Positions 1 through 64,000 of a stretch of 64,000 nt of DNA are shown here, piece by piece; position 1 is the stretch's first letter, and each line of letters begins with the position of its first letter. The DNA is from Haladaptatus caseinilyticus (GTDB taxonomy: Archaea > Halobacteriota > Halobacteria > Halobacteriales > Haladaptataceae), in NCBI RefSeq assembly GCF_026248685.1, contig NZ_CP111042.1, forward strand, positions 62,001 to 126,000, given 5' to 3'. A program made the translations under genes and the position numbers. The notes under the pieces were generated by a model. It had not been told where the DNA came from. It was given only the letters and a program-made list of their open reading frames with translations, and did not search any database.

Positions 1-2
1 TA

Positions 3-1697
3 GAAGCGACGTTTCGAGATCGCATTGATTCTGAAGAGCTCGAACGACACATCGATGCATTCGACGGATTAGAGCGCGTCTCGGGGACGGAAGACGAATG
101 GACAGCGAGCGAATACGTCGTTGAGACGCTTACGGAATATGGTGTTGACGCGACACTCGAAGAATTTGATGCATATGTCAGTGTTCCGGAGGACGCTGAA
201 CTTACCGTGACAACGCCGACGCATCGAGAGGTGACGGACGCCATCACCACTTCGTTCGGCGCAAGCACTCCCGCAGCCGGGATCCATGCGGAGGTCGTTC
301 ACCTCCCGAATGTGGATGCCGAATCGGTTGCGAACACCGATATCACCGACCGTATCGTCTTTACTCGCGGTCTTCCGACACCCGAGCCAGTGCGATTACT
401 CGAAAACGCTGGTGCCACTGCAGTAATCTTCGAATCGGTCACACCCGATGAGCTCCACGAGATGATTGTCACGCCAGTCTGGGGAACTCCTGAACTCGGT
501 GATGAGGCGGACATTCCAAACCTTCCGGTAATCGAAATACTACAACAAGACGGCGCGTGGCTTCGTCGCCGTCTTGATGACGGGCCAGTCGAAGCAACAG
601 TGACCACAGAAGTGACGACTGAAATACGGACACTTCCGTGTCCGGTTGGGCGTCTCGAGGGGAACAAGAGCGACCGTTTCTTTCTCATCGGTAATCACGT
701 GGACTCGTGGTATGAAGGACTCACGGACAACGCCACTGCGATGGCGGCAACACTCGAACTTGCACGTATCTTTGCCGAGGAGCAGCCACGCCGCGGACTT
801 GTCTTCGGGTTTTGGCCCGGTCACTCGACCGGCCGATACGCTGGCAGTGCGTGGTATGCTGACGAGTATTGGGCTGACCTACGCCAAAACGGCGTTGCCT
901 ATCTTCACCTCGATCTGAATGGGTTACGAGGTGCCGACAGTCTCTGGTACCAGCATATGGCTGAACTCGGTGACGAACATCTCAATACCATGGAAACGGC
1001 AAGCGACTTCCCTCTCCGCGAGGACGATGAGAGCTTCCTTGGCGACTCAGATCGCCCAGCACGAAATTCGGATCAATCATTTTGGGGTGCTGGGCTTTCC
1101 TCGCTTCTCTCTGGTGCACGTCTTGACCCTGGAACACAAGATGGTGGCCCAATTGGTGGTGGGTGGTGGTGGCATACGCCTGAAGACACCCGCGACAAAG
1201 TCGATATAGACGTACTTGTCGAAGAAACCAAGCTCTACGTATCGCTGGCAGCGCGCATTTGTGAATCTCCTGTCCTCCCTCATGATTATAGCGCCACTGC
1301 GGCTGACATTCGTACTGAACTCGACGCAATCGATCCTGACGATGAGTGGTTTACTGATGTTCGATCCGAACTTGATGCCTTTGAGACAGCCATCACTGAA
1401 GCGAATGAGGTCATCGATCACGTGGATACTGAAACCGAATCGTCGTTGAAGGCCGTCGAAGATTTGCAGGTCGATCTCGGAAATTTGCTCGTTCCTGCCC
1501 TTTATACCTCCGGTAGCGAGCATCATCAGGAATCGGCACTTCCGTTTGCACCCCTTCCTGGCCTCCGAATCGATGAGTTATCGGAGCTCACCGGACGTGA
1601 GCTACTCTTCGCTAAAACGACGCTCCAACGAGAGGAAAACCGCCTTGCAGATCGTCTTCGCGCCGCGACTGATCGAATTGAGCGATTCATAGACTAG
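3..1697 (+). CDS. M28-family peptidase-like protein, 5' end outside window
   Basis: The reading frame is open from base 3, so the gene starts upstream of the window; the visible part is about 564 residues. It looks like a PA-domain plus M28 (zinc aminopeptidase) protein. The central motif NHVDSWYEGLTDNA matches the first metal ligands of M28 (H-x-D, then D in TDNA). The motif that normally carries the catalytic Glu pair (W-x-GEE-x-G) reads FWPGHSTGRYAGS, so the usual Glu is not at its place. A second His/Asp-rich segment lies near 1080-1180. The C-terminal ~130 residues are helical and acidic. The gene converges on the SDR gene and overlaps it by a few bases at the stops. Whether it is an active peptidase is uncertain. 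Confidence 0.8.
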   Translation, partial: EATFRDRIDSEELERHIDAFDGLERVSGTEDEWTASEYVVETLTEYGVDATLEEFDAYVSVPEDAELTVTTPTHREVTDAITTSFGASTPAAGIHAEVVHLPNVDAESVANTDITDRIVFTRGLPTPEPVRLLENAGATAVIFESVTPDELHEMIVTPVWGTPELGDEADIPNLPVIEILQQDGAWLRRRLDDGPVEATVTTEVTTEIRTLPCPVGRLEGNKSDRFFLIGNHVDSWYEGLTDNATAMAATLELARIFAEEQPRRGLVFGFWPGHSTGRYAGSAWYADEYWADLRQNGVAYLHLDLNGLRGADSLWYQHMAELGDEHLNTMETASDFPLREDDESFLGDSDRPARNSDQSFWGAGLSSLLSGARLDPGTQDGGPIGGGWWWHTPEDTRDKVDIDVLVEETKLYVSLAARICESPVLPHDYSATAADIRTELDAIDPDDEWFTDVRSELDAFETAITEANEVIDHVDTETESSLKAVEDLQVDLGNLLVPALYTSGSEHHQESALPFAPLPGLRIDELSELTGRELLFAKTTLQREENRLADRLRAATDRIERFID

Positions 1698-2416
1698 GAG
1701 AGACTGGCACCGCCATCAACAGTGACGACACTTCCCGTCATGTATGCACCGCCCTCACCGGACAAAAACTCGATTACTTCGGCTACTTCGTCTGCCGAAC
1801 CCAGTCGTTGTATCGGTAGATCCGCGGTGAATGCTTCGATCTCTTCTTCCGTCCACAATCCTGAGTCGGTCGTTAATGGCGTATCGATGAGCCCTGGAAC
1901 GACGCAATTGACACGGACTGACGGTGCAAGCTGTTTTGCTAACCCCTTTGTGAGACCAAGAATCCCTGCTTTCGAAGCTGAGTAGTGAACACCGGCACTC
2001 ACGCTTCCACGCTGTCCAGCACCGCTTGACAATGTAACGATGGTTCCCTCGCCGCGATCGTACATTTTTGGCCCAACCGCACGTGCAACAGTGTATTGAC
2101 CGGTGAGATTCACTGCGATGAGGTCGCCCCATTCTTCGGGTTCAAGATCGCCGACCCAGACGTCTCGAGAAATAGCTGCGCATCCGACGAGGCTCGCTAC
2201 ATCAGCATACTCTTCGACGACCGTAACGGCCTCCATCACGGCGTCATAATCGGAAACGTCCACGACCATTCCCTCTACATCATCTATCTCCGTGACGCGG
2301 TCATCCACGTCAAAGCCAACCACATACTCGTGTTCGTCGTCATCGGCGAATCGCTCGACAGTCGCTTTTCCGATTCCACTGGCCGCGCCCGTTACAATAG
2401 CCGCTCGCTTAGACAT
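1694..2416 (-). CDS. SDR-family NAD(P)-dependent oxidoreductase
   Basis: A 240-residue classical short-chain dehydrogenase/reductase. The N-terminal cofactor motif TGAASGIGKAT is followed by an acidic Asp after beta-2 (GFDVDD), which suggests NAD rather than NADP. The catalytic Tyr-x-x-x-Lys is YSASK, with Ser in LSSGAG before it, and PGLIDTPL follows. I start at the Met of MSKRAAIVTG (2416); an ATG 24 bases upstream would add a short non-conserved tail. The substrate cannot be told from sequence. It converges with the M28-like gene with overlapping stops. FabG-like or sugar dehydrogenases are the nearest general class. Confidence 0.88.
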   Translation of the reverse strand: MSKRAAIVTGAASGIGKATVERFADDDEHEYVVGFDVDDRVTEIDDVEGMVVDVSDYDAVMEAVTVVEEYADVASLVGCAAISRDVWVGDLEPEEWGDLIAVNLTGQYTVARAVGPKMYDRGEGTIVTLSSGAGQRGSVSAGVHYSASKAGILGLTKGLAKQLAPSVRVNCVVPGLIDTPLTTDSGLWTEEEIEAFTADLPIQRLGSADEVAEVIEFLSGEGGAYMTGSVVTVDGGASLS

Positions 2417-2642
2417 GCTTGTTAGGTCGGAAGGTACCATAAAACGTTTTGCGCCAATCTCATGTGCTGAGTCTATTGTACCGTATTCGTCGACGTAGAG
2501 TCGAAACCGTGTATCCTACAGGAACGGTCATCTGGGTACGCGGTTGGTCTTCAATTGATGTACATCTCGAGACGTGCTCGATGATCAATATCGTAGCTGG
2601 TTCGTTCTGTGTCCTGGTATTAGTTAAAATCCGATTTGTAGG

Positions 2643-3593
2643 TCAGTCGAATTCAGGTATAACATGCTCTGCAAAACACCGTGCTCCTTCTGTCTGTGGG
2701 AAATCGACGAACTCTACGACAATTTCATCGATACCGAGATCCTTGTACTGTTTTATTTCTGCGATGATCTCTTCCGGTGTGCCGACGAGATGGTTTTGAT
2801 CGGCATCCCGATTTTCTGATTTAAACCGTGGTGCAGAATCGAGTAGTTCCGATACATTTTCGTCTGATTCACGGATGATACAGCGGGCAAACCAGGATTT
2901 CTGGATATCGTCGTAATCACGGCCATACGTCTCACAATGGTTCGAAAGCACGCTGAGCTTTCGCTTCATCAACTCAAGTGATCCCCAGTAATTCCATACA
3001 TCTCCATGTTTGGCTGTGATTCTGAGCGTGAATTCCTCACCACCACCTCCAATCATTATTGGCGGGTGTGGATCTTGCAGAGGATGTGGTCTGCAGTCTG
3101 CCTCAGAGAGCGTGTAAAACTCCCCATCGTACGATACGTTCGTCTCGGTCCAGAGATGCTTCATTACCTCAATTGTTTCCTCCATCTCTCGCAAACGAGT
3201 TGGTGCATCCGGCCACTCATAGCCGTACGCCGTTGCCTCGTCCTCTTTCCACCCTGCCCCCATCCCGAGTTTCAGACGACCATCACTGACACAATCAAGT
3301 GTTGCCGCTATCTTTGCCAACAATGGCCCATGTCGTAGATGGTTGTTAATCGTTTTCGGATACAGGTACACGTCCGATGTAATGCCGGCTAACCCAGTCG
3401 TTGTCACGAGACACTCCGTAGTCGGCCCGTCACCGGTCATCAAATGGTCAGGGACGGCGATCCCGTCGAATCCGAGCTCTTCTATTTTGACGGAAAAATC
3501 ACGCTGTTTCTCCCAGCTAATATCCTCACAGAACGCAAGGGTACTGTATTCTGATGTCCCACAACTGGTGGGGATATTTACTGCAAACTCCAT
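2643..3593 (-). CDS. Luciferase-like monooxygenase family oxidoreductase (probably F420-dependent)
   Basis: A 316-residue bacterial-luciferase-like TIM barrel. Features seen are the N-terminal EELGFDGIAVPDHL segment, the GLAGITSDVYLYPKTINN region, LKLGMGAGWKEDE, PHPLQDPHPPIMIGGGGEE and the C-terminal GTPEEIIAEIKQYKDLGID. These are typical of the LLM class of F420-dependent (or flavin) reductases. In archaea F420 is the more likely cofactor; this is inference from the family and host. No partner gene gives a substrate. It is single-copy here, minus strand, separated from the SDR gene by about 225 bases without coding signal. Confidence 0.85.
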   Translation of the reverse strand: MEFAVNIPTSCGTSEYSTLAFCEDISWEKQRDFSVKIEELGFDGIAVPDHLMTGDGPTTECLVTTTGLAGITSDVYLYPKTINNHLRHGPLLAKIAATLDCVSDGRLKLGMGAGWKEDEATAYGYEWPDAPTRLREMEETIEVMKHLWTETNVSYDGEFYTLSEADCRPHPLQDPHPPIMIGGGGEEFTLRITAKHGDVWNYWGSLELMKRKLSVLSNHCETYGRDYDDIQKSWFARCIIRESDENVSELLDSAPRFKSENRDADQNHLVGTPEEIIAEIKQYKDLGIDEIVVEFVDFPQTEGARCFAEHVIPEFD

Positions 3594-4348
3594 GTATGAG
3601 ACACTCTCGCACTCACCATAACTTCTCCTTTCCCTCTACTCTTGATTCTGACGACATGAACCGTCGTCAGAATAATTTACAAACATGCCGGATTGGAGTG
3701 ATATCACAATCAATCGAGTTCACGTCGTTCAACTTTCTCCCACACTCGTCTCGGTGTAGGGACGAACCCGGCAAATAGAGACGAAGATTCATCAATAACA
3801 CGGAAGAAAAACCACAAAAGCTAGCAACTAAACAAATTAACTTGCTTACAGTTGGAGTCAATTTAAAATAGCTATGTATTCTAGAAGACTGCACGAGACC
3901 TCTTGAAGTGACGGACGACTCGTGGTCGTCCGGAACGGCGTGTTTCTTCGGTGGTTCGTGTCCGTTCGTGGTTTGCGTGTCTTCGTGTCGCTGTCCACCG
4001 TGAGAACCGTTTTCGGTTTTACCGACCGGACGGGTTTGTAGGAATCCTGTGGACGAGAAGAAGACCGACAATTGTGATGTCACTTCGTTCGGGGGGTGCT
4101 TCGTTGCATCGAGAGCGCGATTTTCTAAAGAATTGAGTTTCGCGGCTGGACGGGAATTCGCCGAGTGATATCACTCCCATCGAAATGTCGTCAGGTGGGC
4201 CGGGCGCAGGCAAGCGTCCTTGTTGTACAGAGATGGCCGGTCTCGATCCGTCTCTCCTGCTCGACTGCCAATCGTTGTTTCTTCGAGCTAGACATTACGA
4301 AAACCGTGATTGGACAATCGTGGAAACGCTAGAGAACAAGCGGAGAGA
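3594..4348. other. Intergenic region without recognised genes
   Basis: About 750 bases. The reading frames here (for example 3667-4083 minus) have no family signature, low-complexity composition and no neighbouring start or overlap support. I see no RNA gene, insertion-sequence end or repeat copy. Confidence 0.5.
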
Positions 4349-4801
4349 CTACTCGTAGTAGGCTTTTCGTTCGACGACCTCAGCGAATGCCACGGTTGGC
4401 GTGACATTAGCGATCTCGACGGTGACTCGGTCGCGTTTCTCCGTGTCGGGCACGATAATCACGTAGCCGCGCTCGACGCGGGCGATACCATCGCCTTGCT
4501 CACCAACGTCTTCGATTTCGACTGTTCGGCGGTCGCCCTCTTCGACTGGGGCTGTTGATTGATTCGACTGTTGGTCTTGATTCTGTTCCTGGCGTGTCGA
4601 CGGTGATGTAGTCGAAGATTCTGTCTCTCGCGCTGAGCTGTCCGCTGATGACGGCTGTTTCAGTATCGCCACCCGGTATGCACTGTCCGGCTGGATGTCG
4701 CCATTTACAACTTCTCGGCTTGGCACTGTGAGCGTGTATGATCCATCCTCTGCTTCGATTTCGCTACTAAACAAACAACGTAGTTCGTCGGGAATTTCCA
4801 T
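4349..4801 (-). CDS. TRAM-domain RNA-binding protein
   Basis: A 150-residue protein with two parts. The C-terminal ~65 residues form a TRAM domain: EEGDRRTVEIEDVGEQGDGI, ARVERGYVIIVP, and VTVEIANVTPTVAFAEVVE. This is a small beta-barrel that binds RNA and occurs as stand-alone or tailed proteins throughout haloarchaea. The N-terminal part is a short DELRCLFSSEIEAEDG segment followed by a Ser/Gln-rich linker. A cold-shock-like or translation-linked RNA chaperone role is usual for such proteins, but the specific target is unknown. It stands alone beside the decayed small-gene module. Confidence 0.85.
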   Translation of the reverse strand: MEIPDELRCLFSSEIEAEDGSYTLTVPSREVVNGDIQPDSAYRVAILKQPSSADSSARETESSTTSPSTRQEQNQDQQSNQSTAPVEEGDRRTVEIEDVGEQGDGIARVERGYVIIVPDTEKRDRVTVEIANVTPTVAFAEVVERKAYYE

Positions 4802-4946
4802 CTACCTACAAAGTTATCCTGTAAATACAAGAATCTGTGTTTGTATCTGCCACAGGAGGCGACAATACGGGTGTGAGAGGTACCGCGGCATTTGGAGTGA
4901 GAAGGCTATCGCTATCGACCGCAGGCGATCACTGTTGTGGTGCTCG

Positions 4947-5243
4947 TTAGTTTGGCCGAGCGGCGACGAGCAACGCATCGTCGAGGTCTTCGATGACCTC
5001 AGCCTTCACGTCCGCCGAGAGGGTGCCGAACGATCTCCGCGCAGTATGTAGATGTTCGTAGAGCGCGTCGAACGCCGTTGCCGGTGTGTCGTCTTCATCG
5101 GCTCCAGGTGTGTCCTCTCCATCGCGATCCGCGTTCAGATCAGTCTCATCGCCCATGTTCGGAGTGGGAATGTCATACTCATCCCGTCGAAGTTCCGTGG
5201 CATACGTGCGACCGATATGTTTTGCTTGCAGAATCTCGGTCAC
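4947..5243 (-). CDS. Hypothetical acidic protein, last gene of module copy 1
   Basis: 98 residues from a GTG start. The protein is acidic, with a central Asp/Glu-rich stretch and a C-terminal helix pair (ALYEHLHTARRSF, DVKAEVIEDLDDALLV). I do not recognise a family. In the same frame upstream there is only a TGA (5265-5267) between this gene and the preceding pseudogene, with coding-like residues FFDLHQW in between. The two may once have been one reading frame, or the true start may have been lost. It belongs to the decayed copy of the module seen intact at 36210-38025, but this particular gene has no counterpart there. Confidence 0.45.
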   Translation of the reverse strand: MTEILQAKHIGRTYATELRRDEYDIPTPNMGDETDLNADRDGEDTPGADEDDTPATAFDALYEHLHTARRSFGTLSADVKAEVIEDLDDALLVAARPN

Positions 5244-5264
5244 CCACTGGTGGAGATCAAAGAA

Positions 5265-5569
5265 TCACTGCTCTCGCGTCGTCTCGTCTTCTGGGTTGCT
5301 AACACTCGTGTCGCGAGATTGTTCTTGTTTCCGTTCTTCGTTCCGTTTCCACGTCTCAAACTCGGTGATGGTGTTGGCCTCGAACTGCTCGGTGAAAGCC
5401 TCGTCACCAAGTGACCGAAGGAGTGCACCCTGCGAGCAGTCGTTGAGTGCGGCGAGTGCATCGAGTTGGACGTTTCCCCGACTATCTGTCCAAACGGTTT
5501 TCTGGACTTTTTGGGTTGGGAGCGTTGAGGCTGGTGTGGTTGCGTGACCGACTCGGTAGTTGCCGCCAT
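5265..5569 (-). pseudogene. Frameshifted hypothetical protein of module copy 1
   Basis: The coding-like frame reads RVGHATTPASTLPTQ, then KTVWTDSRGNVQLDALAALN and EQFEANTITEFETWKRNEER, ending at the TGA of 5265-5267. It has good haloarchaeal codon character but no start codon in frame: a TGA lies just upstream, near 5577. A Met start (MAATTES, 5569) exists in another frame that quickly becomes implausible. The simplest reading is a one- or two-base indel after the first few codons. The family is unknown; similar small proteins sit in haloarchaeal plasmid-like gene clusters, as far as I recall. Confidence 0.55.
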
Positions 5570-5836
5570 CTATCGGTCACCTCCTGCAGAACCACCGCCA
5601 CTGATCAGCGTTCGTATCTTGAATTCGTTGGGCTCGACTCCGGACGCAGGAGTGTGACTATTCGATGTTACTATAGAGTATGAATTTGTGGCAATACTAC
5701 ATTCTGTGAATTTTGCTGGTTCGTCTCGCAACGGTCGCTGAGATGCGACAAATCGCTGGACGTGGTCGAGAAAATCACAGATCGAACCCTCGCCATTGAG
5801 GGTACTTGACACTCCGGAAACGATGGTGTTACTCAT
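5570..5836 (-). CDS. Small hypothetical protein, module copy 1
   Basis: 88 residues starting MSNTIVSGVSSTL. It overlaps the end of the upstream gene by 8 bases, which suggests translational coupling. The first ~50 residues (…DFLDHVQRF…RPLRDEP) are paralogous to the 53-residue protein at 36210-36371 (…DLVEHVQSL…RRSLRDEE). The paralogue is shorter because a structured repeat forms its end. Function unknown. The C-terminal ~40 residues here are Ser/Thr-rich and end in a Gly-rich tail. Confidence 0.55.
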   Translation of the reverse strand: MSNTIVSGVSSTLNGEGSICDFLDHVQRFVASQRPLRDEPAKFTECSIATNSYSIVTSNSHTPASGVEPNEFKIRTLISGGGSAGGDR

Positions 5837-6221
5837 TCGCATCCACCTCCACTGTTGCCCCAGTGTCCTCTGTTGGCGTGGACAAATTTGGCAGGTGGGC
5901 AATGGTAGTGAGCGAACCAATACAACGAGACCTAGTGGCAGTCGGTGTGTGGAGATACTCGAGAACAGTCATGGAGGAATCGGGGTGACTGGTGCAGTGA
6001 AAGGTGGGTTGCTGAATCTCGTCCTGTACCGTCGTGGTGATCGGTGGAGCCGTCAGAACGAGATGCGGTCCACAGCGTGGCGGTGAGTTCGTCTCCCGAA
6101 CGGTGCAAATTGTCCGTGGCAACTCTGTGGTTGTGATGTGAACGCGGTCACTCGGCTCGGGTTGTGCGACGAGTGTGTCGACATCGCGTGGGTTCAACGG
6201 CGTGGGTGCATACCCACTCAC
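5829..6221 (-). CDS. Hypothetical protein, module copy 1 (paralogue of 36364-36768)
   Basis: 130 residues from a GTG start that overlaps the TGA of the upstream gene (TGAGTG arrangement, identical in the second copy). It shares long blocks with the 134-residue protein at 36364-36768: PLNPRD, DRV.ITTT.LP.TI.TV, LVLTAPP.TTT, MTVLEY, RCIGSLTTIAHLP. It is the only gene of this module copy besides the short downstream one that remains open over its full length. No recognised domain; the pattern of beta-strand-like blocks suggests a small beta-rich fold. Function unknown. Confidence 0.6.
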   Translation of the reverse strand: MSGYAPTPLNPRDVDTLVAQPEPSDRVHITTTELPRTICTVRETNSPPRCGPHLVLTAPPITTTVQDEIQQPTFHCTSHPDSSMTVLEYLHTPTATRSRCIGSLTTIAHLPNLSTPTEDTGATVEVDANE

Positions 6222-6537
6222 GCCTGCTCACCTCCCGTCGAATTGACGATGCACTCGACAGTCGCGTACGTGCGCAACCAGGTGTACTTGCCCGAGGGGC
6301 TACGGCCGTAACGATCCAGTTCAGTGTCGGCGTGTTCGTACTACGATGAGTACGAGTACTGCACCCGGTACAGGTCGTTCGTTGGCGTAGCGACGTACAG
6401 GACGTGCTCGCCGAGTTCAGGACTACGGCAGGAGAGTGTGAGCTCGTGGTGTTCACACTGATAGACGACCCTCGTGAGCGTGCGCTGTTGGATGTGGAGC
6501 GCGACGGAAGTCAAATAGCGAACCCTCCAACAGTCAT
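6218..6537 (-). pseudogene. Decayed paralogue of the 110-residue protein at 36765-37097
   Basis: Comparing with the intact copy shows at least two lesions. Just after the putative ATG at 6537 the frame runs into a TGA within 8 codons, while the conserved sequence (QQRTLTRVVYQCEHHEL, then GEHVLYVATPTNDLYRVQYS) continues in another frame. Later an in-frame TAG interrupts the protein where the intact copy reads YAYYDKIEH, after which conserved residues resume to the end (YTWLRT, VEC, STGGEQA). The start overlaps the original stop of the alpha/beta hydrolase gene. Confidence 0.7.
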
Positions 6538-7343
6538 AGTGAATCTGTAAAGCCCTGGTCGACGAGAGTGCGGTCTACCCAGTTCTCAACGTACCTTGCA
6601 ATGTCCCGTCAACCCTCGCCAACCATTAGGAGGTGTGGACGACCATCAACCTCGTGGAAGTGGGTGACTGCATCGCCTCGTTCATACTTGTCGGCAGCTT
6701 CGCGAGTGGTCGATGGTGGGCACGTGTTGTCCTTTTCGCCAGCGACGAGTAGGAGTGGCGCCCGATCGTCATTGGCGAAGTCGACGGTACTCGCGGCGCT
6801 CGGGGTCAGGGCAGCCGTGCCGGCCTGGAAGAAGATCCGTCCGGTTTCGGGCACCGCGTATCGATTGTATGCCTCCCGAGCGTTATCCTCAGGCCATGTG
6901 TTGACGAACCCGAACTGGAACTGATCGGATGACAACATCACGGCGCGGTTCCAGTTGAGTGGGTTCGACAGCACAGGCCACACGGCTTTCAGCGTTGACC
7001 GAGGGAGGCTTATCCCTTTGGCGGGCGCCGGGTCGAGTGCTACACCTGCCGCACCGAGCCCCCGGTCAAGGAGGAGTTGAACAACCAGTCCGCCAGTGGA
7101 ATGACCAATCAACACGGGGGGCTCGCGAAGCTTCTCGATGAAAGTAGCGTAGTGGTCAACGATCTGACCGAGACTGAGGCCGGTGATCGGTGCAGGGTCG
7201 TCACTTATTTTCTCGACAGAGCGGTCGTGACCTGGCCACGCCGGCGCTAAGATGGTGTGGCTGCGGTCGCTGAGGTACTCTTCAAAACGTCCCCAACAGA
7301 GGGGAGTCAGCCATGCACCATGGATGAGAACGAACGTCGTCAT
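6534..7343 (-). pseudogene. Alpha/beta hydrolase interrupted by a late TGA stop
   Basis: The open part (6609-7343, 244 residues) is an alpha/beta hydrolase: MTTFVLIHGAW start, nucleophile motif GHSTGG, acid region LLLVAGEKDN, and the His region VDGRPHLL. The frame ends ...MVGEG-TGA at 6609-6611. After this stop the same frame continues RDIARYVENWVDR to a second TGA at 6534-6536. Relatives, as I recall them, have a Trp at the TGA position, so a TGG-to-TGA change is likely. The loss is about 25 residues of the last helix, so the truncated enzyme might still fold. An ATG 69 bases further upstream exists, but the chosen start fits the family. Confidence 0.75.
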
Positions 7344-7573
7344 CCTGCACTCCTCTCGGGTTGGTGGCTCTCTTCGACGATGGCAAAATTGCTGCTCGTT
7401 TGATTTCACCAATAAGACACGCCATACTCGAATTTATGATTTCGGTGTCACTTTTTCGTACTATTAGTCGACGTACGTGACTATCTGACTAATTACATTC
7501 TCTGTGGCGGATTATCCACAACGAAGTCGGGAATTCCCCTCTAGTATAACCTGATAGCGACCGACTCAATACC

Positions 7574-8473
7574 ATGGCTCAAGAGAGTGTGACAGTCGAA
7601 CGAGCCGAGGATTGGAAAACGCTCCAACGACTTCTGTATCGAGATTCATGGAACGAAGATATCAATCGTTATCGCTCATCAAACGTTTTCCGCGGCCACT
7701 CAAACCGGAAGTACACACTCACGACGTCGCTCCAGCGGTTTGTGGGTGACTCTGGTCAGTGGGATCTCGAGCTCCGGCTCCTGCGCAACTTCAACAAATA
7801 TGCCCAACAGTATATCGATGAGCCAGAATCCTTCTACCATCTTTGGTCACTCGCACAGCACCACGGGCTACCAACACAGTTACTCGACTGGACATATTCA
7901 CCGATGGTGGCAACGTTCTTCGCGACCGGCGGTGCTCGCGATGTGGACGGTGAAATACTCGTCGTCGATTACGCAGCAGCTCACCAACTAATTCCGGATG
8001 TCTACCGAACAGTGCTCGAGCAGGCAGACACCGAGATGTTCGATGTTGACCTCGCTGAATCGGGGACTAACCAACTTCTTCAGGAATCTCGCGAGAGTGA
8101 ACATAACGATCGCATCCGAGCGGGGTCGCTGGATCTCTTCGAACTTTTCGAGCTGTATATGGAGATGACTGATAACCACTCCGAGCCATACGTTTGGTTT
8201 TTCGAGCCGCCACCTATCGACCAACGAATTGCGAATCAGTCCGGAGTTCTCGCAGGGTGGTTTCCAATTGATCCGCGACAACCGATGGATGAATGGCTCG
8301 AAACTCATCCAGAATTCTTCAGGAGAATCGTCATCCCTGCCGAACGAAAACAGGAGTTCCGTGACAAACTTGACCGAGCAAATATTAATGACCGGACGCT
8401 CTTCCCTGATCTGGATGGATTAGCGATGTGGCTAACTGAGTATTATAGTCCCACTGTGAAGAGCAACTCGTAG
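7574..8473 (+). CDS. FRG-domain protein
   Basis: 299 residues. The first ~100 residues carry the FRG signature: NVFRGHSNRKYTLTTSL, then LAQHHGLPTQLLDWTYSPMV and ATFFATGG, with the conserved F-R-G that names the domain. The rest is mostly helical with acidic stretches and ends in ADRT-like helices without a known domain. FRG proteins are widespread in mobile and defence-like neighbourhoods, but their biochemical role is not settled. It has its own promoter-like TATA (about 7542-7550) and starts at the ATG of ACCATGG. No partner gene is adjacent, so any defence role is a guess. Confidence 0.85.
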   Translation: MAQESVTVERAEDWKTLQRLLYRDSWNEDINRYRSSNVFRGHSNRKYTLTTSLQRFVGDSGQWDLELRLLRNFNKYAQQYIDEPESFYHLWSLAQHHGLPTQLLDWTYSPMVATFFATGGARDVDGEILVVDYAAAHQLIPDVYRTVLEQADTEMFDVDLAESGTNQLLQESRESEHNDRIRAGSLDLFELFELYMEMTDNHSEPYVWFFEPPPIDQRIANQSGVLAGWFPIDPRQPMDEWLETHPEFFRRIVIPAERKQEFRDKLDRANINDRTLFPDLDGLAMWLTEYYSPTVKSNS

Positions 8474-8655
8474 TCGGTGCTCTGGAACTCATCGTCTGCA
8501 CGGTACTTCTCGTGTTTTGTCACTGTATAATTTAGCGCCTCTTCTACCGGTGTTTGTCTGTCTCAGTATTCGGTGAAATCACTCGCTCGTGACATCGATG
8601 ATATCGTGTCTGGCAGAAAGGTGTGGGCACAGGATGTGCCCGCCGTTCGCTCTGA

Positions 8656-9855
8656 CTAGCGGAGTGGTCTGAATGCTGCTTGGACCTCAGACGCCAATAG
8701 CTCTGGTACTTCCCAGGCCGCAAAGTGCCCACCTTCGTCGAGCTCGTTGTAATGGATGAGGTCGTGATAGGCTTGCTCTGTCCAACTCCGCGGGGCTGGA
8801 TGAATTTCGTCAGGGAAGATGCTTACAGCAGCCGGGATGGAGACGTCGACAGCATCAAAGAAGCGTCCCTCTCCTTCGTAAAGCGTATCCCAGTAGAGAC
8901 GAGCCGAAGAAACTCCCGTGTTCGTCAGCCAGTAGAGCGTGATGTTGTCGAGGATATCGTCTCGGGTGATGGCGCCGAACGGTTGACCGTCGAAAAGGCC
9001 TGCGATTCGCTCGTAACTGCGAATGTCGTGGTCGAGCATCCACGCTGCCAGGTCGACGGGCGAATCCGACAGTCCGTAGAGCGTCTGTGGACGCGTTCCC
9101 ATCTCGATTGCATATCCTATGTCCTTCGTAAAGAACTCGTTCAGCCGCTCGTACGCCCGACGTTCGTCGTCTGAGAGATCGGACGGTGCCGGATCGCCGC
9201 GCACAAGCGCCTTTGACACGTCGGGTGGAACAGTAGACGGCATATTGGAGTGGATGCCAAGCAATTCCGGCGGTTCCTGCATAGCCATCACGTCGCAGAT
9301 AGCCGCACCCCAATCACCCCCTTGCGCCACGAACTGCTCGTATCCCAGTCGTTTCATCAGCTCGACCCAAGCACGAGCGATGCGGCCAGGATCCCAGCCG
9401 GTCTCGGTCGGCTTGTCTGAAAACCCGTAGCCCGGCATCGACGGAATTACCAGATGGAACGCATCCGATGCGTTACCACCATGTTCAGTGGGATCGGTAA
9501 GCGGCTCGATTACCTCCATAAACTCGAGGATCGAGCCAGGCCATCCGTGCGTAGCGATGAGCGGCAGTGCCTCTTCATGGTCTGAACGAACATGAATGAA
9601 ATGGATGTCTAGCCCGTCGATTTCGGTTTTGAATTGCGGGAGGGCGTTCAGTTTTTCCTCGCACGTTCGCCAATCGTATTCTGTCTCCCAATAGCGTGCG
9701 AGGTCTTGAAGCGTAGCGAGCTGGACGCCTTGCGATTCATCCGTGACTGGTTCCTCGTCGGGCCACCGCGTGGCAGCGATGCGCCGGCGGAGGTCGTCAA
9801 GTTGCTCTTCAGGAACGTCGATGCTAAAGGGTTTAACCTCAATTGAAGTTGACAT
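8656..9855 (-). CDS. Epoxide hydrolase family protein
   Basis: 399 residues. The N-terminal EHN domain ([25 protein letters not shown]) precedes an alpha/beta-hydrolase fold: oxyanion region THGWPGSI, nucleophile Asp in GGDWGA, and catalytic His in EGGHFAAWE near the C-terminus. This layout is that of microsomal-type epoxide hydrolases. It would open epoxides to diols in the cytoplasm. I start at MSTSIEV (9855); an upstream in-frame GTG would add three residues. It is transcribed alone. The substrate is unknown. Confidence 0.88.
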
Positions 9856-10598
9856 TATTCTCACTCCTTGGATCGGTAGATGTGGCTGCAGAAGGGTGAG
9901 CCATGTCGGCTACAGCCGAACGTCAGCTTTCCCCACCACCACCATATCTCCGTTGCTTTCTTCGCCTGAGGGGAGGTGATGTTTGGCCAGATTGATGTCA
10001 CTGGGGACTAGAAGGATGACTCTTGAGGATTGGCAATGTAATTGATTGGTTTGGTATGACAGTATCTGCCTATTAGGCATCTGACTTCCCCTCCCCCTAA
10101 AAAGTAAAGATGTCATGTAGAGCAATAGATGTGGCTGAAATATAAATTTCAACTGAATTATGACATGATTGGTAAGTTAGTGTAGGAAGCAATCTGCAGA
10201 TCATTTCTCACCCAGGGCCAGGATTGTTCCTGCTGATCGTTGATTCTCCTCTATCAGTGGTTCTCGTCAAATCTATTCTCAATATTTTAGAAATTCACAA
10301 AAACGTGAATCTCACAGTTGGAGAGTATCTAGCAGAGTGTCTCATAGCCCCGTTCGAAGTTCTCCACGCTTGTCGTATGGTGGTAAGCAGGTACCATCGA
10401 CCGAACGGAAGGCTGATATCAATGGTCTTGGCCGAATTTTGTTCGCTTCGTCGGAAGAGGGCGAACGGAATCCCCTTGAGAACTGCTGGTTAGTATTGAC
10501 TACTAACTGAGCGAGTTCCGTCCCTTCGCGGTAGCCAACGAACGATTCTCCTAACGAGAGTATATTCGTCTCAAGTGCTACTTGTAGACAGCCACGAG
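9856..10598. other. Intergenic region without recognised genes
   Basis: About 740 bases, partly AT-rich (10080-10230). Open frames here (for example 9910-10152 minus and 10224-10493 plus) show no family motif and have unlikely composition, so I leave them out. It ends at the first structured repeat copy. Confidence 0.5.
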
Positions 10599-10828
10599 CG
10601 TTACACTGTCGTAATGCATACTGAGCGTCCAGTGTAACACAGAATGAGTCCTTCTTTCGCCTCGCGAACGCGAGGAGAAAAGAAGGATTCGTTACACCCT
10701 ACAGTAACCGAGTGAAAATTACGCATTAGAACGGACGCAATTTGCGTCCGTTCCTCATCTCCGTGGATACTGTTGGGGCGGTGGTGTTACGCCCGTCCGT
10801 GGGAGGGCGTTACGACAGTGTAACGCCC
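10599..10828. repeat. Structured multi-hairpin repeat, copy A
   Basis: About 230 bases. Hairpin 1 is GTTACACTG (10600-10608) paired with CAGTGTAAC (10630-10638) around a 21-base loop. Hairpin 2 is centred near 10665, with inner CCTCGCG/CGCGAGG. Hairpin 3 is an 11-base arm AACGGACGCAA (10730-10740) facing TTGCGTCCGTT (10742-10752), followed by TCCTCATCTC. Hairpin 4 is GGGCGTTAC (10805-10813) with GTAACGCCC (10820-10828). The two ends share the 17-base inverted repeat GCGTTACACTGTCGTAA. Copies B and C keep the same order with different stem sequences. Confidence 0.8.
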
Positions 10829-10875
10829 TCCGTGCCTGTGTCTTCAATGAAGTCAATGGTCGCCGCTCTAGTAAA
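10810..10875 (-). pseudogene. C-terminal coding remnant ending inside repeat copy A
   Basis: Minus-strand codons read ATIDFIEDTGTEGVTLS followed by TAA, the stop lying in hairpin 4 of repeat A. The ending resembles that of the remnant at copy B (…ESITEEITVS-stop), which suggests the repeat sits at the 3' end of the same kind of gene. The upstream part loses coding sense within about 20 codons. Too short to assign. Confidence 0.35.
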
Positions 10876-11035
10876 CCTTCTGCCGCCTTATGGTTTATTT
10901 CAATGCTTTTGTACCATTCTAGCGGATATCGTCGATGGGAATTCCGTCATCGAGTTAATTGTGCTCGTACTGTAGCACAGCCACCTGGAGAGTAAACAAC
11001 CTCATCTCTATCGGCGCATACTCTTGTGAAATCAT

Positions 11036-11179
11036 GTGTCGCTGGTGAACTCCGTAGAAATCGTCGTTCAGAGGAAATCGCTACTGTTGGCAGCAACGAA
11101 CGGCGTTGACAAGGACCACGCCGACGCGATCATGGCCAAGGTTGTCGCCCATAAAGACCCGATTCTCGACCGGCGATAG
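11036..11179 (+). CDS. Short hypothetical ORF or remnant
   Basis: 47 residues from GTG, ending DHADAIMAKVVAHKDPILDRR. The last ~30 residues have normal haloarchaeal amino-acid use (Asp, Ala, Val, Arg rich), so this may be the end of a degraded gene rather than noise. It lies between repeat copies A and B and stops 5 bases before copy B. No family recognised. Confidence 0.25.
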   Translation: MSLVNSVEIVVQRKSLLLAATNGVDKDHADAIMAKVVAHKDPILDRR

Positions 11180-11183
11180 CGAA

Positions 11184-11403
11184 CTGATTACACTGTCGTA
11201 ATCATCTCCAGACAACCAGTGTAATCAGCTAGACTGCTTCATTTCTTCTCTTCAGGTCGCGAAGAGAAGAAGAAGCAATTACACCCCACAGTAGCCAACC
11301 GTTCATTCCACCATCAGAGGGGGTGCAACTTGCACCCCCTCCTCATCTCTTAGAGATCGTCGGTTACGGTTGGTTGCTCGGTGGTGATTACGACACCGTA
11401 ATC
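11184..11403. repeat. Structured multi-hairpin repeat, copy B
   Basis: About 220 bases. Hairpin 1 is CTGATTACACTG (11184-11195) with CAGTGTAATCAG (11217-11228), loop again 21 bases. Hairpin 2 is TTCTTCTCTTC (11243-11253) with GAAGAGAAGAA (11261-11271). Hairpin 3 is GAGGGGGTGCAA (11317-11328) with TTGCACCCCCTC (11330-11341), then CTCATCTC. Hairpin 4 is GATTACG (11386-11392) with CGTAATC (11397-11403). Stems differ from copy A at paired positions while pairing is kept. Confidence 0.8.
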
Positions 11404-11549
11404 TCCTCCGTAATGCTCTCGTCTTCGCCAGCCGTGATTTTGCCCGGCTTGAGGCGACGCTTGTATTCCTCGCTTTCGTTCGGGCCAGAGATTACGATGC
11501 AGATGGAAGACGGATTGCCGATTCGGCTTGCCTCACGGTAAGCACTTTC
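11388..11549 (-). pseudogene. C-terminal fragment of an unknown protein, truncated at the island edge
   Basis: Minus-strand codons read AESAYREASRIGNPSSICIV, ISGPNESEEYKRRLKPGKI and TAGEDESITEEITVS, then TAA inside hairpin 4 of repeat B. This is clear coding sequence without a start. The frame closes just upstream, where the racemase gene of the D-amino acid island ends (11557). The junction near 11549 therefore looks like the left boundary of the inserted island. Family unknown. Confidence 0.55.
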
Positions 11550-11556
11550 GGCCAAT

Positions 11557-12612
11557 CTACAACTCCGGTGTCACACCATGTCCTGGGCCTGTTATCTCAT
11601 GGATTGGACCGTCTCTTATGGGAATAGTGTCATTTTCGAGGAGGCGATTTCCATCAAGGTCGACATAGGAGAACGCGTCAGTACCAGCGACGATGTGTGC
11701 ACTCGTATGGATCCCAATAGCACTTTCGAGCATACAACCGATCATGAGGTCTGTATCTGCACCTTGAGCGATAGCAATAATATCTGCAGTCGCAAGCGGT
11801 CCTGACTTCCCCAATTTCACGTTTATGATGTCTGCGGCATTCTCGGACACGACTCGCATTGCATCTTGTGGCGTGAAGACAGTTTCGTCAGCAGCGATGG
11901 GAACATCGACACGGCGGCAGGTATCGGCGAGTCCAGTAACATCGGTTGCAGGAACTGGTTGTTCAATTAATTCAAGGTGGATACCGCGGTTAGCGACACG
12001 ATCCGCGAACCAGGTGGTCTCTTTAGGCGTCCATCCCTGATTCGCGTCTATTTTGAGTGCAGCGTCCGGAACGGCATCGTGGATGGCTGAGACGCGTTCG
12101 ACGTCTTCACTCACATCATTTCCAGTTTTTATTTTGAGATGTTCGTAGCCCACATTAGCTGCACTAGCTGCTCGCTCGGCTGCTTCGCTGCGGGGAAGGA
12201 TGGGGATTGTCATGTCGGTTTCAACCAATCTCGGTGTGCTGCCGAATAGTTCCGAGAGTGGCATTTCGCGCTCACGGCAGTACGCATCGAGAATAGCCGT
12301 TTCGACAGCAAAGGTCGCTGACGGTGTTTTGGGAAACGTTTGACGAACATCTTGAATGACCGAACGGTAGTTACTCGTTAGACGACCTTTAACGATGGTA
12401 GCCATCGACCGTGCCGCCTCGATGGCTGTTGTTTGGGTCTCACCAGTGACCGGCGGTAATGGCGAACCCTCACCGTACCCTGTGGTTCCGTCGGCAGTCT
12501 CGACAGTAACGAGTACGTTCGACGCCTCGTGTTGCGTTCCGAGAGATATTTCGAACGGTTCAGCGAGTGGCAGATCGAGCGCTTCTACCGATATAGAAAT
12601 AATTTCACTCAT
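11557..12612 (-). CDS. dgcA: DgcA-like N-acetyl-D-glutamate racemase / dipeptide epimerase (enolase superfamily)
   Basis: 351 residues of the muconate-lactonising subgroup. It has the K-x-K catalytic motif (HLKIKTG), metal ligands in KIDANQGW, LIEQPV and ADET, and the second catalytic Lys in INVKLGKSG. This set is that of dipeptide epimerases. The gene overlaps the DUF1611 gene upstream by 4 bases. That pairing matches, from memory, the reported DgcN-DgcA pathway of marine bacteria and halophilic archaea, in which DgcN acetylates D-glutamate and DgcA racemises the product to N-acetyl-L-glutamate. An Ala-Glu dipeptide epimerase activity is the alternative. Confidence 0.8.
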   Translation of the reverse strand: MSEIISISVEALDLPLAEPFEISLGTQHEASNVLVTVETADGTTGYGEGSPLPPVTGETQTTAIEAARSMATIVKGRLTSNYRSVIQDVRQTFPKTPSATFAVETAILDAYCREREMPLSELFGSTPRLVETDMTIPILPRSEAAERAASAANVGYEHLKIKTGNDVSEDVERVSAIHDAVPDAALKIDANQGWTPKETTWFADRVANRGIHLELIEQPVPATDVTGLADTCRRVDVPIAADETVFTPQDAMRVVSENAADIINVKLGKSGPLATADIIAIAQGADTDLMIGCMLESAIGIHTSAHIVAGTDAFSYVDLDGNRLLENDTIPIRDGPIHEITGPGHGVTPEL

Positions 12613-13664
12613 ACTCTCGCCTCGAGTGCGTCTTCGATGGCGTCGAAGAGTTTGTCTGCTCCCGATTCATCGTAGACGTTCGCAGAAATTAGGCCGTGGC
12701 GCAGTTGTTGGATTTCGGGATCACCCCACGTAGAGATGCCAGCGACCGATGCGTCTGATAGTTCTTCTGCGAGCATTCTTTCCTTCTCAATCCCATCAAC
12801 TGAAAGACGTTCGAAGTGGGTTCGCTCTGTTCGGTTGGGATCATCGGCGAGAACGATTGCATCGGGCCACGATCCATGAAGGACTCCTAGTGTCACACTC
12901 GAATATGCGCGATGGGTAAGAGACGCCTGTCCCTCTACAAAGACGACATCGTGATCTTGGGCGACTGCCTTCACCATATCTTCTACGACTCCGGCAGTGA
13001 AGTCGGCAGGAACTCTGTCGACGACGATACCTTCGTGTGCACCCACCATAATCCCGGTCTGACCGGTGGCAACCCATCCAGCGTTCCACCCTGCTTTGCA
13101 GGCAGCTCTGTAGAGTTCGACCGTTGTTGTCCGCTTACCGACGGCACAGTCCGTCCCCAGTGTAAGCACTACCTGGGAGTCGATATCGTCCACGGATCCG
13201 TCACCGACGCGTAGTTTATCGGTCGCGGGTGGTTTGCGGACATCGAAAATTCGGACGTCGTGTTGGTCGGCTAACGACGACCAGTGCTCGTCCTCCCCGA
13301 GAAAAACGTGAAGGCCAGAAACGACATCACACCCTCTACGGATAGCGTTCTCGATGTCTTCGACCCAAGCATCGGGTAGCTCACCGCCAGCAGGAGCGAC
13401 ACCAATAACCAGAACCTCCGCCTCCGGTGCGATATCGAGTGCATCCTCGACGGATTCGACGACGGGTACGTCGGGTGCATCGGCCTTTCCTAAGACGTCG
13501 GTAGGACTTTGTCCGGCAGTTTCAGAGTCTACGATTGCTCTGGTTTCAAACACTTCGCTATGCATTACGACCCCGTTGGCGGTTTTCCCACCTGTCTTGC
13601 CGAACTCGCCCTCCGCGAGGACGAGTGTCGGGACAGAAACGCCAAACGATTCTCGCAGGTTCAT
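12609..13664 (-). CDS. dgcN: DgcN-like D-glutamate N-acetyltransferase (DUF1611)
   Basis: 351 residues with the DUF1611 two-domain layout. The N-terminal Rossmann-like part covers ~1-130 (VLVIGVAPAGGELP). The C-terminal domain carries a P-loop-like LGTDCAVGKRTTT and GWVATGQTGIMVG, followed by VVFVEGQASLTH. It was long annotated as an epimerase/dehydratase; pairing with an enolase-superfamily partner points to DgcN, which would make N-acetyl-D-glutamate from D-glutamate and acetyl-CoA. It is first in a two-gene operon, with a motif related to the island operator at 13706-13722. Confidence 0.78.
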   Translation of the reverse strand: MNLRESFGVSVPTLVLAEGEFGKTGGKTANGVVMHSEVFETRAIVDSETAGQSPTDVLGKADAPDVPVVESVEDALDIAPEAEVLVIGVAPAGGELPDAWVEDIENAIRRGCDVVSGLHVFLGEDEHWSSLADQHDVRIFDVRKPPATDKLRVGDGSVDDIDSQVVLTLGTDCAVGKRTTTVELYRAACKAGWNAGWVATGQTGIMVGAHEGIVVDRVPADFTAGVVEDMVKAVAQDHDVVFVEGQASLTHRAYSSVTLGVLHGSWPDAIVLADDPNRTERTHFERLSVDGIEKERMLAEELSDASVAGISTWGDPEIQQLRHGLISANVYDESGADKLFDAIEDALEARV

Positions 13665-13702
13665 GATGTATCCCTTACTCCGTAACTTTCGCCCAAAACA
13701 GC

Positions 13703-13722
13703 ACCACCTCCAATAAAGGGGA
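13703..13722. promoter_or_regulatory. Candidate island operator before dgcN (weaker match)
   Basis: ACCTCCAATAAAGGGGA (13706-13722) resembles the island motif ACC-N12/13-GGT but lacks the last conserved bases and lies about 42 bases before the start codon, slightly further than in the other cases. Listed as a probable but weaker member. Confidence 0.4.
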
Positions 13723-13782
13723 ATGAAAATGCACCGTTGCTACCCTTCGGATTCGGCGGATTTTCCTCCGCCAAATCAGATG

Positions 13783-14919
13783 CTAATCGACTCGATACCG
13801 TTCGATAGCGTCCTCGTTCAGCGACACACCTAACCCGGGAGCGTCGGGAACAGTAAACGTATTCCCGCCCGGTGTCCACTGTTCTCGCTCTTCGATTAGC
13901 AAATCGACGGCGTGAACGTTCAGAATGCCTGTTGGATATACAACTACAGGTGAAGCGGCGGCGAAGTGAGCGTTGGCCGCGGCGCCGACACCGAGTTCAA
14001 GCATACTTCCCATGAAACAGGGAAGTCCATGTGCATCGGCAACAGCCGCTACGTCGCAAGCCCTGACAAGCCCGCCCGTTTTCGCAAGTTTGATGTTGAC
14101 AATGTCGCAGGCGTTGTGGCGGGCGAGGCGCGCCACATCAGCTGGTGAGAAACAGGACTCGTCAGCCAGAACGGGAACACCAGTCGTCTCACGTACCCGT
14201 CTCAATCCCGCAATATCGCTGTGCGGAACCGGCTGCTCGACCAGTGTCAGTCCATTAGCAACCTCATCGAGTGTGCGGACTCGAGTCACGGCGTCCGCGA
14301 CGGACCATCCTTGATTCGCGTCGATCCGAATTTTTGCATCAGGGACTGTCTCCGCGATCGCGGCGACAGCGTTTCGTTCGATTTCGAAGTCCGGCCCACC
14401 TACTTTGATTTTGAATGATGTATATCCCGCCTCACGCGCTTCACGTGCTTCTTTTCGCACTTCTTCGGGGGGTTTGATGCCTACTGAGTAATGGAGGTCT
14501 ATCATCGGTTCGTTGTTAGGCGCACCACCCAATAGTTCGTACACGGGTAAATCGAGCGTCTTGCCCAGTGCGTCGTGTAACGCCACATCGATTCCGTAAA
14601 GTGGAAAGGGTTCGCTCGAGAGTTCTCGTTCGATACGATCGACGAGACGTGGTATTCGATGAATTGGCTCGCCCTCGACAACGGGGGCAATTATGTCCCT
14701 GAGTAAATCGACTATGGCACTGCGCGTCAAACCATGGGGCCACGTCGACGATGGTGCTATTTCGCCGACACCGACGACTCCCGCGTCTGTTTCTATTTTG
14801 ACGAGGACATGGTCATACGCTCCTTGTCCGCCCGTTGCAACCGAGAGACTCGTTTCGTACGTAGTCTCTGCTGGAACGGAGACTGGAATCGTTTCGACCG
14901 CCGTCACACAGGTTGTCAC
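13783..14919 (-). CDS. Mandelate racemase / muconate-lactonising family epimerase
   Basis: 378 residues, a second enolase-superfamily member only about 25-30% similar by eye to the DgcA-like protein. Catalytic set: FKIKVGG (K-x-K), RIDANQGW, LVEQPVPHSD, ADESCF and VNIKLAKTGG. Again the two-lysine arrangement is that of dipeptide epimerases and N-acyl amino acid racemases. Its start overlaps the stop of the upstream D-aminoacylase by 4 bases, so the two are co-transcribed. A sensible pair is racemisation of N-acyl amino acids or dipeptides followed by deacylation of the D form. Substrate not determined. Confidence 0.85.
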   Translation of the reverse strand: MTTCVTAVETIPVSVPAETTYETSLSVATGGQGAYDHVLVKIETDAGVVGVGEIAPSSTWPHGLTRSAIVDLLRDIIAPVVEGEPIHRIPRLVDRIERELSSEPFPLYGIDVALHDALGKTLDLPVYELLGGAPNNEPMIDLHYSVGIKPPEEVRKEAREAREAGYTSFKIKVGGPDFEIERNAVAAIAETVPDAKIRIDANQGWSVADAVTRVRTLDEVANGLTLVEQPVPHSDIAGLRRVRETTGVPVLADESCFSPADVARLARHNACDIVNIKLAKTGGLVRACDVAAVADAHGLPCFMGSMLELGVGAAANAHFAAASPVVVYPTGILNVHAVDLLIEEREQWTPGGNTFTVPDAPGLGVSLNEDAIERYRVD

Positions 14920-16511
14920 TGTCGAATCACCTCCCCAGGTCGTGCACTGGTGTGCTTGCCGTCCCTGACGACGAATTCCCCATTGACGAGGACGTGTTTG
15001 ATGCCAACGGGGTAGACGGCCGGATTGAGGAAGTCACCTGGCTGATGAATTGCTTCGGGATTGAAAACAGTGAGATCGGCACGAGCGCCCTGCTTGAGAA
15101 CCCCCCTGTCCTTGATCCCCAATCTGGAAGCGGGCATCCCGGTCATCTTGTGAACGGCTTTCTCCAGTGGGATGACTTCCTCCTCTCGGACGTACTTACC
15201 GAGCACGTGCGGGAACGTGCCATAATTACGGGGGTGGGGAACGCCTTCGCCCAAAGGGCCACACGGGCAAAGTGAGGATCCGTCACTGCCGACCATCGTG
15301 AGGTCGTGACGCATCACGTATTCGACGTCATCTTCGTCCATCCCAAAGTTGACGTGCATCGTTCGGTTTTCATCCTCCAGAACGATATCAAGTAATATCT
15401 CGGCGGGAGGTCGGTTTTCGTCATCGTGGTCAGCGAGTTCAGCAATCGTCTTTCCTTGGTACTCTCGCAGATCAGGATTCTGAACGTTCGTCACGAGGAT
15501 GCCGTCCCAGTCATTCGTTCGATCAGTGGCTAACTCTTTCCGAATTCGAGCACGCTTTTCCTTGTCGCGAAGGCGTTGCATGAGTGCATCGTCACCCCCG
15601 TCGTGTGCCCAATTGGGTAAGAGCGCACCGAGACTGGTCGACGACGCGATGTACGGATACTGATCGCATTGGACTTCGATACCGTCGCGTTTGCGGGCAA
15701 GTTCCATCCGTCGAAGGGTATATCGAACCTTTCCCCAATTTTTCGGCCCGACAGCCTTGTGATGCGAAACTTGGACTGGGATACCCGCACGGCGACCGAT
15801 TTCCAGGGTCTCCTCAACGCTCCCAATGAGATCGTCACTCTCTGAACGCATGTGGGTCGCATAGATCCCACCATACTCTGCGGCCACTTCGGCGAGTGCG
15901 ACGACTTCGTCGGTTTTGGCGTAGCATCCCGGTGGGTAGAACAGCCCAGTCGAAAGGCCAACGGCGCCGTTTTTCATAGCCTCTGCGACGAGGCTTTGCA
16001 TCTCGTCGAGTTCCGCCGTCGTCGGCGCACGATCCTCATAGCCGACGACGGCGGCACGAATGTTGCCGTGACCGACGAGTGAACCGACGGAGAGCGAGAG
16101 GCCGTCACGTTCGAGGAAATCAAAGTAGTCAGCCATCGACTCCCACTCACTTGCATCGACCTCTTTCGCGAGTCCGTTACTCGCAAACCAATCGTCGATT
16201 GCCCGGTCTGCCGAGCCATATCGCGGGGCGGCGCTTGTCCCGCAGTTACCGACAATTTCGAGGGTAACTCCCTGTCTAACCTTGCTATGTGCATCACGGT
16301 TGGCTGGCAGCGTGAAATCGGAGTGTGTATGGATATCGATGAATCCTGGCGCAATGACGCTGCCGTCTACGTCCACCACGGTTTCTGCATCGTCTTCAAC
16401 CTGACCGATGGCTCCGAGTTGCCCATCATTTACTGCGACCTTGCCACGGAACCACGGCGACCCGGTGCCGTCGATTATTCGTGCATCTTCGAAAACTACG
16501 TCGTAGCTCAT
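14916..16511 (-). CDS. N-acyl-D-amino-acid deacylase (D-aminoacylase), paralogue 1
   Basis: 531 residues of the amidohydrolase superfamily. Seen: a small beta-sandwich N-terminus, the metal motif HTHSD at the start of the barrel, the Cys ligand region TLEIVGNCGTSAAP, the second His region (YATHMRSES), VSHHKAVG, the late Asp in MVGSDGSSLCPCG, and the C-terminal PASRLGIKDRG. It removes acyl groups from N-acyl-D-amino acids. It is the only one of the three paralogues here that keeps the NCG cysteine. It is first in an operon with the epimerase at 13783-14919, with the island motif at 16548-16565. Confidence 0.9.
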   Translation of the reverse strand: MSYDVVFEDARIIDGTGSPWFRGKVAVNDGQLGAIGQVEDDAETVVDVDGSVIAPGFIDIHTHSDFTLPANRDAHSKVRQGVTLEIVGNCGTSAAPRYGSADRAIDDWFASNGLAKEVDASEWESMADYFDFLERDGLSLSVGSLVGHGNIRAAVVGYEDRAPTTAELDEMQSLVAEAMKNGAVGLSTGLFYPPGCYAKTDEVVALAEVAAEYGGIYATHMRSESDDLIGSVEETLEIGRRAGIPVQVSHHKAVGPKNWGKVRYTLRRMELARKRDGIEVQCDQYPYIASSTSLGALLPNWAHDGGDDALMQRLRDKEKRARIRKELATDRTNDWDGILVTNVQNPDLREYQGKTIAELADHDDENRPPAEILLDIVLEDENRTMHVNFGMDEDDVEYVMRHDLTMVGSDGSSLCPCGPLGEGVPHPRNYGTFPHVLGKYVREEEVIPLEKAVHKMTGMPASRLGIKDRGVLKQGARADLTVFNPEAIHQPGDFLNPAVYPVGIKHVLVNGEFVVRDGKHTSARPGEVIRQ

Positions 16512-16547
16512 CGGTTGCTAATTGGTAACGTGTTCCTAAAGTATGCC

Positions 16548-16565
16548 ACCGCACAAGAACGGGGT
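16548..16565. promoter_or_regulatory. Island operator/UAS motif before D-aminoacylase 1
   Basis: ACCGCACAAGAACGGGGT. Its near end is 37 bases from the start codon (16511), and a TATA-like TACTTTAG lies between them on the minus strand. It matches the motif before D-aminoacylase 2 at 14 of 17 positions. Confidence 0.6.
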
Positions 16566-16731
16566 CGTTCCTCCTAGCTACGTTCAAAGAGATAGCTTTT
16601 GACGACTGCAAAGCACGGAAATTTTCACTCCAAACTTGCGTCACGGAAATCGACAGCAGTTCGACCCTCGTTACTCGTTTGGGTCGTCGTTGACCGGATT
16701 TGGGTGCATGTCTCGGTCGCCGATCCTGAAC

Positions 16732-17085
16732 TCAGGAGACGAATCCGACATACATCGCCACCAGTGAGTACGTAAGTGTCACTGCAAGGAATGCGGTCTC
16801 ATTTATTGGAAAGAGGAGATACACGGCCACAAAGAGAGGATAGGGTGATGCGATCAGCACCGCTTCGATTGTGTACCACTGACGGTGGCTGACATTGAGT
16901 CGATTTCGGATCCGATCCCGTAGAAGGGGTTCACGCATCGTCGGTGGCGGACCCCAGTCGTCATCGTTTCCCTCCGAAACAGCCTGTGGGTCATTGGTCT
17001 CTTTTGGATGGTTCTTTCGACCGTCTGAACCGAGCATGGTCCATCCTTCGTATTCCGTGTGACGCTCCTCGCCGCCATCTTGCAT
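16732..17085 (-). CDS. Hypothetical two-helix membrane protein
   Basis: 117 residues. The first ~75 are hydrophilic and acidic (EGNDDDWGPPPTMREPLL), then two hydrophobic segments follow (TIEAVLIASPYPLFVAVYLL and AFLAVTLTYSLVAMYVGFV). The start overlaps the stop of the 68-residue ORF upstream (TGATG), so it is the last of a three-gene translationally coupled set. No family recognised; possibly a membrane-anchored accessory of the zinc-ribbon protein at 17291-18076. Confidence 0.6.
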   Translation of the reverse strand: MQDGGEERHTEYEGWTMLGSDGRKNHPKETNDPQAVSEGNDDDWGPPPTMREPLLRDRIRNRLNVSHRQWYTIEAVLIASPYPLFVAVYLLFPINETAFLAVTLTYSLVAMYVGFVS

Positions 17086-17291
17086 CAGACAGTCACCTCA
17101 CTTTTGTCTATAGACCGTTCGGATCGATGGTAATCAGACACTCTCGTGGTAAAACTGAATCGCATCTTGAACGTGTTATCACCGGTGAAAATTTTGATAT
17201 CCTGACCGACTGGGATAGCTCCCTTTGCCTGACTCTCCTTCGAGAACACTGAGGATTCGACCTGCAATGCGAACAGCCGTCGTCCCCACAT
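17085..17291 (-). CDS. Small hypothetical protein in a coupled operon
   Basis: 68 residues. The main support is layout: its ATG overlaps the upstream TAA (TAATG) and its stop overlaps the next gene's ATG (TGATG), exactly filling the space between two genes. The composition (basic N-terminus, MRFSFTTRVSDY) is less acidic than its neighbours, so coding is likely but not certain. No domain recognised. Confidence 0.5.
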   Translation of the reverse strand: MWGRRLFALQVESSVFSKESQAKGAIPVGQDIKIFTGDNTFKMRFSFTTRVSDYHRSERSIDKSEVTV

Positions 17292-18076
17292 TACGCATCC
17301 CTCTCTTTTGATGGTAGGTCATTGTGATCGACAAGTGCGTATTCACAGCGCTCACATCGTCGTTTCCCGACTAGCGAGCGACCGCCACAACAGGTGACAT
17401 CTGGGCCATCAGGTTCACTGAAAGTCTTCTCGCAGGATGGGCAGTTGGGAACGCCGTACCGTAGTAATGAGAGCATCGTACGTCGTTCTCGGCTTTGAAG
17501 GTCTTCCCAATCGGGAAGAATCGTGGAAAGATACTCCGCATTGGCAGTGTCGATTGCTGCTATCGGTCGGGCCTTCCATTGTCGTATACTCATCTCGTCA
17601 ACATCATGGATGAACCAGTTTTCACCGCCACTCAGTGACCGACGAACCGACGCTTCGACGGCACCTGGAAAAGCGTCGACTGCCGCCTCTTTTAGCACCT
17701 CCGAGTCTGCAATCAGAGTCTGAGTTCGTTCACACACGCGGTCAGCCGTTTGCGCACTGAGAGAGAGGTCGTCGTTGAGCACTCCGGACGAAATCAGCCT
17801 CTCTCCCGTCGGGAGTTTTGTTGGGGACTCTGCTTTTTCTAGCCGGGAAAGGATCGGTTCAGGAAGTTTGCGAGTCAGCCGAGGCGTTCCTGGAATCAAA
17901 TATCCACGAAATCCGACTGCGACCACTCCCATGATAGCGGCGATGCCGGCGATGATGGGATGGCTGGTCTTCGCAATGACACCGACACCGAGGGCGGCTA
18001 GTCCAAGATTTACGATTGTACACGGCCAGCACCGATTCCTCCCCGTGTGTGCTGGATTCCGGTATTGCATACTCAT
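17291..18076 (-). CDS. Membrane-anchored protein with C-terminal zinc ribbons
   Basis: About 261 residues. It begins with a Cys pair (NRCWPCT), then two closely spaced hydrophobic segments (IVNLGLAALGVGVIAKT; IIAGIAAIMGVVAVGF) that form a hairpin in the membrane. A long soluble region follows, and the C-terminus has three CxxC-type pairs (CPSC, TCCGG, CERC) that look like a double zinc ribbon. Starts at 18070 and 18076 are both possible. I do not know a function. It heads a coupled operon with the two small genes downstream. Confidence 0.65.
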   Translation of the reverse strand: MSMQYRNPAHTGRNRCWPCTIVNLGLAALGVGVIAKTSHPIIAGIAAIMGVVAVGFRGYLIPGTPRLTRKLPEPILSRLEKAESPTKLPTGERLISSGVLNDDLSLSAQTADRVCERTQTLIADSEVLKEAAVDAFPGAVEASVRRSLSGGENWFIHDVDEMSIRQWKARPIAAIDTANAEYLSTILPDWEDLQSRERRTMLSLLRYGVPNCPSCEKTFSEPDGPDVTCCGGRSLVGKRRCERCEYALVDHNDLPSKERDA

Positions 18077-18160
18077 CCACTCGGGTATTCGGAACCGTAA
18101 AGCCTCCACCGACTATGCTGGGGGGTGGGTTCAAGCCACTTCGACCGCTCCCGTCACCAC

Positions 18161-18661
18161 ATGGGGTTACAGGACGTACTCGATGCTGCAGAGGCGGTCG
18201 GTAATCGCGACGAAGAACGGCGTGAGATGTTCCAAACTGAATTCAATGCGTACGAGAACGGGGATCTCGACTCATTCGACGAGACGCGTGACGATATCGA
18301 ACACGAACGTGCCGCTCTGAACGAACTGGGGTATGCACTCGAGGCGGAAGGAGAGAATATCGATGAGTTAGTCGACCACGCTGAGTTTCTATCTGTTGAT
18401 CAAGCGGTTCGTCACCGAGATGAGGTGGTCGAGAAACTCGAAGCACACAACGCTCATTTGTGGACGTTCCATGGTGAAATGTCAGAGGCGTTGAATACGG
18501 TGGAGTCCAATCTCACTGTGCTGGTCAATGATGGAACTGACGCCGTCGAAGCCGACCCACAACCTCACTTTGACGGGGCACGTCGGGCCTTAGAACGGCA
18601 TAATGAGGTTGTTGAGGGACTAGGAAAGAACCTGACAATACTCAATGCCTATCTGATATAG
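18161..18661 (+). CDS. Hypothetical acidic coiled-coil protein
   Basis: About 166 residues from MGLQDVLDAAEAVG; an upstream in-frame start (18125) would add an unlikely tail. Almost entirely helical with heptad-like runs of Asp/Glu and Leu (DDIEHERAALNELGYALEAE, RHRDEVVEKLEAHNAHLW). No domain recognised. It is divergent from the zinc-ribbon membrane gene, with under 100 bases between the starts, so the two may share regulation. Function unknown. Confidence 0.65.
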   Translation: MGLQDVLDAAEAVGNRDEERREMFQTEFNAYENGDLDSFDETRDDIEHERAALNELGYALEAEGENIDELVDHAEFLSVDQAVRHRDEVVEKLEAHNAHLWTFHGEMSEALNTVESNLTVLVNDGTDAVEADPQPHFDGARRALERHNEVVEGLGKNLTILNAYLI

Positions 18662-18776
18662 ATCTGAAAAATACCCGTCTCTTCTTGCTTTTTGTCGGAC
18701 TTATTTTGACACACAACCACACCCCCACGTTCCAGTATTTTCGAAGTAGGAGGTGTAATTTTGGGGGATAATGGTG

Positions 18777-18803
18777 GCCCTTCATAGTAGGTGGTGTGTA
18801 TAA
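18777..18803 (+). promoter_or_regulatory. Promoter of the oligopeptide ABC operon: island motif plus TATA
   Basis: Motif GCCCTTCATAGTAGGTGGT (18777-18795) matches the island consensus at about 12 of 19 positions. It is followed after 3 bases by TATAA (18799-18803), 28-32 bases before the ATG at 18831. The spacing fits a leaderless message starting at or next to that ATG, which also decides the start against the earlier ATG at 18819. Confidence 0.6.
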
Positions 18804-18830
18804 GCCCAAACTCCGGATATGTGTTTGCAT

Positions 18831-20564
18831 ATGTCTAGCACTCGGCGAAACTTCATGAAAAAGATGGGTGCTGCCGGCACAGCAGTCGGAAGCGTTAGCC
18901 TTGCTGGCTGTAGTACCAACAACAACAACGGCGGCAACAATGGTCCCTCGAATAAGAAGGTAGTCAAAGACCTCCCGAAGAACCGAAAAATCGGGAAGAA
19001 GGTTCACCTGAGCAATACTGAGAAATATTGGGCTGAACGGTACCAAGCGAACGTTGTAGTCGACAAATGGTTCCGAGAAAAGCTTGGTGTTCCAATTCAA
19101 ACGAAACCGGTCGAAATCACCGTCCTCACTTCACGAGAAGACAATGGCAAATTCGATCTCACCACCTACAACTGGTGTGCAGACAACGGTGACCCCGATG
19201 GTATCATCGTTAACCGCTTTTATAAAGACGGCTCTGAGAACGACTACGGGTTCAATAATCAAAAATACAATGAATTAGCGATGAAACAGCGGAAGGAAAC
19301 TGATGAAAAGAAGCGGCAGGAACTCGTTCACGAGTGCCAGAAAATACTCGGTGAACAACGTCCTGAAAATCAGTTCCTCTACAACGTTTATCCGTACACG
19401 TTCAACAACCAGCGGATCAAGGAAGATTCGACCATCGTTACCGTTACCGGACTTCGCAATATCTGGAACTACACCCAGATGGAGCCCAAAAACGACCAGG
19501 GCAAAACCATCGTTACGAACAATTGGGATCCATCCGATCAGCTGAATCCGCTCCACATCAACGGCATTGGACCGAGTCGGAATTGGACTCCGATACGATT
19601 CATGCACGACTTCCTTATTCGTCCTGATGAGAATCAAAAGCCGACGCCGTGGGCAGCAAAAGACTACGAGTGGAAGGACGATACAACGCTCACCGTTAAT
19701 CTCAAGCAGGGAATGACCTTCCATGACGGCGAGCCGGTCACGGCTGACGATGTCGTGTACACCTTCAATCTCATCCTTGACACGGAGCCGCCGGCGTATA
19801 CGAACAACGTCGTTGATGTTGTCAAGAGTGTCGAGAAAACTGGCAATCTCTCCGTGAAATTCAATCTGAAAGAAGTATATGCCCCATTTCTTTCCACGAC
19901 ACTTGGATTAACGCCAATCCTCCCCAAACATTACTGGACGAAATTACTACGGAAGACAGGCAACCAGAAGACCCCGTGGAAAGTCTCCATCAGTAATAAG
20001 AACCCAATCGTTGCGAGTGGCCCATTTAAATGGGGTACTTGGGATCAAGGTTCGAAATTCGAGATGCCAGCATTCAAGAAGCACTCGTTCGCTGCACCGA
20101 ATATCGAAAAACGGGTACAGAAACCCCTTGCGACGCGTGATGCCGAGGTTGAGGCGATGAAAAACGGTGACTACGACCTCCTCGACTACTGGCACGGAAG
20201 CCCGTCGTCGCTCAAAGATGCGGCTAAGAACACGAAGCATCTCACACTTGTTCAGACCTCGGACGATTGTCGGCAAGCTTGCTGGATGAACACCCGGAAC
20301 CCACCATTTGACGATGTTGCCTTCCGCCAGGCAGCAAACGCCCTCGTGATGAGTGCACAAGAAGTCATCATCAACGAAATTTATGGTGGGTTTGGGAACA
20401 AAGCGACATCCCCGATCAATAAGACGCTCAAGTTCTGGCATAACTCCGACACTCCCATGTTCAAAAATGGTGCCGAGGGTGCCGTTGAAATTCTCAAGGA
20501 TGCTGGATATGTCTGGGACGAACAGGGCAATATGTACTATCCAGAGGGGAAGACCGGTAATTAA
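18831..20564 (+). CDS. Oligopeptide ABC transporter substrate-binding lipoprotein (SBP family 5) with permuted domain order
   Basis: 577 residues. Tat/lipobox signal: RRNFMKKMG … VSLAGC. The next ~190 residues look like the part that normally ends family-5 binding proteins: FDLTTYNWCADNGDPDGIIV, then NDYGFNNQKYNELAMKQRKE and ELVHECQKILGEQRPENQFL. After this comes what is normally the mature N-terminus (KTIVTNNWDPSDQLNPL), then LKQGMTFHDGEPVTADDVVY and the hinge and lobe III part. The protein stops right after LKDAGYVWDEQGNMYYPEG, where others continue into the segment that is here at the front. It captures peptides outside the cell for the permeases downstream. Confidence 0.85.
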   Translation: MSSTRRNFMKKMGAAGTAVGSVSLAGCSTNNNNGGNNGPSNKKVVKDLPKNRKIGKKVHLSNTEKYWAERYQANVVVDKWFREKLGVPIQTKPVEITVLTSREDNGKFDLTTYNWCADNGDPDGIIVNRFYKDGSENDYGFNNQKYNELAMKQRKETDEKKRQELVHECQKILGEQRPENQFLYNVYPYTFNNQRIKEDSTIVTVTGLRNIWNYTQMEPKNDQGKTIVTNNWDPSDQLNPLHINGIGPSRNWTPIRFMHDFLIRPDENQKPTPWAAKDYEWKDDTTLTVNLKQGMTFHDGEPVTADDVVYTFNLILDTEPPAYTNNVVDVVKSVEKTGNLSVKFNLKEVYAPFLSTTLGLTPILPKHYWTKLLRKTGNQKTPWKVSISNKNPIVASGPFKWGTWDQGSKFEMPAFKKHSFAAPNIEKRVQKPLATRDAEVEAMKNGDYDLLDYWHGSPSSLKDAAKNTKHLTLVQTSDDCRQACWMNTRNPPFDDVAFRQAANALVMSAQEVIINEIYGGFGNKATSPINKTLKFWHNSDTPMFKNGAEGAVEILKDAGYVWDEQGNMYYPEGKTGN

Positions 20565-20584
20565 CCCCCCGTCTTTCGCTAACA

Positions 20585-21568
20585 ATGATAGAAAAGCGCT
20601 ATTTGATTCGACGATTGCTACTCATGGCGATATCGATGCTCACCGTCATCACAATCTTGTTTTTCCTGTTTCGGATGGTGCCCGGTGGCCCGATGTCCGC
20701 GATCATGAGTCCCCGGATGAGTCCGGAAGCAAAACGGCAGGTTGCCGAACAATTCGGCCTCAACGAGCCGATTTGGAAACAGTACTTACTGTACATGCAG
20801 AACGTCCTCCAGCTTGACTTCGGACGGTCGTTCTACTACAGTCGTCCGGTGACGAGTATCATCGCGGATCGATTCATCAACACGATGAGCCTCATGCTCA
20901 CCGCGTTCCTCATCTCGTACACGTTTGGTGTATTCTTCGGTGCTCACCTCGGATGGATTCGTGGGACGGGCAAGGAGCGCGCTGGCATGCTGGTCGTCCT
21001 TTTCATTCGCTCGTTGCCCGTATTCTGGACCGGGATGGTCGTCCTATATGTGTTCGCCTTCCACCTCGATATGTTCCCTCTCGGTGGAATGCGGAGTGTG
21101 AGCGCAAGCTACACGGGGAACGTTGGGAAACTCCTCAGCCCCGACTTCCTATATCACTTGGCGTTACCGGTGTTTACGCTCTGTACGTACTACACTGGAT
21201 TACCGCTACTGCTGATGCGGAACAACCTCCTTGAGGTTCTTTCGGAGGACTACATCGATACAGCACGGGCAAAAGGGCTGTCCAACCGTCGTATCCTGTT
21301 CAACCACGCGGCACGAAATGCTATCCTGCCGGTGATTACCGCGTTCGCCATCGCGATCGGCTTTGCTGTCGGGGGTCAGGTTCTCATTGAAACGGTGTTC
21401 TCCTGGCCCGGCCTCGGACGAGAAATGGTTCAGGCCTCCCTCAGGAGCGACTATCCGTTGGCTCAAGGCGCATTCGCACTACTGTCGATAATTGTGATTA
21501 CGATGAACTTCGTCGCGGATATCGCATACACGGTGCTCGATCCGCGCGTTTCCTTAGGAGCGAAGTAA
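20585..21568 (+). CDS. Oligopeptide ABC transporter permease (DppB/OppB type)
   Basis: 327 residues, six predicted membrane helices. The start MIEKRYLIRRLLLM is followed by the conserved periplasmic segment (PGGPMSAIMSPRMSPEAKRQ, FGLNEPIWKQYLLY), typical of DppB-type permeases. The EAA coupling loop reads YIDTARAKGLSNRRILFNHA, and VLIETVFSWPGLG is the usual late motif. It forms the membrane channel with the DppC-type subunit. 20 bases after the binding-protein gene and 3 bases before the next permease. Confidence 0.92.
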   Translation: MIEKRYLIRRLLLMAISMLTVITILFFLFRMVPGGPMSAIMSPRMSPEAKRQVAEQFGLNEPIWKQYLLYMQNVLQLDFGRSFYYSRPVTSIIADRFINTMSLMLTAFLISYTFGVFFGAHLGWIRGTGKERAGMLVVLFIRSLPVFWTGMVVLYVFAFHLDMFPLGGMRSVSASYTGNVGKLLSPDFLYHLALPVFTLCTYYTGLPLLLMRNNLLEVLSEDYIDTARAKGLSNRRILFNHAARNAILPVITAFAIAIGFAVGGQVLIETVFSWPGLGREMVQASLRSDYPLAQGAFALLSIIVITMNFVADIAYTVLDPRVSLGAK

Positions 21569-21571
21569 CAC

Positions 21572-22513
21572 ATGAGCGAAGAAACTGCACAACCTGCGAA
21601 ACGGACCGTCACAGAGACGAAACAGGGTTGGCGGCGGTTCGTCCAAAACCTCCGCCGATCGGCTATCGAGCAAGCACGGGTGTTCAGCGAGTCGAAGATG
21701 GCGATGGCTGGACTCACTATCATCGCGTTCTACATTGTCATCGCGCTCATTGCGCCCTATATCGCCCCATACGGCCCCTATGAACGTCTTTATACCACGA
21801 ACGGCGGATGGGCAGACCTCCAGTCGCCGAGTCTCGCGCATCCACTCGGAACGACGAAGGCAGCTCACGACGTGCTATCCCAACTCCTCCTCGGTACGCG
21901 TATCGCGATGTTCGTTGGGATACTAGGTGCATTCATGGTTGCCGTCATTGGCACCACTGTCGGCATCATCGCCGGCTACTACGGCGGTTGGGTCGACGAA
22001 GTCGTCATGCGTCTCGTGGACGTCCTCTACGGCCTCCCGTTCATTCCGTTTGTCATTGTCCTCGTGACGGTATTGGGCGCGAACGTCTGGAACATCATCC
22101 TCGGTATCGCGTTACTGTACTGGCTCTCGACCGCCCGTGTCGTTCGTTCAGAGGTATTAACCGTTCGCGAACGGCCGTACGTCGAAGCCGCACAGGCAGC
22201 CGGTGCCAGTGACTTCCGTATCATGCTGGTTCACATCCTGCCGAACGTCATCCCGCTTTCGGCGCTGTACGCGGCCATTGCGGTCGGGTATTCCATCGTC
22301 GCTCAGGCCAGCATCGCATTCCTCGGGTTCGGCGATCCGTCCGTCCCATCTTGGGGCGTGATGCTCCAGCGTGCGTTCGTGACGCAGTCGTTCGGCACAG
22401 CGTGGTGGTGGGTGTTCCCACCAGGCCTCTCGATTACGCTCGTCGTAATGGGCGCGTATCTTGTCGGTCGCGGCTACGAGGAGATCGTCAATCCACAACT
22501 CAGGGAGCCATAA
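21572..22513 (+). CDS. Oligopeptide ABC transporter permease (DppC/OppC type)
   Basis: 313 residues. A cytoplasmic N-terminal stretch of ~45 residues, then the first membrane helix and the family segment SLAHPLGTTKAAHDVLSQLL (normally HPLGTDxxGRDVLSRLI). The coupling loop is RPYVEAAQAAGASDFRIMLV and the end motif VMGAYLVGRGYEEIVNPQL. It pairs with the DppB-type subunit. The next ATPase gene starts 1 base after its stop (TAACATG). Confidence 0.92.
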   Translation: MSEETAQPAKRTVTETKQGWRRFVQNLRRSAIEQARVFSESKMAMAGLTIIAFYIVIALIAPYIAPYGPYERLYTTNGGWADLQSPSLAHPLGTTKAAHDVLSQLLLGTRIAMFVGILGAFMVAVIGTTVGIIAGYYGGWVDEVVMRLVDVLYGLPFIPFVIVLVTVLGANVWNIILGIALLYWLSTARVVRSEVLTVRERPYVEAAQAAGASDFRIMLVHILPNVIPLSALYAAIAVGYSIVAQASIAFLGFGDPSVPSWGVMLQRAFVTQSFGTAWWWVFPPGLSITLVVMGAYLVGRGYEEIVNPQLREP

Positions 22514-22514
22514 C

Positions 22515-23600
22515 ATGAACCAAACAACAACGAACTTCGACTTCGATGATGGTGCACCGCTGCTGGAGGCAGAGGAACTCGACGTGACCTACACCACGAG
22601 TTCCGGTGAACTCACCGCTGTAGACGGTATCAGTTTCGCCGTGGATGAAGACGAGATTTTCGGTCTCGTCGGCGAGTCCGGATGCGGAAAGAGCACCGTC
22701 GCGCAGGCCATCCTCAGCCTTCTCCCGAGTAACGGCCGTGTTGCCTCCGGTTCAATCCGCTTTCGCGGCGTCGAATTAACGGAACTCTCGAAGCGGGAGA
22801 TGGATGCGCTCCGCTGGGAACATCTTTCACTCATCAGCCAAGGGGCGATGAACGCACTCAACCCGGTTCATCGTATCTCCAGTCAAATTATCGAGGCTAT
22901 TCAGGCTCATCGCGACGTTTCCAAAGCGGACGCACGTGAGCGAGTAGCGGAACTGTTCGAGGTCGTCGGTCTCGATCCGGATAGAATGGACGACTATCCC
23001 CACCAGTTCTCCGGCGGCATGAAACAGCGCGCATACATCGCTATGTCGCTGGCACTCGATCCAGATCTCATCATTGCGGACGAACCGACAACAGCGCTCG
23101 ACGTCATCGTCCAGGATCAGATTCTCAAACGGTTGAAAGAGCTTCGCGACGAGCTCGGTATCTCCGTAATCATCATTTCTCATGACATCAGCGTCATCGC
23201 GGAGACGTGCAACCGACTTGGCGTAATGTATTCGGGCAAGCTCATGGAATACGGCGATCTGAGGGATATTTTCTCAGATGCGTTCAATCCGTATACGTTG
23301 GGACTTCAGAATGCCTTCCCGACACTCCGTGGCGAACAACAAAACCTCATCAGCATCCCCGGCAGTCCGCCGTCCATCGCGGATCTCCCTAGCGGATGTC
23401 GGTTTATGCAGCGATGTCCGTTTGCCGTTTCCGAGTGTGCGGAGAATCATCCGCCGCTGTACGAGGTGGGGGAAGACCACTATTCTGCCTGCTATCGACA
23501 CGACGTGATCGAAATGATTCGACGGGAGTCGAAACGTCGCGAGACGTGGCAACGTACGGACAAAAACCAATCCGGTCTGGAGGGCTATAGCGATGACTAA
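22515..23600 (+). CDS. Oligopeptide ABC transporter ATP-binding protein (DppD type)
   Basis: 361 residues. Walker A GESGCGKS, Q-loop ISQGAMNALNP, signature FSGGMKQRA, Walker B LIIADEPTTALD, H-loop IISHD, then the oligopeptide-ATPase C-terminal extension with Cys residues (CRFMQRCPFAVSEC), which in this family can hold an iron-sulphur cluster. I use the ATG at 22515 rather than an in-frame start inside the permease gene. It energises peptide uptake with the DppF-type partner, whose start overlaps its end by 8 bases. Confidence 0.92.
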   Translation: MNQTTTNFDFDDGAPLLEAEELDVTYTTSSGELTAVDGISFAVDEDEIFGLVGESGCGKSTVAQAILSLLPSNGRVASGSIRFRGVELTELSKREMDALRWEHLSLISQGAMNALNPVHRISSQIIEAIQAHRDVSKADARERVAELFEVVGLDPDRMDDYPHQFSGGMKQRAYIAMSLALDPDLIIADEPTTALDVIVQDQILKRLKELRDELGISVIIISHDISVIAETCNRLGVMYSGKLMEYGDLRDIFSDAFNPYTLGLQNAFPTLRGEQQNLISIPGSPPSIADLPSGCRFMQRCPFAVSECAENHPPLYEVGEDHYSACYRHDVIEMIRRESKRRETWQRTDKNQSGLEGYSDD

Positions 23601-24741
23601 TGGTACACAAACCGAGTACATCATGGAATGCGATGGGTTAAAACAGTACTTCGACGCTCAACAGGGGCTCATAGACAGTCTCTTTGGCGAGAAGAAACAC
23701 GTTCGTGCCGTCGACGGAGTTGATCTTCAAATTTCAGAGGGAGAAATCGTCGGTCTCGCTGGCGAATCAGGATGCGGGAAGACGACCTGCGGGAAGACGC
23801 TCATCCGCCTGCTCGAACCCACGGATGGAACGGTCAGATACCGCGGAAAAGATGTGACCAATATCACGGGATCGGATCTCAAGCAGTTCCGCCGCGATGT
23901 CCAAATTATCTTCCAAGACCCCTTCGAGTCACTTAATCCTCGTCGAACTGTCTTCGACACGGTGGTCGAGCCGCTCAAGATACATAATATCGGAAACGCG
24001 GAGGAGCGGATCGAACGGGTGCACGAAGCACTCGAACGCGCTGAACTTACGCCGCCAGAACAGTATTTTGAGCAGTATCCACACCAGCTCTCGGGAGGGG
24101 AGAAACAACGAGTGGCCATCGCTCGTGCGCTCGTTCTCGAACCCGATTTCCTCCTCGCCGACGAGCCCGTTTCCATGCTCGATGTGTCCATTCGGGCAGG
24201 CGTGTTGAACCTCCTTCAACGACTCAACGAGGAACTAGGACTTACTATCCTGTTTATCAGCCATGACCTTTCACTTCTTAGGCAAGTGTGCGACCGAATA
24301 GGTATCATGTATCTCGGTCGCATAATCGAATTCGGGGAAACTGAGTCGGTCATTCAGAATCCGACTCATCCATATGCGAAAGCGTTGCTCGGGGCCGCTC
24401 CGGAACCGGATCCGTTTCGGGAGCGTGAACACGTCGAAATTCAGGGATCCATTCCCGACCCGATCAACCTCCCGTCCGGTTGTCGGTTCAAGGGACGGTG
24501 TCCGGAGCGGGAGGCCATCTGTGATTACATTGACCCACCGTTGCGATCCATTACTACCGAATACGGCGACAAAAAACGGGTCGCTTGTCACGCCTATTAT
24601 GACGAAGAGGACGTCGCAGAATTCGAAACGCAGCTTCAGGCAATGGAGGTTCCTGAGACTGCCAAGGAAAAGCCCCACGAGCACGTCTCTTCGGACGAGA
24701 CAGCAAAAAATCAAGCCGATCAGGACGCTCGGGCCGACTAA
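23593..24741 (+). CDS. Oligopeptide ABC transporter ATP-binding protein (DppF type)
   Basis: 382 residues. Walker A GESGCGKTTCGK, signature LSGGEKQRVAIARA, Walker B FLLADEPVSMLD, H-loop FISHD, and the Cys-rich C-terminal extension (CRFKGRCPEREAIC). The N-terminal insert YFDAQQGLIDSLFGEKKHVR is typical of the DppF/OppF subunit. A charged ~40-residue tail follows the domain. It is last in the five-gene operon 18831-24741; a strong hairpin lies 70 bases after the stop. Confidence 0.92.
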   Translation: MTNGTQTEYIMECDGLKQYFDAQQGLIDSLFGEKKHVRAVDGVDLQISEGEIVGLAGESGCGKTTCGKTLIRLLEPTDGTVRYRGKDVTNITGSDLKQFRRDVQIIFQDPFESLNPRRTVFDTVVEPLKIHNIGNAEERIERVHEALERAELTPPEQYFEQYPHQLSGGEKQRVAIARALVLEPDFLLADEPVSMLDVSIRAGVLNLLQRLNEELGLTILFISHDLSLLRQVCDRIGIMYLGRIIEFGETESVIQNPTHPYAKALLGAAPEPDPFREREHVEIQGSIPDPINLPSGCRFKGRCPEREAICDYIDPPLRSITTEYGDKKRVACHAYYDEEDVAEFETQLQAMEVPETAKEKPHEHVSSDETAKNQADQDARAD

Positions 24742-24811
24742 GTTCGGGTGGTTGACGTCGCTTCAAAAGGTTCCCCTTTTATCCGGTCTGATATGGGGTC
24801 GGAGAGAGATT

Positions 24812-24833
24812 CACTGAAAATTTGTTTTCAGTG
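24812..24833. terminator. Bidirectional terminator-like hairpin
   Basis: CACTGAAAA (24812-24820), loop TTTG, TTTTCAGTG (24825-24833): a perfect 9-base stem between two convergent genes (DppF-type ATPase and M81 peptidase). A T-rich arm in both directions suits termination on either strand. Confidence 0.55.
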
Positions 24834-24848
24834 TTCGGTGAGTGGTTT

Positions 24849-26378
24849 TCATGGTGGATATGCACCATCGTCCATGTCGTCAAGGGGGAACTGCGGCCGC
24901 CGAATGTGATTGAAATCGAATTTTCGTGGATCCATTGCGACGAGACCGATGCTGTTTATGGGAATGACGCGACTCGCCAGTGGTTCGTAATCTGCACGAT
25001 AGTGATTCGTGCTCTTGACGACCAACACGTCGAGTCGTTCGGGTTGGATGCCGACGTGTCGCCATATTTCGGCATCGAGTGGCTGCAGTCGGTTCTTGGT
25101 GACAATGACGCTCACTCCGTTCTCGTGGCCACATTTTAGGTGTACCGCTGTGCCGAGATGGTTCTCACTCCCCGTTCCCATCGGGCCAGTGTTGACGAAC
25201 TCGCCGTCGGTTATGGCTTTAACATACCCATCAACGTCCTCGATTGCTTCTCCGTGTAGGTCGTCTGTTTTGCCACCCATGGTTACGGTGATGTGCTCAC
25301 CTACGCCGGCGTTGACGCAGTCGGCGACGACGTCTGGGTCGTGCATGATGGCAAAGCCTGCGTTCGTCAACTCTTGGTCTATCATTTCGCGCAGGACTGT
25401 CGTTCCATCTGCAGCGCCGCCGCCGCCGGGGTTATCACCCACGTCTGCCATCACGATCGGACCATCTTCGGCGTCGAGATCCGCGGCCGCACGTTGCGCC
25501 TCTGCGACCGCTTCGGGTGGAGTTGGGAAATCTCCGACGAAGTCTTCACGTCGGTTCCAAATATACTCCGCAAGTTCGCGGGCGACCGCTTTTGCCGCGT
25601 CTGTGTCCCCATCTGCGACGACCGGTATCGAGAACCCCATCGAGGGGATATCTGCTTGATGGAACCCAGGGAACACGTTCACCTTCCAGATCTCGTCGCG
25701 CTCTTCGTACTCGCGGGCTTTTGCCATCACCTCGGCCATCGGCCCTTCAAGGGTATTTTGAAGTGGCCCCATCGCGAGCACCGGCGGGCGTTCGATATGC
25801 ATCGTCGGATCGGTTTCTCCACGCATCGTTTCGGTGAGAATGCGCATTCCCCGGCGGCCGGTGTCTCCCATATCTATGTGTGGGTACGATTCGTAGGCGA
25901 CGAGTGCGTCCGCCTCTTCGACGAGCTGGTCGGTGATGTTTCCGTGTAGGTCGAGCGTCACCACGATGGGGACGCCATCGCCGACTATTTCTCGGGTCTT
26001 CGTTACGAGGGGGCCCTCGCCGTCCTCCATCCCCTCAGGGACCATCGCTCCGTGGAGGCAGAGCAGAACGCCATCGAGAGCGTCGCGGTGCTTTTCGACA
26101 GCGTCAAGAATTTGGTTGCAATAGAAGTCGTACGTTTCTTGGGGGACGATTCCCCCAGGAGTGGCTGACGCCGCGACCGTGTGGACGAGTTCGATTTGTT
26201 CATTCTCCGCGACATCTATTGCCCCGCCGACAGCGGTGTTCGTTTCTCGCAACTTGTGGTCGACTTGTTCCCCTAAGTACTCACGCCGCTCCTGAAACTT
26301 CGGCCGGTCAGTCGGTGTCGTCGCGAATGTATTCGTCTCGTGTGAGAAATCTCCTACGAGTACTAGCTCGTCAGACAT
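24849..26378 (-). CDS. M81 family metallopeptidase (MlrC / microcystinase C-like)
   Basis: 509 residues from MSDELVLVGDF. The N-terminal domain has the signature HETNTF, then VTLDLHGNI and AYESYPHIDM; the later glycine-rich VGDNPGGGGAADGT is also characteristic. MlrC-like enzymes are zinc peptidases that finish the breakdown of the linearised cyclic peptide microcystin. Most relatives act on unknown small peptides or amides. In this island a role in hydrolysing D-residue-containing or modified peptides is plausible but inferred. The island motif is upstream at about 26412-26431. Confidence 0.87.
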   Translation of the reverse strand: MSDELVLVGDFSHETNTFATTPTDRPKFQERREYLGEQVDHKLRETNTAVGGAIDVAENEQIELVHTVAASATPGGIVPQETYDFYCNQILDAVEKHRDALDGVLLCLHGAMVPEGMEDGEGPLVTKTREIVGDGVPIVVTLDLHGNITDQLVEEADALVAYESYPHIDMGDTGRRGMRILTETMRGETDPTMHIERPPVLAMGPLQNTLEGPMAEVMAKAREYEERDEIWKVNVFPGFHQADIPSMGFSIPVVADGDTDAAKAVARELAEYIWNRREDFVGDFPTPPEAVAEAQRAAADLDAEDGPIVMADVGDNPGGGGAADGTTVLREMIDQELTNAGFAIMHDPDVVADCVNAGVGEHITVTMGGKTDDLHGEAIEDVDGYVKAITDGEFVNTGPMGTGSENHLGTAVHLKCGHENGVSVIVTKNRLQPLDAEIWRHVGIQPERLDVLVVKSTNHYRADYEPLASRVIPINSIGLVAMDPRKFDFNHIRRPQFPLDDMDDGAYPP

Positions 26379-26411
26379 ATGCGACGATTTAGCAGACCGA
26401 TGATTAAAGAC

Positions 26412-26431
26412 ACTCCCTCTCATGGAGGGGA
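26412..26431. promoter_or_regulatory. Island operator/UAS motif before the M81 gene
   Basis: Forward-strand CTCCCTCTCATGGAGGGG, an imperfect palindrome; on the gene's strand it aligns with the shared motif around CCATGA-N-AGG. Near end 34 bases before the start codon, with TATA-like CTTTAATC (about 26402-26409) between. Confidence 0.5.
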
Positions 26432-26464
26432 ACTCCGACGCGAACTGCTCACCGAGATATTTGA

Positions 26465-28060
26465 CTACTTTCTGATGGCACAGCCAGGACGGTTTTCAGT
26501 CATCTCGCCTCCACAAACGGCAAATTCTCCGTTGACGAGGACGTGATCAATTCCCTTGGGATACCGTCGCGGATTTTCGAACGTGGCGCGACTCTCGACT
26601 CGAACGGGATCGAAGACGACGAGGTCAGCGTCCATCCCTGGTCGGATGACGCCCTTGTGGTCAAGACCCATCGCCCGAGCAGGGAGCGAGGTCATTTTGC
26701 GAATCGCTTCCTCCAGTGTGAGAAGATTCTTTTCGCGGACGTATGTCCCGAGAATGCGTGGATAAGAACCGTACACGCGTGGGTGCGGCTTCCCTCCGAA
26801 AAGCCCGTCCGTTCCAACGCATACCCGCTCAAACGAAAGGATTTCTTGCACGTCGTTCTCGTCGAGCATGTGTAGGGTTATGCTCACACTGAGTTCTTCC
26901 TCGACGAGGAGCTCACACACTGCATCGACCGGTTCAATATCTCGGTCGTTGGCGATTTCAGCGACGCTTGCCCCTTCGATTTCGATATTCTCCTCGCTTT
27001 CGACGTTCGCGATTACGACGTTGTCCCACCCGGAGAGTGCACCGATGTTCTCCCATCCGCTGATGCGCCACTCGGTGATATCTTGGCGAATCCGCTCGCG
27101 GGCATCGTCGTCGTTCAAATACTCGAGCGTTCCCTCCGGACCCTCCGCATGAACCCAAGGTGGGAGAACGGCCGATAACATCGTACTTCCCGCGGTGTAG
27201 GGGTACTGTTCGGCAGTAAAATCCACACCTCGTTCGCGTGCCGCTTCGATAAGCGACGTCGCCCGGTTCACCTTCCCGTGTTGCTCGGGGCCACCCATCT
27301 TGAAGTGTGAAAGATGCAGGGGAATTCCTTCTTCGGCCCCGATATCCACGAATTCGTCGAAGGCATCCCAAATCCATCTTCCTTCGCTCCGAATGTGAGC
27401 GACGAAGGGGCGTCCGTACGGTCCGAGTCGAGCAGCAAGTTCCTGAACCTCGTGTGTCCCGGCGTAGGTACAGGGAGTGTAAATAAGGCCAGTCGAGAAG
27501 CCAACGGCACCATCCTCCAGTGCCTCTGTCACTAAGTCGGCCATTTCCTCGAGTTCTTCGTCCGTCGGGTCGCGACTGTCCATCCCCAAGACGTTGAATC
27601 GAACCGTTCCATGCCCAACAAGAAGAGCGGTGTTTAGTGCTACTCCCGACTCCTCGACGGCGTCCAAGTAGTCGCCGACGCTGCCCCAACTCCACACCAT
27701 GTCCGTCTGTCCGGCGAGCGCCCCGAGTTGCTTCGCCCACTCCTCGGCGCCTCCTTCTCGATACATCGGTGCCATCGAAAATCCGTCTTGCCCGAGTATT
27801 TCGGTCGTGATTCCCTGTCGAACTTTCGGTGCGAGCGTTGGATCGTCGAATAGTTCGATATCAGAGTGAGAGTGCGTATCGACGAACCCTGGGCATACGA
27901 CGCGACCATCTGCAGTCAGCGTCGTCGTCGCGTCGATATCAGGATCAGTGGTACGGTAGATATCAGTAATTCTGTCATCAGTAACTCCAACCGCACCATG
28001 AAACCATGGGGCTCCTGTTCCATCCACGATTTTCGCATCCTCGATGAGGAGGTCAGTCAT
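26465..28060 (-). CDS. N-acyl-D-amino-acid deacylase family protein, paralogue 2
   Basis: 531 residues from MTDLLIEDAKIVDGTG. Same fold as paralogue 1: HSHSDIELFDDP at the first metal site, FVAHIRSEGRW, LHLSHFKMGGP, VCVGTDGLFGGKPHPR and LPARAMGLDHKG. The position of the NCG cysteine reads ILGQDGFSMAP, so the usual Cys metal ligand is Asp. Paralogue 3 has the same change. The two likely form a subfamily with altered metal ligation or substrate. Single gene with the island motif upstream at 28097-28115. The ATG chosen fits the conserved N-terminus; an upstream start adds 20 odd residues. Confidence 0.88.
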   Translation of the reverse strand: MTDLLIEDAKIVDGTGAPWFHGAVGVTDDRITDIYRTTDPDIDATTTLTADGRVVCPGFVDTHSHSDIELFDDPTLAPKVRQGITTEILGQDGFSMAPMYREGGAEEWAKQLGALAGQTDMVWSWGSVGDYLDAVEESGVALNTALLVGHGTVRFNVLGMDSRDPTDEELEEMADLVTEALEDGAVGFSTGLIYTPCTYAGTHEVQELAARLGPYGRPFVAHIRSEGRWIWDAFDEFVDIGAEEGIPLHLSHFKMGGPEQHGKVNRATSLIEAARERGVDFTAEQYPYTAGSTMLSAVLPPWVHAEGPEGTLEYLNDDDARERIRQDITEWRISGWENIGALSGWDNVVIANVESEENIEIEGASVAEIANDRDIEPVDAVCELLVEEELSVSITLHMLDENDVQEILSFERVCVGTDGLFGGKPHPRVYGSYPRILGTYVREKNLLTLEEAIRKMTSLPARAMGLDHKGVIRPGMDADLVVFDPVRVESRATFENPRRYPKGIDHVLVNGEFAVCGGEMTENRPGCAIRK

Positions 28061-28096
28061 GCACGTACCTTTCTGAGCATTGCAAAAAAACAGGCT

Positions 28097-28115
28097 ACCG
28101 CGTATGAACGGGGGT
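28097..28115. promoter_or_regulatory. Island operator/UAS motif before D-aminoacylase 2
   Basis: ACCGCGTATGAACGGGGGT inside a longer inverted repeat GCTACC (28094-28099) / GGTAGC (28113-28118). Near end 37 bases from the start codon at 28060, the same spacing as for D-aminoacylase 1. A T-run (28084-28090) lies at the TATA position. Confidence 0.6.
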
Positions 28116-28137
28116 AGCAATCCTATGCAAGCGGGAG

Positions 28138-29151
28138 TTAGCCGTCGTCGACAGCGTAGTGGAGTTTCGTCGTCGAGAGATTGCGCCCTGAAACGGGCAC
28201 GACGACGGTGCTTCCGGAAACGTTCATCTCTTGCACTGCACCGAGTGCGGCGGATGAGGCCCCTTCCACAATGAGCCGCTCGTTGGCGAACATCGTCCGA
28301 ATCGTCTTTTGAATAGTTTCCTCGCTCACGAGTCGCATATCGGCGAGGCGTTCACGCATGATCTCCGTGGTGAGCGCGAACGGAACACGTGAGGCGATCC
28401 CTTCGGCCATCGTGGTGACCTGTTCCCTGGGGTCGAGATGTCCTTCGTTAAAGGCACGATAGGTTGCATCCGCGCCCTCCGACTGGACACCGATGACTTT
28501 CGCATTCCCGAGTGCACCGACCGAGAGGCAATAGCCAGCAGCACTGCTTCCACCCCCGACGGGGCAGACAACCGTGTCAACTTCCGGGAGATCCTCCAGT
28601 ATTTCTAATCCGGCGGTACCGACGCCAGCGATAAGATCGGGTTCGTTCGCCGAGTGGACATACCGATAGCCCTCCTCTGCTGCACGCTCCTCGGCCCACT
28701 CTCGTGCGTCGTCGTAATCAGCACCGTGTTCGACGACAGTTGCACCGAACGTCTCCATCGCTGCGACCTTTTCAGGGTTCGGGTTTTCCGGAACTACGAC
28801 AGTCACTGGGACGTCGAACTCCCGTCCAGCGTACGCAACGGATTGACCGTGATTTCCCGTCGAAGCAGCGATGAGACCGGCATCACGGAATTCGTCTTCG
28901 AGTCGATGACCGATGGTGACGCCCCCGCGAACTTTGAACGCGCCTGTCGGGAGCGTATCCTCACGTTTCAGATACACATCTGCATCCGTCACATTGGAGA
29001 GGGTTTCGCTCCGAACGAGCGGCGTTCGTGGAAGATAGCGTCGCACGATGTTCCGCGCTTTGTATACATCCGCGGGTGTCGGGGCCGTAAGGTCGTGGTA
29101 CGGGAAAATGGTCGTTGCGTCGGGTGAGTCGATTGGGTCGTATTCGGTCAT
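28138..29151 (-). CDS. PLP-dependent threonine/serine dehydratase-like enzyme
   Basis: 337 residues of fold type II. PLP lysine in PTGAFKVRGG, substrate loop ASTGNHGQS, phosphate loop PVGGGSSAAG, LVEGASSAALGA-type end (IVEGASSAALGAVQEM). It would deaminate Thr/Ser to 2-oxo acids, or act on a beta-hydroxy D- or L-amino acid. No regulatory ACT domain, so it is a catabolic rather than biosynthetic type. The start overlaps the stop of the M20 hydrolase gene by 4 bases, so the two are one operon. Confidence 0.87.
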   Translation of the reverse strand: MTEYDPIDSPDATTIFPYHDLTAPTPADVYKARNIVRRYLPRTPLVRSETLSNVTDADVYLKREDTLPTGAFKVRGGVTIGHRLEDEFRDAGLIAASTGNHGQSVAYAGREFDVPVTVVVPENPNPEKVAAMETFGATVVEHGADYDDAREWAEERAAEEGYRYVHSANEPDLIAGVGTAGLEILEDLPEVDTVVCPVGGGSSAAGYCLSVGALGNAKVIGVQSEGADATYRAFNEGHLDPREQVTTMAEGIASRVPFALTTEIMRERLADMRLVSEETIQKTIRTMFANERLIVEGASSAALGAVQEMNVSGSTVVVPVSGRNLSTTKLHYAVDDG

Positions 29152-30392
29152 TGTTCGTCCCCGTCCGTTTTTGCCTTTTCAAGAACTGCATGGAGGAGTA
29201 CGTCCGCACCTCGAACCACGTCCGCCCATTCGGTGTATTCGTCTTCTGTGTGGCTGATCCCATCGACGCTGGGGACGAATATCATGCTCGTCGGGCAGAT
29301 CTCGTTTAGATAGTTTGCGTCGTGGCCTGCCCCGCTGACGATCCGCATATACTTCGTTCCGACCGCGTCGGCCGCCCGCTCAACGGTTTCGATACATTCG
29401 TCATCGAAGGGTTCGGCGTCGACACGCATGATCTCCTCGTACTCCATCTCGACGTTTTCTCGGTTGGCAGCGTGCTCGATTTCACGCTGTATCTGTTCTG
29501 TTGCGTGATCAACGATGTCGTTGTCGTAGGATCTGAAATCCAGAGTAAAATCGACCCGTTCGGGAATAACGTTAATCGAATTCGGATGCACGTCTATCGA
29601 TCCCACAGTCCCCACGAGGTCGTCACCACCGGTGCTCGTGATACGCCGAACCGATTCGATGACATCGCTCGTCGCGACGAGGGCGTCGTGGCGGAGATGC
29701 ATCGGCGTTGGCCCGGCGTGGTCTGCACTTCCAGTGAATGCAGCGTTCATCCACACGAATCCATAGACTCCCCCGACGACACCAACGCTCAGACCGCTTT
29801 CACTGAGCTGTGGTCCTTGTTCGACGTGCAGTTCGAAGTAACAATGAAGATCTCTTGGCTCACATGGCTCGTCTCCTTTGTACCCGATGCGTTCGAGTTC
29901 CTCACCGAACGTTTTCCCTTCTTTATCTTCTCGGGTGTACGCATATTCAAGGTCGAACTCGCCAGCGAAGACTCCACTCCCCAGCATATCCGGTTGGAAT
30001 CGTACTCCTTCTTCGTTGCTCCACGCGACTACCTCGATCGGCCGTTCCGTCTGAATACCGTCGGCGTTCAGCGTTTCGATGACTTCGAGTGCACCAAGGA
30101 CACCGATAACACCATCGTAGCGGCCACCATTGTACTGACTATCGATATGTGACCCAATCAGTACCGGATTGAGCGCATCGTTTGCACCGGCTCGGCGGGC
30201 AAAGAGGTTCCCCATCTCATCGACAGTCACATCGAGATTCGCTTCTTCGAACCACTCGACAAGTGTTTCTCGTGCCTCCTGATTCGCACTGGATAACGAC
30301 GGCCGGTTTACGCCGTCGCGGTTCGTCGCACCGATTTCGTTGAACGTGGTGAAACGTCTGCGGAAGCGCTCGTTAGATACTGTCAGTGACAT
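29148..30392 (-). CDS. M20 family hydantoinase/carbamoylase-type amidohydrolase
   Basis: 414 residues from MSLTVSNERFRRRF. Metal ligands GSHIDSQYNGGRYDG, WSNEEGVRF, HVEQGPQL, and a late GAGHDANYL. The dimerisation domain contains ADHAGPTPMHLR. This set matches N-carbamoyl-L-amino acid hydrolases, beta-ureidopropionases and allantoate amidohydrolases. In this setting it may release amino acids from N-carbamoyl or N-acyl forms, including N-acetyl-L-glutamate made by DgcA; this is inference. First gene of an operon with the dehydratase and divergent from D-aminoacylase 3 over a shared operator. Confidence 0.88.
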   Translation of the reverse strand: MSLTVSNERFRRRFTTFNEIGATNRDGVNRPSLSSANQEARETLVEWFEEANLDVTVDEMGNLFARRAGANDALNPVLIGSHIDSQYNGGRYDGVIGVLGALEVIETLNADGIQTERPIEVVAWSNEEGVRFQPDMLGSGVFAGEFDLEYAYTREDKEGKTFGEELERIGYKGDEPCEPRDLHCYFELHVEQGPQLSESGLSVGVVGGVYGFVWMNAAFTGSADHAGPTPMHLRHDALVATSDVIESVRRITSTGGDDLVGTVGSIDVHPNSINVIPERVDFTLDFRSYDNDIVDHATEQIQREIEHAANRENVEMEYEEIMRVDAEPFDDECIETVERAADAVGTKYMRIVSGAGHDANYLNEICPTSMIFVPSVDGISHTEDEYTEWADVVRGADVLLHAVLEKAKTDGDEQ

Positions 30393-30429
30393 CTGGTGTA
30401 GAATCGTATCCAAGGGTTTTGATTCCGCC

Positions 30430-30448
30430 ACCTCCCATGAAAGGAGGT
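30430..30448. promoter_or_regulatory. Shared island operator between divergent M20 and D-aminoacylase 3 genes
   Basis: ACCTCCCATGAAAGGAGGT, within the inverted repeat CACCTCC (30429-30435) / GGAGGTG (30443-30449). It is 34 bases from the ATG at 30482 and 38 from the ATG at 30392, so it could serve both. TATA-like TTATTTAG (30450-30457) follows for the plus-strand gene. This is the most symmetrical example. Confidence 0.65.
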
Positions 30449-30481
30449 GTTATTTAGCACGCGCATCCTCTCCGAACAGAC

Positions 30482-32101
30482 ATGGAAAATTGCATCGAAT
30501 TCAGAAACGCGAGAGTGTATGACGGTTCCGGTGGATCGTCGACCAAACGATGCATCCAAATCGCCGATGGGCGAATCAAGCGCGTTGGACGGGAACCAGT
30601 GGGGGACGGTCGGACGATTGATCTTTCGGGGGCTGCGGTCGCACCGGGGTTTATCGACATGCATGCTCACTCCGAACTCCGACTGTTCAACCACCCTAAC
30701 GCAAGTGAGAAGGTGTCCCAGGGGATTACGCTGGAGGTTCTCGGCCAAGATGGTATCAGCGTCGCACCGATTCCGCAAGGAACACGGGACGAGTGGGCCC
30801 GCCGACTCCAGTCACTTCTCGGTACGAAGGACGAATGGAATTGGAAATCTGTGGACGGGTTTCTAGATGCTCTCGAAGAACTATCACCGGCAGTCAATTG
30901 TGCATATTACGCCCCTCATGGGAACCTCCGGTCGATTGTGACAGGTTTCGAGAATCGGCCGCTCACCGATGACGAACTCGGTCGCATCTGTGACGTGCTC
31001 GACACGGCAATCGATGCCGGAGCGTTCGCCATGTCGAAGGGGATGATCTACCCGCCGAGTTCCTACGGACGTGACTCCGAACTCGAATCACTCGGTGAAA
31101 TTCTCGCTAGTCGCGACTCGTTTATGGTGTCACACGTATGGAACGAGAGCGACCGTGTCGTCGAATCGATCGACCGATTCGTCCGTCTCTGTGAGCGAGC
31201 GGGGTGTCAGCCCCACGTCTCGCACCTGAAGATTGCGGGCGAGGAAAACTGGGGACGGTCCGAGGAGATACTCTCCCTCTTCGACGACGCCAACGGACGT
31301 GGGGTACACGTCACGTTCGATCAATATCTTTGGACTGCTGGGAGTACGATGCTCACTGCGTTGCTTCCGCCGTGGACACGCACGGGGGAGACCAATGCGG
31401 TAACGAGGCGTCTGACCGATCCCGAAACTCGCGAGCGAATCCAAGCGGATATCGAGTCCGACGACGGAGAGTGGGAAAATTTGGCGAAATCAGCTGGGTC
31501 CTGGGATAACATTCTCATCACCGCTACCAACAGCGGACAGGCAGAGGGAAAAACGCTCGCGGAGCTATCCGTAGAACAAAACGCGAGTCCGGTCGATGCG
31601 ATGTGTGATCTTCTCGTCGAGGAAGACCTCGCCGTGACGATGGCCGATTTCGTCATGGACGACCTCGACATCGAACGATTTCTCGCGGACGAACGTGGAA
31701 CGATTTGTACGGATGGTATCTTTGGAGGCAAACCACACCCACGTGCCGTCGGTACGTACCCACGGCTCCTCGGCCGGTACGTCCGCGAAAGGGACTCACT
31801 ATCGCTCTCGACGGCTATCTACAAAGCAGCAGGTCACCCTGCAGACGTTCTTGGGCTTCCTGACAGAGGTCGTGTGTGGGAAGGTTACGTGGCTGATCTC
31901 GTCGTCTTCGATCCCCTGCAGGTGCAATCGAACGCGACGTATGACGACCCGATGGCCTTCGCAGACGGAATCAAACACGTCCTTGTCAATGGGGAGTTCG
32001 TTATCAAAAACGGTGTGCTGACTGGCGTTCGGTCAGGGAGTGTGCTCCGCTCGACTAATGAGTGGAATGGAACAAATCGCCCCGACCTTCGGAGTCGCTA
32101 A
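30482..32101 (+). CDS. N-acyl-D-amino-acid deacylase family protein, paralogue 3
   Basis: 539 residues. HAHSELRLFNHP replaces the HxHSD form at the first metal site, keeping both His. VLGQDGISVAP again has Asp instead of the canonical Cys; then SHVWNESDRV, VSHLKIAGEENWG, ICTDGIFGGKPHPR. It is closer to paralogue 2 than to paralogue 1. It would cleave N-acyl-D-amino acids or a related D-residue amide. Its only same-strand neighbours are distant; the next gene converges on it. Confidence 0.87.
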   Translation: MENCIEFRNARVYDGSGGSSTKRCIQIADGRIKRVGREPVGDGRTIDLSGAAVAPGFIDMHAHSELRLFNHPNASEKVSQGITLEVLGQDGISVAPIPQGTRDEWARRLQSLLGTKDEWNWKSVDGFLDALEELSPAVNCAYYAPHGNLRSIVTGFENRPLTDDELGRICDVLDTAIDAGAFAMSKGMIYPPSSYGRDSELESLGEILASRDSFMVSHVWNESDRVVESIDRFVRLCERAGCQPHVSHLKIAGEENWGRSEEILSLFDDANGRGVHVTFDQYLWTAGSTMLTALLPPWTRTGETNAVTRRLTDPETRERIQADIESDDGEWENLAKSAGSWDNILITATNSGQAEGKTLAELSVEQNASPVDAMCDLLVEEDLAVTMADFVMDDLDIERFLADERGTICTDGIFGGKPHPRAVGTYPRLLGRYVRERDSLSLSTAIYKAAGHPADVLGLPDRGRVWEGYVADLVVFDPLQVQSNATYDDPMAFADGIKHVLVNGEFVIKNGVLTGVRSGSVLRSTNEWNGTNRPDLRSR

Positions 32102-32120
32102 TCGATTGTGGATGGTGCTC

Positions 32121-33359
32121 TTATCGGCTTTCGGCGTTCGTTCGATAGCGATCGGTCACGTCACCGATGTCCGGTGCAATATACTCGACTTTTCCCCCGG
32201 CCTGCATCGCGCTATCGGAGTCTTTGAGCCCATTACCAGTCACGACCACGACCACTGACTCGCCTTCTTCGATGATTCCTTGATCGCGAGCTTTCCGAAC
32301 ACCGGCGACTGGCGCTGCACCGGCGGGTTCTGCATAGATCCCTTCCGTTCGTCCGAGAAGTGCCTCCGCACGGAGAATCTCTTCATCGCTCACGAGGACG
32401 GAGGTCCCACCACTGCGTTCGAGTGTCTTGCACGCCTTGAGGGTGTTTCGAGGTCGACCGACAGCGATGCTATCAGCGATTGTGTTCGCAACGTCGTTGA
32501 CGTCTTCGTGTTCGTGAAACATGTCGTGAATGGCACTGGCTCCCTTTGCCTGCACGCCGAGCATTTTCGGAGTTTTGTCGACGTATCCGAGCTCGTCGAA
32601 TTCGTGGAAACCCTTCCATCCGCCGTATATCGTACACCCATCGCCCATTGAGAAGACAACCCAGTCAGGGATATCATTGCGACATTGTTCGGCAAGTTCG
32701 TGGCCGACAGTGCGCTTTCCCTCGACTTGGAATGGATTTATCGCCGCGTTACGATTATACCACCCGAAGCGTTCAGTCACTTCCATGCTGAGATCGTATG
32801 CTTCGTCATAGGTACCTTCCACTCCGAGCACGTCTGCTCCGTAGACGAGCGGCTGTGCAAGTTTTCCACCCGGTGCATCACCTGGGACGAAGATACGGCA
32901 TTCTAACCCGGCGCGAGCGGCGAAGCCTGCGAGCGATGCAGCCGCATTTCCAGTCGACGCACAGGTAACGATATCGCGGTCGAACTCACGGGCTTTGGTC
33001 ACTGAAACTGACGTTGCGCGGTCTTTTAACACACCTGTGGGATTACGCCCATCGTCTTTCACGCGTATTTCGACCCCTAATTCGGCACCTAATCGATTTG
33101 CCTTGAGGAGGTCGGTTCCACCCTCACCGAGTGTAATTGGATCCGTCTCTTCGGAGACAGGGAGGAATGCTTGGTATTTCCACTGGGTGTTGATTCGCCC
33201 GTCAAGCGGCTCGTTGAACCGTTCGTCGATAATATCATAATCGTACTGAACCTCGAGTATCCCTTTGACACCCGCGTGGTTCGAGCATGTATAGACCACT
33301 TCCGATGGGTCATACTGTTCGCCGCAAAGTGTACACTCGACTGTCGTAACGTGATCCAT
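32121..33359 (-). CDS. Threonine synthase-like PLP enzyme
   Basis: 412 residues. The N-terminal rubredoxin-like Cys knuckle (CTLCGEQYDPSEVVYTC) is typical of archaeal threonine synthases. PLP lysine in NPTGVLKDRATS; CASTGNAAASLA and the C-terminal VVVVTGNGLKD complete the fold. Housekeeping threonine synthase converts phosphohomoserine to Thr. This copy sits among catabolic genes and carries the island motif, so it may act on another phospho- or beta-substituted amino acid. That is inference; the fold call is firm. Confidence 0.87.
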   Translation of the reverse strand: MDHVTTVECTLCGEQYDPSEVVYTCSNHAGVKGILEVQYDYDIIDERFNEPLDGRINTQWKYQAFLPVSEETDPITLGEGGTDLLKANRLGAELGVEIRVKDDGRNPTGVLKDRATSVSVTKAREFDRDIVTCASTGNAAASLAGFAARAGLECRIFVPGDAPGGKLAQPLVYGADVLGVEGTYDEAYDLSMEVTERFGWYNRNAAINPFQVEGKRTVGHELAEQCRNDIPDWVVFSMGDGCTIYGGWKGFHEFDELGYVDKTPKMLGVQAKGASAIHDMFHEHEDVNDVANTIADSIAVGRPRNTLKACKTLERSGGTSVLVSDEEILRAEALLGRTEGIYAEPAGAAPVAGVRKARDQGIIEEGESVVVVVTGNGLKDSDSAMQAGGKVEYIAPDIGDVTDRYRTNAESR

Positions 33360-33394
33360 ATCACTCCCTCGTACAATAGATAGGAGAATCCACC

Positions 33395-33412
33395 ACCCTG
33401 TATAGACGGTGT
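33395..33412. promoter_or_regulatory. Island operator/UAS motif before the threonine synthase-like gene
   Basis: ACCCTGTATAGACGGTGT, about 13 of 18 positions shared with the copy before D-aminoacylase 2. Near end 36 bases before the start codon at 33359. Confidence 0.5.
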
Positions 33413-33475
33413 CTGATTGTATCGAATCTGATTCGGTCGTGGTTACCCTAATCGACGTTCTTTTCTCGCTGATTA

Positions 33476-34201
33476 CTACACTTTTGGGCCAAGTAATTTT
33501 GCCTCTGCCTTCCGGAGATGTTCTAGAATCGTCGTTTTCGACAAATTAAGTTTGTCTGCAAGTTCACTCGCAGAGATCTCACGAGGCCACGTGTAGTAGC
33601 CGCTCTGTTGTGCCAATTCGAAGACTTCTCGCTGACGCTCTGAGAGGTAGTCTGTAGTATTGTACTTCGCCGATTCAGTATTCGGCGATTTCATCCCTTC
33701 GATAGTAATTTTGGCGTCCATCTCTTGACGAATCTCTTCTAAACGCCGCTGAATCATCGTTCGCGACTTGGAGATGATGACTGCCCAGTACTCATACCCG
33801 TTTTTGATTCTTATTTCTTCTTCTGGAACAAAACCTCGAGAAACGAACGCGTCATGAATGCTGTTTCGAGGGGCATACTCGACTAGAAGTTCTTCAGTTG
33901 CATTTCCCGCTGAGTGGGCCGGAACATTCGGATTAAAATAATCATTGATACGCTTTACCACGTCCGTAAGATTTGATTCCTCGATTTCGGCCACCAACTC
34001 GTCGATTTGCTCCGTCCTATCTGCATACGCTGTCAGCCGAGCGCTCACGCGCCCGTCATAGTGGTAGACACCGTGTGCGATCAACCCAGCATCAACTGCG
34101 TCTGTCGTCTGAAGTGTCCAACAGTTGGGATGCCATATTTTGAGTGTGAGTTGTGTCGTCCGGGCTGATTCGGATGGTGTGTGATTGGTTGTCTCTCCCA
34201 T
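33476..34201 (-). CDS. Bat-like HTH regulator (HTH_10)
   Basis: 241 residues. The C-terminal ~60 residues form the bacterio-opsin-activator type HTH: YLSERQREVFELAQQSGYY, EISASELADKLNLSKTTILE, HLRKAEAKLL. The N-terminal part (WHPNCWTLQTTDAVDAGLI …) is a Bat-type ligand or effector domain without recognised cofactor motifs. Such proteins bind just upstream of TATA boxes in haloarchaea. It ends the D-amino acid island and is the best local candidate to bind the motif repeated in the island's promoters. Its own AT-rich promoter (34250-34310) lacks that motif. Confidence 0.87.
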   Translation of the reverse strand: MGETTNHTPSESARTTQLTLKIWHPNCWTLQTTDAVDAGLIAHGVYHYDGRVSARLTAYADRTEQIDELVAEIEESNLTDVVKRINDYFNPNVPAHSAGNATEELLVEYAPRNSIHDAFVSRGFVPEEEIRIKNGYEYWAVIISKSRTMIQRRLEEIRQEMDAKITIEGMKSPNTESAKYNTTDYLSERQREVFELAQQSGYYTWPREISASELADKLNLSKTTILEHLRKAEAKLLGPKV

Positions 34202-34361
34202 GGTATTCTATCGCAATTTAATCCAGTATAACATTTTCGTTCAAACAGTTGATTCATAATATAATCTATATGGTTTATTATATATAATAAAATACTATTA
34301 TCGACTGTCTCTCGAAATAGCCTCTTGACTCTGTTCTCGTTGAACTATTGCACCTCGTAGG

Positions 34362-34646
34362 TTAGAACCGCAAAAACATCGCCAAGTTTCTGCATGCTAG
34401 CCAGTTTAGGGACGAGATGGTAATCTCACGCGATAATAGTGGCGCACCTGAAGCGAGCGTGACGGGAGCAACGTTGAGAATGATCTCGTCAAGTAGACCG
34501 TGATCATAGAATTGCCCGACAAGATCACCCCCACGGACAAGCCAGATGTTCTTGCCGTCCGCCACCGTTACCATCTCTGCATGGACGGGCGTAACATCAC
34601 CCTGCACGAAGTGTTTGTACACGGGGGTGGTAAATTCGTTCATCAC
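34362..34646 (-). pseudogene. C-terminal remnant of a RibD/dihydrofolate-reductase-family protein
   Basis: 94 residues starting within the fold. GKNIWLVRGGDLVGQFYDHG and LLDEIILNVAPVTLASGAPL match the end of RibD_C-type reductases, but the first ~90 residues (including the NADPH-binding start) are missing. The ATG at 34646 probably is not the native start. Just upstream lies a perfect hairpin. The end (SLNWLACRNLAMFLRF) also looks altered. Confidence 0.65.
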
Positions 34647-34651
34647 CTTCT

Positions 34652-34668
34652 ACCGGGTGTAACCCGGT
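34652..34668. other. Perfect short hairpin at the broken edge of the reductase remnant
   Basis: ACCGGGT (34652-34658), loop GTA, ACCCGGT (34662-34668). It coincides with the point where the reductase homology is cut, so it could mark a recombination or insertion site; a terminator is the alternative. Confidence 0.4.
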
Positions 34669-34903
34669 TCTTAAGCAAACGGTGAAGAGCAGCCTTCTAC
34701 CGCAAAAATACTTTAATAACAAGTTTACTTCCAAGTAGTCGAGTTGTCTTTCTCATCTCCGTCCTCCAGAGTTGTTCAACCGCCAACCCTGATGGTGGTT
34801 TCTTCGGCTGTGTCCGTGGCGGTTGAGACCCGATCGGGGTGATGAACGAGTTCACCCGCTCCAGGTTTCCGGGGAAGGTTGCTCGTCGCACCGAATCGGG
34901 CAT

Positions 34904-34936
34904 GGACCCGCCGAGGGAGTCGAACCCTCGTGATGA
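34904..34936 (-). other. tRNA 3'-end-like segment (T arm)
   Basis: On the minus strand GAGGG-TTCGACT-CCCTC forms a canonical 5-base T stem with 7-base T loop, followed by GGCGGGTCCA. No matching acceptor 5' half, D arm or anticodon arm is present. It may be the scar of integration into a tRNA gene, or chance. Confidence 0.3.
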
Positions 34937-34959
34937 CCGTCACGGGTTTCGTAGGACGA

Positions 34960-35112
34960 TTAGATCTCGTCCCAGACGTCAAGATTGAAATAGAGTCGCT
35001 TGCGCTGGGCATTCCCGTTGTTCTGCTCCGAAGGTGGTTCGTAGGCATTCCACGTCACACCGTGTTTCTCATCGAACTCTTCGAGCAACAAGAGACAGTA
35101 GCGCTCGCTAAA
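34960..35112 (-). pseudogene. Coding-like tail in frame after the enoyl-CoA hydratase stop
   Basis: Directly after the TGA of the enoyl-CoA hydratase gene the same frame stays open and reads SERYCLLLLEEFDEKHGVTW, NAYEPPSEQNNGN, QRKRLYFNLDVWDEI, then TAA. The composition is convincingly protein-like, but there is no good start codon. It is either the end of another truncated gene or a lost C-terminal extension. Family unknown. Confidence 0.4.
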
Positions 35113-35892
35113 TCACTTACCAGGCCACTCGGGCTCACGCTTATCGAGGAACGCATCAATGCCCTCGTTCGCGTCGCCTGTGGTACACAGCGAGGCGAAC
35201 TGCTCGTTCGAGTACTCGAGGGCGGTGTCGTAGTCGAGATCGTTCATCATGTAATAGGCCTGCTTGCCCATTTGAACGGCGACCGGACTCTTCTCTGCGA
35301 TTGACTCCGCGAGCGCAATTGTCTCCTCCCGGAGGTCGTCCTTTGGGACGACGCGATTAACGAGTCCCCAGTCAAGTGCGGTTTCGGCATCAATGAGCTC
35401 GCCTGTCAGCAGGAGTTCGAGACACTGTTTCTGCGTAAGTGAGCGCATCAACGGCACAGCAGGCCCCATACAGAATAAGCCCACTTTGGGGGCAGTAGCG
35501 CCGAGTTTGGTTCCTTCTGCAAGCACCGCAAGATCGCACGCGGCAACGAGTCCGATTCCGTTAGCGGCGGCGTGACCATGGGCTGCCGCGATGACAGGCG
35601 TCCTCATGTGCACGAGCGTCTGAAATGGCTTTTCCATCTGTCCGACCCATCTTTTATACTCTCGTTGGGTGTCAAAATCCCCGTGCTCAGTAAGATCGAT
35701 TCCCGCTGAAAACGCCTTCCCAGCACCCTCAATGATTACGACCCGAACATCATCATTTTCGTCGAGTTCTCGAAGAGCGCCATCGAGATCGTGGGCTAAT
35801 CCCGTGCTGAACGTGTTCATCGCCTCCGGGCGGTTAAGCGTGATCGTCGAAATATGTCCGTCGATGTCTACCGTGGCGGCCTCGTAAGCCAT
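35113..35892 (-). CDS. Enoyl-CoA hydratase/isomerase family protein
   Basis: 259 residues of the crotonase fold. ITLNRPEAMNTF at the start, the first oxyanion-hole segment GAGKAFSAGIDL, the second AAHGHAAANGIGLVAACDLAV, then NRVVPKDDL and a C-terminal trimerisation helix ending in EPEWPGK. The usual catalytic Glu positions are not both clear, so hydratase, isomerase or thioester hydrolase activity is open. Single gene with no beta-oxidation partners nearby. ATG at 35892 chosen from MAYEAATVDIDG; the upstream start adds four residues. Confidence 0.85.
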   Translation of the reverse strand: MAYEAATVDIDGHISTITLNRPEAMNTFSTGLAHDLDGALRELDENDDVRVVIIEGAGKAFSAGIDLTEHGDFDTQREYKRWVGQMEKPFQTLVHMRTPVIAAAHGHAAANGIGLVAACDLAVLAEGTKLGATAPKVGLFCMGPAVPLMRSLTQKQCLELLLTGELIDAETALDWGLVNRVVPKDDLREETIALAESIAEKSPVAVQMGKQAYYMMNDLDYDTALEYSNEQFASLCTTGDANEGIDAFLDKREPEWPGK

Positions 35893-36092
35893 ACGAGGAA
35901 CCACACGTCGGAAGAAAATAGTTGTTCAGGGCTCTGTGGGGATGTCGAGATGGGGTCAGAAATCGATCAGTGGTTAGTACTTTCTACTAACACAGACGAG
36001 CTTCAATCCTCAGGAATGGATTCCTCGCAGTGGTACGCGATCGACTTCTTCTAAATTCATATATCATGCTCGTACCCGGTGAACAGCTCTCG

Positions 36093-36260
36093 GATTACAC
36101 TGTCGTAATCTCCTTCAGCCGCCCAGTGTAATCAGCTAGACTGCTTCTTTCCTTCTCTTCAGGTCACGAAGAGAAGAAGAAGCAATTACACCCTCCAGTA
36201 GTCAACCGTTCATTCCGCCCTCAGAGGGGGTGCAAGTTGCACCCCCTCCTCATCTCTTAG
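36093..36260. repeat. Structured multi-hairpin repeat, copy C (one end missing)
   Basis: Hairpin 1 GATTACACTG (36093-36102) with CAGTGTAATC (36124-36133), loop 21 bases. Hairpin 2 CTTCTCTTC (36152-36160) with GAAGAGAAG (36168-36176). Hairpin 3 GAGGGGGTGCAA (36224-36235) with TTGCACCCCCTC (36237-36248), then CTCATCTC. Very similar to copy B through about 36270. Hairpin 4 and the second terminal inverted repeat are absent; the sequence instead runs into the gene at 36210-36371, whose last codons lie inside hairpin 3. Confidence 0.75.
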
Positions 36261-36371
36261 GGATCGCCGATTACGGTCGGTGAGCGACTGAACGTGCTCG
36301 ACCAGATCGCTGACCGAGACGTCGTTGTCATCGAGAACACTGGACGCTCCGGACGTGGTGGGGTTACTCAT
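36210..36371 (-). CDS. Small hypothetical protein, module copy 2, truncated by the repeat
   Basis: 53 residues starting MSNPTTSGASSVL. The first ~40 residues match the 88-residue protein of module copy 1 (5570-5836). The last ~13 (EEGVQLAPPLRAE) are encoded by hairpin 3 of repeat C, so the repeat seems to have replaced the original C-terminus. It overlaps the upstream gene by 8 bases as in copy 1. Confidence 0.5.
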   Translation of the reverse strand: MSNPTTSGASSVLDDNDVSVSDLVEHVQSLTDRNRRSLRDEEGVQLAPPLRAE

Positions 36372-36768
36372 TGGCAGACACCTCCGCTTTAGCCGCCGTG
36401 TCCTCTGTTGACGTGGAGAGCTGGGGTAAATGCGCAATTGTAGTGAGCGAACCGATACAGCGGGCAGTCGTGTCAGTAGCGGTGTGGGTGTACTCAAGAA
36501 CAGTCATGGGCGAATCGGCGTGGCGACAACAGTGGTAGGTGGCTTGCTGAATGTCGTCCTGTGCTGTCGTCGTCATCGGTGGGGCCGTTAGGACGAGCTG
36601 TGGTGCGTGACTCGTGACGGGGTGTGTCTCTTGTACCGTCAAAATCGTCGGTGGCAAGTTGGTCGTAGTAATGCGGACGCGATCTCCTGGTGCAAGCTGC
36701 TGGACAAGTCCGTTGGCATCGCGAGGATTCAACGGTTTGGGAACGATCGAATGCTCGTGGGTACTCAC
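36364..36768 (-). CDS. Hypothetical protein, module copy 2 (paralogue of 5829-6221)
   Basis: 134 residues from a GTG that overlaps the TGA of the upstream gene, as in copy 1. Shared blocks: PLNPRDAN, DRVRITTTNLPPTILTVQET, QLVLTAPPMTTTAQDDIQQ, MTVLEYTHTATDTTARCIGS. The Cys pair in the middle (YHCC) is only partly conserved. No family recognised. Part of a five-gene set transcribed leftwards (38025 to 36210) with 4-8 base overlaps after the second gene. Confidence 0.6.
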   Translation of the reverse strand: MSTHEHSIVPKPLNPRDANGLVQQLAPGDRVRITTTNLPPTILTVQETHPVTSHAPQLVLTAPPMTTTAQDDIQQATYHCCRHADSPMTVLEYTHTATDTTARCIGSLTTIAHLPQLSTSTEDTAAKAEVSANE

Positions 36769-37097
36769 GCCTGCTCACCTCCCGTCGGGTTGGTGATGCA
36801 CTCGACCTGTGCACCAGTCCGAAGCCAGGCATAGCGGCCATTCGGCGACAGATCGTACCGATCGAGTGTGGTCTCGGTGTGCTCAATTTTGTCGTAATAA
36901 GCGTACTGGAGTCGGTAGCAATCGTGGGTTGGGGTGGCGACGTACAGGACGTGTTCGCCCGGCTCTGGTCCACGGCAGGTGAGTTCGGGTTCCGAATGCT
37001 CACACTGATAGACCACGCCCGTCAGCGTGCGTTGCTCGGTGTGAATCTGGATCGGGTCCGTGCACTCTAAAGCGAGCACCGCATCTCGGTTAGTCAT
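36765..37097 (-). CDS. Hypothetical protein, module copy 2 (intact version of 6218-6537)
   Basis: 110 residues from MTNRDAVLALECTD, the ATG overlapping the TGA of the zinc-ribbon gene. It reads VVYQCEHSEPELTC, EHVLYVATPTHDCYRLQYAY, LDRYDLSPNGRYAWLRTGAQ, VECITNPTGGEQA. A longer upstream start is possible but not conserved. Several Cys and His residues are spaced irregularly. Function unknown; its decayed paralogue shows the gene is not essential to the host. Confidence 0.6.
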   Translation of the reverse strand: MTNRDAVLALECTDPIQIHTEQRTLTGVVYQCEHSEPELTCRGPEPGEHVLYVATPTHDCYRLQYAYYDKIEHTETTLDRYDLSPNGRYAWLRTGAQVECITNPTGGEQA

Positions 37098-37474
37098 TGG
37101 TCTGCCTCTCGTTTCTGACGAAGACGCTGACAGAGCTGGCAGGGTGCGTATTGGTCGTCCTGTGCTTCTGTGCGAGTGCAATAGGCGAGTGGGTTGTCGG
37201 TCTGCAGCGTACAGTGTGGCTCGTTGTCGCCGTCGAGTTCGTGATAGGCAAAGGCGTCGCCTACAAATTGATCGACAATAGCGACAGTCTCATCGGCAGG
37301 ATACGGGTCGGCAGCGATGCGCTGGTCGCGTTCGGCATCGGTGAGATTGCTTGTGAACCGGCTGTCACAGTAATGGGAGTCGGTAATCTGCACCGCGTAG
37401 GTTCCACAGTGCGGACAGCGTTCGAATGTGTTCTCGATCTCCTCGGCGGTGATCGAGGTGGACGACTGGGTCAT
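37094..37474 (-). CDS. Hypothetical Cys-rich (zinc-ribbon-like) protein, module copy 2
   Basis: 126 residues. The N-terminal FERCPHCGTYAVQITDSHYC and the C-terminal CQLCQRLRQKREA give two CxxC pairs plus further Cys/His (HCTL, YCTR), consistent with one or two zinc sites. The centre is acidic (IAADPYPADETVAIVDQFVG). No counterpart survives in module copy 1, where the alpha/beta hydrolase gene takes its place. A nucleic-acid-binding role is a guess. Confidence 0.6.
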   Translation of the reverse strand: MTQSSTSITAEEIENTFERCPHCGTYAVQITDSHYCDSRFTSNLTDAERDQRIAADPYPADETVAIVDQFVGDAFAYHELDGDNEPHCTLQTDNPLAYCTRTEAQDDQYAPCQLCQRLRQKREADQ

Positions 37475-37530
37475 CGTCCATCCCCGCCGATGGCTGTCGC
37501 TCTCTGGGAAGGGCGTTCTGTGCGGGGCAT

Positions 37531-38025
37531 CTACGCGTGCACCTCAGTTGGGGTGGTGTGGGTGGTGGCGTCGATGTCGTAGCACCATTCGAGGATGTTT
37601 TGGTAGTGTGTGCGGGTTTCGGCGTGGGTTTCACCCGGTGGTGTCGAGGGGAGATTCGGATTGCCCGTCTTGGTGGTGGCGACCGAGCGATAGGTGTCGG
37701 TGTCCTCAGGTATCTGGAAGCCTTGCTCGCCGTACTCGATGGGTAAGCGCCGTTCGAAAAATTGCTGGCAGTCCGGCGTGGCGTAGATGCAGTAAAGGGA
37801 GGGTGCTTTGTTGGTGGTCTTGGTTTGGGTTTGAAAGCCCACGCGGAGTTCGACGAGGTATGCGCGAGTGATTGGTTCGTCGTTGTCGGGCGTGGGTTGG
37901 TCTGGGTCTTGAGTGGCGGTGTCGGGTGTGGGTTCGAGGCGTTTGACCGGGTGGAAGACTTTCTCGCCGAATTGGGCCTCGAGGGAGAGCAGCCCGCCGT
38001 TGGGTTTCTCGTCGAAGGACGCCAT
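37531..38025 (-). CDS. Hypothetical protein, first gene of module copy 2
   Basis: 164 residues: MASFDEKPNGGLLSLEAQFG, an acidic linker (TATQDPDQPTPDNDEP), a beta-rich core (AYLVELRVGFQTQTKTT, PSLYCIYATPDCQQFFERRL) and a helical end (YQNILEWCYDID). No known domain. It leads the five-gene leftward set. The 250 bases upstream hold two hairpins and the motif TCCTCATCT that also follows hairpin 3 of the structured repeats. Confidence 0.55.
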   Translation of the reverse strand: MASFDEKPNGGLLSLEAQFGEKVFHPVKRLEPTPDTATQDPDQPTPDNDEPITRAYLVELRVGFQTQTKTTNKAPSLYCIYATPDCQQFFERRLPIEYGEQGFQIPEDTDTYRSVATTKTGNPNLPSTPPGETHAETRTHYQNILEWCYDIDATTHTTPTEVHA

Positions 38026-38096
38026 TAGTCCTGTCCTCCGAAAACACGTGGTTGGTAGTCGATGCGTTTTTCTACGGAAAGGGTATTGCTAGTCAT

Positions 38097-38141
38097 GCTT
38101 CGGTGGACTCCGAAGCGCGGTCGGTGTTCTAAGCACCGGCC
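38097..38141. other. Paired hairpins upstream of module copy 2
   Basis: GCTTCGG (38097-38103) with CCGAAGC (38110-38116), and a second, GG-x-CGGTG (38119-38126) with CACCG-x-CC (38134-38141). The 9-base string TCCTCATCT follows near 38164, as it follows hairpin 3 in repeats A, B and C. It may be a distant relative of those repeats or a leader/terminator of the module. Confidence 0.4.
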
Positions 38142-38278
38142 TTTCTGCGAAGGCATCCCGCGCTCCTCATCTAATGAACTATTCGCGAGATACTTAATAA
38201 TTTGCTAAACAAAATGCCAGATGTATTGTAGGGCAATACTTTTAGAAAAAGCCTGTGTATTATGCTTGGTGAGTACTG

Positions 38279-38545
38279 ATGCAAGAGCAACGAATGGTCA
38301 ACAAGCATTATGATCCGAATGAGCGTGAAGAGCAAATCCTCGAACTCTTGAAGGAAGGCCGCGAATCTGACAAGCCGTGGGGACGTGCAAATCCCATGTA
38401 TTTCCGAGATAGTACAACCTTAGACAAAGGTCAAGTCGAGTATGCACTTCGAAATTTAACTACGGCTGGTTGGATAAAGCAACTGAATCGTGGTGGCCTC
38501 TATGAATTTGTGGAGGATCCACGAGAAAACAGAACTAAAGACTAA
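38279..38545 (+). CDS. Winged-helix DNA-binding protein (paralogue of 52993-53247)
   Basis: 88 residues. EEQILELLKEGRESDKPWGR, a short beta strand, then the recognition part (DSTTLDKGQVEYALRNLTTA, GWIKQLNRGGLYEFVEDPRE). This is a small winged helix of a type common in haloarchaea. The paralogue at 52993 shares the spacing and the motifs …EGR.(S/T)D(K/Q)PWGR, LTxAGWIxx, GLYEFVxDPREN. Probably a transcription regulator of an accessory gene. A second Met (38294) is an equally possible start. Confidence 0.75.
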   Translation: MQEQRMVNKHYDPNEREEQILELLKEGRESDKPWGRANPMYFRDSTTLDKGQVEYALRNLTTAGWIKQLNRGGLYEFVEDPRENRTKD

Positions 38546-38565
38546 TCTAGAAGAATCTTATACGT

Positions 38566-38620
38566 GCCGGTAGAGTGTCCATAGTAAGAATGCGAGCCCG
38601 GGTTCAAATCCTCCACCGGC
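38566..38620 (+). other. tRNA-like fragment
   Basis: GCCGGT at the start pairs with ACCGGC at the end, and GGGTTCAAATCC resembles a T loop, but there is no proper D or anticodon arm and the T stem has only two good pairs. Best read as a degraded tRNA piece, possibly an attachment-site scar next to the accessory genes. Confidence 0.3.
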
Positions 38621-38796
38621 TTCCCTTTGGGAACTGGCAATAAGGAGTCAAATACTTCTCTTTCTAATAAACTTTCCAAGAATAACTTCATTTGTATACG
38701 TTTCAAGGTGCATAACTACGATTGCGGAACTAATGATGAGAATTTAGTATGGAATATCGAGCAGCCTAACTTGCATGCTTATAAATAATCGTATCG

Positions 38797-39171
38797 CGGC
38801 GTTTTGTTTTCAATAGAAAAACACTACCACTGTGTGTTGAAGAGGATGCGTATCTGCCACTGACGGTTGATGGTGAGCAATTTACCACCTATGGGATCAT
38901 TGATCTCGTCCATCTTCAACCCGAAACCGTGGATATCATCGACTTCAAAACAGATCGGAGTCGAATTGCCGAGTCAGAATATCGGAAGCAGTTGAGCATC
39001 TACTATCACGTACTCACAGAGTGGTTCCCAGAAAGAACCGTGACAGCGAGCATTTTCTACACAGCTACTGACCAGCAGGTTGAGATTGATCCACTCTCGA
39101 AGAATGAGCTCAGTGATCTTGTAAAACTTGTAGAGAGGTCTACTACCGAATCAGCGCCTATACTTGACTAA
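38797..39171 (+). pseudogene. C-terminal PD-(D/E)xK nuclease fragment of a UvrD/RecB/AddA-type helicase
   Basis: The frame is open without a start codon and reads LPLCVEEDAYLPLTVDGEQF, YGIIDLVHLQPETVDIIDFK, TDRSRIAESEYRKQLSIYYH, VLTEWFP. The G-x-x-D … D-F-K-T-D … Y-x-x-Q-L pattern is the RecB-family nuclease motif set (Asp, Asp-x-Lys, Gln). The ~700+ residue helicase part is gone. The end (VKLVERST…) is short but normal. Confidence 0.7.
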
Positions 39172-39187
39172 CTGTCCGTACCGTGGG

Positions 39188-39301
39188 CTATTCGGTCTCT
39201 TCAACGTTCCCGCAGTTCCGGCAGCGCTTCATCCCGCCGTAGACGTCACCGTAGTTATGTTTAATGCCCGAGATGCACAGCACGTCCTGGAAGAGTCCCA
39301 T
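39188..39301 (-). CDS. Very small zinc-binding protein
   Basis: 37 residues: MGLFQDVLCISGIKHNYGDV, then YGGMKRCRNCGNVEETE. The pattern C-x-x-x-x-x-H … C-x-x-C resembles small DUF1660-like zinc proteins. A longer ORF with an odd N-terminal extension exists; the internal ATG at 39301 gives the sensible protein. Function unknown. Confidence 0.5.
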   Translation of the reverse strand: MGLFQDVLCISGIKHNYGDVYGGMKRCRNCGNVEETE

Positions 39302-39391
39302 ACTGGGCAGATATCGCGGCAACCGGAAAACGGTTTCCTGTTCCACATGTGTACTCGCTCCCCACCGAGCAATCACAGTCGGAGACTATGA

Positions 39392-40624
39392 CTCATTGTT
39401 CACCGAGGGAATATCATCTGGTTCGAGATCCTATCCAGTTACAAATACTTATCATCACACACGGTTGACAAACTCGAGGTAGCTCAACAATCAAACATCG
39501 TGATTGTGTCTGCACTTCCAGCAGTATCTGGGAGTGGCACACAAACTGATCCGTATGTCTCACCCTCCCAAACTGGCGGCATGCAGGAGGCATTCGAATG
39601 ACTAGATGCGATCGGAGGCGGTGTTATCTACTACCCGAGTGGCTACTATGGAACCGGTACCACTGCGTGGGAGATCGACCTCGCTGAATACGACAATCTG
39701 CGAAACAACTGGGCAATCTACGGTGATGGACTCGAATCATCACGAATACGATGTGGGTCTGATGATGGGCCGGGAATCCAAATCCACGATTCATCTGTGA
39801 CAGCGATGTTCTATACCGAACTCGTCGGAGTGCGATTCGAAGGCGATTGTGCCGACTTCACCTTCGTGTGGGGCTCGAATGATCTGGATGATGCGTACAA
39901 CAGCTGTTGGTCACGGTTCTCGACGTCAAACAGTAACCCGGATGGGATCGGTGCCTGCCAATTGAATTTTATCTTGAACTCATACCACTATGGTGTCCAC
40001 AATGCCGCAGGAGGTATCGGAATAGAGATGCGGCGCGTTCAATTCTCCGGCATCGAAGGGAGCTTCAGTTCCGGCGAAAACCCTGATGATACCGCTCTCC
40101 GAATTCTAGAGTATTCGTTTGCAAACCATTTCCGCTACCTGAATATCGAAGCGACCTACCATGGAATCCACATCGCCGACTCACGGGCGATCTACAACAT
40201 CTTCCAAAACGCCTATTTCGCAAACATGCGCGGGACAGCCGTTATCGAAAACATCGACGAGAATGGTCTTCGATTTCCTGCATCAGCCGAACAGGGGACG
40301 TACTTCCACAATCCGTTCGTCGCGGGAGCAGTCGAGAACATCGTCGAGCATATCGGAGGAACGCTCTACGTAGATGGATCAACGAGAAAGTGGCCGTCTG
40401 CAACCCAACAAACCTTCGAAGGTGATCGATACGGCGGGAACTATCGCGATGCCTCGTCTTTCGACTTCGAACCACGATCTGTTCCACCCGAACACCAGCT
40501 CGGTCGTATTGCACTCGCTGATGGTCAGTCGTGGGACCCCGACGCCGATGGTTACCCGGAGCTCGTCATTTCGAACGGAACCGAATGGGTCGAACTGACT
40601 GACCTTTCATCAACAGCATCGTAG
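39392..40624 (+). pseudogene. Right-handed beta-helix (pectate-lyase-like) protein, interrupted
   Basis: One frame reads …VSALPAVSGSGTQTDPYVSP, TGGMQEAFE, then TGA at 39599-39601, and continues LDAIGGGVIYYPSGYYGTGT, AIYGDGLESSRIRC, through the 275-residue open part (39797-40624). G-G-V-x-Y-x-P-x-G-x-Y is the classic start of polysaccharide-lyase and tail-spike beta helices. A Trp codon (TGG) is likely the original of the TGA. No convincing start codon exists upstream (the frame closes at 39389). The C-terminal DPDADGYPELVISNGTEWVE is a common tail motif. Confidence 0.65.
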
Positions 40625-40639
40625 ATACGACGCTCTATC

Positions 40640-41851
40640 TTATGCCTGTAAATCTACAGACTGTGTCGACTCTACAACTATCTCTTGATCAGAACCAGTA
40701 TGGAAGGCAGCCTCACCGAGTCCTGCAGATTTGAGTGTAGTGCCATCGTCCGCAAAGAGATGGAGATCTGATTCTTCGAAGAAGTAGGCTATTTGCTCTC
40801 CTTCTGTGAGATTCAGATCTTCATTCACGCGGGCAGTCCACGAATTATGACCGACAAGAAGATAGAGGAAATCGTCACTCCCCATCGGCTCAACCACGTC
40901 AAGCATCGCAGTTTGCATATGATTGTTCGTTTCTTCATCGTCCGTCACCGAGATGTCTTCTGGTCGCACACCAACAGTCAACCTCTCACCAATCGTCAAA
41001 TCACATTCCTGGACGATCGATTCGTCGATCGGGTACGCAAATGTGGGTGCATCATCGTCGTCCGTCAGGACATACTGGCCGTCCGTACCGCTGAGTTGAA
41101 CAGCGAGGAAGTTCATCGATGGTTCGCCGAGGAATCCGGCGACGAACTGATTTACGGGATGATGGTAGACATAATCCGGCGTTCCGATCTGCTGAAGCTC
41201 TCCGTTATTCAACACCGCAATACGATCGGACATCGTCATCGCCTCGGTCTGGTCGTGCGTGACATAGATCGTCGTCACACCGAGTTTCCGATGGAGACGT
41301 TGAATCTCGGTTCGCATTTGGGCACGAAGTTTTGCGTCAAGATTCGATAGTGGTTCGTCCATCAAGAACACTTCCGGATCACGAACAATTGCACGCCCAA
41401 GGGCAATTCGTTGTTTCTGCCCACCGGATACTTGGGCTGGTTTTTTATCGAGAATACCTTCGATGTCCATGATCGTTGCTGCCTCGTGGACGCGAGAGGT
41501 GCGTTCTTCTTCCGAGAGGTCAGTCGTCATCTTCAGCCCGAAGCTCATGTTTTCCGCAGCCGTCATGTGGGGATAGAGCGCGAAGTCTTGGAACACCATC
41601 GCCATATCCCGTTGTTGTGGCGAGTTGTCCGTAATGTCAGTTTTGTCGAGTCTGATCGAGCCAGACGTTGGTGTTTCAAGGCCCGCAATGCAGCGAAGCG
41701 TCGTTGACTTTCCACAGCCACTCGGGCCAAGCAAGACCAGGAACTCTCCCTCTTCGACGGTGATATCCAAGTTATCAACCGCGATGACTTCGTTGACGCT
41801 ATCCGCTGTTGTGAACGACTTGACTAACCGGTCGATCCGAAGCGTACCCAT
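40640..41851 (-). CDS. Sugar ABC transporter ATP-binding protein (CUT1, MalK/MsmK/UgpC type)
   Basis: 403 residues from MGTLRIDRLVKSF. Walker A GPSGCGKSTTLR, Q-loop VFQDFALYPHM, signature VSGGQKQRIALGRA, Walker B VFLMDEPLSNLD, H-loop VTHDQTEAM, and a C-terminal TOBE region (LTVGVRPEDISV). An upstream start would add 29 non-conserved residues. It energises sugar import and is very likely the ATPase for the permeases at 44335-46190, which have none of their own next to them. Confidence 0.92.
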   Translation of the reverse strand: MGTLRIDRLVKSFTTADSVNEVIAVDNLDITVEEGEFLVLLGPSGCGKSTTLRCIAGLETPTSGSIRLDKTDITDNSPQQRDMAMVFQDFALYPHMTAAENMSFGLKMTTDLSEEERTSRVHEAATIMDIEGILDKKPAQVSGGQKQRIALGRAIVRDPEVFLMDEPLSNLDAKLRAQMRTEIQRLHRKLGVTTIYVTHDQTEAMTMSDRIAVLNNGELQQIGTPDYVYHHPVNQFVAGFLGEPSMNFLAVQLSGTDGQYVLTDDDDAPTFAYPIDESIVQECDLTIGERLTVGVRPEDISVTDDEETNNHMQTAMLDVVEPMGSDDFLYLLVGHNSWTARVNEDLNLTEGEQIAYFFEESDLHLFADDGTTLKSAGLGEAAFHTGSDQEIVVESTQSVDLQA

Positions 41852-41961
41852 GATTAATTCTGTAGTCTGTGAACGAGTACCAAAACGATTGGCCTCAAGA
41901 TGGGGTGGTAACCAACATTTTTGGAAATAACCAAACAACAGTAGCGATTGACTAATTTGGC

Positions 41962-43056
41962 TTACCGAGTGCTCGCTGGGCCATATTCTCGATCGAAATA
42001 ATCGATTTCATTGAACATCTTCGTCGCAGTGTCCCACTGGTCTGGGGTCAATCGACCGATATTCGCCCCATCGGAGAAAAGCGAAACTCCGCAAGCGCCG
42101 CCATGTAGCGCGAGTTGAATCGCACTGACGAGTTCGTCGTCATCCAACCGATTGAAGGGCCGTTCGCCTCGTCCGGTGCGAATCGATGGTGTAATCGGCG
42201 TATTCGTCTGTTGGCGAAGCGAGCGGACGACTTCACGGATCCATACCGGATGCATATCGAGGTCAATATGTGCTGTCCGCGGAGTAAGCATATCAGCGTA
42301 TTCCGCAATATCACGTTGGTCAATGCCGAGAATTCTCCGACTGTCATCGATAGCAGTGTCAAGGTTGGAAAATGCCTCCAATTCGATATTGATGAGAAAA
42401 CCCGGTCGGTCGTGGAACGGGTCACTTAGCCTTCTGAGGAGTGAATCGATCTGTTTGCACCGTCGATCAATCCACGCTGGGGATTGATCCGACACGCCCT
42501 GTATCTCATCTCTGTCTTGGCATTTCTCACAGTAGCAGGACAGATAGCTGGACTCTCCATTGACGATTGGCTGGAATTCGAAATGAGTGAACTGGATTCC
42601 ATCGACATCGTAGTCAGCGATTTCGTTGGTAATTGCTTGCAGGTGCTCCGAGACGATGTCGTGATTCGGGCACGCCCAGTGCATGTGCTCAGCCGAAACA
42701 TTCGGGTATCTGATCTCCGTTCCTTCCTTTGCTACCTGAACCGTTTCAGGGTATTGCTCGAGAAGGTACTTATCGCAAAGGACGAAGATCGTCGGAACGA
42801 TGTTGATGTCGTGTACCGCTGCTGCGTCGGCGAGCTCCTCGAGTAAATCACGACCAGGAACCTGGTTTGGTGCGACCTCAGAATCATAGAATACCCGACC
42901 GTCGCTTTCCTTCGTAACAACGAAAATCGTATTTACACCGTTATCGGCGAGCCGTTTCAGTTCGACGTCGGGTTGCATCGTCGCCCACGGATAGAGGGTT
43001 ACTGCACGTAGTAACTGAGCGTTCCACCATGGATCGACTGTGTTCCCTTTAGACAT
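41962..43056 (-). CDS. Putative glycoside-hydrolase-like TIM-barrel protein
   Basis: 364 residues. Barrel-like pattern: LADNGVNTIFVVTKESDGRV, INIVPTIFVL, MHWACPNHDIVSEHLQAITN, YDVDGIQFTHFEF, a Cys motif CYCEKC, later TPRTAHIDLDMHP, TPSIRTGRGERPF, GACGVSLFSDG. W-x-CPN … D-x-DGIQFTHFEF … C-x-C-x-x-C resembles uncharacterised GH-like families related to GH13/GHL6. The ExxF after the beta-4-like strand could hold a catalytic acid. It is cytoplasmic and adjacent to the sugar ATPase, so it likely degrades the imported glycoside. Confidence 0.6.
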   Translation of the reverse strand: MSKGNTVDPWWNAQLLRAVTLYPWATMQPDVELKRLADNGVNTIFVVTKESDGRVFYDSEVAPNQVPGRDLLEELADAAAVHDINIVPTIFVLCDKYLLEQYPETVQVAKEGTEIRYPNVSAEHMHWACPNHDIVSEHLQAITNEIADYDVDGIQFTHFEFQPIVNGESSYLSCYCEKCQDRDEIQGVSDQSPAWIDRRCKQIDSLLRRLSDPFHDRPGFLINIELEAFSNLDTAIDDSRRILGIDQRDIAEYADMLTPRTAHIDLDMHPVWIREVVRSLRQQTNTPITPSIRTGRGERPFNRLDDDELVSAIQLALHGGACGVSLFSDGANIGRLTPDQWDTATKMFNEIDYFDREYGPASTR

Positions 43057-43229
43057 CGCAATATTCCATTCAAATACATACTGAAGTTTAACTCTGTGGC
43101 TCGTATCGACCGAAATCTTCCATCTTTAGAACCACACGAATATATTTGGCTATTATCGAACATCACCCCTAATTTCAATATATCCCGACTGAGACTCACT
43201 CACATGGCACGAGTTGGCCATCACTCACT

Positions 43230-43571
43230 ATGAACAATTCACGTTTCACTCGGCAAGTCCCTAATGCACGGTCTCACCCTCGCCCCCAACGGACACTTGA
43301 GCCAGAGGAGTCCGAAATTCTCTCCGTTGCGACAGCGATGGGTTCCGAGACACGATGGAAGATAATCAGAGCACTATCGACAGAGACACGAACGATTCAC
43401 GAACTTACCGAACTCGTCGACTTATCGAAGGGGACTGTTTCGGTTCACGTAAAGCAACTCGAAGAGGCCGGACTCGCCGCATCACGGTTCAATGTGAGCG
43501 ACAACGGTGGCGTCGAGAAAGAAATTTCACTCGCGGTTGACGAAATCACCGTCGATTTGCGCGATATCTAA
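43230..43571 (+). CDS. ArsR-type winged-helix regulator
   Basis: 113 residues. Basic N-terminal arm, then ILSVATAMGSETRWKIIRAL and the HTH (TIHELTELVDLSKGTVSVHV, KQLEEAGLAAS), and a wing with NDNGGVEKEISL. No Cys metal site is seen. It is divergent from the glycosidase-like gene (174 bases between starts), which suggests that it controls the sugar cluster. Confidence 0.8.
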   Translation: MNNSRFTRQVPNARSHPRPQRTLEPEESEILSVATAMGSETRWKIIRALSTETRTIHELTELVDLSKGTVSVHVKQLEEAGLAASRFNVSDNGGVEKEISLAVDEITVDLRDI

Positions 43572-43672
43572 GCCACCGTTTTACTCAGGTTTCAAATCCA
43601 CTAAGTCGCTTATACGTGAGGAACACATCGAGAGGACGGAGAGCGTGAGCAGGAGGTTCGTCGCAGGTCTCG

Positions 43673-44302
43673 TTACATTGGCTCCACTCCCGCTGAAAGA
43701 TACCGCGTTGCAAGGATCAGAATGGTCGCGATCATGCCTGGCCCAAGGAGCACAAAGCCAACTACGGTAAATCCAAACAAGACACCAACAGAGAGGCAGA
43801 AAGCTACCAGTCCGATAGTTGGTATTAATCGCATCATTACGAGTTCTGTCGACTGTCGGGCTGTCTTGCGAGCAGAACGGTTACCATCAACCAGAAGTGG
43901 ATAATAATACAGCAACAACACTGAGAGAACGGTCAGTATGTCGATTGAGAGAAAGGCGAGCAGACCGTATGCAAGCTCACCGGTTCGTAGAAACTGAAGC
44001 CACGAAAGGCCGGCGATGTCGATGACAATCAACGTCGGAACGAGTGGAAGTTGACTCCGCCAGAAATACTGTCGGAATACAGACAACGCAGTGTGTAGTC
44101 TGAACCGATCTCCACGTAGTATGTTTCCAGCGGCGGCGACAGCAGTGGCGGTCGCTGGACCGAGGAGAACGATAGTTGGTGCCAGAATACACCAGCAAAC
44201 GCTTACGATGACAATGACCGGTAGCGATCGATACGCCGCAGCGACGGCTTCTTTCGAGAGGCCGATGAAGTTGACCTGATTTCGATGAGTGTCGACAACC
44301 AT
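43673..44302 (-). CDS. DUF624-like membrane protein of the sugar ABC operon
   Basis: 209 residues with about five membrane helices (SLPVIVIVSVCWCILAPTIV; LVPTLIVIDIAGLSWLQFL; LLAFLSIDILTVLSVLLLYY; LIPTIGLVAFCLSVGVLFGF; VLLGPGMIATILILA). The layout matches YesL/DUF624 proteins, which accompany CUT1 sugar transporters in many genomes with unknown role. It follows the permease gene by 32 bases and is the last gene of the transporter operon. Confidence 0.7.
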   Translation of the reverse strand: MVVDTHRNQVNFIGLSKEAVAAAYRSLPVIVIVSVCWCILAPTIVLLGPATATAVAAAGNILRGDRFRLHTALSVFRQYFWRSQLPLVPTLIVIDIAGLSWLQFLRTGELAYGLLAFLSIDILTVLSVLLLYYYPLLVDGNRSARKTARQSTELVMMRLIPTIGLVAFCLSVGVLFGFTVVGFVLLGPGMIATILILATRYLSAGVEPM

Positions 44303-44334
44303 TGCTTTGGAACCTGTGTTGGATGATCGAACAA

Positions 44335-45210
44335 CTATACTTTAAGTCCGGACATGGTGACTCCCTTGATGAAATACCGCCGCAACAGTAGAAACAGCAG
44401 TATCGTTGGGAGCGCGAGGAGTGTTGCACCGGCCATCAACGGCCCCATGCTGTTACCATAGAGGCCTGTCTTGGCGAACAGGGTGATACTCACCGGCAGC
44501 GTGTACATGCTTTCATTTTTGATCACGATGAGATCCCAGAGCATCTGGTTCCAGCGGTTCATGAAGGTAAAAATCGCGACCGTCGCGATAGCGGGCATCG
44601 AATTGGGCAAAACGATACGAAAGACGATATCGAGTTCGTTACACCCGTCCATCCGTGCGGCATCGATGAGGCTGTCAGGGAATTGTTTGAAGAATTGGGT
44701 CAGAAGGAAAATGCCGAACGAACTGATCGCGAAGGGGGCGATCATCGCCTGATACGTGTTAACCCATCCAAGTTCGACGATAATGACGAATTGAGGAATC
44801 AACAGCAGGATTCCGGGAATCATCATTGTCGCGAGGATGAAGTTGTAAGTTACACCACGTCCATACCAGTCTAGTTTCGCGAGGGAGTAGGCGACAATGC
44901 ACGACGTGATGACCACCGAGACGACCACAGCGCCGGTGACGATAATGCTATTGATCAACTGACGTACAATCGGGACATTTTCGAGAAGGAATCGGTAGTT
45001 TTCCAACGTGAATGTCGATGGGATCACCTGCAACGAGTAGATCTCACTTGCTGGTTTGAATGACATTGAAACCATCAGTGCGAACGGAAACACTGGGAGA
45101 ATCACACCGATCGTCAATGCTACGTATACGAGCACCTTCTTCCCCGAAAGCTCGGACAGTCGTTCTTGACCGTCGCCGAACACACCCGAATCGTCGGTTT
45201 CGATGCTCAT
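44335..45210 (-). CDS. Carbohydrate ABC transporter permease (MalG type)
   Basis: 291 residues, six membrane helices. N-terminal helix LVYVALTIGVILPVFPFALM, then SFKPASEIYS and FTLENYRFLLE, typical of MalG-type subunits. The coupling loop is FPDSLIDAARMDGCNELDIV (EAA motif). It overlaps the MalF-type gene by 1 base. Forms the channel with that subunit. Confidence 0.92.
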   Translation of the reverse strand: MSIETDDSGVFGDGQERLSELSGKKVLVYVALTIGVILPVFPFALMVSMSFKPASEIYSLQVIPSTFTLENYRFLLENVPIVRQLINSIIVTGAVVVSVVITSCIVAYSLAKLDWYGRGVTYNFILATMMIPGILLLIPQFVIIVELGWVNTYQAMIAPFAISSFGIFLLTQFFKQFPDSLIDAARMDGCNELDIVFRIVLPNSMPAIATVAIFTFMNRWNQMLWDLIVIKNESMYTLPVSITLFAKTGLYGNSMGPLMAGATLLALPTILLFLLLRRYFIKGVTMSGLKV

Positions 45211-46190
45211 TACATCGACACCTCCTGATCGACATAGTTACGTTCGACGTAGCTGATGACGAAGATCATCGCCGCAAGTACGACACCGATCGTACTCGCA
45301 TAGCCCATTTCGAGATACGAGAAGGCATTTCGGTAGATGACGAGAACGAACGTTTTCGTTGCGCCGTTCGGCCCACCACCTGTCATGATGAACGGCTCGG
45401 TGAAAATCTGGAATGCGGTAATCGTCGAGAGGATCACAACGACTAGAATACTCGGATTCAACAGCGGGAGGGTAATGTGGCGGAACTGTTGCCACTCGCT
45501 GGCCCCATCGAGCGATGCCGATTCATAGATCGTTTCCGGGAGTGATTGCAGATTCGCAAGAAAGATGATCGCGTAGTAGCCGATGAACTTCCAGGATACC
45601 ATCATCGCGATAGCTGGCATTGCCCACGTGGTACTACCCAGAAAGTTGATCTCCGTTCCCGCAACAGCGAGCATCTGATTGATGTATCCGTCGGGCGCGT
45701 AAATCCACTTGAAGACGACGGCTACGACGACGCCACTTGTGACATATGGGACAAAATATCCCGCCATATAAAGTGCCCGTCCACGGACGATCCGATCCAG
45801 CAACACCGCTACGCCGAGAGCAAGCACTATCTGTGTCGGGACGTTTACGACGAAGAAGTACAACGTGTTTCTGAGAAGCTGCCAGAAGAGGTCACTCGTC
45901 AGTAACTGTACGTACTGGTTGATCCCGACGAACACCGTCTCGGGGCTGATAATGGACCATTCGTGAAAACTCAAGTAGAGTGCGAACAGGAATGGGAAGA
46001 TCAGAAATACCGACGCCCAAAGAAACCATGGTACGATAAGAGCCCATCCCATTAGGTTGTCGTCGTGATTCCCGAGGCGTTTGGTTGCAGTTCCGAGAAG
46101 GGGCAAATGTGCTATTCGTTGGCGAAGTCCACTTTTCGTGGCCGATGTGTCCGCTTTTCGTGCTCCTGATTCGGTTGTCGCGTCTGGCAT
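45210..46190 (-). CDS. Carbohydrate ABC transporter permease (MalF type)
   Basis: 326 residues. A ~50-residue cytoplasmic N-terminus, then helices beginning WALIVPWFLWASVFLIFPFL, with FHEWSIISPETVFVGINQYV between helices 1 and 2. The coupling loop is YESASLDGASEWQQFRHITL and the late motif FTEPFIMTGGGPNGATKTFV. 17 bases after the binding-protein gene. Confidence 0.92.
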   Translation of the reverse strand: MPDATTESGARKADTSATKSGLRQRIAHLPLLGTATKRLGNHDDNLMGWALIVPWFLWASVFLIFPFLFALYLSFHEWSIISPETVFVGINQYVQLLTSDLFWQLLRNTLYFFVVNVPTQIVLALGVAVLLDRIVRGRALYMAGYFVPYVTSGVVVAVVFKWIYAPDGYINQMLAVAGTEINFLGSTTWAMPAIAMMVSWKFIGYYAIIFLANLQSLPETIYESASLDGASEWQQFRHITLPLLNPSILVVVILSTITAFQIFTEPFIMTGGGPNGATKTFVLVIYRNAFSYLEMGYASTIGVVLAAMIFVISYVERNYVDQEVSM

Positions 46191-46207
46191 AGATGTTGAA
46201 TCCGTTT

Positions 46208-47542
46208 CTATCCGTTGAGTGCTTGATTGATACCGTTCTCAGCGTCGTCGAGGCCTTTCTGAGGCGGTTTCTTTCCTAATGCAACTGGCACGAAACACTG
46301 TTCGCCAAACACGTTCATGACCTTCGTATAATCCGGCGTGTATGCCGGTGGGTGTGAGGTTTCGAGTGCTTGTGCGTACGGTTTGACATCGGGGTTTTTG
46401 TCGAAGAAGCCGCTTGCGGAACTGACGAGGTCCTTTCGAAGCGGCAGTTGGAGCGTCTTTTTCAGGAATTTTGTATCCCACTTCGACTGCTGCTCGAAAC
46501 TGACGAACTCCCAAGCTTGGTTTGGCTGTTTGGCCGAGGCAAAAATCGAGGTGTTCTTCGGATCTGCGTACGTATGACTGTTCTGTGATACTCCATCTGG
46601 AACTGGGGGATTCATGTGGGACATTGAGACGTCCTTGTTGACGCCTTCGAAGTACGGGATAACCCACGGTCCACCAGTATTAATGACCGCTTCGTTGTGT
46701 GGGAATTTTGGCTTCTCGCTCCCTTGTGTCGGGGCGAGATCAGCGCTGTAGAGATCTTGAAAGAACTGGAGTATCGTCTTTGCCGTCTTGTTATTGAATG
46801 CCGGTTTGACACTGTCTCCTTTCTGGCTGAACATCGATTTCTTCCCCTCTGAGGCGGCTAGGTACAACGGGAGAAAGTCGAACCATCGCTCGTACCACGT
46901 TGGTTTCGGTGCTCGATCCCACAGTACCTTCGCACCACCACCGTCGACGATTTTCTTCCCAGCCTCGAGCAGTCCAGACAGCGTCGTCGGATACTCGTCC
47001 GAGTTTTTGTATCCTGCTTTCTTGAGAACGGTATCGTTGTATTGGAACAATACCGGGTTGGCCTTCCACGGCGCTTGATAGAGTCCACCATCAGGCGCTT
47101 CATATCGCTTCAAAATGGTTTTGCCACACCGATCAGTAAGGAAATTCTTCGCACCCTCAATTTCGTAGAGGTTCTTTGCGGCGCCGTTTTCCTGAAGTTG
47201 GGCAGCGAACCCAGGGAACACGTTTGCGAAGACGTCCGGTTCAGAATTCGAGGCAAGTGCCGAAAGGACCACTTGTTCGGAACTATCCCCTTCAGGAACT
47301 GGACGCACTTTTAACTTCGAATTGTGGGATTTGAGGAACTCCTTCTTTGCATTGTTATGAAAATTCAGTTCCTGCTTGTTTGGAGATGACCAAAACTCAG
47401 TCTTATCACTGTTTCCACTCGAACCTCCGTTAGAACTACCGAAACCCCCTGTGCAACCAGCGAGGGATAGCATCGCTGCCGTGCTCGTACCGGCTGTGGC
47501 TTTCACGAACTGTCGACGCTGCAGTGTGTTGTTCCTCGTCAT
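46208..47542 (-). CDS. Sugar ABC transporter substrate-binding lipoprotein (SBP family 1)
   Basis: 444 residues. A Tat signal with lipobox (RRQFVKATAG … MLSLAGC) marks an exported lipoprotein. A Ser/Gly linker follows, then the family-1 fold: EFWSSPNKQELNFHNNAKKE, EPDVFANVFPGFAAQL, YQAPWKANPVLFQYNDTVLK, INTGGPWVIPYFEGV, SIFASAKQPNQAWEFVSF. It captures a sugar or oligosaccharide for the two permeases downstream. The promoter holds a TATA and an inverted repeat between it and the start. Confidence 0.92.
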   Translation of the reverse strand: MTRNNTLQRRQFVKATAGTSTAAMLSLAGCTGGFGSSNGGSSGNSDKTEFWSSPNKQELNFHNNAKKEFLKSHNSKLKVRPVPEGDSSEQVVLSALASNSEPDVFANVFPGFAAQLQENGAAKNLYEIEGAKNFLTDRCGKTILKRYEAPDGGLYQAPWKANPVLFQYNDTVLKKAGYKNSDEYPTTLSGLLEAGKKIVDGGGAKVLWDRAPKPTWYERWFDFLPLYLAASEGKKSMFSQKGDSVKPAFNNKTAKTILQFFQDLYSADLAPTQGSEKPKFPHNEAVINTGGPWVIPYFEGVNKDVSMSHMNPPVPDGVSQNSHTYADPKNTSIFASAKQPNQAWEFVSFEQQSKWDTKFLKKTLQLPLRKDLVSSASGFFDKNPDVKPYAQALETSHPPAYTPDYTKVMNVFGEQCFVPVALGKKPPQKGLDDAENGINQALNG

Positions 47543-47544
47543 AT

Positions 47545-47583
47545 GATTGCTTCACAACTGTGCAATCAATTGTGATGTATAAA
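47545..47583 (-). promoter_or_regulatory. Promoter of the sugar ABC operon with inverted repeat
   Basis: On the minus strand TTTATA (47578-47583) lies 36-41 bases before the ATG. Between them is GATTGC (47545-47550) / GCAATC (47562-47567), a 6-base inverted repeat overlapping the transcription start region, where a repressor would act. Confidence 0.45.
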
Positions 47584-47776
47584 CTTCGCTCTCGGATTTG
47601 ATTTGCGTCAAACGGATTTGGGGAATATCGATAGTCCGTGGCTATCAGCTAATGAATTTATATTGAAAGGGAACTCTCCGGACGATAGTAGACGACGAGC
47701 TTCCGATCAGTACCACGTGATCTTTTGAAAATTAGGGACCGTGAACCGTCACATGGCCAAGCGGTGATCTATGTCG

Positions 47777-48559
47777 CTACAGACAATCACGAAGGTATTC
47801 TATTGCTTGTGGAACTGCCTCGAAGTCGTCATCTTCGCCCTCGTATTCGAGCGTCACGAAGCCACTATAGCCCTGTTCAGACAGTGCTGTCAGTGATTCT
47901 TCGTAGTAAGGATAGTTCGGTTCGGACCCGTCCTCTGCGAGATTGTCGTAGGCCGCATGAACGTGATCTGCGAGGTGTATCGTGCGGTCAATCGATGGCT
48001 TCCCATCGATGTAGTTTGCCAAATCCAGAACGAGACCGAGCTCACCTTTTACCTGGCTCCGAACACGAAAGATATCATCTGCGGTCCGAATGAGCCCATC
48101 GTGGTTATGATTTTCGATGGCGAGGGTTGTCCCGACCGTTTCGCCGTAGTCGACACACTCCTGCAGACACGTCGCAACATCCGTCCATACTTGTGGATCA
48201 TCGTGTTCACGGTCATGGAGACCTGGGAATCCGGTAAACGCTCGAAGCACTGGTGCGCCAAGCTGATCGCCATGATCCAACCACGTTTTGACCAATTCGA
48301 CGTCTTCACGCCGATCTTCGGGCGTTCCTTTGGCAAAATCGTTGTAGAAGACCGACAAGCATGCAATCTCTAGATCGTACTCCGAAAGGAGATCTGTGAC
48401 GTATGCGATCGTCTCTTTATCATCGCCCGGAAGATGTCCATCGAGCAATTCGACTCCTGAAATTTCGAGTTCCGTACTACAAATCTCGAAGAACTCCTCG
48501 AGGGACATCTTGTCTTCGAGTTCGTCGTGGTATGAATACGAACTGCAGGCGAGCTTCAT
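47777..48559 (-). CDS. Sugar phosphate isomerase/epimerase family protein (xylose isomerase-like TIM barrel)
   Basis: 260 residues. Family segments: KLACSSYSYHDEL, EISGVELLDGHLPGDDKE, YDLEIACLSVFYNDFAKGTP, GTTLAIENHNHDGLIRTADD, LGLVLDLANYI, and SGFVTLEYEG at the end, with Glu, Asp, His and Glu at the usual metal positions. It would isomerise or epimerise a sugar or inositol derivative in the cytoplasm. Its start overlaps the stop of the Gfo/Idh/MocA gene by 4 bases, a common catabolic pair. Confidence 0.87.
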   Translation of the reverse strand: MKLACSSYSYHDELEDKMSLEEFFEICSTELEISGVELLDGHLPGDDKETIAYVTDLLSEYDLEIACLSVFYNDFAKGTPEDRREDVELVKTWLDHGDQLGAPVLRAFTGFPGLHDREHDDPQVWTDVATCLQECVDYGETVGTTLAIENHNHDGLIRTADDIFRVRSQVKGELGLVLDLANYIDGKPSIDRTIHLADHVHAAYDNLAEDGSEPNYPYYEESLTALSEQGYSGFVTLEYEGEDDDFEAVPQAIEYLRDCL

Positions 48560-49617
48560 TCGTCTGCCTCCGTTTCGAGTGGGAAGTGTACACGTTTTCC
48601 GGATTCCGACGATTGATCGATACCCATGACCACTTCGAGTGCGCGCTTTCCATCTCGTCCCGTTACAGTTGGTTCGCTGTTAGCCCTGGCCGATTGGATA
48701 AAGTGTTCTATCGGACCGCAGTACTTGGATTGTTCTGGAATCGGGATATCGACGGCTCCACACTCGTTACCCAATTCAACTCGGAGAGACGGCGCCACTT
48801 TGTCAACGTAGATAACACCTTCCTCACCGACGATCTGCATCTCGATAGATTCGGGGTCCGTTCGCCATGCTGTCTCGAAGGTTCCCAGTGTACCGTCTTC
48901 GAACTGGAGAGCAGCTACGGCCGTATCTTCGACCTCCGCATCCATCGATAAGGTGTCACTGTATCCCGATAGCGACGAAACTGGTCCAAACAGGTGATTG
49001 ATGAGGTCAGCATTGTGGACGCCAATATCGATGAGCGCCCCACCACCAGATGTGTCCGCATCCGTGAACCAGGTCGACCGTGGTGACCATCCTTCCGGGC
49101 CAGGATGGCTAAATCGACTTCGCACTGATAGCACGTCGCCGATAACTCCCTTTTCGAGTACCTCTTTGGTCTTCTCATAGACCGGGTTGAAACGTTCGGT
49201 CTGATCGATCATCAGGCGTGCTGTGCTTGTGTCCGCCGCGTTGATCATCGCATCGGCCTCTGCTAAAGATGTGCTAATGGGCTTCTCACAGAGAACGTGG
49301 ATATCGTGCTCGAGTGCAGTGCAGACGACTTCTTTGTGGAGATGATTCGGAAGACAGACGCTGACAGCATCGACACTCCCTGATTCGAGCATTTCAACAT
49401 AATCTGTGTAGTATGAATCGATCTCGAATTCATCAGCTACTGTTTCGGCTTTCTTCTCCTCGACGTCGCACACGGCTACAAGGTCGACGTTTTCGTTCTT
49501 TCGATACGCGGGTATGTGAAGCCGCTGAGCGATTGCTCCGGTTCCGATAACTGCTGTTCGCAGATTCTCGGTCTCAAGACCTTCCGTTTCAGAGGCAATC
49601 ATGATCTCTTGTCCCAT
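48556..49617 (-). CDS. Gfo/Idh/MocA family oxidoreductase
   Basis: 353 residues from MGQEIMIASE; another in-frame ATG lies 30 bases upstream. Rossmann motif AVIGTGAIAQRLHIPAY, then VCLPNHLHKEVV and the family signature HVLCEKPISTSLAEADAMI (E-K-P). The C-terminal domain contains GGALIDIGVHNADLINHLFG with the catalytic-type His/Asp. NAD(P)-dependent oxidation of a sugar or cyclitol is expected. First gene of a two-gene operon with the isomerase/epimerase. Confidence 0.9.
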   Translation of the reverse strand: MGQEIMIASETEGLETENLRTAVIGTGAIAQRLHIPAYRKNENVDLVAVCDVEEKKAETVADEFEIDSYYTDYVEMLESGSVDAVSVCLPNHLHKEVVCTALEHDIHVLCEKPISTSLAEADAMINAADTSTARLMIDQTERFNPVYEKTKEVLEKGVIGDVLSVRSRFSHPGPEGWSPRSTWFTDADTSGGGALIDIGVHNADLINHLFGPVSSLSGYSDTLSMDAEVEDTAVAALQFEDGTLGTFETAWRTDPESIEMQIVGEEGVIYVDKVAPSLRVELGNECGAVDIPIPEQSKYCGPIEHFIQSARANSEPTVTGRDGKRALEVVMGIDQSSESGKRVHFPLETEADE

Positions 49618-49724
49618 ATTCACGCGGTTATCGTTCGACACCTCCAATTAATGTCTTCCTCAAATTTGATCAGATCAGTCGATATTTGGAAACGATCGAA
49701 TATCTATCGATCATCAAGTTTCCA

Positions 49725-51071
49725 TCATTGTGAGTGGGTCTTCATAGGCGCATCATCAGGTGTCCCACTCTTGTTCAACAACTGCTCTGGGTACGCCTCA
49801 TACGCCAATCCAATCAACAACGGCTCAACTTCAGCAAGCGTCGCTGGTACCCCATACGGACCATCCTCATCCTCATTCCATGCATGCACCCAAAGATACG
49901 TTTGCTCTTTCAACGTCCGAGTCCCAGACTCGAACAACGTTTCCGCCCAGTGGGCTTTCCGGTCGTCTTCACCACGCAGTGCCATCGAGATTTCACCGAT
50001 GTGCCAATAATTGCCGTCACCCCACCGCGCAAAACTCCGTGTCGCGTTCCGACTCTTCGCGATCTCGACGAAATTCGAACTCAACTGCCGCTTCTTTCCG
50101 TACGCCTCTGCTTTGCCAATGTACCGCGGAATCACATTACCTGGATCAACACTCTCGACTGGCACATCGAGTTGGTACATCATGTAGAGCAGGCCCTCAC
50201 AGCCGCCCTCACGAACGCCAGTCGAATCAACACACTGTAACCCCGCTCGACGAATCTGCTCGTCAATCGCCGCAGAGCGCTTCAAAACGCCCCCCTCCGT
50301 CAGCTGCACTTCCAACTCATCTTCAGCGAAGAGCGGAATCGGATCCGGACTCCCATCTTCCTGTATGTCTGCGATAATCGTTTCCTCGACCCACTGGTAC
50401 CACCGATCGGCTTTCGACTCCACTGGTAAAGGTGAACACTGTTCTTCGTTTCCATGTGAGTTGATTACTGGTTCTGAATCGACTGTAACCCAGTTTGGTC
50501 CGACTTTCCCGATCTCGTAGAGGATACGATTCGGGACGAACTCCCGATTTGCACTAATTCGTTCGTACTGTGATTGTGCGTGAACGAGTCCGACAAGTTT
50601 CGCTTCCAACTCCTGTCGATACGTTGGATATCCATACGGACCTGCTTCGAGCTCGTCAACATCGACAATCCAGACGTAGAGTGGTTGCTCTGTGCGTTCT
50701 TGAATCAGCGCGATGTGGTCGTATTTCGAAAAACTCCCCCAATCGCCATCGCCTTTCCATGCCGACGTCGGCAGTGCAGCTCGAATTTTTCGCGAGTGAT
50801 TCCCGATTCGAGTACTGATGTTGTTGGACTCACCGATGTAGACAGGGGTAATTTCTGTCGCATCCTTCGCTGGTTTATCGAGGAGATAGAGCAAATAGAG
50901 ATAGTCACCATCGTTTTTCCCCCATTTGTACTTCCCTAGTGCTTCGCTGGTTTCGAGGTTGCTATCAACCGTATCGAAGAACGGAACTGGATCCGGTGTA
51001 TCGCTCGATTGAATATCTTGGAGTACCGTCTCCGTGATCCAGTGTCGCCATCTGACGCTCTTCTCACTCAT
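49725..51071 (-). CDS. Tandem GIY-YIG nuclease-like protein
   Basis: 448 residues with two related halves. Each half starts with an RW-x-x-W-x-x-E/T-helix and a PDP(V/I)P(F/L)F segment, then a GIY-YIG-like core. In half 1 this is DYLYLLYLLDKPAKDATEIT and VYIGESNNISTRIGNHSRKI, with Glu in ELEAKLVGLVHAQS. In half 2 it is GLLYMMYQLDVPVES, RYIGKAEAYGKKRQLSSNF, WGDGNYWHIGE and EVEPLLIGLAYEAY. The first half keeps more of the catalytic set (Tyr, Tyr, Arg, Glu). I do not know this architecture as a named family. It lies beside a broken Fic/Doc gene, a setting that fits defence or conflict genes. Confidence 0.65.
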   Translation of the reverse strand: MSEKSVRWRHWITETVLQDIQSSDTPDPVPFFDTVDSNLETSEALGKYKWGKNDGDYLYLLYLLDKPAKDATEITPVYIGESNNISTRIGNHSRKIRAALPTSAWKGDGDWGSFSKYDHIALIQERTEQPLYVWIVDVDELEAGPYGYPTYRQELEAKLVGLVHAQSQYERISANREFVPNRILYEIGKVGPNWVTVDSEPVINSHGNEEQCSPLPVESKADRWYQWVEETIIADIQEDGSPDPIPLFAEDELEVQLTEGGVLKRSAAIDEQIRRAGLQCVDSTGVREGGCEGLLYMMYQLDVPVESVDPGNVIPRYIGKAEAYGKKRQLSSNFVEIAKSRNATRSFARWGDGNYWHIGEISMALRGEDDRKAHWAETLFESGTRTLKEQTYLWVHAWNEDEDGPYGVPATLAEVEPLLIGLAYEAYPEQLLNKSGTPDDAPMKTHSQ

Positions 51072-51336
51072 ATATATTGATGCAGATAATAAACTAACAG
51101 GATTTAAAGACACTCATCTAAACATGTCCGGTTCAGTGAGCAGGTATCTTTCAATTTTATGATAATACACTCACAGAAGTCTCATTAACGGGTATTTCAT
51201 CAATTCACCATCCTACAGGCCATCCCTTTTGTAGGAGCGATCATCGGTAATATACGTAGTCAACAGATGACTCGAAATTCCTGTTCTCCATTGTCACTGG
51301 GAAAGCTCTTTGACCCGATGCCAACAAAGACAGCTT

Positions 51337-51817
51337 GTGTCCCCCGATAATTCCGCCACGAGAATCGAGGATCTCTCATTTCTCAATCCGGAGGACATCA
51401 AGCTCCAAAACACGCATTTCTTAGAACAGGATGGGATGGAGTATCGCGTTGGACAAGGACTTCTTGATCATCGACTCCGGCATGACATCTGGGTCGTGCG
51501 AAACGGGGACATCAAAAAAACTCCTACAACGATTTCCATACAATGAACCATTACACGATCAATGTGCGTTGTGGATGCAAGGGTTCGTCGGTAAGCACTT
51601 TTTCCCGGATGCAAACCATCGAACAGCGGTCGTTATCCTCCGTGAGATTATGGCCGAGAACGATCTTCCTCCGGGTGACTGGGATCTAGAACGAACTCGG
51701 CAAGTGAGAGACGAATCGCACACTGTTCGTGGTGAACTACCAACTATTACCCTTGCAGACATCTATCAGAGGGATCCGCTCTATACGTTTGGCGGCGCTA
51801 TTTTGACGATGTATTAG
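51337..51817 (+). pseudogene. Fic/Doc-family protein, frameshifted in an A7 run
   Basis: The first frame (GTG at 51337) reads SPDNSATRIEDLSFLNPEDI, QNTHFLEQDGMEYRVGQGLL, RHDIWVVRNGDIKK. At the A7 run near 51513-51519 the sense moves to the next frame: LLQRFPYNEPLHDQCALWMQ, GFVGKHFFPDANHRTAVVIL. H-x-F-x-D-A-N-x-R-T is a Fic/Doc active-site motif (HPFxDGNxRT in the consensus), with Ala for Gly and His for Lys. Removing one A restores a ~159-residue protein. Programmed slippage is possible; mutation or a base-calling error is simpler. Confidence 0.65.
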
Positions 51818-51834
51818 AATACGCGAAGAAGTAG

Positions 51835-52038
51835 TTATTCGTCGTCGTCGTCAGCGTCAGCGAGCGCTGCATACAGTGCAGGGTTTTCTCGGACGTCCTT
51901 GTTCATCCGACGCTGGGCATCCCCATTCACGGGCATGTGCCGTACTACGAGATAGTGCCATATTGGACTTTGTGGTCTGGGACCTGATGGATTGATCAGC
52001 AGCGACTCCACTACATCCGAGCTGATGACTATTCTCAT
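51835..52038 (-). CDS. Small hypothetical protein next to the Fic/Doc gene
   Basis: 67 residues ending KDVRENPALYAALADADDDDE, with a basic middle (MPVNGDAQRRMNK) and an acidic tail. The end is only 18 bases from the convergent Fic/Doc stop. No family recognised. It could be a remnant or an antitoxin-like protein; neither is supported beyond position. Confidence 0.4.
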   Translation of the reverse strand: MRIVISSDVVESLLINPSGPRPQSPIWHYLVVRHMPVNGDAQRRMNKDVRENPALYAALADADDDDE

Positions 52039-52243
52039 GAGGAGTACACTAACTTACTCTCTATCCTTCTGGAATCCACCAGATAACCACTCGTGGACTC
52101 AATTTCCGTGCTCCAACTTGCCTCAACCACCCTGAGTCTATTCTCAACTCTAGTATCCGAAACTGCATTCATTCAATACTGTTCTGAGATTTCCAGAAGG
52201 TCTGACATAGATTTATCTGTCCACCAACTAATTCCATGATTGC

Positions 52244-52921
52244 ATGAAGCAGACACGACGGAGCGTTCTTGGCGCAATCGGAGCCGTAGCAACAATCGGT
52301 ATCGGCGCAACCCAGGTCATTGGTGCAGACATGCCATCGATCAAGATCGATATCAACGCCGAAGCGGAATACGTTACGCTCAAAAACACGGGGGATTCCG
52401 AAGCAGACCTATCGAACTATCGTATCGACCTCGAATACAGTGATCAAACTACGCAAGACCAACCCCTCGATGACAATACGGTCATCCCTGCTGGTGACTC
52501 GATCCGCATCGGCACTGGTTCCAAAACGGAAGGCAATGTTGATCAGAGCCTCGGCTATGACAAAGCAATGCTCAACAACGAGGATCCGGACGTTGTTGCC
52601 TTGCTGAATACGGACGGTGATGTCGTCGCAAAGAGCAATGACTCATCGTCCGACGAGACCACCACCGAAGAGGAAGATACCACCGACGACTCGACGGAGG
52701 AAACCACGACCGAGGAAGAGACGACTACTGAAGACGACTCGGACGATTCCACGTCGGAGGAAACGACCGACGACACCGACGACAGCGAGTCGAGCGACGA
52801 CTCCTCAGAAGATTCACAGTCGAACTACGACTCTCAATCTGACGAAAGTAAAGACTCTAGCAGCGATTTTTCTGAATCAGAAGACAAGTCCTCTTCAGAG
52901 GAATCTGACGACGACTGCTAA
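52244..52921 (+). CDS. Exported lamin-tail-domain protein with acidic Ser/Thr/Asp-rich tail
   Basis: 225 residues. Twin-arginine signal (KQTRRSVLGAIGAVATIGIG … IGA) without a lipobox Cys. Residues ~30-125 form a lamin-tail (LTD) beta fold: IKIDINAEAEYVTLKNTGDS, DLSNYRIDLEY, DNTVIPAGDSIRIGTG, NNEDPDVVALLNTDGDVV. The last ~95 residues are almost only Ser, Thr, Asp, Glu, typical of haloarchaeal surface linkers. LTD domains occur in exported or membrane-associated nucleases and adhesins. It would act at the cell surface; the binding partner is unknown. Confidence 0.8.
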   Translation: MKQTRRSVLGAIGAVATIGIGATQVIGADMPSIKIDINAEAEYVTLKNTGDSEADLSNYRIDLEYSDQTTQDQPLDDNTVIPAGDSIRIGTGSKTEGNVDQSLGYDKAMLNNEDPDVVALLNTDGDVVAKSNDSSSDETTTEEEDTTDDSTEETTTEEETTTEDDSDDSTSEETTDDTDDSESSDDSSEDSQSNYDSQSDESKDSSSDFSESEDKSSSEESDDDC

Positions 52922-52992
52922 GTCACCTGATTAGTCAGCGCATTTCCCGCCCAAGTAAAATTCACGGGAAAAGTGACCTCCGATAATTTTCT

Positions 52993-53247
52993 TCAGTCGT
53001 CGTTTTCACGGGGATCCAAGACAAACTCATACAGACCGCGAGTGTACCGACGGATCCAGCCTGCATTAGTCAACTCCCGCAGATAGAACTCAATATTCCC
53101 CTTGGTAATGCCCGTGTCCTCGTGAATAGACCGTGGAGTATGGCGTCCCCATGGCTGATCGGTACCGCGGCCCTCTTTGAAGGCTTCCAGCACCTTTTCG
53201 CTATCACCAGTTGGTTCAAAGTTCTCATTCACTGTTCCTCTGGACAT
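52993..53247 (-). CDS. Winged-helix DNA-binding protein (paralogue of 38279-38545)
   Basis: 84 residues from MSRGTVNENFEPTG. VLEAFKEGRGTDQPWGRHTP, RSIHEDTGITKGNIEFYLRE and LTNAGWIRRYTRGLYEFVLD form a compact winged helix. The longer start at 53265 adds six residues. Like its paralogue it stands alone, so no target can be named; the two may be exchangeable regulators of accessory genes. Confidence 0.75.
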   Translation of the reverse strand: MSRGTVNENFEPTGDSEKVLEAFKEGRGTDQPWGRHTPRSIHEDTGITKGNIEFYLRELTNAGWIRRYTRGLYEFVLDPRENDD

Positions 53248-53560
53248 GATTTCACCCAATCTCATAGTAGGTTTCGCTACGATATCTACTTTTCTTCTTG
53301 TTCAGTAAATTCACCATGAACTACAAATCTTTATTATGGTAGTAATCGTACATGTTCCTGAGGGAAACGAGGACGTAGTCTTCTGCTGCTCTCACACATA
53401 GCAAATAAATCGGGAAGCGGACAGCAACTACACGCTGGTGAACTGAGAGAACCCCAACAGCACCTATTGAGAGAAAACCACTGGTGGAAATCGTGTACTG
53501 CCTATTCAGTACTTCATTTGTGTACCCTCGTCACTGATTTACGGCGGGGTGGGACCAACA
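53248..53560. other. Intergenic region without recognised features
   Basis: About 310 bases between the divergent winged-helix gene and the membrane protein gene. AT-rich stretches (for example TTTATTAT near 53330) could be promoters, but nothing distinctive is seen. Confidence 0.4.
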
Positions 53561-54031
53561 ATGGCGACCGAAAAACAACAATCCATAAACGGAAATGAGA
53601 TAAGAGAACTGGATTCGAAAAAAGAACAGTCGTATGGCTGGATGCTAATCAGTGCAAAATGGGCTGTGATCTGTTTTGCAGCCTTAATTCACGGTGCGTT
53701 AGGAATGGCTATGCTCTCTACATTCGCGCCGACGCTCGGATTTGTCCTTACAAGTGGAGCTACGATTCTATACTTGTGGCAGCTAAAAGAACCACCGCTG
53801 AAAACGCTCGGAAATGCATTCTACATCGGAGCATTTCTATTCGTTGCTGCCGCGATTGGACTCTCACTCAGTGCGTTTACTGCTGGTCCGGCAGGTGCAC
53901 TCGCTGGGATGTTTGGATTGGTTCTGTTTGGGTTCGCGGGTCTTGTCCTTGCAGTAGGGGCATTCGGCGCCGGAAAACTAACCCTCAGGCTGGCGGCTCG
54001 ACGTGAGAACAGAAAACAATCGTCTGGATGA
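53561..54031 (+). CDS. Hypothetical membrane protein, four predicted helices
   Basis: 156 residues from MATEKQQSING; a GTG 12 bases upstream is also possible. After ~30 hydrophilic residues come four hydrophobic segments (AVICFAALIHGALGMAMLS; LGFVLTSGATILYLW; AFYIGAFLFVAAAIGLSLSA; GMFGLVLFGFAGLVLAVGAF). Small residues and Gly are frequent, which suggests tight helix packing. A basic tail (RLAARRENRKQ) would face the cytoplasm. No family recognised. Confidence 0.65.
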   Translation: MATEKQQSINGNEIRELDSKKEQSYGWMLISAKWAVICFAALIHGALGMAMLSTFAPTLGFVLTSGATILYLWQLKEPPLKTLGNAFYIGAFLFVAAAIGLSLSAFTAGPAGALAGMFGLVLFGFAGLVLAVGAFGAGKLTLRLAARRENRKQSSG

Positions 54032-54113
54032 GGACCCAGCTTTCAGACTTTGATGTATGATTTGAATACCCCTGCCGCGGCTTCAGGGCGGGGAAACAAG
54101 GACAAGGATAACA

Positions 54114-54536
54114 ATGACCAAAATGAACCGCCGTGCATTCATGCAGACTGTCGGAATCAGTGCCGCTGCATTCGGTGTTGCTGGCAGTGCTAGTGCCTGC
54201 AAGCACAAGCATGGCAAGAGGAAAGAGAGGAGAGCAAATAAACACAACTTGGCACCCCACACGAAAATCATCGGCGACTCGTGGCGTGCAACCGAATCGT
54301 TCGGGATGAAAGAGTATGCTATCACTGGCGAGGTCAAATGGACAGGGAGATTTCCTGCCGAGATGTTCATTACCGCAACGTTCTACGACAAGCGGGGAAC
54401 TGTATTATCATCGGACGGAATCGCCTCATTATCGCTTGCACCGGGTGAAATTGGAGGATTCCAAATCGACTATCTTAACGAAAACGCTGAGGAAGTAGGC
54501 GACTACAAATTAGCGACGGAAGTGTTCCGACAATAG
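54114..54536 (+). CDS. Exported protein with Tat signal (FxLYD-like fold)
   Basis: 140 residues. Twin-arginine signal (NRRAFMQTVGISAAAFGVAG … ASA) followed by a short basic Lys/His stretch. The mature part (IIGDSWRATESFGMKEYAIT, GEVKWTGRFPAEMFITATFY, ASLSLAPGEIGGFQIDYLNE) has the strand pattern of FxLYD-type beta sandwiches. It would act outside the membrane; the role is unknown. Starts at 54114 or 54123 are both possible. Confidence 0.65.
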   Translation: MTKMNRRAFMQTVGISAAAFGVAGSASACKHKHGKRKERRANKHNLAPHTKIIGDSWRATESFGMKEYAITGEVKWTGRFPAEMFITATFYDKRGTVLSSDGIASLSLAPGEIGGFQIDYLNENAEEVGDYKLATEVFRQ

Positions 54537-54600
54537 GGTTGTGTATATTAATATTGATTATTAAGTAGAATAAAAATCGCATTTGAAATAGAATGAGATA

Positions 54601-54910
54601 GTTACGACCAACGCCCGTAGGCGTCTTCATCGAACGTGTAGTTCTGCTCGGACCAGACTATATCGATCTCATCGATCGTCAAATCCTCATTAGCTCACCG
54701 ACTGTTACTTGCATTCCGTTGGATGCAGTATACGCGTCACCAAATGAAAGCGACGACGGATCTTTCGTTTCTGATTCAGTAGTCTGCTCAAGGAAAACGC
54801 GTCGTTGACGAAGAGAATATAGTAGATAGTCCAGGCCATGGGCAGTACGTTTCACGCGCACTTCCTGATTGGGATTCCACGTATTGTTAGAGGATATACT
54901 TGAATACTGT
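54601..54910 (-). pseudogene. Fragmented hypothetical gene
   Basis: Minus-strand sense reads NTWNPNQEVRVKRTAHGLDY, LRQRRVFLEQTTESE, GDAYTASNGMQVTVGEL, then shifts frame near 54697 to EDLTIDEIDIVWSEQNYTFD and EDAYGRWS before TAA. The two halves together make a sensible acidic protein end, so a one-base indel is likely. No clear start. Family not recognised. Confidence 0.4.
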
Positions 54911-55070
54911 ATTTGTATACTGGATGCATATGCAAAAATCGGCGGCAGTAGACGATGATACTCAAACGGAATGAATTATATTCGATTTAGCGACGGATCT
55001 GAACGGCAGCAAGTGAGTATACCCCCCAAACAAGCAAATCGAAAATTCGTATCGATATTCGATCAAATGT

Positions 55071-55997
55071 TCATGACTTTGACTCTCCCGTCGAGCGAAT
55101 CTGCCCTCGAATCGCTCGCAGATCCTCCACAGTGAACAATCCATCATTCTTCACCATGATCACAGCCAACAAGACCAGAAAGGCAACCATCGGGCTGGCT
55201 GTCGGGGGCAAATACACCATCGAGACCTGCTCAACTATCGCGAAGAACACTCCGCCAACCATCGCGCCAATTGGATCACCGAGCCCACCAAGCACGATAA
55301 TCGCGAATGCAATCAGCGTATAATGTTCACCAGCAGTGGCCGAGAATGCCGGGAAGATCAACGTCAAGAGACATCCAGTAATCCCGGCGAGTGCCATCGC
55401 AATCCCGAAGGACAAGGCCGACACTCGGTGCGTGTTGATGCCTAAGAACTTCGTTGCATCTCGATTCTGTATCATTGCCCGCATTGCCTTTCCGTAGTAC
55501 GTATTGTACAAGAACCAGAGCAACGAGAGCAGCAAGACGACAGCGACTCCTGCACCAATCAACCGACCTGTCGCAAATCGCATTCCACCAACGGTCACCG
55601 AAAGTGGGAACGTACCCTCGTATGGCGATGGTATCCCCCGTGATTGTGCACCCCAAAAGATACGCATAGCAGCCATCATCACAATCGAGAGCCCGAAGTA
55701 CGCTAACAATGACATTGATTCCGTATCATCTGCATTTAGCAGCCGCGGCACGGTCAGATAGTAGAGCCCAATTCCGATCACGAAGAAAATCGGTGCGACG
55801 ATGACAATGCTGGAGAGTGGCTTGATACTGTAGAGTTTCCAGAGCCAGAACGTCATAAACGAAGCAAGGATGATGAAGTTCCCGTGCGCGAAATTCACGA
55901 TTCGCATCACTCCGAAGATGATATTCAGGCTACTTGCGATCAGTGCATAAATCAGTCCAATGAGAATACCCGTCAGAAGTGCACTGACTAGTCCCAT
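55071..55997 (-). CDS. livH: Branched-chain amino acid ABC transporter permease (LivH type)
   Basis: 308 residues, about eight membrane helices. GILIGLIYALIASSLNIIFG and MRIVNFAHGNFIILASF are the typical start, then DATKFLGINTHRVSALSFGI (coupling loop) and TLIAFAIIVLGGLGDPIGAM. Forms the channel with the LivM-type subunit, with which it overlaps by 1 base. Last gene of the liv operon. Confidence 0.92.
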   Translation of the reverse strand: MGLVSALLTGILIGLIYALIASSLNIIFGVMRIVNFAHGNFIILASFMTFWLWKLYSIKPLSSIVIVAPIFFVIGIGLYYLTVPRLLNADDTESMSLLAYFGLSIVMMAAMRIFWGAQSRGIPSPYEGTFPLSVTVGGMRFATGRLIGAGVAVVLLLSLLWFLYNTYYGKAMRAMIQNRDATKFLGINTHRVSALSFGIAMALAGITGCLLTLIFPAFSATAGEHYTLIAFAIIVLGGLGDPIGAMVGGVFFAIVEQVSMVYLPPTASPMVAFLVLLAVIMVKNDGLFTVEDLRAIRGQIRSTGESKS

Positions 55998-57001
55998 TAT
56001 TTCTCACCTCTATTTGGCAAGAAGTCCATGAACTGTGGCGAAGCTTTCGTCTCAAGCAATCCTTCTCGAAATTCGAACTCACCGATGAGACCGCGTGGGA
56101 ACACTAACACGACGAGCATGAGGATCAACCCCGTGACGAGGTAACTTCCCATCGGCAACACACTCCAAACAATATCGTCGATTAAATACAGGCTCACCGA
56201 ACCAAGAATCGGTCCGAGAACCGTCCCAACGCCGCCGAATATCGCATACAGAATCGGCTTGATGCTGAGCAAGACGTCAAACCCACCTTCGGGAGTTACT
56301 ACTGTTGTTTGCCAGGTATCGATTCCACCGATGAGTCCAGGGAAGAACGTACTCAACAACCATGCATACGACCGAATTTTCGCATTGTTGATCCCGCTCA
56401 TCGCCGCTGCCGTCGGATCGTCTCGCATCGCACGAAGCATCGTTCCTAACCGAGAGTAATCCAGCCAAACGGTGGTCACTACAACGCCCACTAGTACAGC
56501 GAACATCGCGTAATACGTCATGAACGGGTCGTACGCGTCAGCAACGTAGAGTCCAGTTGCACCACCAGTCAGCTCTTCTGGTGTCATCGTAATCCCGATC
56601 TTGAGCGCCCACGCTGCGGCGAACGTTGCGATCGCGAAATATATACCCTCCACTCTGAACATCGGAAGGAAGATCACACCGAGAATTACCGCACAGATGC
56701 CACCAAAAGCAACTGCAACGAGCATCGGAACTCCCAACTTGATGTATGCTATTGCCGCGCCATACGCGCCGACGCCGTAGAACGCAAAATACCCAAATGG
56801 AATGTAGCCAGTGTAGCCAAAGACCAAATTCACTGACAAGGTCATCGCGACCCAGAACATTAGATAGAACAAAAAGGATTCACTAGCGATTTCTATAAAC
56901 GGGTTCACTGCAACTAAGCACAGTACAGCGGCACCGACTGCCGTCAGTAGTTTGGTTGCGGTCGATGCCGAAATCGCATCACGGATTGACTGCAGCCCCA
57001 T
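55997..57001 (-). CDS. livM: Branched-chain amino acid ABC transporter permease (LivM type)
   Basis: 334 residues from MGLQSIRDAIS; the start overlaps the LivF stop by 1 base (TAATG), which supports it over an earlier in-frame start. Typical segments are FGYTGYIPFGYFAFYGVGAYGA (given here in parts: FGYTGYIPFG, FYGVGAYGA), LRAMRDDPTAAAMSGINNAK, GGVGTVLGPILGS and PRGLIGEFEFREG. Partner of LivH in amino acid or short-amide import. Confidence 0.92.
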   Translation of the reverse strand: MGLQSIRDAISASTATKLLTAVGAAVLCLVAVNPFIEIASESFLFYLMFWVAMTLSVNLVFGYTGYIPFGYFAFYGVGAYGAAIAYIKLGVPMLVAVAFGGICAVILGVIFLPMFRVEGIYFAIATFAAAWALKIGITMTPEELTGGATGLYVADAYDPFMTYYAMFAVLVGVVVTTVWLDYSRLGTMLRAMRDDPTAAAMSGINNAKIRSYAWLLSTFFPGLIGGIDTWQTTVVTPEGGFDVLLSIKPILYAIFGGVGTVLGPILGSVSLYLIDDIVWSVLPMGSYLVTGLILMLVVLVFPRGLIGEFEFREGLLETKASPQFMDFLPNRGEK

Positions 57002-57729
57002 TAGACCGTCGCCTCCGTCGAGATCCAACTCGAAATCAACTCGCTGATCTCATCGTCCATTTCATTTGCATCGCCTTGTACCTCGACACGACCGCGTTCG
57101 AGGACGAACAGTGAGTCTCCATACTCGACTGCAGCACGCACGTTTTGATCGACAAGGAGAATGGTAACGCCTCGATCACGGAGCTGCTCGATCGATTCAT
57201 AGACGTCCGCTGCAAGTCGAGGGGCTAACCCAACGGATGGCTCGTCAATGAAGACAACGTCTGGATCAGTCACAAGCGAGCGTCCGATTTCGAGCATTCG
57301 CTGCTGCCCACCACTCATCGTTCCCGCCCGTTCAGATCTCTTTTCTCCGAGGGCAGGGAACTCGTCGAAGACATCTTCGATCGCTTTCTCGACTCGCTGT
57401 GAGTTCTTTCGAATCGTCCAGGCACCGAGTTCGAGATTTTCTCGAACGGTGAGGTCCGGGAAGACACTGCGCTCTTGGGGGATATAGGCGAATCCCATCT
57501 CCGTGATCATCTCTGTTGGATTCGTTTGCGTGATATCTGTGCCATCGTACCGAATTTTCCCCTGATGTGGATTGACGAATCCGTAGATGGATTTCAGTAG
57601 TGTACTTTTTCCAGCACCGTTTGGACCTATGATACTCGATATTTGATTCGACCCGAATGTAGCACTCAATCCATTGATGATATCGATCCCTGGAACATAT
57701 CCCGCTCGTATATTATCGACCTCGATCAT
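57001..57729 (-). CDS. livF: Branched-chain amino acid ABC transporter ATPase (LivF type)
   Basis: 242 residues. Walker A GPNGAGKST, Q-loop YIPQERSVFPDLTV, signature MSGGQQRMLEIGR, Walker B VVFIDEPSVGL, H-region LVDQNVRAAVEY, as in LivF. The start overlaps the LivG stop by 4 bases. Works with LivG as the ATPase pair. Confidence 0.92.
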   Translation of the reverse strand: MIEVDNIRAGYVPGIDIINGLSATFGSNQISSIIGPNGAGKSTLLKSIYGFVNPHQGKIRYDGTDITQTNPTEMITEMGFAYIPQERSVFPDLTVRENLELGAWTIRKNSQRVEKAIEDVFDEFPALGEKRSERAGTMSGGQQRMLEIGRSLVTDPDVVFIDEPSVGLAPRLAADVYESIEQLRDRGVTILLVDQNVRAAVEYGDSLFVLERGRVEVQGDANEMDDEISELISSWISTEATV

Positions 57730-58427
57730 GCGATCACCTCCTCGCCGAGGTAGGCTTCGACAACCCGGTCGTTCTGTTGAATCTTCGCCGGTAATCCACT
57801 GGCGATCCGCTTACCCTGGTCGAAGACGACGATTCGATCGCTGATAGAATACAGCGAGTCGACTTCGTGGGATACAACGAGAAACTCTGTTCCGTGCTCG
57901 TTGAGTGCCTCGATGCGTTCGAACATGGTCTCCTTGATTTCCGGGTGGACGCCAGCAAACGGTTCATCCATGAGGACGAGTGCTGGATCGCGCATCATGT
58001 TCCGCGCGAATTCGACGAGTTTTTTCTGCCCCCCGCTCAGCTGTTTTGCCTTCTGCTCGATGACGTGGGATAGGTCGACCGCTTCAATCATCGAACGTGC
58101 TTTCTCGTCGATTGCCTCATCACTCTGATCGGTGTTGAGAAGTGGGACAGTGACGTTTTCGAGCACCGTGAGTTCCTCGAATACCCGTGGAGTCTGAAAC
58201 GTACGTGCAAGGCCATCACGAGCGTTCTTGTAGGTCGCTCGTCCAGTAACGTCGATTTCGTTGAAACGAACAGTTCCACTGTTCGGGGCGTACACACCGG
58301 AGACACAATTCGTGAACGTCGACTTTCCAGATCCATTTGGACCCATCAAGCCGACGATCGTCATCGACACCTGATCGACGGCTGTGAGTCCGCCGAATCG
58401 CTTCGTTAGGTTTTCGATTGAGAGCAT
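57726..58427 (-). CDS. livG: Branched-chain amino acid ABC transporter ATPase (LivG type) with shortened N-terminus
   Basis: 233 residues. LTKRFGGLTAVDQVSMTIVG runs straight into LMGPNGSGKST. In LivG proteins about six residues (…VEEGE…) normally lie between the second strand and the Walker A strand, so a small in-frame deletion is likely. The rest is normal: FQTPRVFEELTVLENV, LSGGQKKLVEFAR, LVLMDEPFAGVHPE, LVVSHEVDSLYSI. The loss sits next to the nucleotide site and may impair function. The start overlaps the binding-protein stop (TAATG). Confidence 0.85.
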   Translation of the reverse strand: MLSIENLTKRFGGLTAVDQVSMTIVGLMGPNGSGKSTFTNCVSGVYAPNSGTVRFNEIDVTGRATYKNARDGLARTFQTPRVFEELTVLENVTVPLLNTDQSDEAIDEKARSMIEAVDLSHVIEQKAKQLSGGQKKLVEFARNMMRDPALVLMDEPFAGVHPEIKETMFERIEALNEHGTEFLVVSHEVDSLYSISDRIVVFDQGKRIASGLPAKIQQNDRVVEAYLGEEVIA

Positions 58428-59718
58428 TATCGCTTATCCCACCCCGGAATCGGGTAGACCGGATCTGCTGTTTTGGCTTCCTTCGGTGCGACGACTTCGA
58501 GTTTGTCGTACAGGTTTCCACTCGTCGATTGATTCTGTGTGGCTGTATAAACGAAGCCAGTCTGAACGCCGTTATTTTTGATCTTGTAGTCCCCGATCAG
58601 TGTCGTCACGTTCCCAGAAGTGCTGAGTGCGGCCTGCTTGAGTGCATCAGTCTTCGTGGACTTTGCCTTCTCGACGAATTTCTCGAGCATGACACCGCCA
58701 GCGTAGCCAAGAGCCCCAATGTAAGATGGGGTCTGGTTATCGTACTGATTTTTGAATTTTGTGAAGAATTTCTTCGGTGAGATTCCAGTTGTCACATCGT
58801 ATCCGAATTCTGGATGGTAAATCGAGTGTCCATAGAAGTACTTCGAGTCTTTTCCAAGTGCTTCATGGAAATCCGGATCTGCTGCATACGTCATGCTCGT
58901 CCAGTCGAACATGATCTTGTTCGTTTTCATCTGATTCACAATGTTGATGAGCGTGTCATTGTATGCGACAGGATAGAATGCGTCCGGATTTTTCGAGTCG
59001 ATTTTGCTGAGCATCGACGAAAAGTCGGACTGTGATTCGGGGAAGCTCTTGCTGTGGATGATATTGATTCCATGTTCCTCGCGAATTTCTTGATTCCGTC
59101 CGCTTGTGAGGTTGGGAACTCGGAGTTGAGATGAATCAATGCAAGACTTTTGACGCCTGTATTCGCCATCCCCTGAATTTCCCCTTTCGTGATTTGAGGA
59201 GCGGTTGGATTGACTGAAACGACGTTCTTATACCCTTGATTGAAAATTTCTGGTGATGCGGCACTCCAAGAGAGCAAGAACTTGTTTTGGGCGTTTGCTA
59301 TAGACGCGGCTGCCGAAGTGAGTGTACTCCCGAATGGCCCGAAGACGAGGTCGACATTGTCTTCCTCAATGAGTTTCTTATAAAGTCTAACTACGCGCTT
59401 TTTGTCGCTTCGATCGTCATAGTAGACTAGGTTGACTTTCTTTTTCCCATCCGAGGTTGGTATCCCACCTTGTTTGTTAACTTCGTTTTTCCAGATTTTG
59501 AGCCCACGAAACCCCATTTTCGAGGCGAAGACATAATCTCCTGATGTCGAACGCGTCAGTCCGATTTTGATCTCGTTCGAGTTTCCGTTATTTTCCCCAC
59601 TAAAGGTGCTTGTACAGCCAGCTAATCCACTAATGCATACCGCACCGACAGCACCAGTTGCTTTGAGAACATCGCGCCGTTTACTACCCTTCGTTCTGTT
59701 CGATAGTTCTTCAGTCAT
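58427..59718 (-). pseudogene. Branched-chain amino acid binding lipoprotein (LivK type), frameshifted
   Basis: The N-terminal part (MTEELSNRTKGSKRRDVLKA … ISGLAGC Tat/lipobox; IKIGLTRSTSGDYVFASKMG; LVFGPFGSTLTSAAASI) and the C-terminal part (MLSKIDSKNPDAFYPVAYND … PSYIGALGYAGGVMLEKFVE) are in different frames. The sense passes from FARN in frame 1 to EEHGINIIHSKSFPESQSDF in the next frame at GCGAGGAACATGG (about 59071-59083). One missing G would restore it. Intact, it would be a ~430-residue binding protein heading the liv operon. Sequencing error is possible. Confidence 0.8.
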
Positions 59719-59887
59719 GGATTTATTGAATCTACATCTAAGAAGATAATGCAATGATAATAAAATTTGTTACGAATTCACTAGCACAATCGGCAACATT
59801 TGCAGGATGTTGGTAAGTGGTGTTATTTCTTTTACACTGAAGAACAAATTCGCGAATCCTCAAAGCGAAACTCACCCAAGCGAACCC

Positions 59888-60970
59888 CTAGTATGCGCAT
59901 TCTCCGGATTCGGTCTCAAAGAGATGAATACAATCTGACCGGAAGGTCATACGTCGAGTCTCACCTCCAACCACGTTTTCGTTACCCTCAACGATCGCTT
60001 TGAGATCGTAGTCACTGACGGTAAGATGGACGATTTTATCTTTGCCAGTCGGTTCTACGAACTTCACATCTGCTGTGAATCCCTTGCCGTTGGTATGACA
60101 CAGGTCTACGTGTTCTGGTCGAATTCCGAGCCGAACTAGATCTCCATCTATCAACGATCGATTAATTCTGCTTTCGTTGATTTCTACCGAATCGAAGCCG
60201 AGATCGGCAGAGAGAGTGTCCCCATTCTTCGTGATTTCACAGTCAATGAAATTCATCGAGGGTGTGCCGATGAAGTGAGCGACGAATTCGTTGTTCGGAT
60301 GATTGTATACTTCGTCAGGTGTCGCGAACTGTTGGATCTCTCCGTTGTTCATGACGATAATTCGGTCGCTCATCGTCATCGCCTGCTCTTGATCGTGTGT
60401 GACGTACACTGTCGTCACCTCGACTTGACGATGTAATTCCTGCAGCTCTTCACGAATTTCGACACGGAGTTTCGCATCAAGGCTCGCCAGCGGCTCATCT
60501 AAGAGAAATACGTCAGGGTCTAATACCATCGTCCGGCCGATGGCGACTCGTTGTTGCTGACCACCCGAGAGTTCATCTGGACTCCGATCCAGCAATTCCT
60601 CGATATCAAGCATCTCTGCAACCCTGGTCACCCGACTTCCACATTCAGTATCCGGCACACCATCGACACGGAGTCCGAATTCCATATTATCCCGGACCGA
60701 CATATGTGGGTAGAGTGCCAAGTTCTGAAAGACCATCCCGACATTCCGCTTTTCGGGTGGGTCGTCAGTCACATCGTTGTCGCCAAATAACACCTCACCA
60801 TTAGACGCTTCCTCTAACCCCGCTATGACACGGAGCGTCGTTGTTTTCCCACACCCACTGGGTCCGACAATGCTGATGAACTCTCCTTCTTCAATCAGTG
60901 CATCAACGCTTTTTACGGCCTCTAGACTTCCGAACCGTTTCCCGACTGAATTGAGACTTATTGATGTCAT
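59888..60970 (-). CDS. Sugar-type ABC transporter ATP-binding protein (CUT1, UgpC/MalK type)
   Basis: 360 residues. Walker A GPSGCGKTTTLR, Q-loop VFQNLALYPHM, signature LSGGQQQRVAIGRT, Walker B VFLLDEPLASLD, H-loop VTHDQEQAM, TOBE region (VRLGIRPEHVDL). Only 2 bases after the RraA-like gene, so co-transcribed with it. No permeases are next to it; the binding protein starting at 63659 may belong to the same system. Confidence 0.9.
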   Translation of the reverse strand: MTSISLNSVGKRFGSLEAVKSVDALIEEGEFISIVGPSGCGKTTTLRVIAGLEEASNGEVLFGDNDVTDDPPEKRNVGMVFQNLALYPHMSVRDNMEFGLRVDGVPDTECGSRVTRVAEMLDIEELLDRSPDELSGGQQQRVAIGRTMVLDPDVFLLDEPLASLDAKLRVEIREELQELHRQVEVTTVYVTHDQEQAMTMSDRIIVMNNGEIQQFATPDEVYNHPNNEFVAHFIGTPSMNFIDCEITKNGDTLSADLGFDSVEINESRINRSLIDGDLVRLGIRPEHVDLCHTNGKGFTADVKFVEPTGKDKIVHLTVSDYDLKAIVEGNENVVGGETRRMTFRSDCIHLFETESGECAY

Positions 60971-60972
60971 TG

Positions 60973-61644
60973 TTAATCGGATCGCATCTCTTCAACCAGG
61001 GCGTTGGCATCGGATATCTCTGCAATGGACTCTCCGTTCTCAATTCGTTCAACCGTCCCGGCTTCGTTCTCAAGCGCTTTTTTGCCGTGTTCAAGTGCGT
61101 GCTCTGCTTCGTTGGGATCTACGAACAGGATACCATCCTCGTTCATGAGAACGATGTCTCCGGGTTCGACGACCGTCCCACCGACTTGTACTGGGACATT
61201 GATGTCTCCTCCCCGGCCATGAAGTCGAGTCGTTCGAGCTGATCGACCACGCGCATACACCGGGAAATCGAGTTCGCTAATGTCTCGTGAATCTGTTATC
61301 GTCCCGTCGACAACGGCCGCGATAGCTCCACTCGCCATTGCACCCCGTGTGGTCATTTCTCCCCATGGTGCATTTTCGGTATGTCCCTGCATATCGACGA
61401 CTATGACATCGCCTTCTTGGGCGAGTTCGGTGGCCTTGTGCACCATCGTCGAATCTTCTGGTGGAATACGAACAGTCAGTGCAGGACCAGCAATTCGGAG
61501 CGGCTTCTCTGGGCCGGTATCCATATATTCGACGTCGGCAGAGGGGAAGCCGAAATGGAGGTGGTGACCAACGTCGTTGGGTGAAATGGATCCGAGTTGT
61601 TTTACAAGCTCCTCGTCAGGGCGGTCAATATTATTGATGACCAT
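60973..61644 (-). CDS. RraA-like / 4-hydroxy-4-methyl-2-oxoglutarate aldolase family protein
   Basis: 223 residues from MVINNIDRP. Signatures: GPALTVRIPPEDSTMVHKAT, GDVIVVDMQGHTENAPWGEM, RGAMASGAIAAVVDGTITDS, with the G-x-x-x-D-G … D pattern of the RraA/HMG aldolase fold, and VVEPGDIVLMNEDGILFVDP at the end. In catabolic clusters this fold usually serves as a class II pyruvate aldolase or oxaloacetate decarboxylase rather than the RNase E regulator. Operon with the downstream ATPase; divergent from the nitrilase gene. Confidence 0.82.
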   Translation of the reverse strand: MVINNIDRPDEELVKQLGSISPNDVGHHLHFGFPSADVEYMDTGPEKPLRIAGPALTVRIPPEDSTMVHKATELAQEGDVIVVDMQGHTENAPWGEMTTRGAMASGAIAAVVDGTITDSRDISELDFPVYARGRSARTTRLHGRGGDINVPVQVGGTVVEPGDIVLMNEDGILFVDPNEAEHALEHGKKALENEAGTVERIENGESIAEISDANALVEEMRSD

Positions 61645-61735
61645 GATATGTGAATACAAGTCACAGTATTTGATGATTTACGACCACTCTTCGGTAGTGA
61701 ATTACGTATTTATGTGTGGTTTGGTACCAAATAAT

Positions 61736-62557
61736 ATGGCAAAAACACGGGTCGCAGTCTGCCAAATGGACTCGAAGAACGATAAACAAGCCAATGTAGA
61801 GACGGCGCTATCACTCCTCGATACAGCGGCTGAGGCAGGCGCTGATATGGCTGCTCTTCCAGAGATGTTCACATTCATGGGCGACAAAGAAGAGTATCGA
61901 GCAGCTGCCGAAGAGATTCCAGGTCCCGTCACAGAGAAGCTCTCTCAGAAAGCGAACGAACACAGTATATGGGTTCACGGCGGGAGTATGTTCGAGGTCG
62001 CCAAGGAAGATGGGAAAGTTCACAACACGACTGTGGTATTTGATCCAGACGGTGAGCAACGAGCACAGTACCGGAAAGTCCACCTTTTCGACGTCGAAAT
62101 TGGCGATGAAGTAGTTACCCAAGAGTCCGCTCGAGTTGTTCCCGGTGAGAATATTGTCACGTTCGATACGGGATTTGCGACCGCTGGCTTGGCTATCTGT
62201 TATGATCTTCGTTTTCCCGAACTATTCAGTAGTCTTGCGGGGAACGGAGCCGATGTTATCATTCTCCCTGCCGCGTTCACCAAACATACCGGCAAAGATC
62301 ATTGGGAATCACTGCTCCGAGCACGGGCAATCGAGACCCAATCATATGTGATCGCACCTGGGCAGATCGGAGACAAACCGAACTCGGTACCCAGCTATGG
62401 TCGTTCGATGGTCATCGATCCATGGGGAAACGTCGTCGCCAGGGCAAGCGATACGGTTGGTGTTATAACGGCCAATCTGGATTTCGGCTATCTTGACCAA
62501 ATTCAACGAGAGCTACCTTCGCTCGAACATAAGCGAAAAGAATTGTACAATATTTGA
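61736..62557 (+). CDS. Carbon-nitrogen hydrolase (nitrilase superfamily)
   Basis: 273 residues from MAKTRVAVCQMDS; the longer ORF start is not conserved. Catalytic triad: Glu in AALPEMFTF, Lys in RKVHLFDVE, Cys in LAICYDLRFPE. The second Glu region (KDHWESLLRARAIE) is also present. It looks closest to omega-amidase or short-chain amidohydrolase types. A TATA-like TATTTATG lies about 29 bases upstream. It would free ammonia from an amide or nitrile imported by the local transporters (inference). Confidence 0.88.
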   Translation: MAKTRVAVCQMDSKNDKQANVETALSLLDTAAEAGADMAALPEMFTFMGDKEEYRAAAEEIPGPVTEKLSQKANEHSIWVHGGSMFEVAKEDGKVHNTTVVFDPDGEQRAQYRKVHLFDVEIGDEVVTQESARVVPGENIVTFDTGFATAGLAICYDLRFPELFSSLAGNGADVIILPAAFTKHTGKDHWESLLRARAIETQSYVIAPGQIGDKPNSVPSYGRSMVIDPWGNVVARASDTVGVITANLDFGYLDQIQRELPSLEHKRKELYNI

Positions 62558-62591
62558 ATATTTTGTTATTATTTTATTAAGGAGCTAAATT

Positions 62592-63389
62592 ATGTCCTTT
62601 ATTGGTATGGGAACATCACTAGTCGATGACTTCGAGATATACTTGCACGAAATGGGCCTATCAGAGTACGAAGCCCGCGCTTATCTCGGAGTCTTGCAGA
62701 GTGGAACAGCAACTGCAAAGGAAATATCCGATGCTGCAGATATTCCGCAGTCACGGGTTTATGATGTACTCGAATCACTCGAGTCGATGGGATTTGTAAC
62801 TATTCAACCCGGACGGCCGAAGAAGTTCGGTCCAATAGAACCTGAACTTGCCGTCTCACAATATGTTCAGCACAAACGAAGCAACTTAGAAAACGAGATT
62901 GCACAGAGTCGAAAAGTCGGCGATCAGTTCCTAGAGAAACTCGATGGGCAGCAGTTCCAATATCGTCAAAATGATGAGATCGACGTATTCTGGTCATACA
63001 AGGGGAAAAATTACATCCTGAAACAGTTCGGCCGGTACTGCAGCAATGCTACTGATGAAATTCGGATGATAACCAAGGGGAACAGCTTCGAACGAGTGGT
63101 TCAAAGCCATAAGGAAATATTACAAAACAGACATGAACACGGTGTTGATATCCGAATTATCGTCCCACACGATGGAATCAATAACATGGTTCTCGACACC
63201 GCAAGTGAATGGGCTGAACTTCGCGATAGAGATGCTATCGAGGGTCGAATCTACCTATTTGATTCCAATAGAGTTCTAATAACGTGGCTCAGCGATCAGG
63301 AAGATCGGTTTGTAGCGATGGCAACACAGAGTTCTCAACTTGAGATGACCATCGGACAGCTGTTTGAATTGTCGTGGAACTCGCCATAA
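62592..63389 (+). CDS. TrmB-family transcription regulator
   Basis: 265 residues (an alternative Met, MGTSLVDDFE, lies 15 bases in). N-terminal TrmB winged helix: HEMGLSEYEARAYLGVLQSG, TAKEISDAADIPQSRVYDVL, ESLESMGFVTIQPGRPKKFG. A helix linker and a C-terminal effector domain follow (ITKGNSFERVVQSHKEILQN, ISIIVPHDG-like IRIIVPHDGIN). TrmB proteins sense sugars and control CUT1 transporters in archaea. It sits between the nitrilase gene and the next binding-protein gene and likely controls the latter. Confidence 0.87.
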   Translation: MSFIGMGTSLVDDFEIYLHEMGLSEYEARAYLGVLQSGTATAKEISDAADIPQSRVYDVLESLESMGFVTIQPGRPKKFGPIEPELAVSQYVQHKRSNLENEIAQSRKVGDQFLEKLDGQQFQYRQNDEIDVFWSYKGKNYILKQFGRYCSNATDEIRMITKGNSFERVVQSHKEILQNRHEHGVDIRIIVPHDGINNMVLDTASEWAELRDRDAIEGRIYLFDSNRVLITWLSDQEDRFVAMATQSSQLEMTIGQLFELSWNSP

Positions 63390-63658
63390 CGAGTTACGGA
63401 GCTGATTTTCAGCACTTTTTTGGGTTGCTTCTTGCACTCGCCCTGATCTAACAGGTACTACTTGCCAGATTGGCTTCTAATGACTTCACTCTGTAGAGAA
63501 GCTACCAGACAGTGTACAGTTTACTAGCGCGACATTGCAGGACCCACTAGTGAAATGTAAAACTGTTCTAGAAGCAAAATGCGGAATAAAATTTGTTTGC
63601 GTTTACCACTGTACCATGGTGAATAAGTGATTTATAGCCTATTGCGATATGAACTGTC

Positions 63659-64000
63659 ATGGTTGACGATAACAATCAACTATCGAAACGCCAAATCAAT
63701 TTCAATAGCGGTCGACGACGTCTTTTGAAGACGGCAGGCCTGGCTGGGACGGTTTCACTTGCAGGCTGTACCAGCCTCCCCGGAGGCAAGTCAGGGAGTA
63801 GCGGGACAAAAACGCTCAGAGTGCTCAACTCCGCATACGAGCCTACACAGAAAGAGTTCAACAAATTGTTCTCTGAATTCGAGGACAAACATAGCAATGT
63901 GAAAATCAAGTACAATCGAGTTGGGTTCGCAGAGGCTCCTCAAAAGGCTTCGCAGGCTCATGCATCTGGGAACCCCTATGATATCATGAACCTCGCATCA
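63659..64000 (+). CDS. Sugar ABC transporter substrate-binding lipoprotein, 3' end outside window
   Basis: The first 114 residues are visible. Tat/lipobox signal RRRLLKTAGLAGTVSLAGC, a Gly/Ser linker, then TKTLRVLNSAYEPTQKEFNK, LFSEFEDKHSNVKIKYNRVG and SGNPYDIMNLAS, the usual start of family-1 sugar-binding proteins. Preceded by the TrmB gene and about 270 bases with no other gene. Probably the first gene of a further transporter operon. Confidence 0.85.
   Translation, partial: MVDDNNQLSKRQINFNSGRRRLLKTAGLAGTVSLAGCTSLPGGKSGSSGTKTLRVLNSAYEPTQKEFNKLFSEFEDKHSNVKIKYNRVGFAEAPQKASQAHASGNPYDIMNLAS

Follow-up and report, generated by a model that had tools for sequence, protein, structure and literature searches.

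The window analysed here is a 64,000-nt stretch of Haladaptatus caseinilyticus DNA, in which positions 18819 to 20564 (+) form an open reading frame of 581 aa. A downstream in-frame ATG at 18831 gives a protein of 577 aa, and we preferred this start to 18819, the longest ATG start, because the Haladaptatus orthologue L019 starts at the matching position in the alignment. Residue numbers of the window protein are counted from 18819. Based on profile matches and the L019 alignment, the gene (18831 to 20564, +) encodes a solute-binding lipoprotein of family 5 with permuted segments. It begins with a Tat signal (RR, residues 9-10) and a lipobox up to Cys31 (18843 to 18911, +); R9, R10, G30 and C31 are invariant across 31 haloarchaeal permuted proteins. 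The Tat model TIGR01409 matched weakly, above the cut-off with the front part alone and slightly below it with the whole protein. A low-complexity tether, recognised from the sequence and from low predicted confidence at residues 16-43, leads from the lipid anchor to the first strand (18912 to 18998, +). Next comes the front block (residues 61-205; 18999 to 19433, +), equivalent to the ordinary C-terminal segment of family 5. The gap between the profile blocks marks the junction (residues 206-238; 19434 to 19532, +), at which the former C-terminus is joined to the former mature N-terminus. The back block (residues 239-575; 19533 to 20543, +) starts at the mature N-terminus and extends as far as the AGY helix and the hairpin behind it. 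The AGY motif itself (20502 to 20510, +), located by sequence and profile blocks, stands shortly before the new C-terminus, whereas normal proteins continue past it into the segment now at the front.

Downstream on the same strand are a DppB/OppB-type permease (20585 to 21568; NCBIfam Opp2B, E 1.9e-73), a DppC/OppC-type permease (21572 to 22513; NCBIfam Opp4C, E 2.7e-76), an OppD-type ATPase (22461 to 23600; PRK09473 OppD, E 1.1e-96), whose start is uncertain and which overlaps the preceding gene, and a DppF/OppF-type ATPase (23593 to 24741; PRK11308, E 1.3e-102). Opp/Dpp-type permease and ATPase partners, as usual for PF00496 proteins, thus accompany the window gene, and they also accompany its relatives. 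Judged from sequence, the gene product would be exported by the Tat route, anchored by a lipid, and serve as the substrate-binding component of an ABC importer of the Opp/Dpp type.

The wider region (11557 to 33359) is a D-amino-acid catabolic cluster around the permuted transporter and also holds threonine-dehydratase/synthase-like genes. On the minus strand, it contains an L-Ala-D/L-Glu epimerase or DgcA-like racemase (11557 to 12612; NF041118, E 2.3e-81, and NF042940, E 7.1e-49, both below cut-off), a DUF1611/DgcN-like N-acetyltransferase (12609 to 13664; NF041892, E 4.2e-55, below the curated cut-off), and, by profile matches, a second epimerase or muconate-cycloisomerase-family enzyme (13783 to 14919). 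A D-aminoacylase-like amidohydrolase (14916 to 16511; PRK09061, Amidohydro_3) is a likely pathway neighbour. Beyond the operon lie an M81 (MlrC-like) metallopeptidase (24849 to 26423; PF07364, E 1.9e-98; PF07171, E 1.9e-56), a second D-aminoacylase-like amidohydrolase (26465 to 28120; profile matches) and an M20 hydantoinase/carbamoylase-family amidase (29148 to 30431; TIGR01879, 421.9 bits, above cut-off), all on the minus strand, and a third D-aminoacylase-like amidohydrolase on the plus strand (30482 to 32101; profile matches). The gene at 17291 to 18109 (-) has a product of 272 aa that contains paired CxxC motifs and matches nothing in Pfam; similar proteins are encoded at the corresponding position of the Haladaptatus loci L018-L020.

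To describe the segment order, we compared the window protein with family models. The whole protein matched SBP_bac_5 (PF00496) with E 7.6e-53 and 180.4 bits, against a curated cut-off of 32.4, and the match fell into two pieces, Pfam positions 288-366 at residues 60-139 and then 1-284 at residues 274-570. The front part alone reached 24.7 bits (E 1.6e-5), below the cut-off; among NCBIfam models it matched OppA and DppA at their C-terminal ends only (405-502 of 543, E 1.5e-7, and 390-500 of 535, E 1.7e-6, respectively). As a candidate front domain, Phospholip_A2_3 gave a weak match (E 0.009, below cut-off) and was rejected.

We then built a profile from 22 normal-order proteins and ran 44 permuted proteins against it before and after in-silico un-rotation. 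In the native window protein, profile positions 329-473 lie at residues 61-205 and positions 17-335 at residues 239-575. The family model is covered once, with no segment duplicated or absent, so that, as the original prediction held, each piece occurs once in rotated order; its front does correspond to the family-5 C-terminal region, and the feared loss of a C-terminal domain to another gene is countered by a model complete within this one protein. After un-rotation, the window protein gave a single match (17-469) and its best-domain score rose from 212 to 269 bits. The same gain appeared in all 44 homologues, with a median rise from 220 to 281 bits and two partial matches becoming one full-length match in each. 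Two blocks in rotated order were found in 52 of 52 permuted proteins. The median end of their back block was 326 and the median start of the front block 329; the extremes were 295-350 and 286-336, a spread of about 20-40 profile positions. PDB sequences align to the window protein as separate stretches in the wrong order, and the permuted order was absent from the PDB matches listed in our sequence and fold searches. Since the usual N-to-C order of PF00496 is rotated here, we filed the protein as a permuted variant and not as an ordinary member of family 5.

AlphaFold2, run with an alignment of 31 permuted sequences, predicted a single confident fold with the family-5 elements rotated (pLDDT 87.8, pTM 0.86), and confidence fell below 50 in the signal and tether only. 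The normal-order control L110 gave a pLDDT of 82.7. In the predicted models, window strands and helices E61-66, H72-89, E93-98, H100-108, E114-119, H127-133, H148-159, H163-180 and E183-196 match the L110 series from E374-380 through E499-512, and window E280-287 through H551-561 correspond to L110 E100-106 through H356-365. Foldseek aligns in sequence order; therefore, as expected from a permutation, the permuted model matched family-5 structures over only about 370 columns, with TM values up to 0.49/0.57 among the matches listed, versus about 500 columns and up to 0.80/0.89 for L110. These models suggest that the window protein should fold as an ordinary two-lobe clamp of the cluster-C kind. 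The circular permutation claimed by the original prediction is backed by sequence profiles, more than 100 collinear relatives and structure prediction, and we regard the protein, with very little doubt, as a circularly permuted SBP_bac_5 member with a binding-protein role.

In ordinary family-5 proteins, the N- and C-termini lie together on lobe I, to which the tether of normal lipoproteins is attached. In the window protein, the old C- and N-termini would be fused through a short linker, and new termini would be opened in one lobe II loop, the one that links the AGY helix to the beta strand after it. From the known family-5 domain limits, the tether should join lobe II. The protein would then deliver ligand to the permease pair as usual, with its lipid tether on lobe II and not on lobe I.

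The search for orthologues showed that the rotated order is widespread. Three Haladaptatus species carry orthologues, 71-85% identical, with the same order and operon as in the window, so neither chance nor assembly error accounts for it; chance is also ruled out on E-values, and a sequencing or assembly artefact by the repetition of the order across many genomes, some of them assembled as single contigs. About 20 family-5 genes, four of them permuted, are present in the genome from which the window comes. Among the matches listed, at least 89 of the 145 sampled Halobacteria genomes gave junction-spanning matches. In our bacterial survey, which covered plasmids, single-piece full-length or nearly full-length matches came from the alphaproteobacteria Ketogulonicigenium, Microvirga, Neorhizobium, Nitratireductor, Roseomonas, Maritalea and Salipiger. 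Two-piece plasmid hits from Cetobacterium, Cytobacillus, Deinococcus and Streptomyces were weak, and those checked had the normal order. Most of the permuted homologues inspected adjoin permease and ATPase genes. The permuted form is stably inherited within a large haloarchaeal/alphaproteobacterial clade; the permutation itself stands as originally predicted, and the one protein on which that prediction was made is a member of this clade.

What the importer carries may be read from its neighbours. Because the operon lies within a D-amino-acid catabolic cluster, a D-amino-acid-containing peptide or an N-acyl-D-amino acid is a likely kind of ligand, to which we would give an even chance. D-aminoacylase, DgcN/DgcA-like and M81 genes flank the operon in the window, and the H. 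halobius operon is likewise set among D-aminoacylase-annotated, DgcN/DgcA-like and M81 genes. The gene dgcN is key to a D-glutamate racemisation pathway (PMC12363236). The window proteins fall short of equivalog level (187 bits against a cut-off of 480 for NF041892; 167 against 400 for NF042940); they appear to be related enzymes, and their sequences point to a possible function in a D-glutamate pathway. A realistic alternative, which we rate a little short of even, is that the neighbours are coincidental and the ligand is a hydantoin, an N-carbamoyl compound, an ordinary peptide or a metal chelate. The shared flanking genes of the window and H. halobius speak against this. Our D-amino-acid expectation also draws on alphaproteobacterial relatives, which adjoin genes for M28/M20 peptidases, hydantoinase/oxoprolinase and a racemase. 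On the other side, members beside hydantoinase/oxoprolinase, creatininase or flavin monooxygenase genes indicate that ligands probably vary. Such neighbours suggest a ligand without proving it, and the contexts differ among relatives.

We also considered that the permutation is real but that the product, instead of serving an importer as its receptor, acts as a sensor or has degenerated into a non-functional relative. Some permuted members do occur away from permease genes, as at L091 in Haloferax gibbonsii. This reading is nevertheless improbable, given an open frame with conserved Tat and lipobox residues, an operon of two permeases and two ATPases conserved in archaea and bacteria, and the 58-87% identity kept among haloarchaeal relatives. 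The L091 gene (1772-3652) stands beside a PAP2 phosphatase gene.

Beyond this importer component, a second archaeal lineage preserves both segment orders. Locus L107 of genome G244 (one contig of 2,178,400 bases) belongs to the same phylum but to a family outside Halobacteria, and its genus is presumably Archaeoglobus. The L107 protein aligns in two rotated blocks, at 72-74% identity, with the normal-order protein L110 of genome G303: residues 24-192 match L110 364-532, and residues 200-520 match 53-370. Between the two genomes, the permeases are 76-78% and the ATPases 70-72% identical. Among 27 gene-bearing genomes of that family, the gene is permuted in only G244, G283 and G236. G220, G232, G343 and G349 belong to the same genus and have the normal order; their proteins share 83-87% identity with the permuted G244 protein. 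All seven genomes of the genus contain an orthologous permease. In the tree, the genus forms one clade (100/99) and so do the three permuted sequences (100/99). The permuted species have the binding-protein gene adjacent to and divergent from the permeases. In normal-order species (L167-L170), this gene and the orthologous permease operon lie apart, in G220 by 85 kb. A receptor of about 500 residues thus occurs in both orders within one genus, a natural before-and-after pair.

The means of anchoring differ among permuted proteins. By eye, a lipobox is present in Halobacteria and in the G244 members and mostly absent from the alphaproteobacterial ones, which have ordinary signal peptides. G303 carries, besides its normal-order copy, a more distant permuted gene, L106 (4230-5972), whose product has a C-terminal PGF-type transmembrane tail. 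This tail is seemingly a surface anchor at the end opposite to that of the lipoprotein forms. As the lipobox varies among groups and L106 has such a tail, anchoring is unlikely to be the whole explanation of the permutation.

How often the rotation arose was examined on a tree of 47 un-rotated proteins, built with IQ-TREE under a mixture model. The permuted order required four changes on this tree, and a single change was found in no bootstrap tree. Permutation at this loop is recurrent, and the same rotation arose independently in the Archaeoglobus-type genus. One ancient permutation, ancestral to all permuted family-5 proteins, would make the recurrence only apparent, and the break does lie in the same loop in every group. 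In approximately unbiased (AU) tests, joining the main clade with the Salipiger/Neorhizobium sequences was compatible with the data (p-AU 0.36), but a single clade of all permuted forms (p-AU 1.8e-55) and a union of the main clade with L106 (p-AU 8e-4) were rejected. A single origin would also require several reversions to normal order, and it sits badly with the identity between L107 and a normal-order protein and with the presence of both forms in one genus; we consider it very improbable. The divergent permuted genes of Salipiger and Neorhizobium (L052, 4818-6557; L133, 3983-5737) stand beside LLM/nitrilotriacetate-type flavin monooxygenase genes, suggesting a different ligand; they possibly represent a further independent permutation. 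With recurrence as the preferred reading, we offer one tentative, rather doubtful proposal as a whole: the lobe II loop may be a natural hot spot for permutation that was opened on at least three independent occasions (in the haloarchaeal/alphaproteobacterial clade, the L106 lineage and the Archaeoglobus-type genus), with the permuted form selected, for example through a moved anchor or altered closing or release.

A rival reading takes the front part for an unrelated domain fused to a shortened binding protein whose own C-terminal part is lost or encoded elsewhere. Its probability is negligible: the front part alone does score modestly against Pfam, but it matches the exact missing end of three models, un-rotation completes the match in all 44 homologues, and in the Archaeoglobus-type pair the front block shares 83-87% identity with the C-terminal block of the normal-order gene.

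For the genuine permutation, we infer that duplication followed by deletion is the most likely route. A binding-protein gene would be duplicated in tandem and in frame, the N-terminal part of the first copy would be lost with its signal peptide kept, and the second copy would be truncated after the AGY helix. Behind its signal, the normal gene encodes a linker with EE(V)K, and the first strand comes next. The normal gene has this EE.K motif once, but the permuted G244 gene has it at each of its two fusion points, as duplication followed by deletion predicts: before the front block (...QKEEAKKLKIEL...) and at the junction of the old termini (...YYLVYSEEQKDTITIGV...). The G244 chain ends in ...KKAGYSE and stop. 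The motif is short and could recur by chance, and leftover duplicate fragments were not found beside the Archaeoglobus-type permuted gene, so the route is unproven.

Most known natural circular permutations separate distant relatives, in which the event can no longer be reconstructed. Public annotation names the permuted proteins plainly as 'ABC transporter substrate-binding protein' and omits the permutation, so models or constructs based on the usual linear order will be misleading. Consistent with the original prediction, we found no description of a permuted family-5 protein in the open-access papers searched; permutations are, however, known in other binding-protein families, and what is new here is the family-5 case. 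In the accessible text of the respective reports, TpMglB-2 (Tp0684) is a circularly permuted Type I, or cluster B, glucose-binding protein (PMC4990184), and CPSARST revealed circular permutation relations among glycine-betaine-binding proteins (PMC2395249). TpMglB-2 resembles our case as a natural permutation of an ABC-importer binding protein, with a family across several taxa, but it differs in binding-protein class and break point, and that text describes no recent normal-order sister (PMC4990184). The best PDB matches listed for the window protein, by sequence and by fold, are family-5 proteins and not Type I sugar-binding ones. The tethering explanation given for TpMglB-2 in the same text (PMC4990184) fits poorly here, because the alphaproteobacterial permuted proteins appear to have no lipobox. 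The glycine-betaine-binding proteins likewise show permutation among ABC-importer binding proteins, but in another family and between divergent structures, and the accessible text yielded no family-5 case (PMC2395249). Compared with family 5 itself (PF00496; OppA, DppA, AppA and NikA), the window protein has all segments, Opp/Dpp permease and ATPase partners and lipoprotein export in common, but its chain opens with what is usually the C-terminal segment and closes on the AGY helix and hairpin. The closest comparison is with the normal-order proteins of G244's genus (L140-L143), which share 83-87% identity with the G244 protein and have the orthologous permease, but which keep the normal segment order and have their genes apart from the permeases that the permuted gene adjoins. 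Such a same-genus pair, together with the large permuted clade, makes the origin and tolerance of a permutation testable, as well as the question of whether attaching the clamp to the membrane through one lobe or the other makes a difference.
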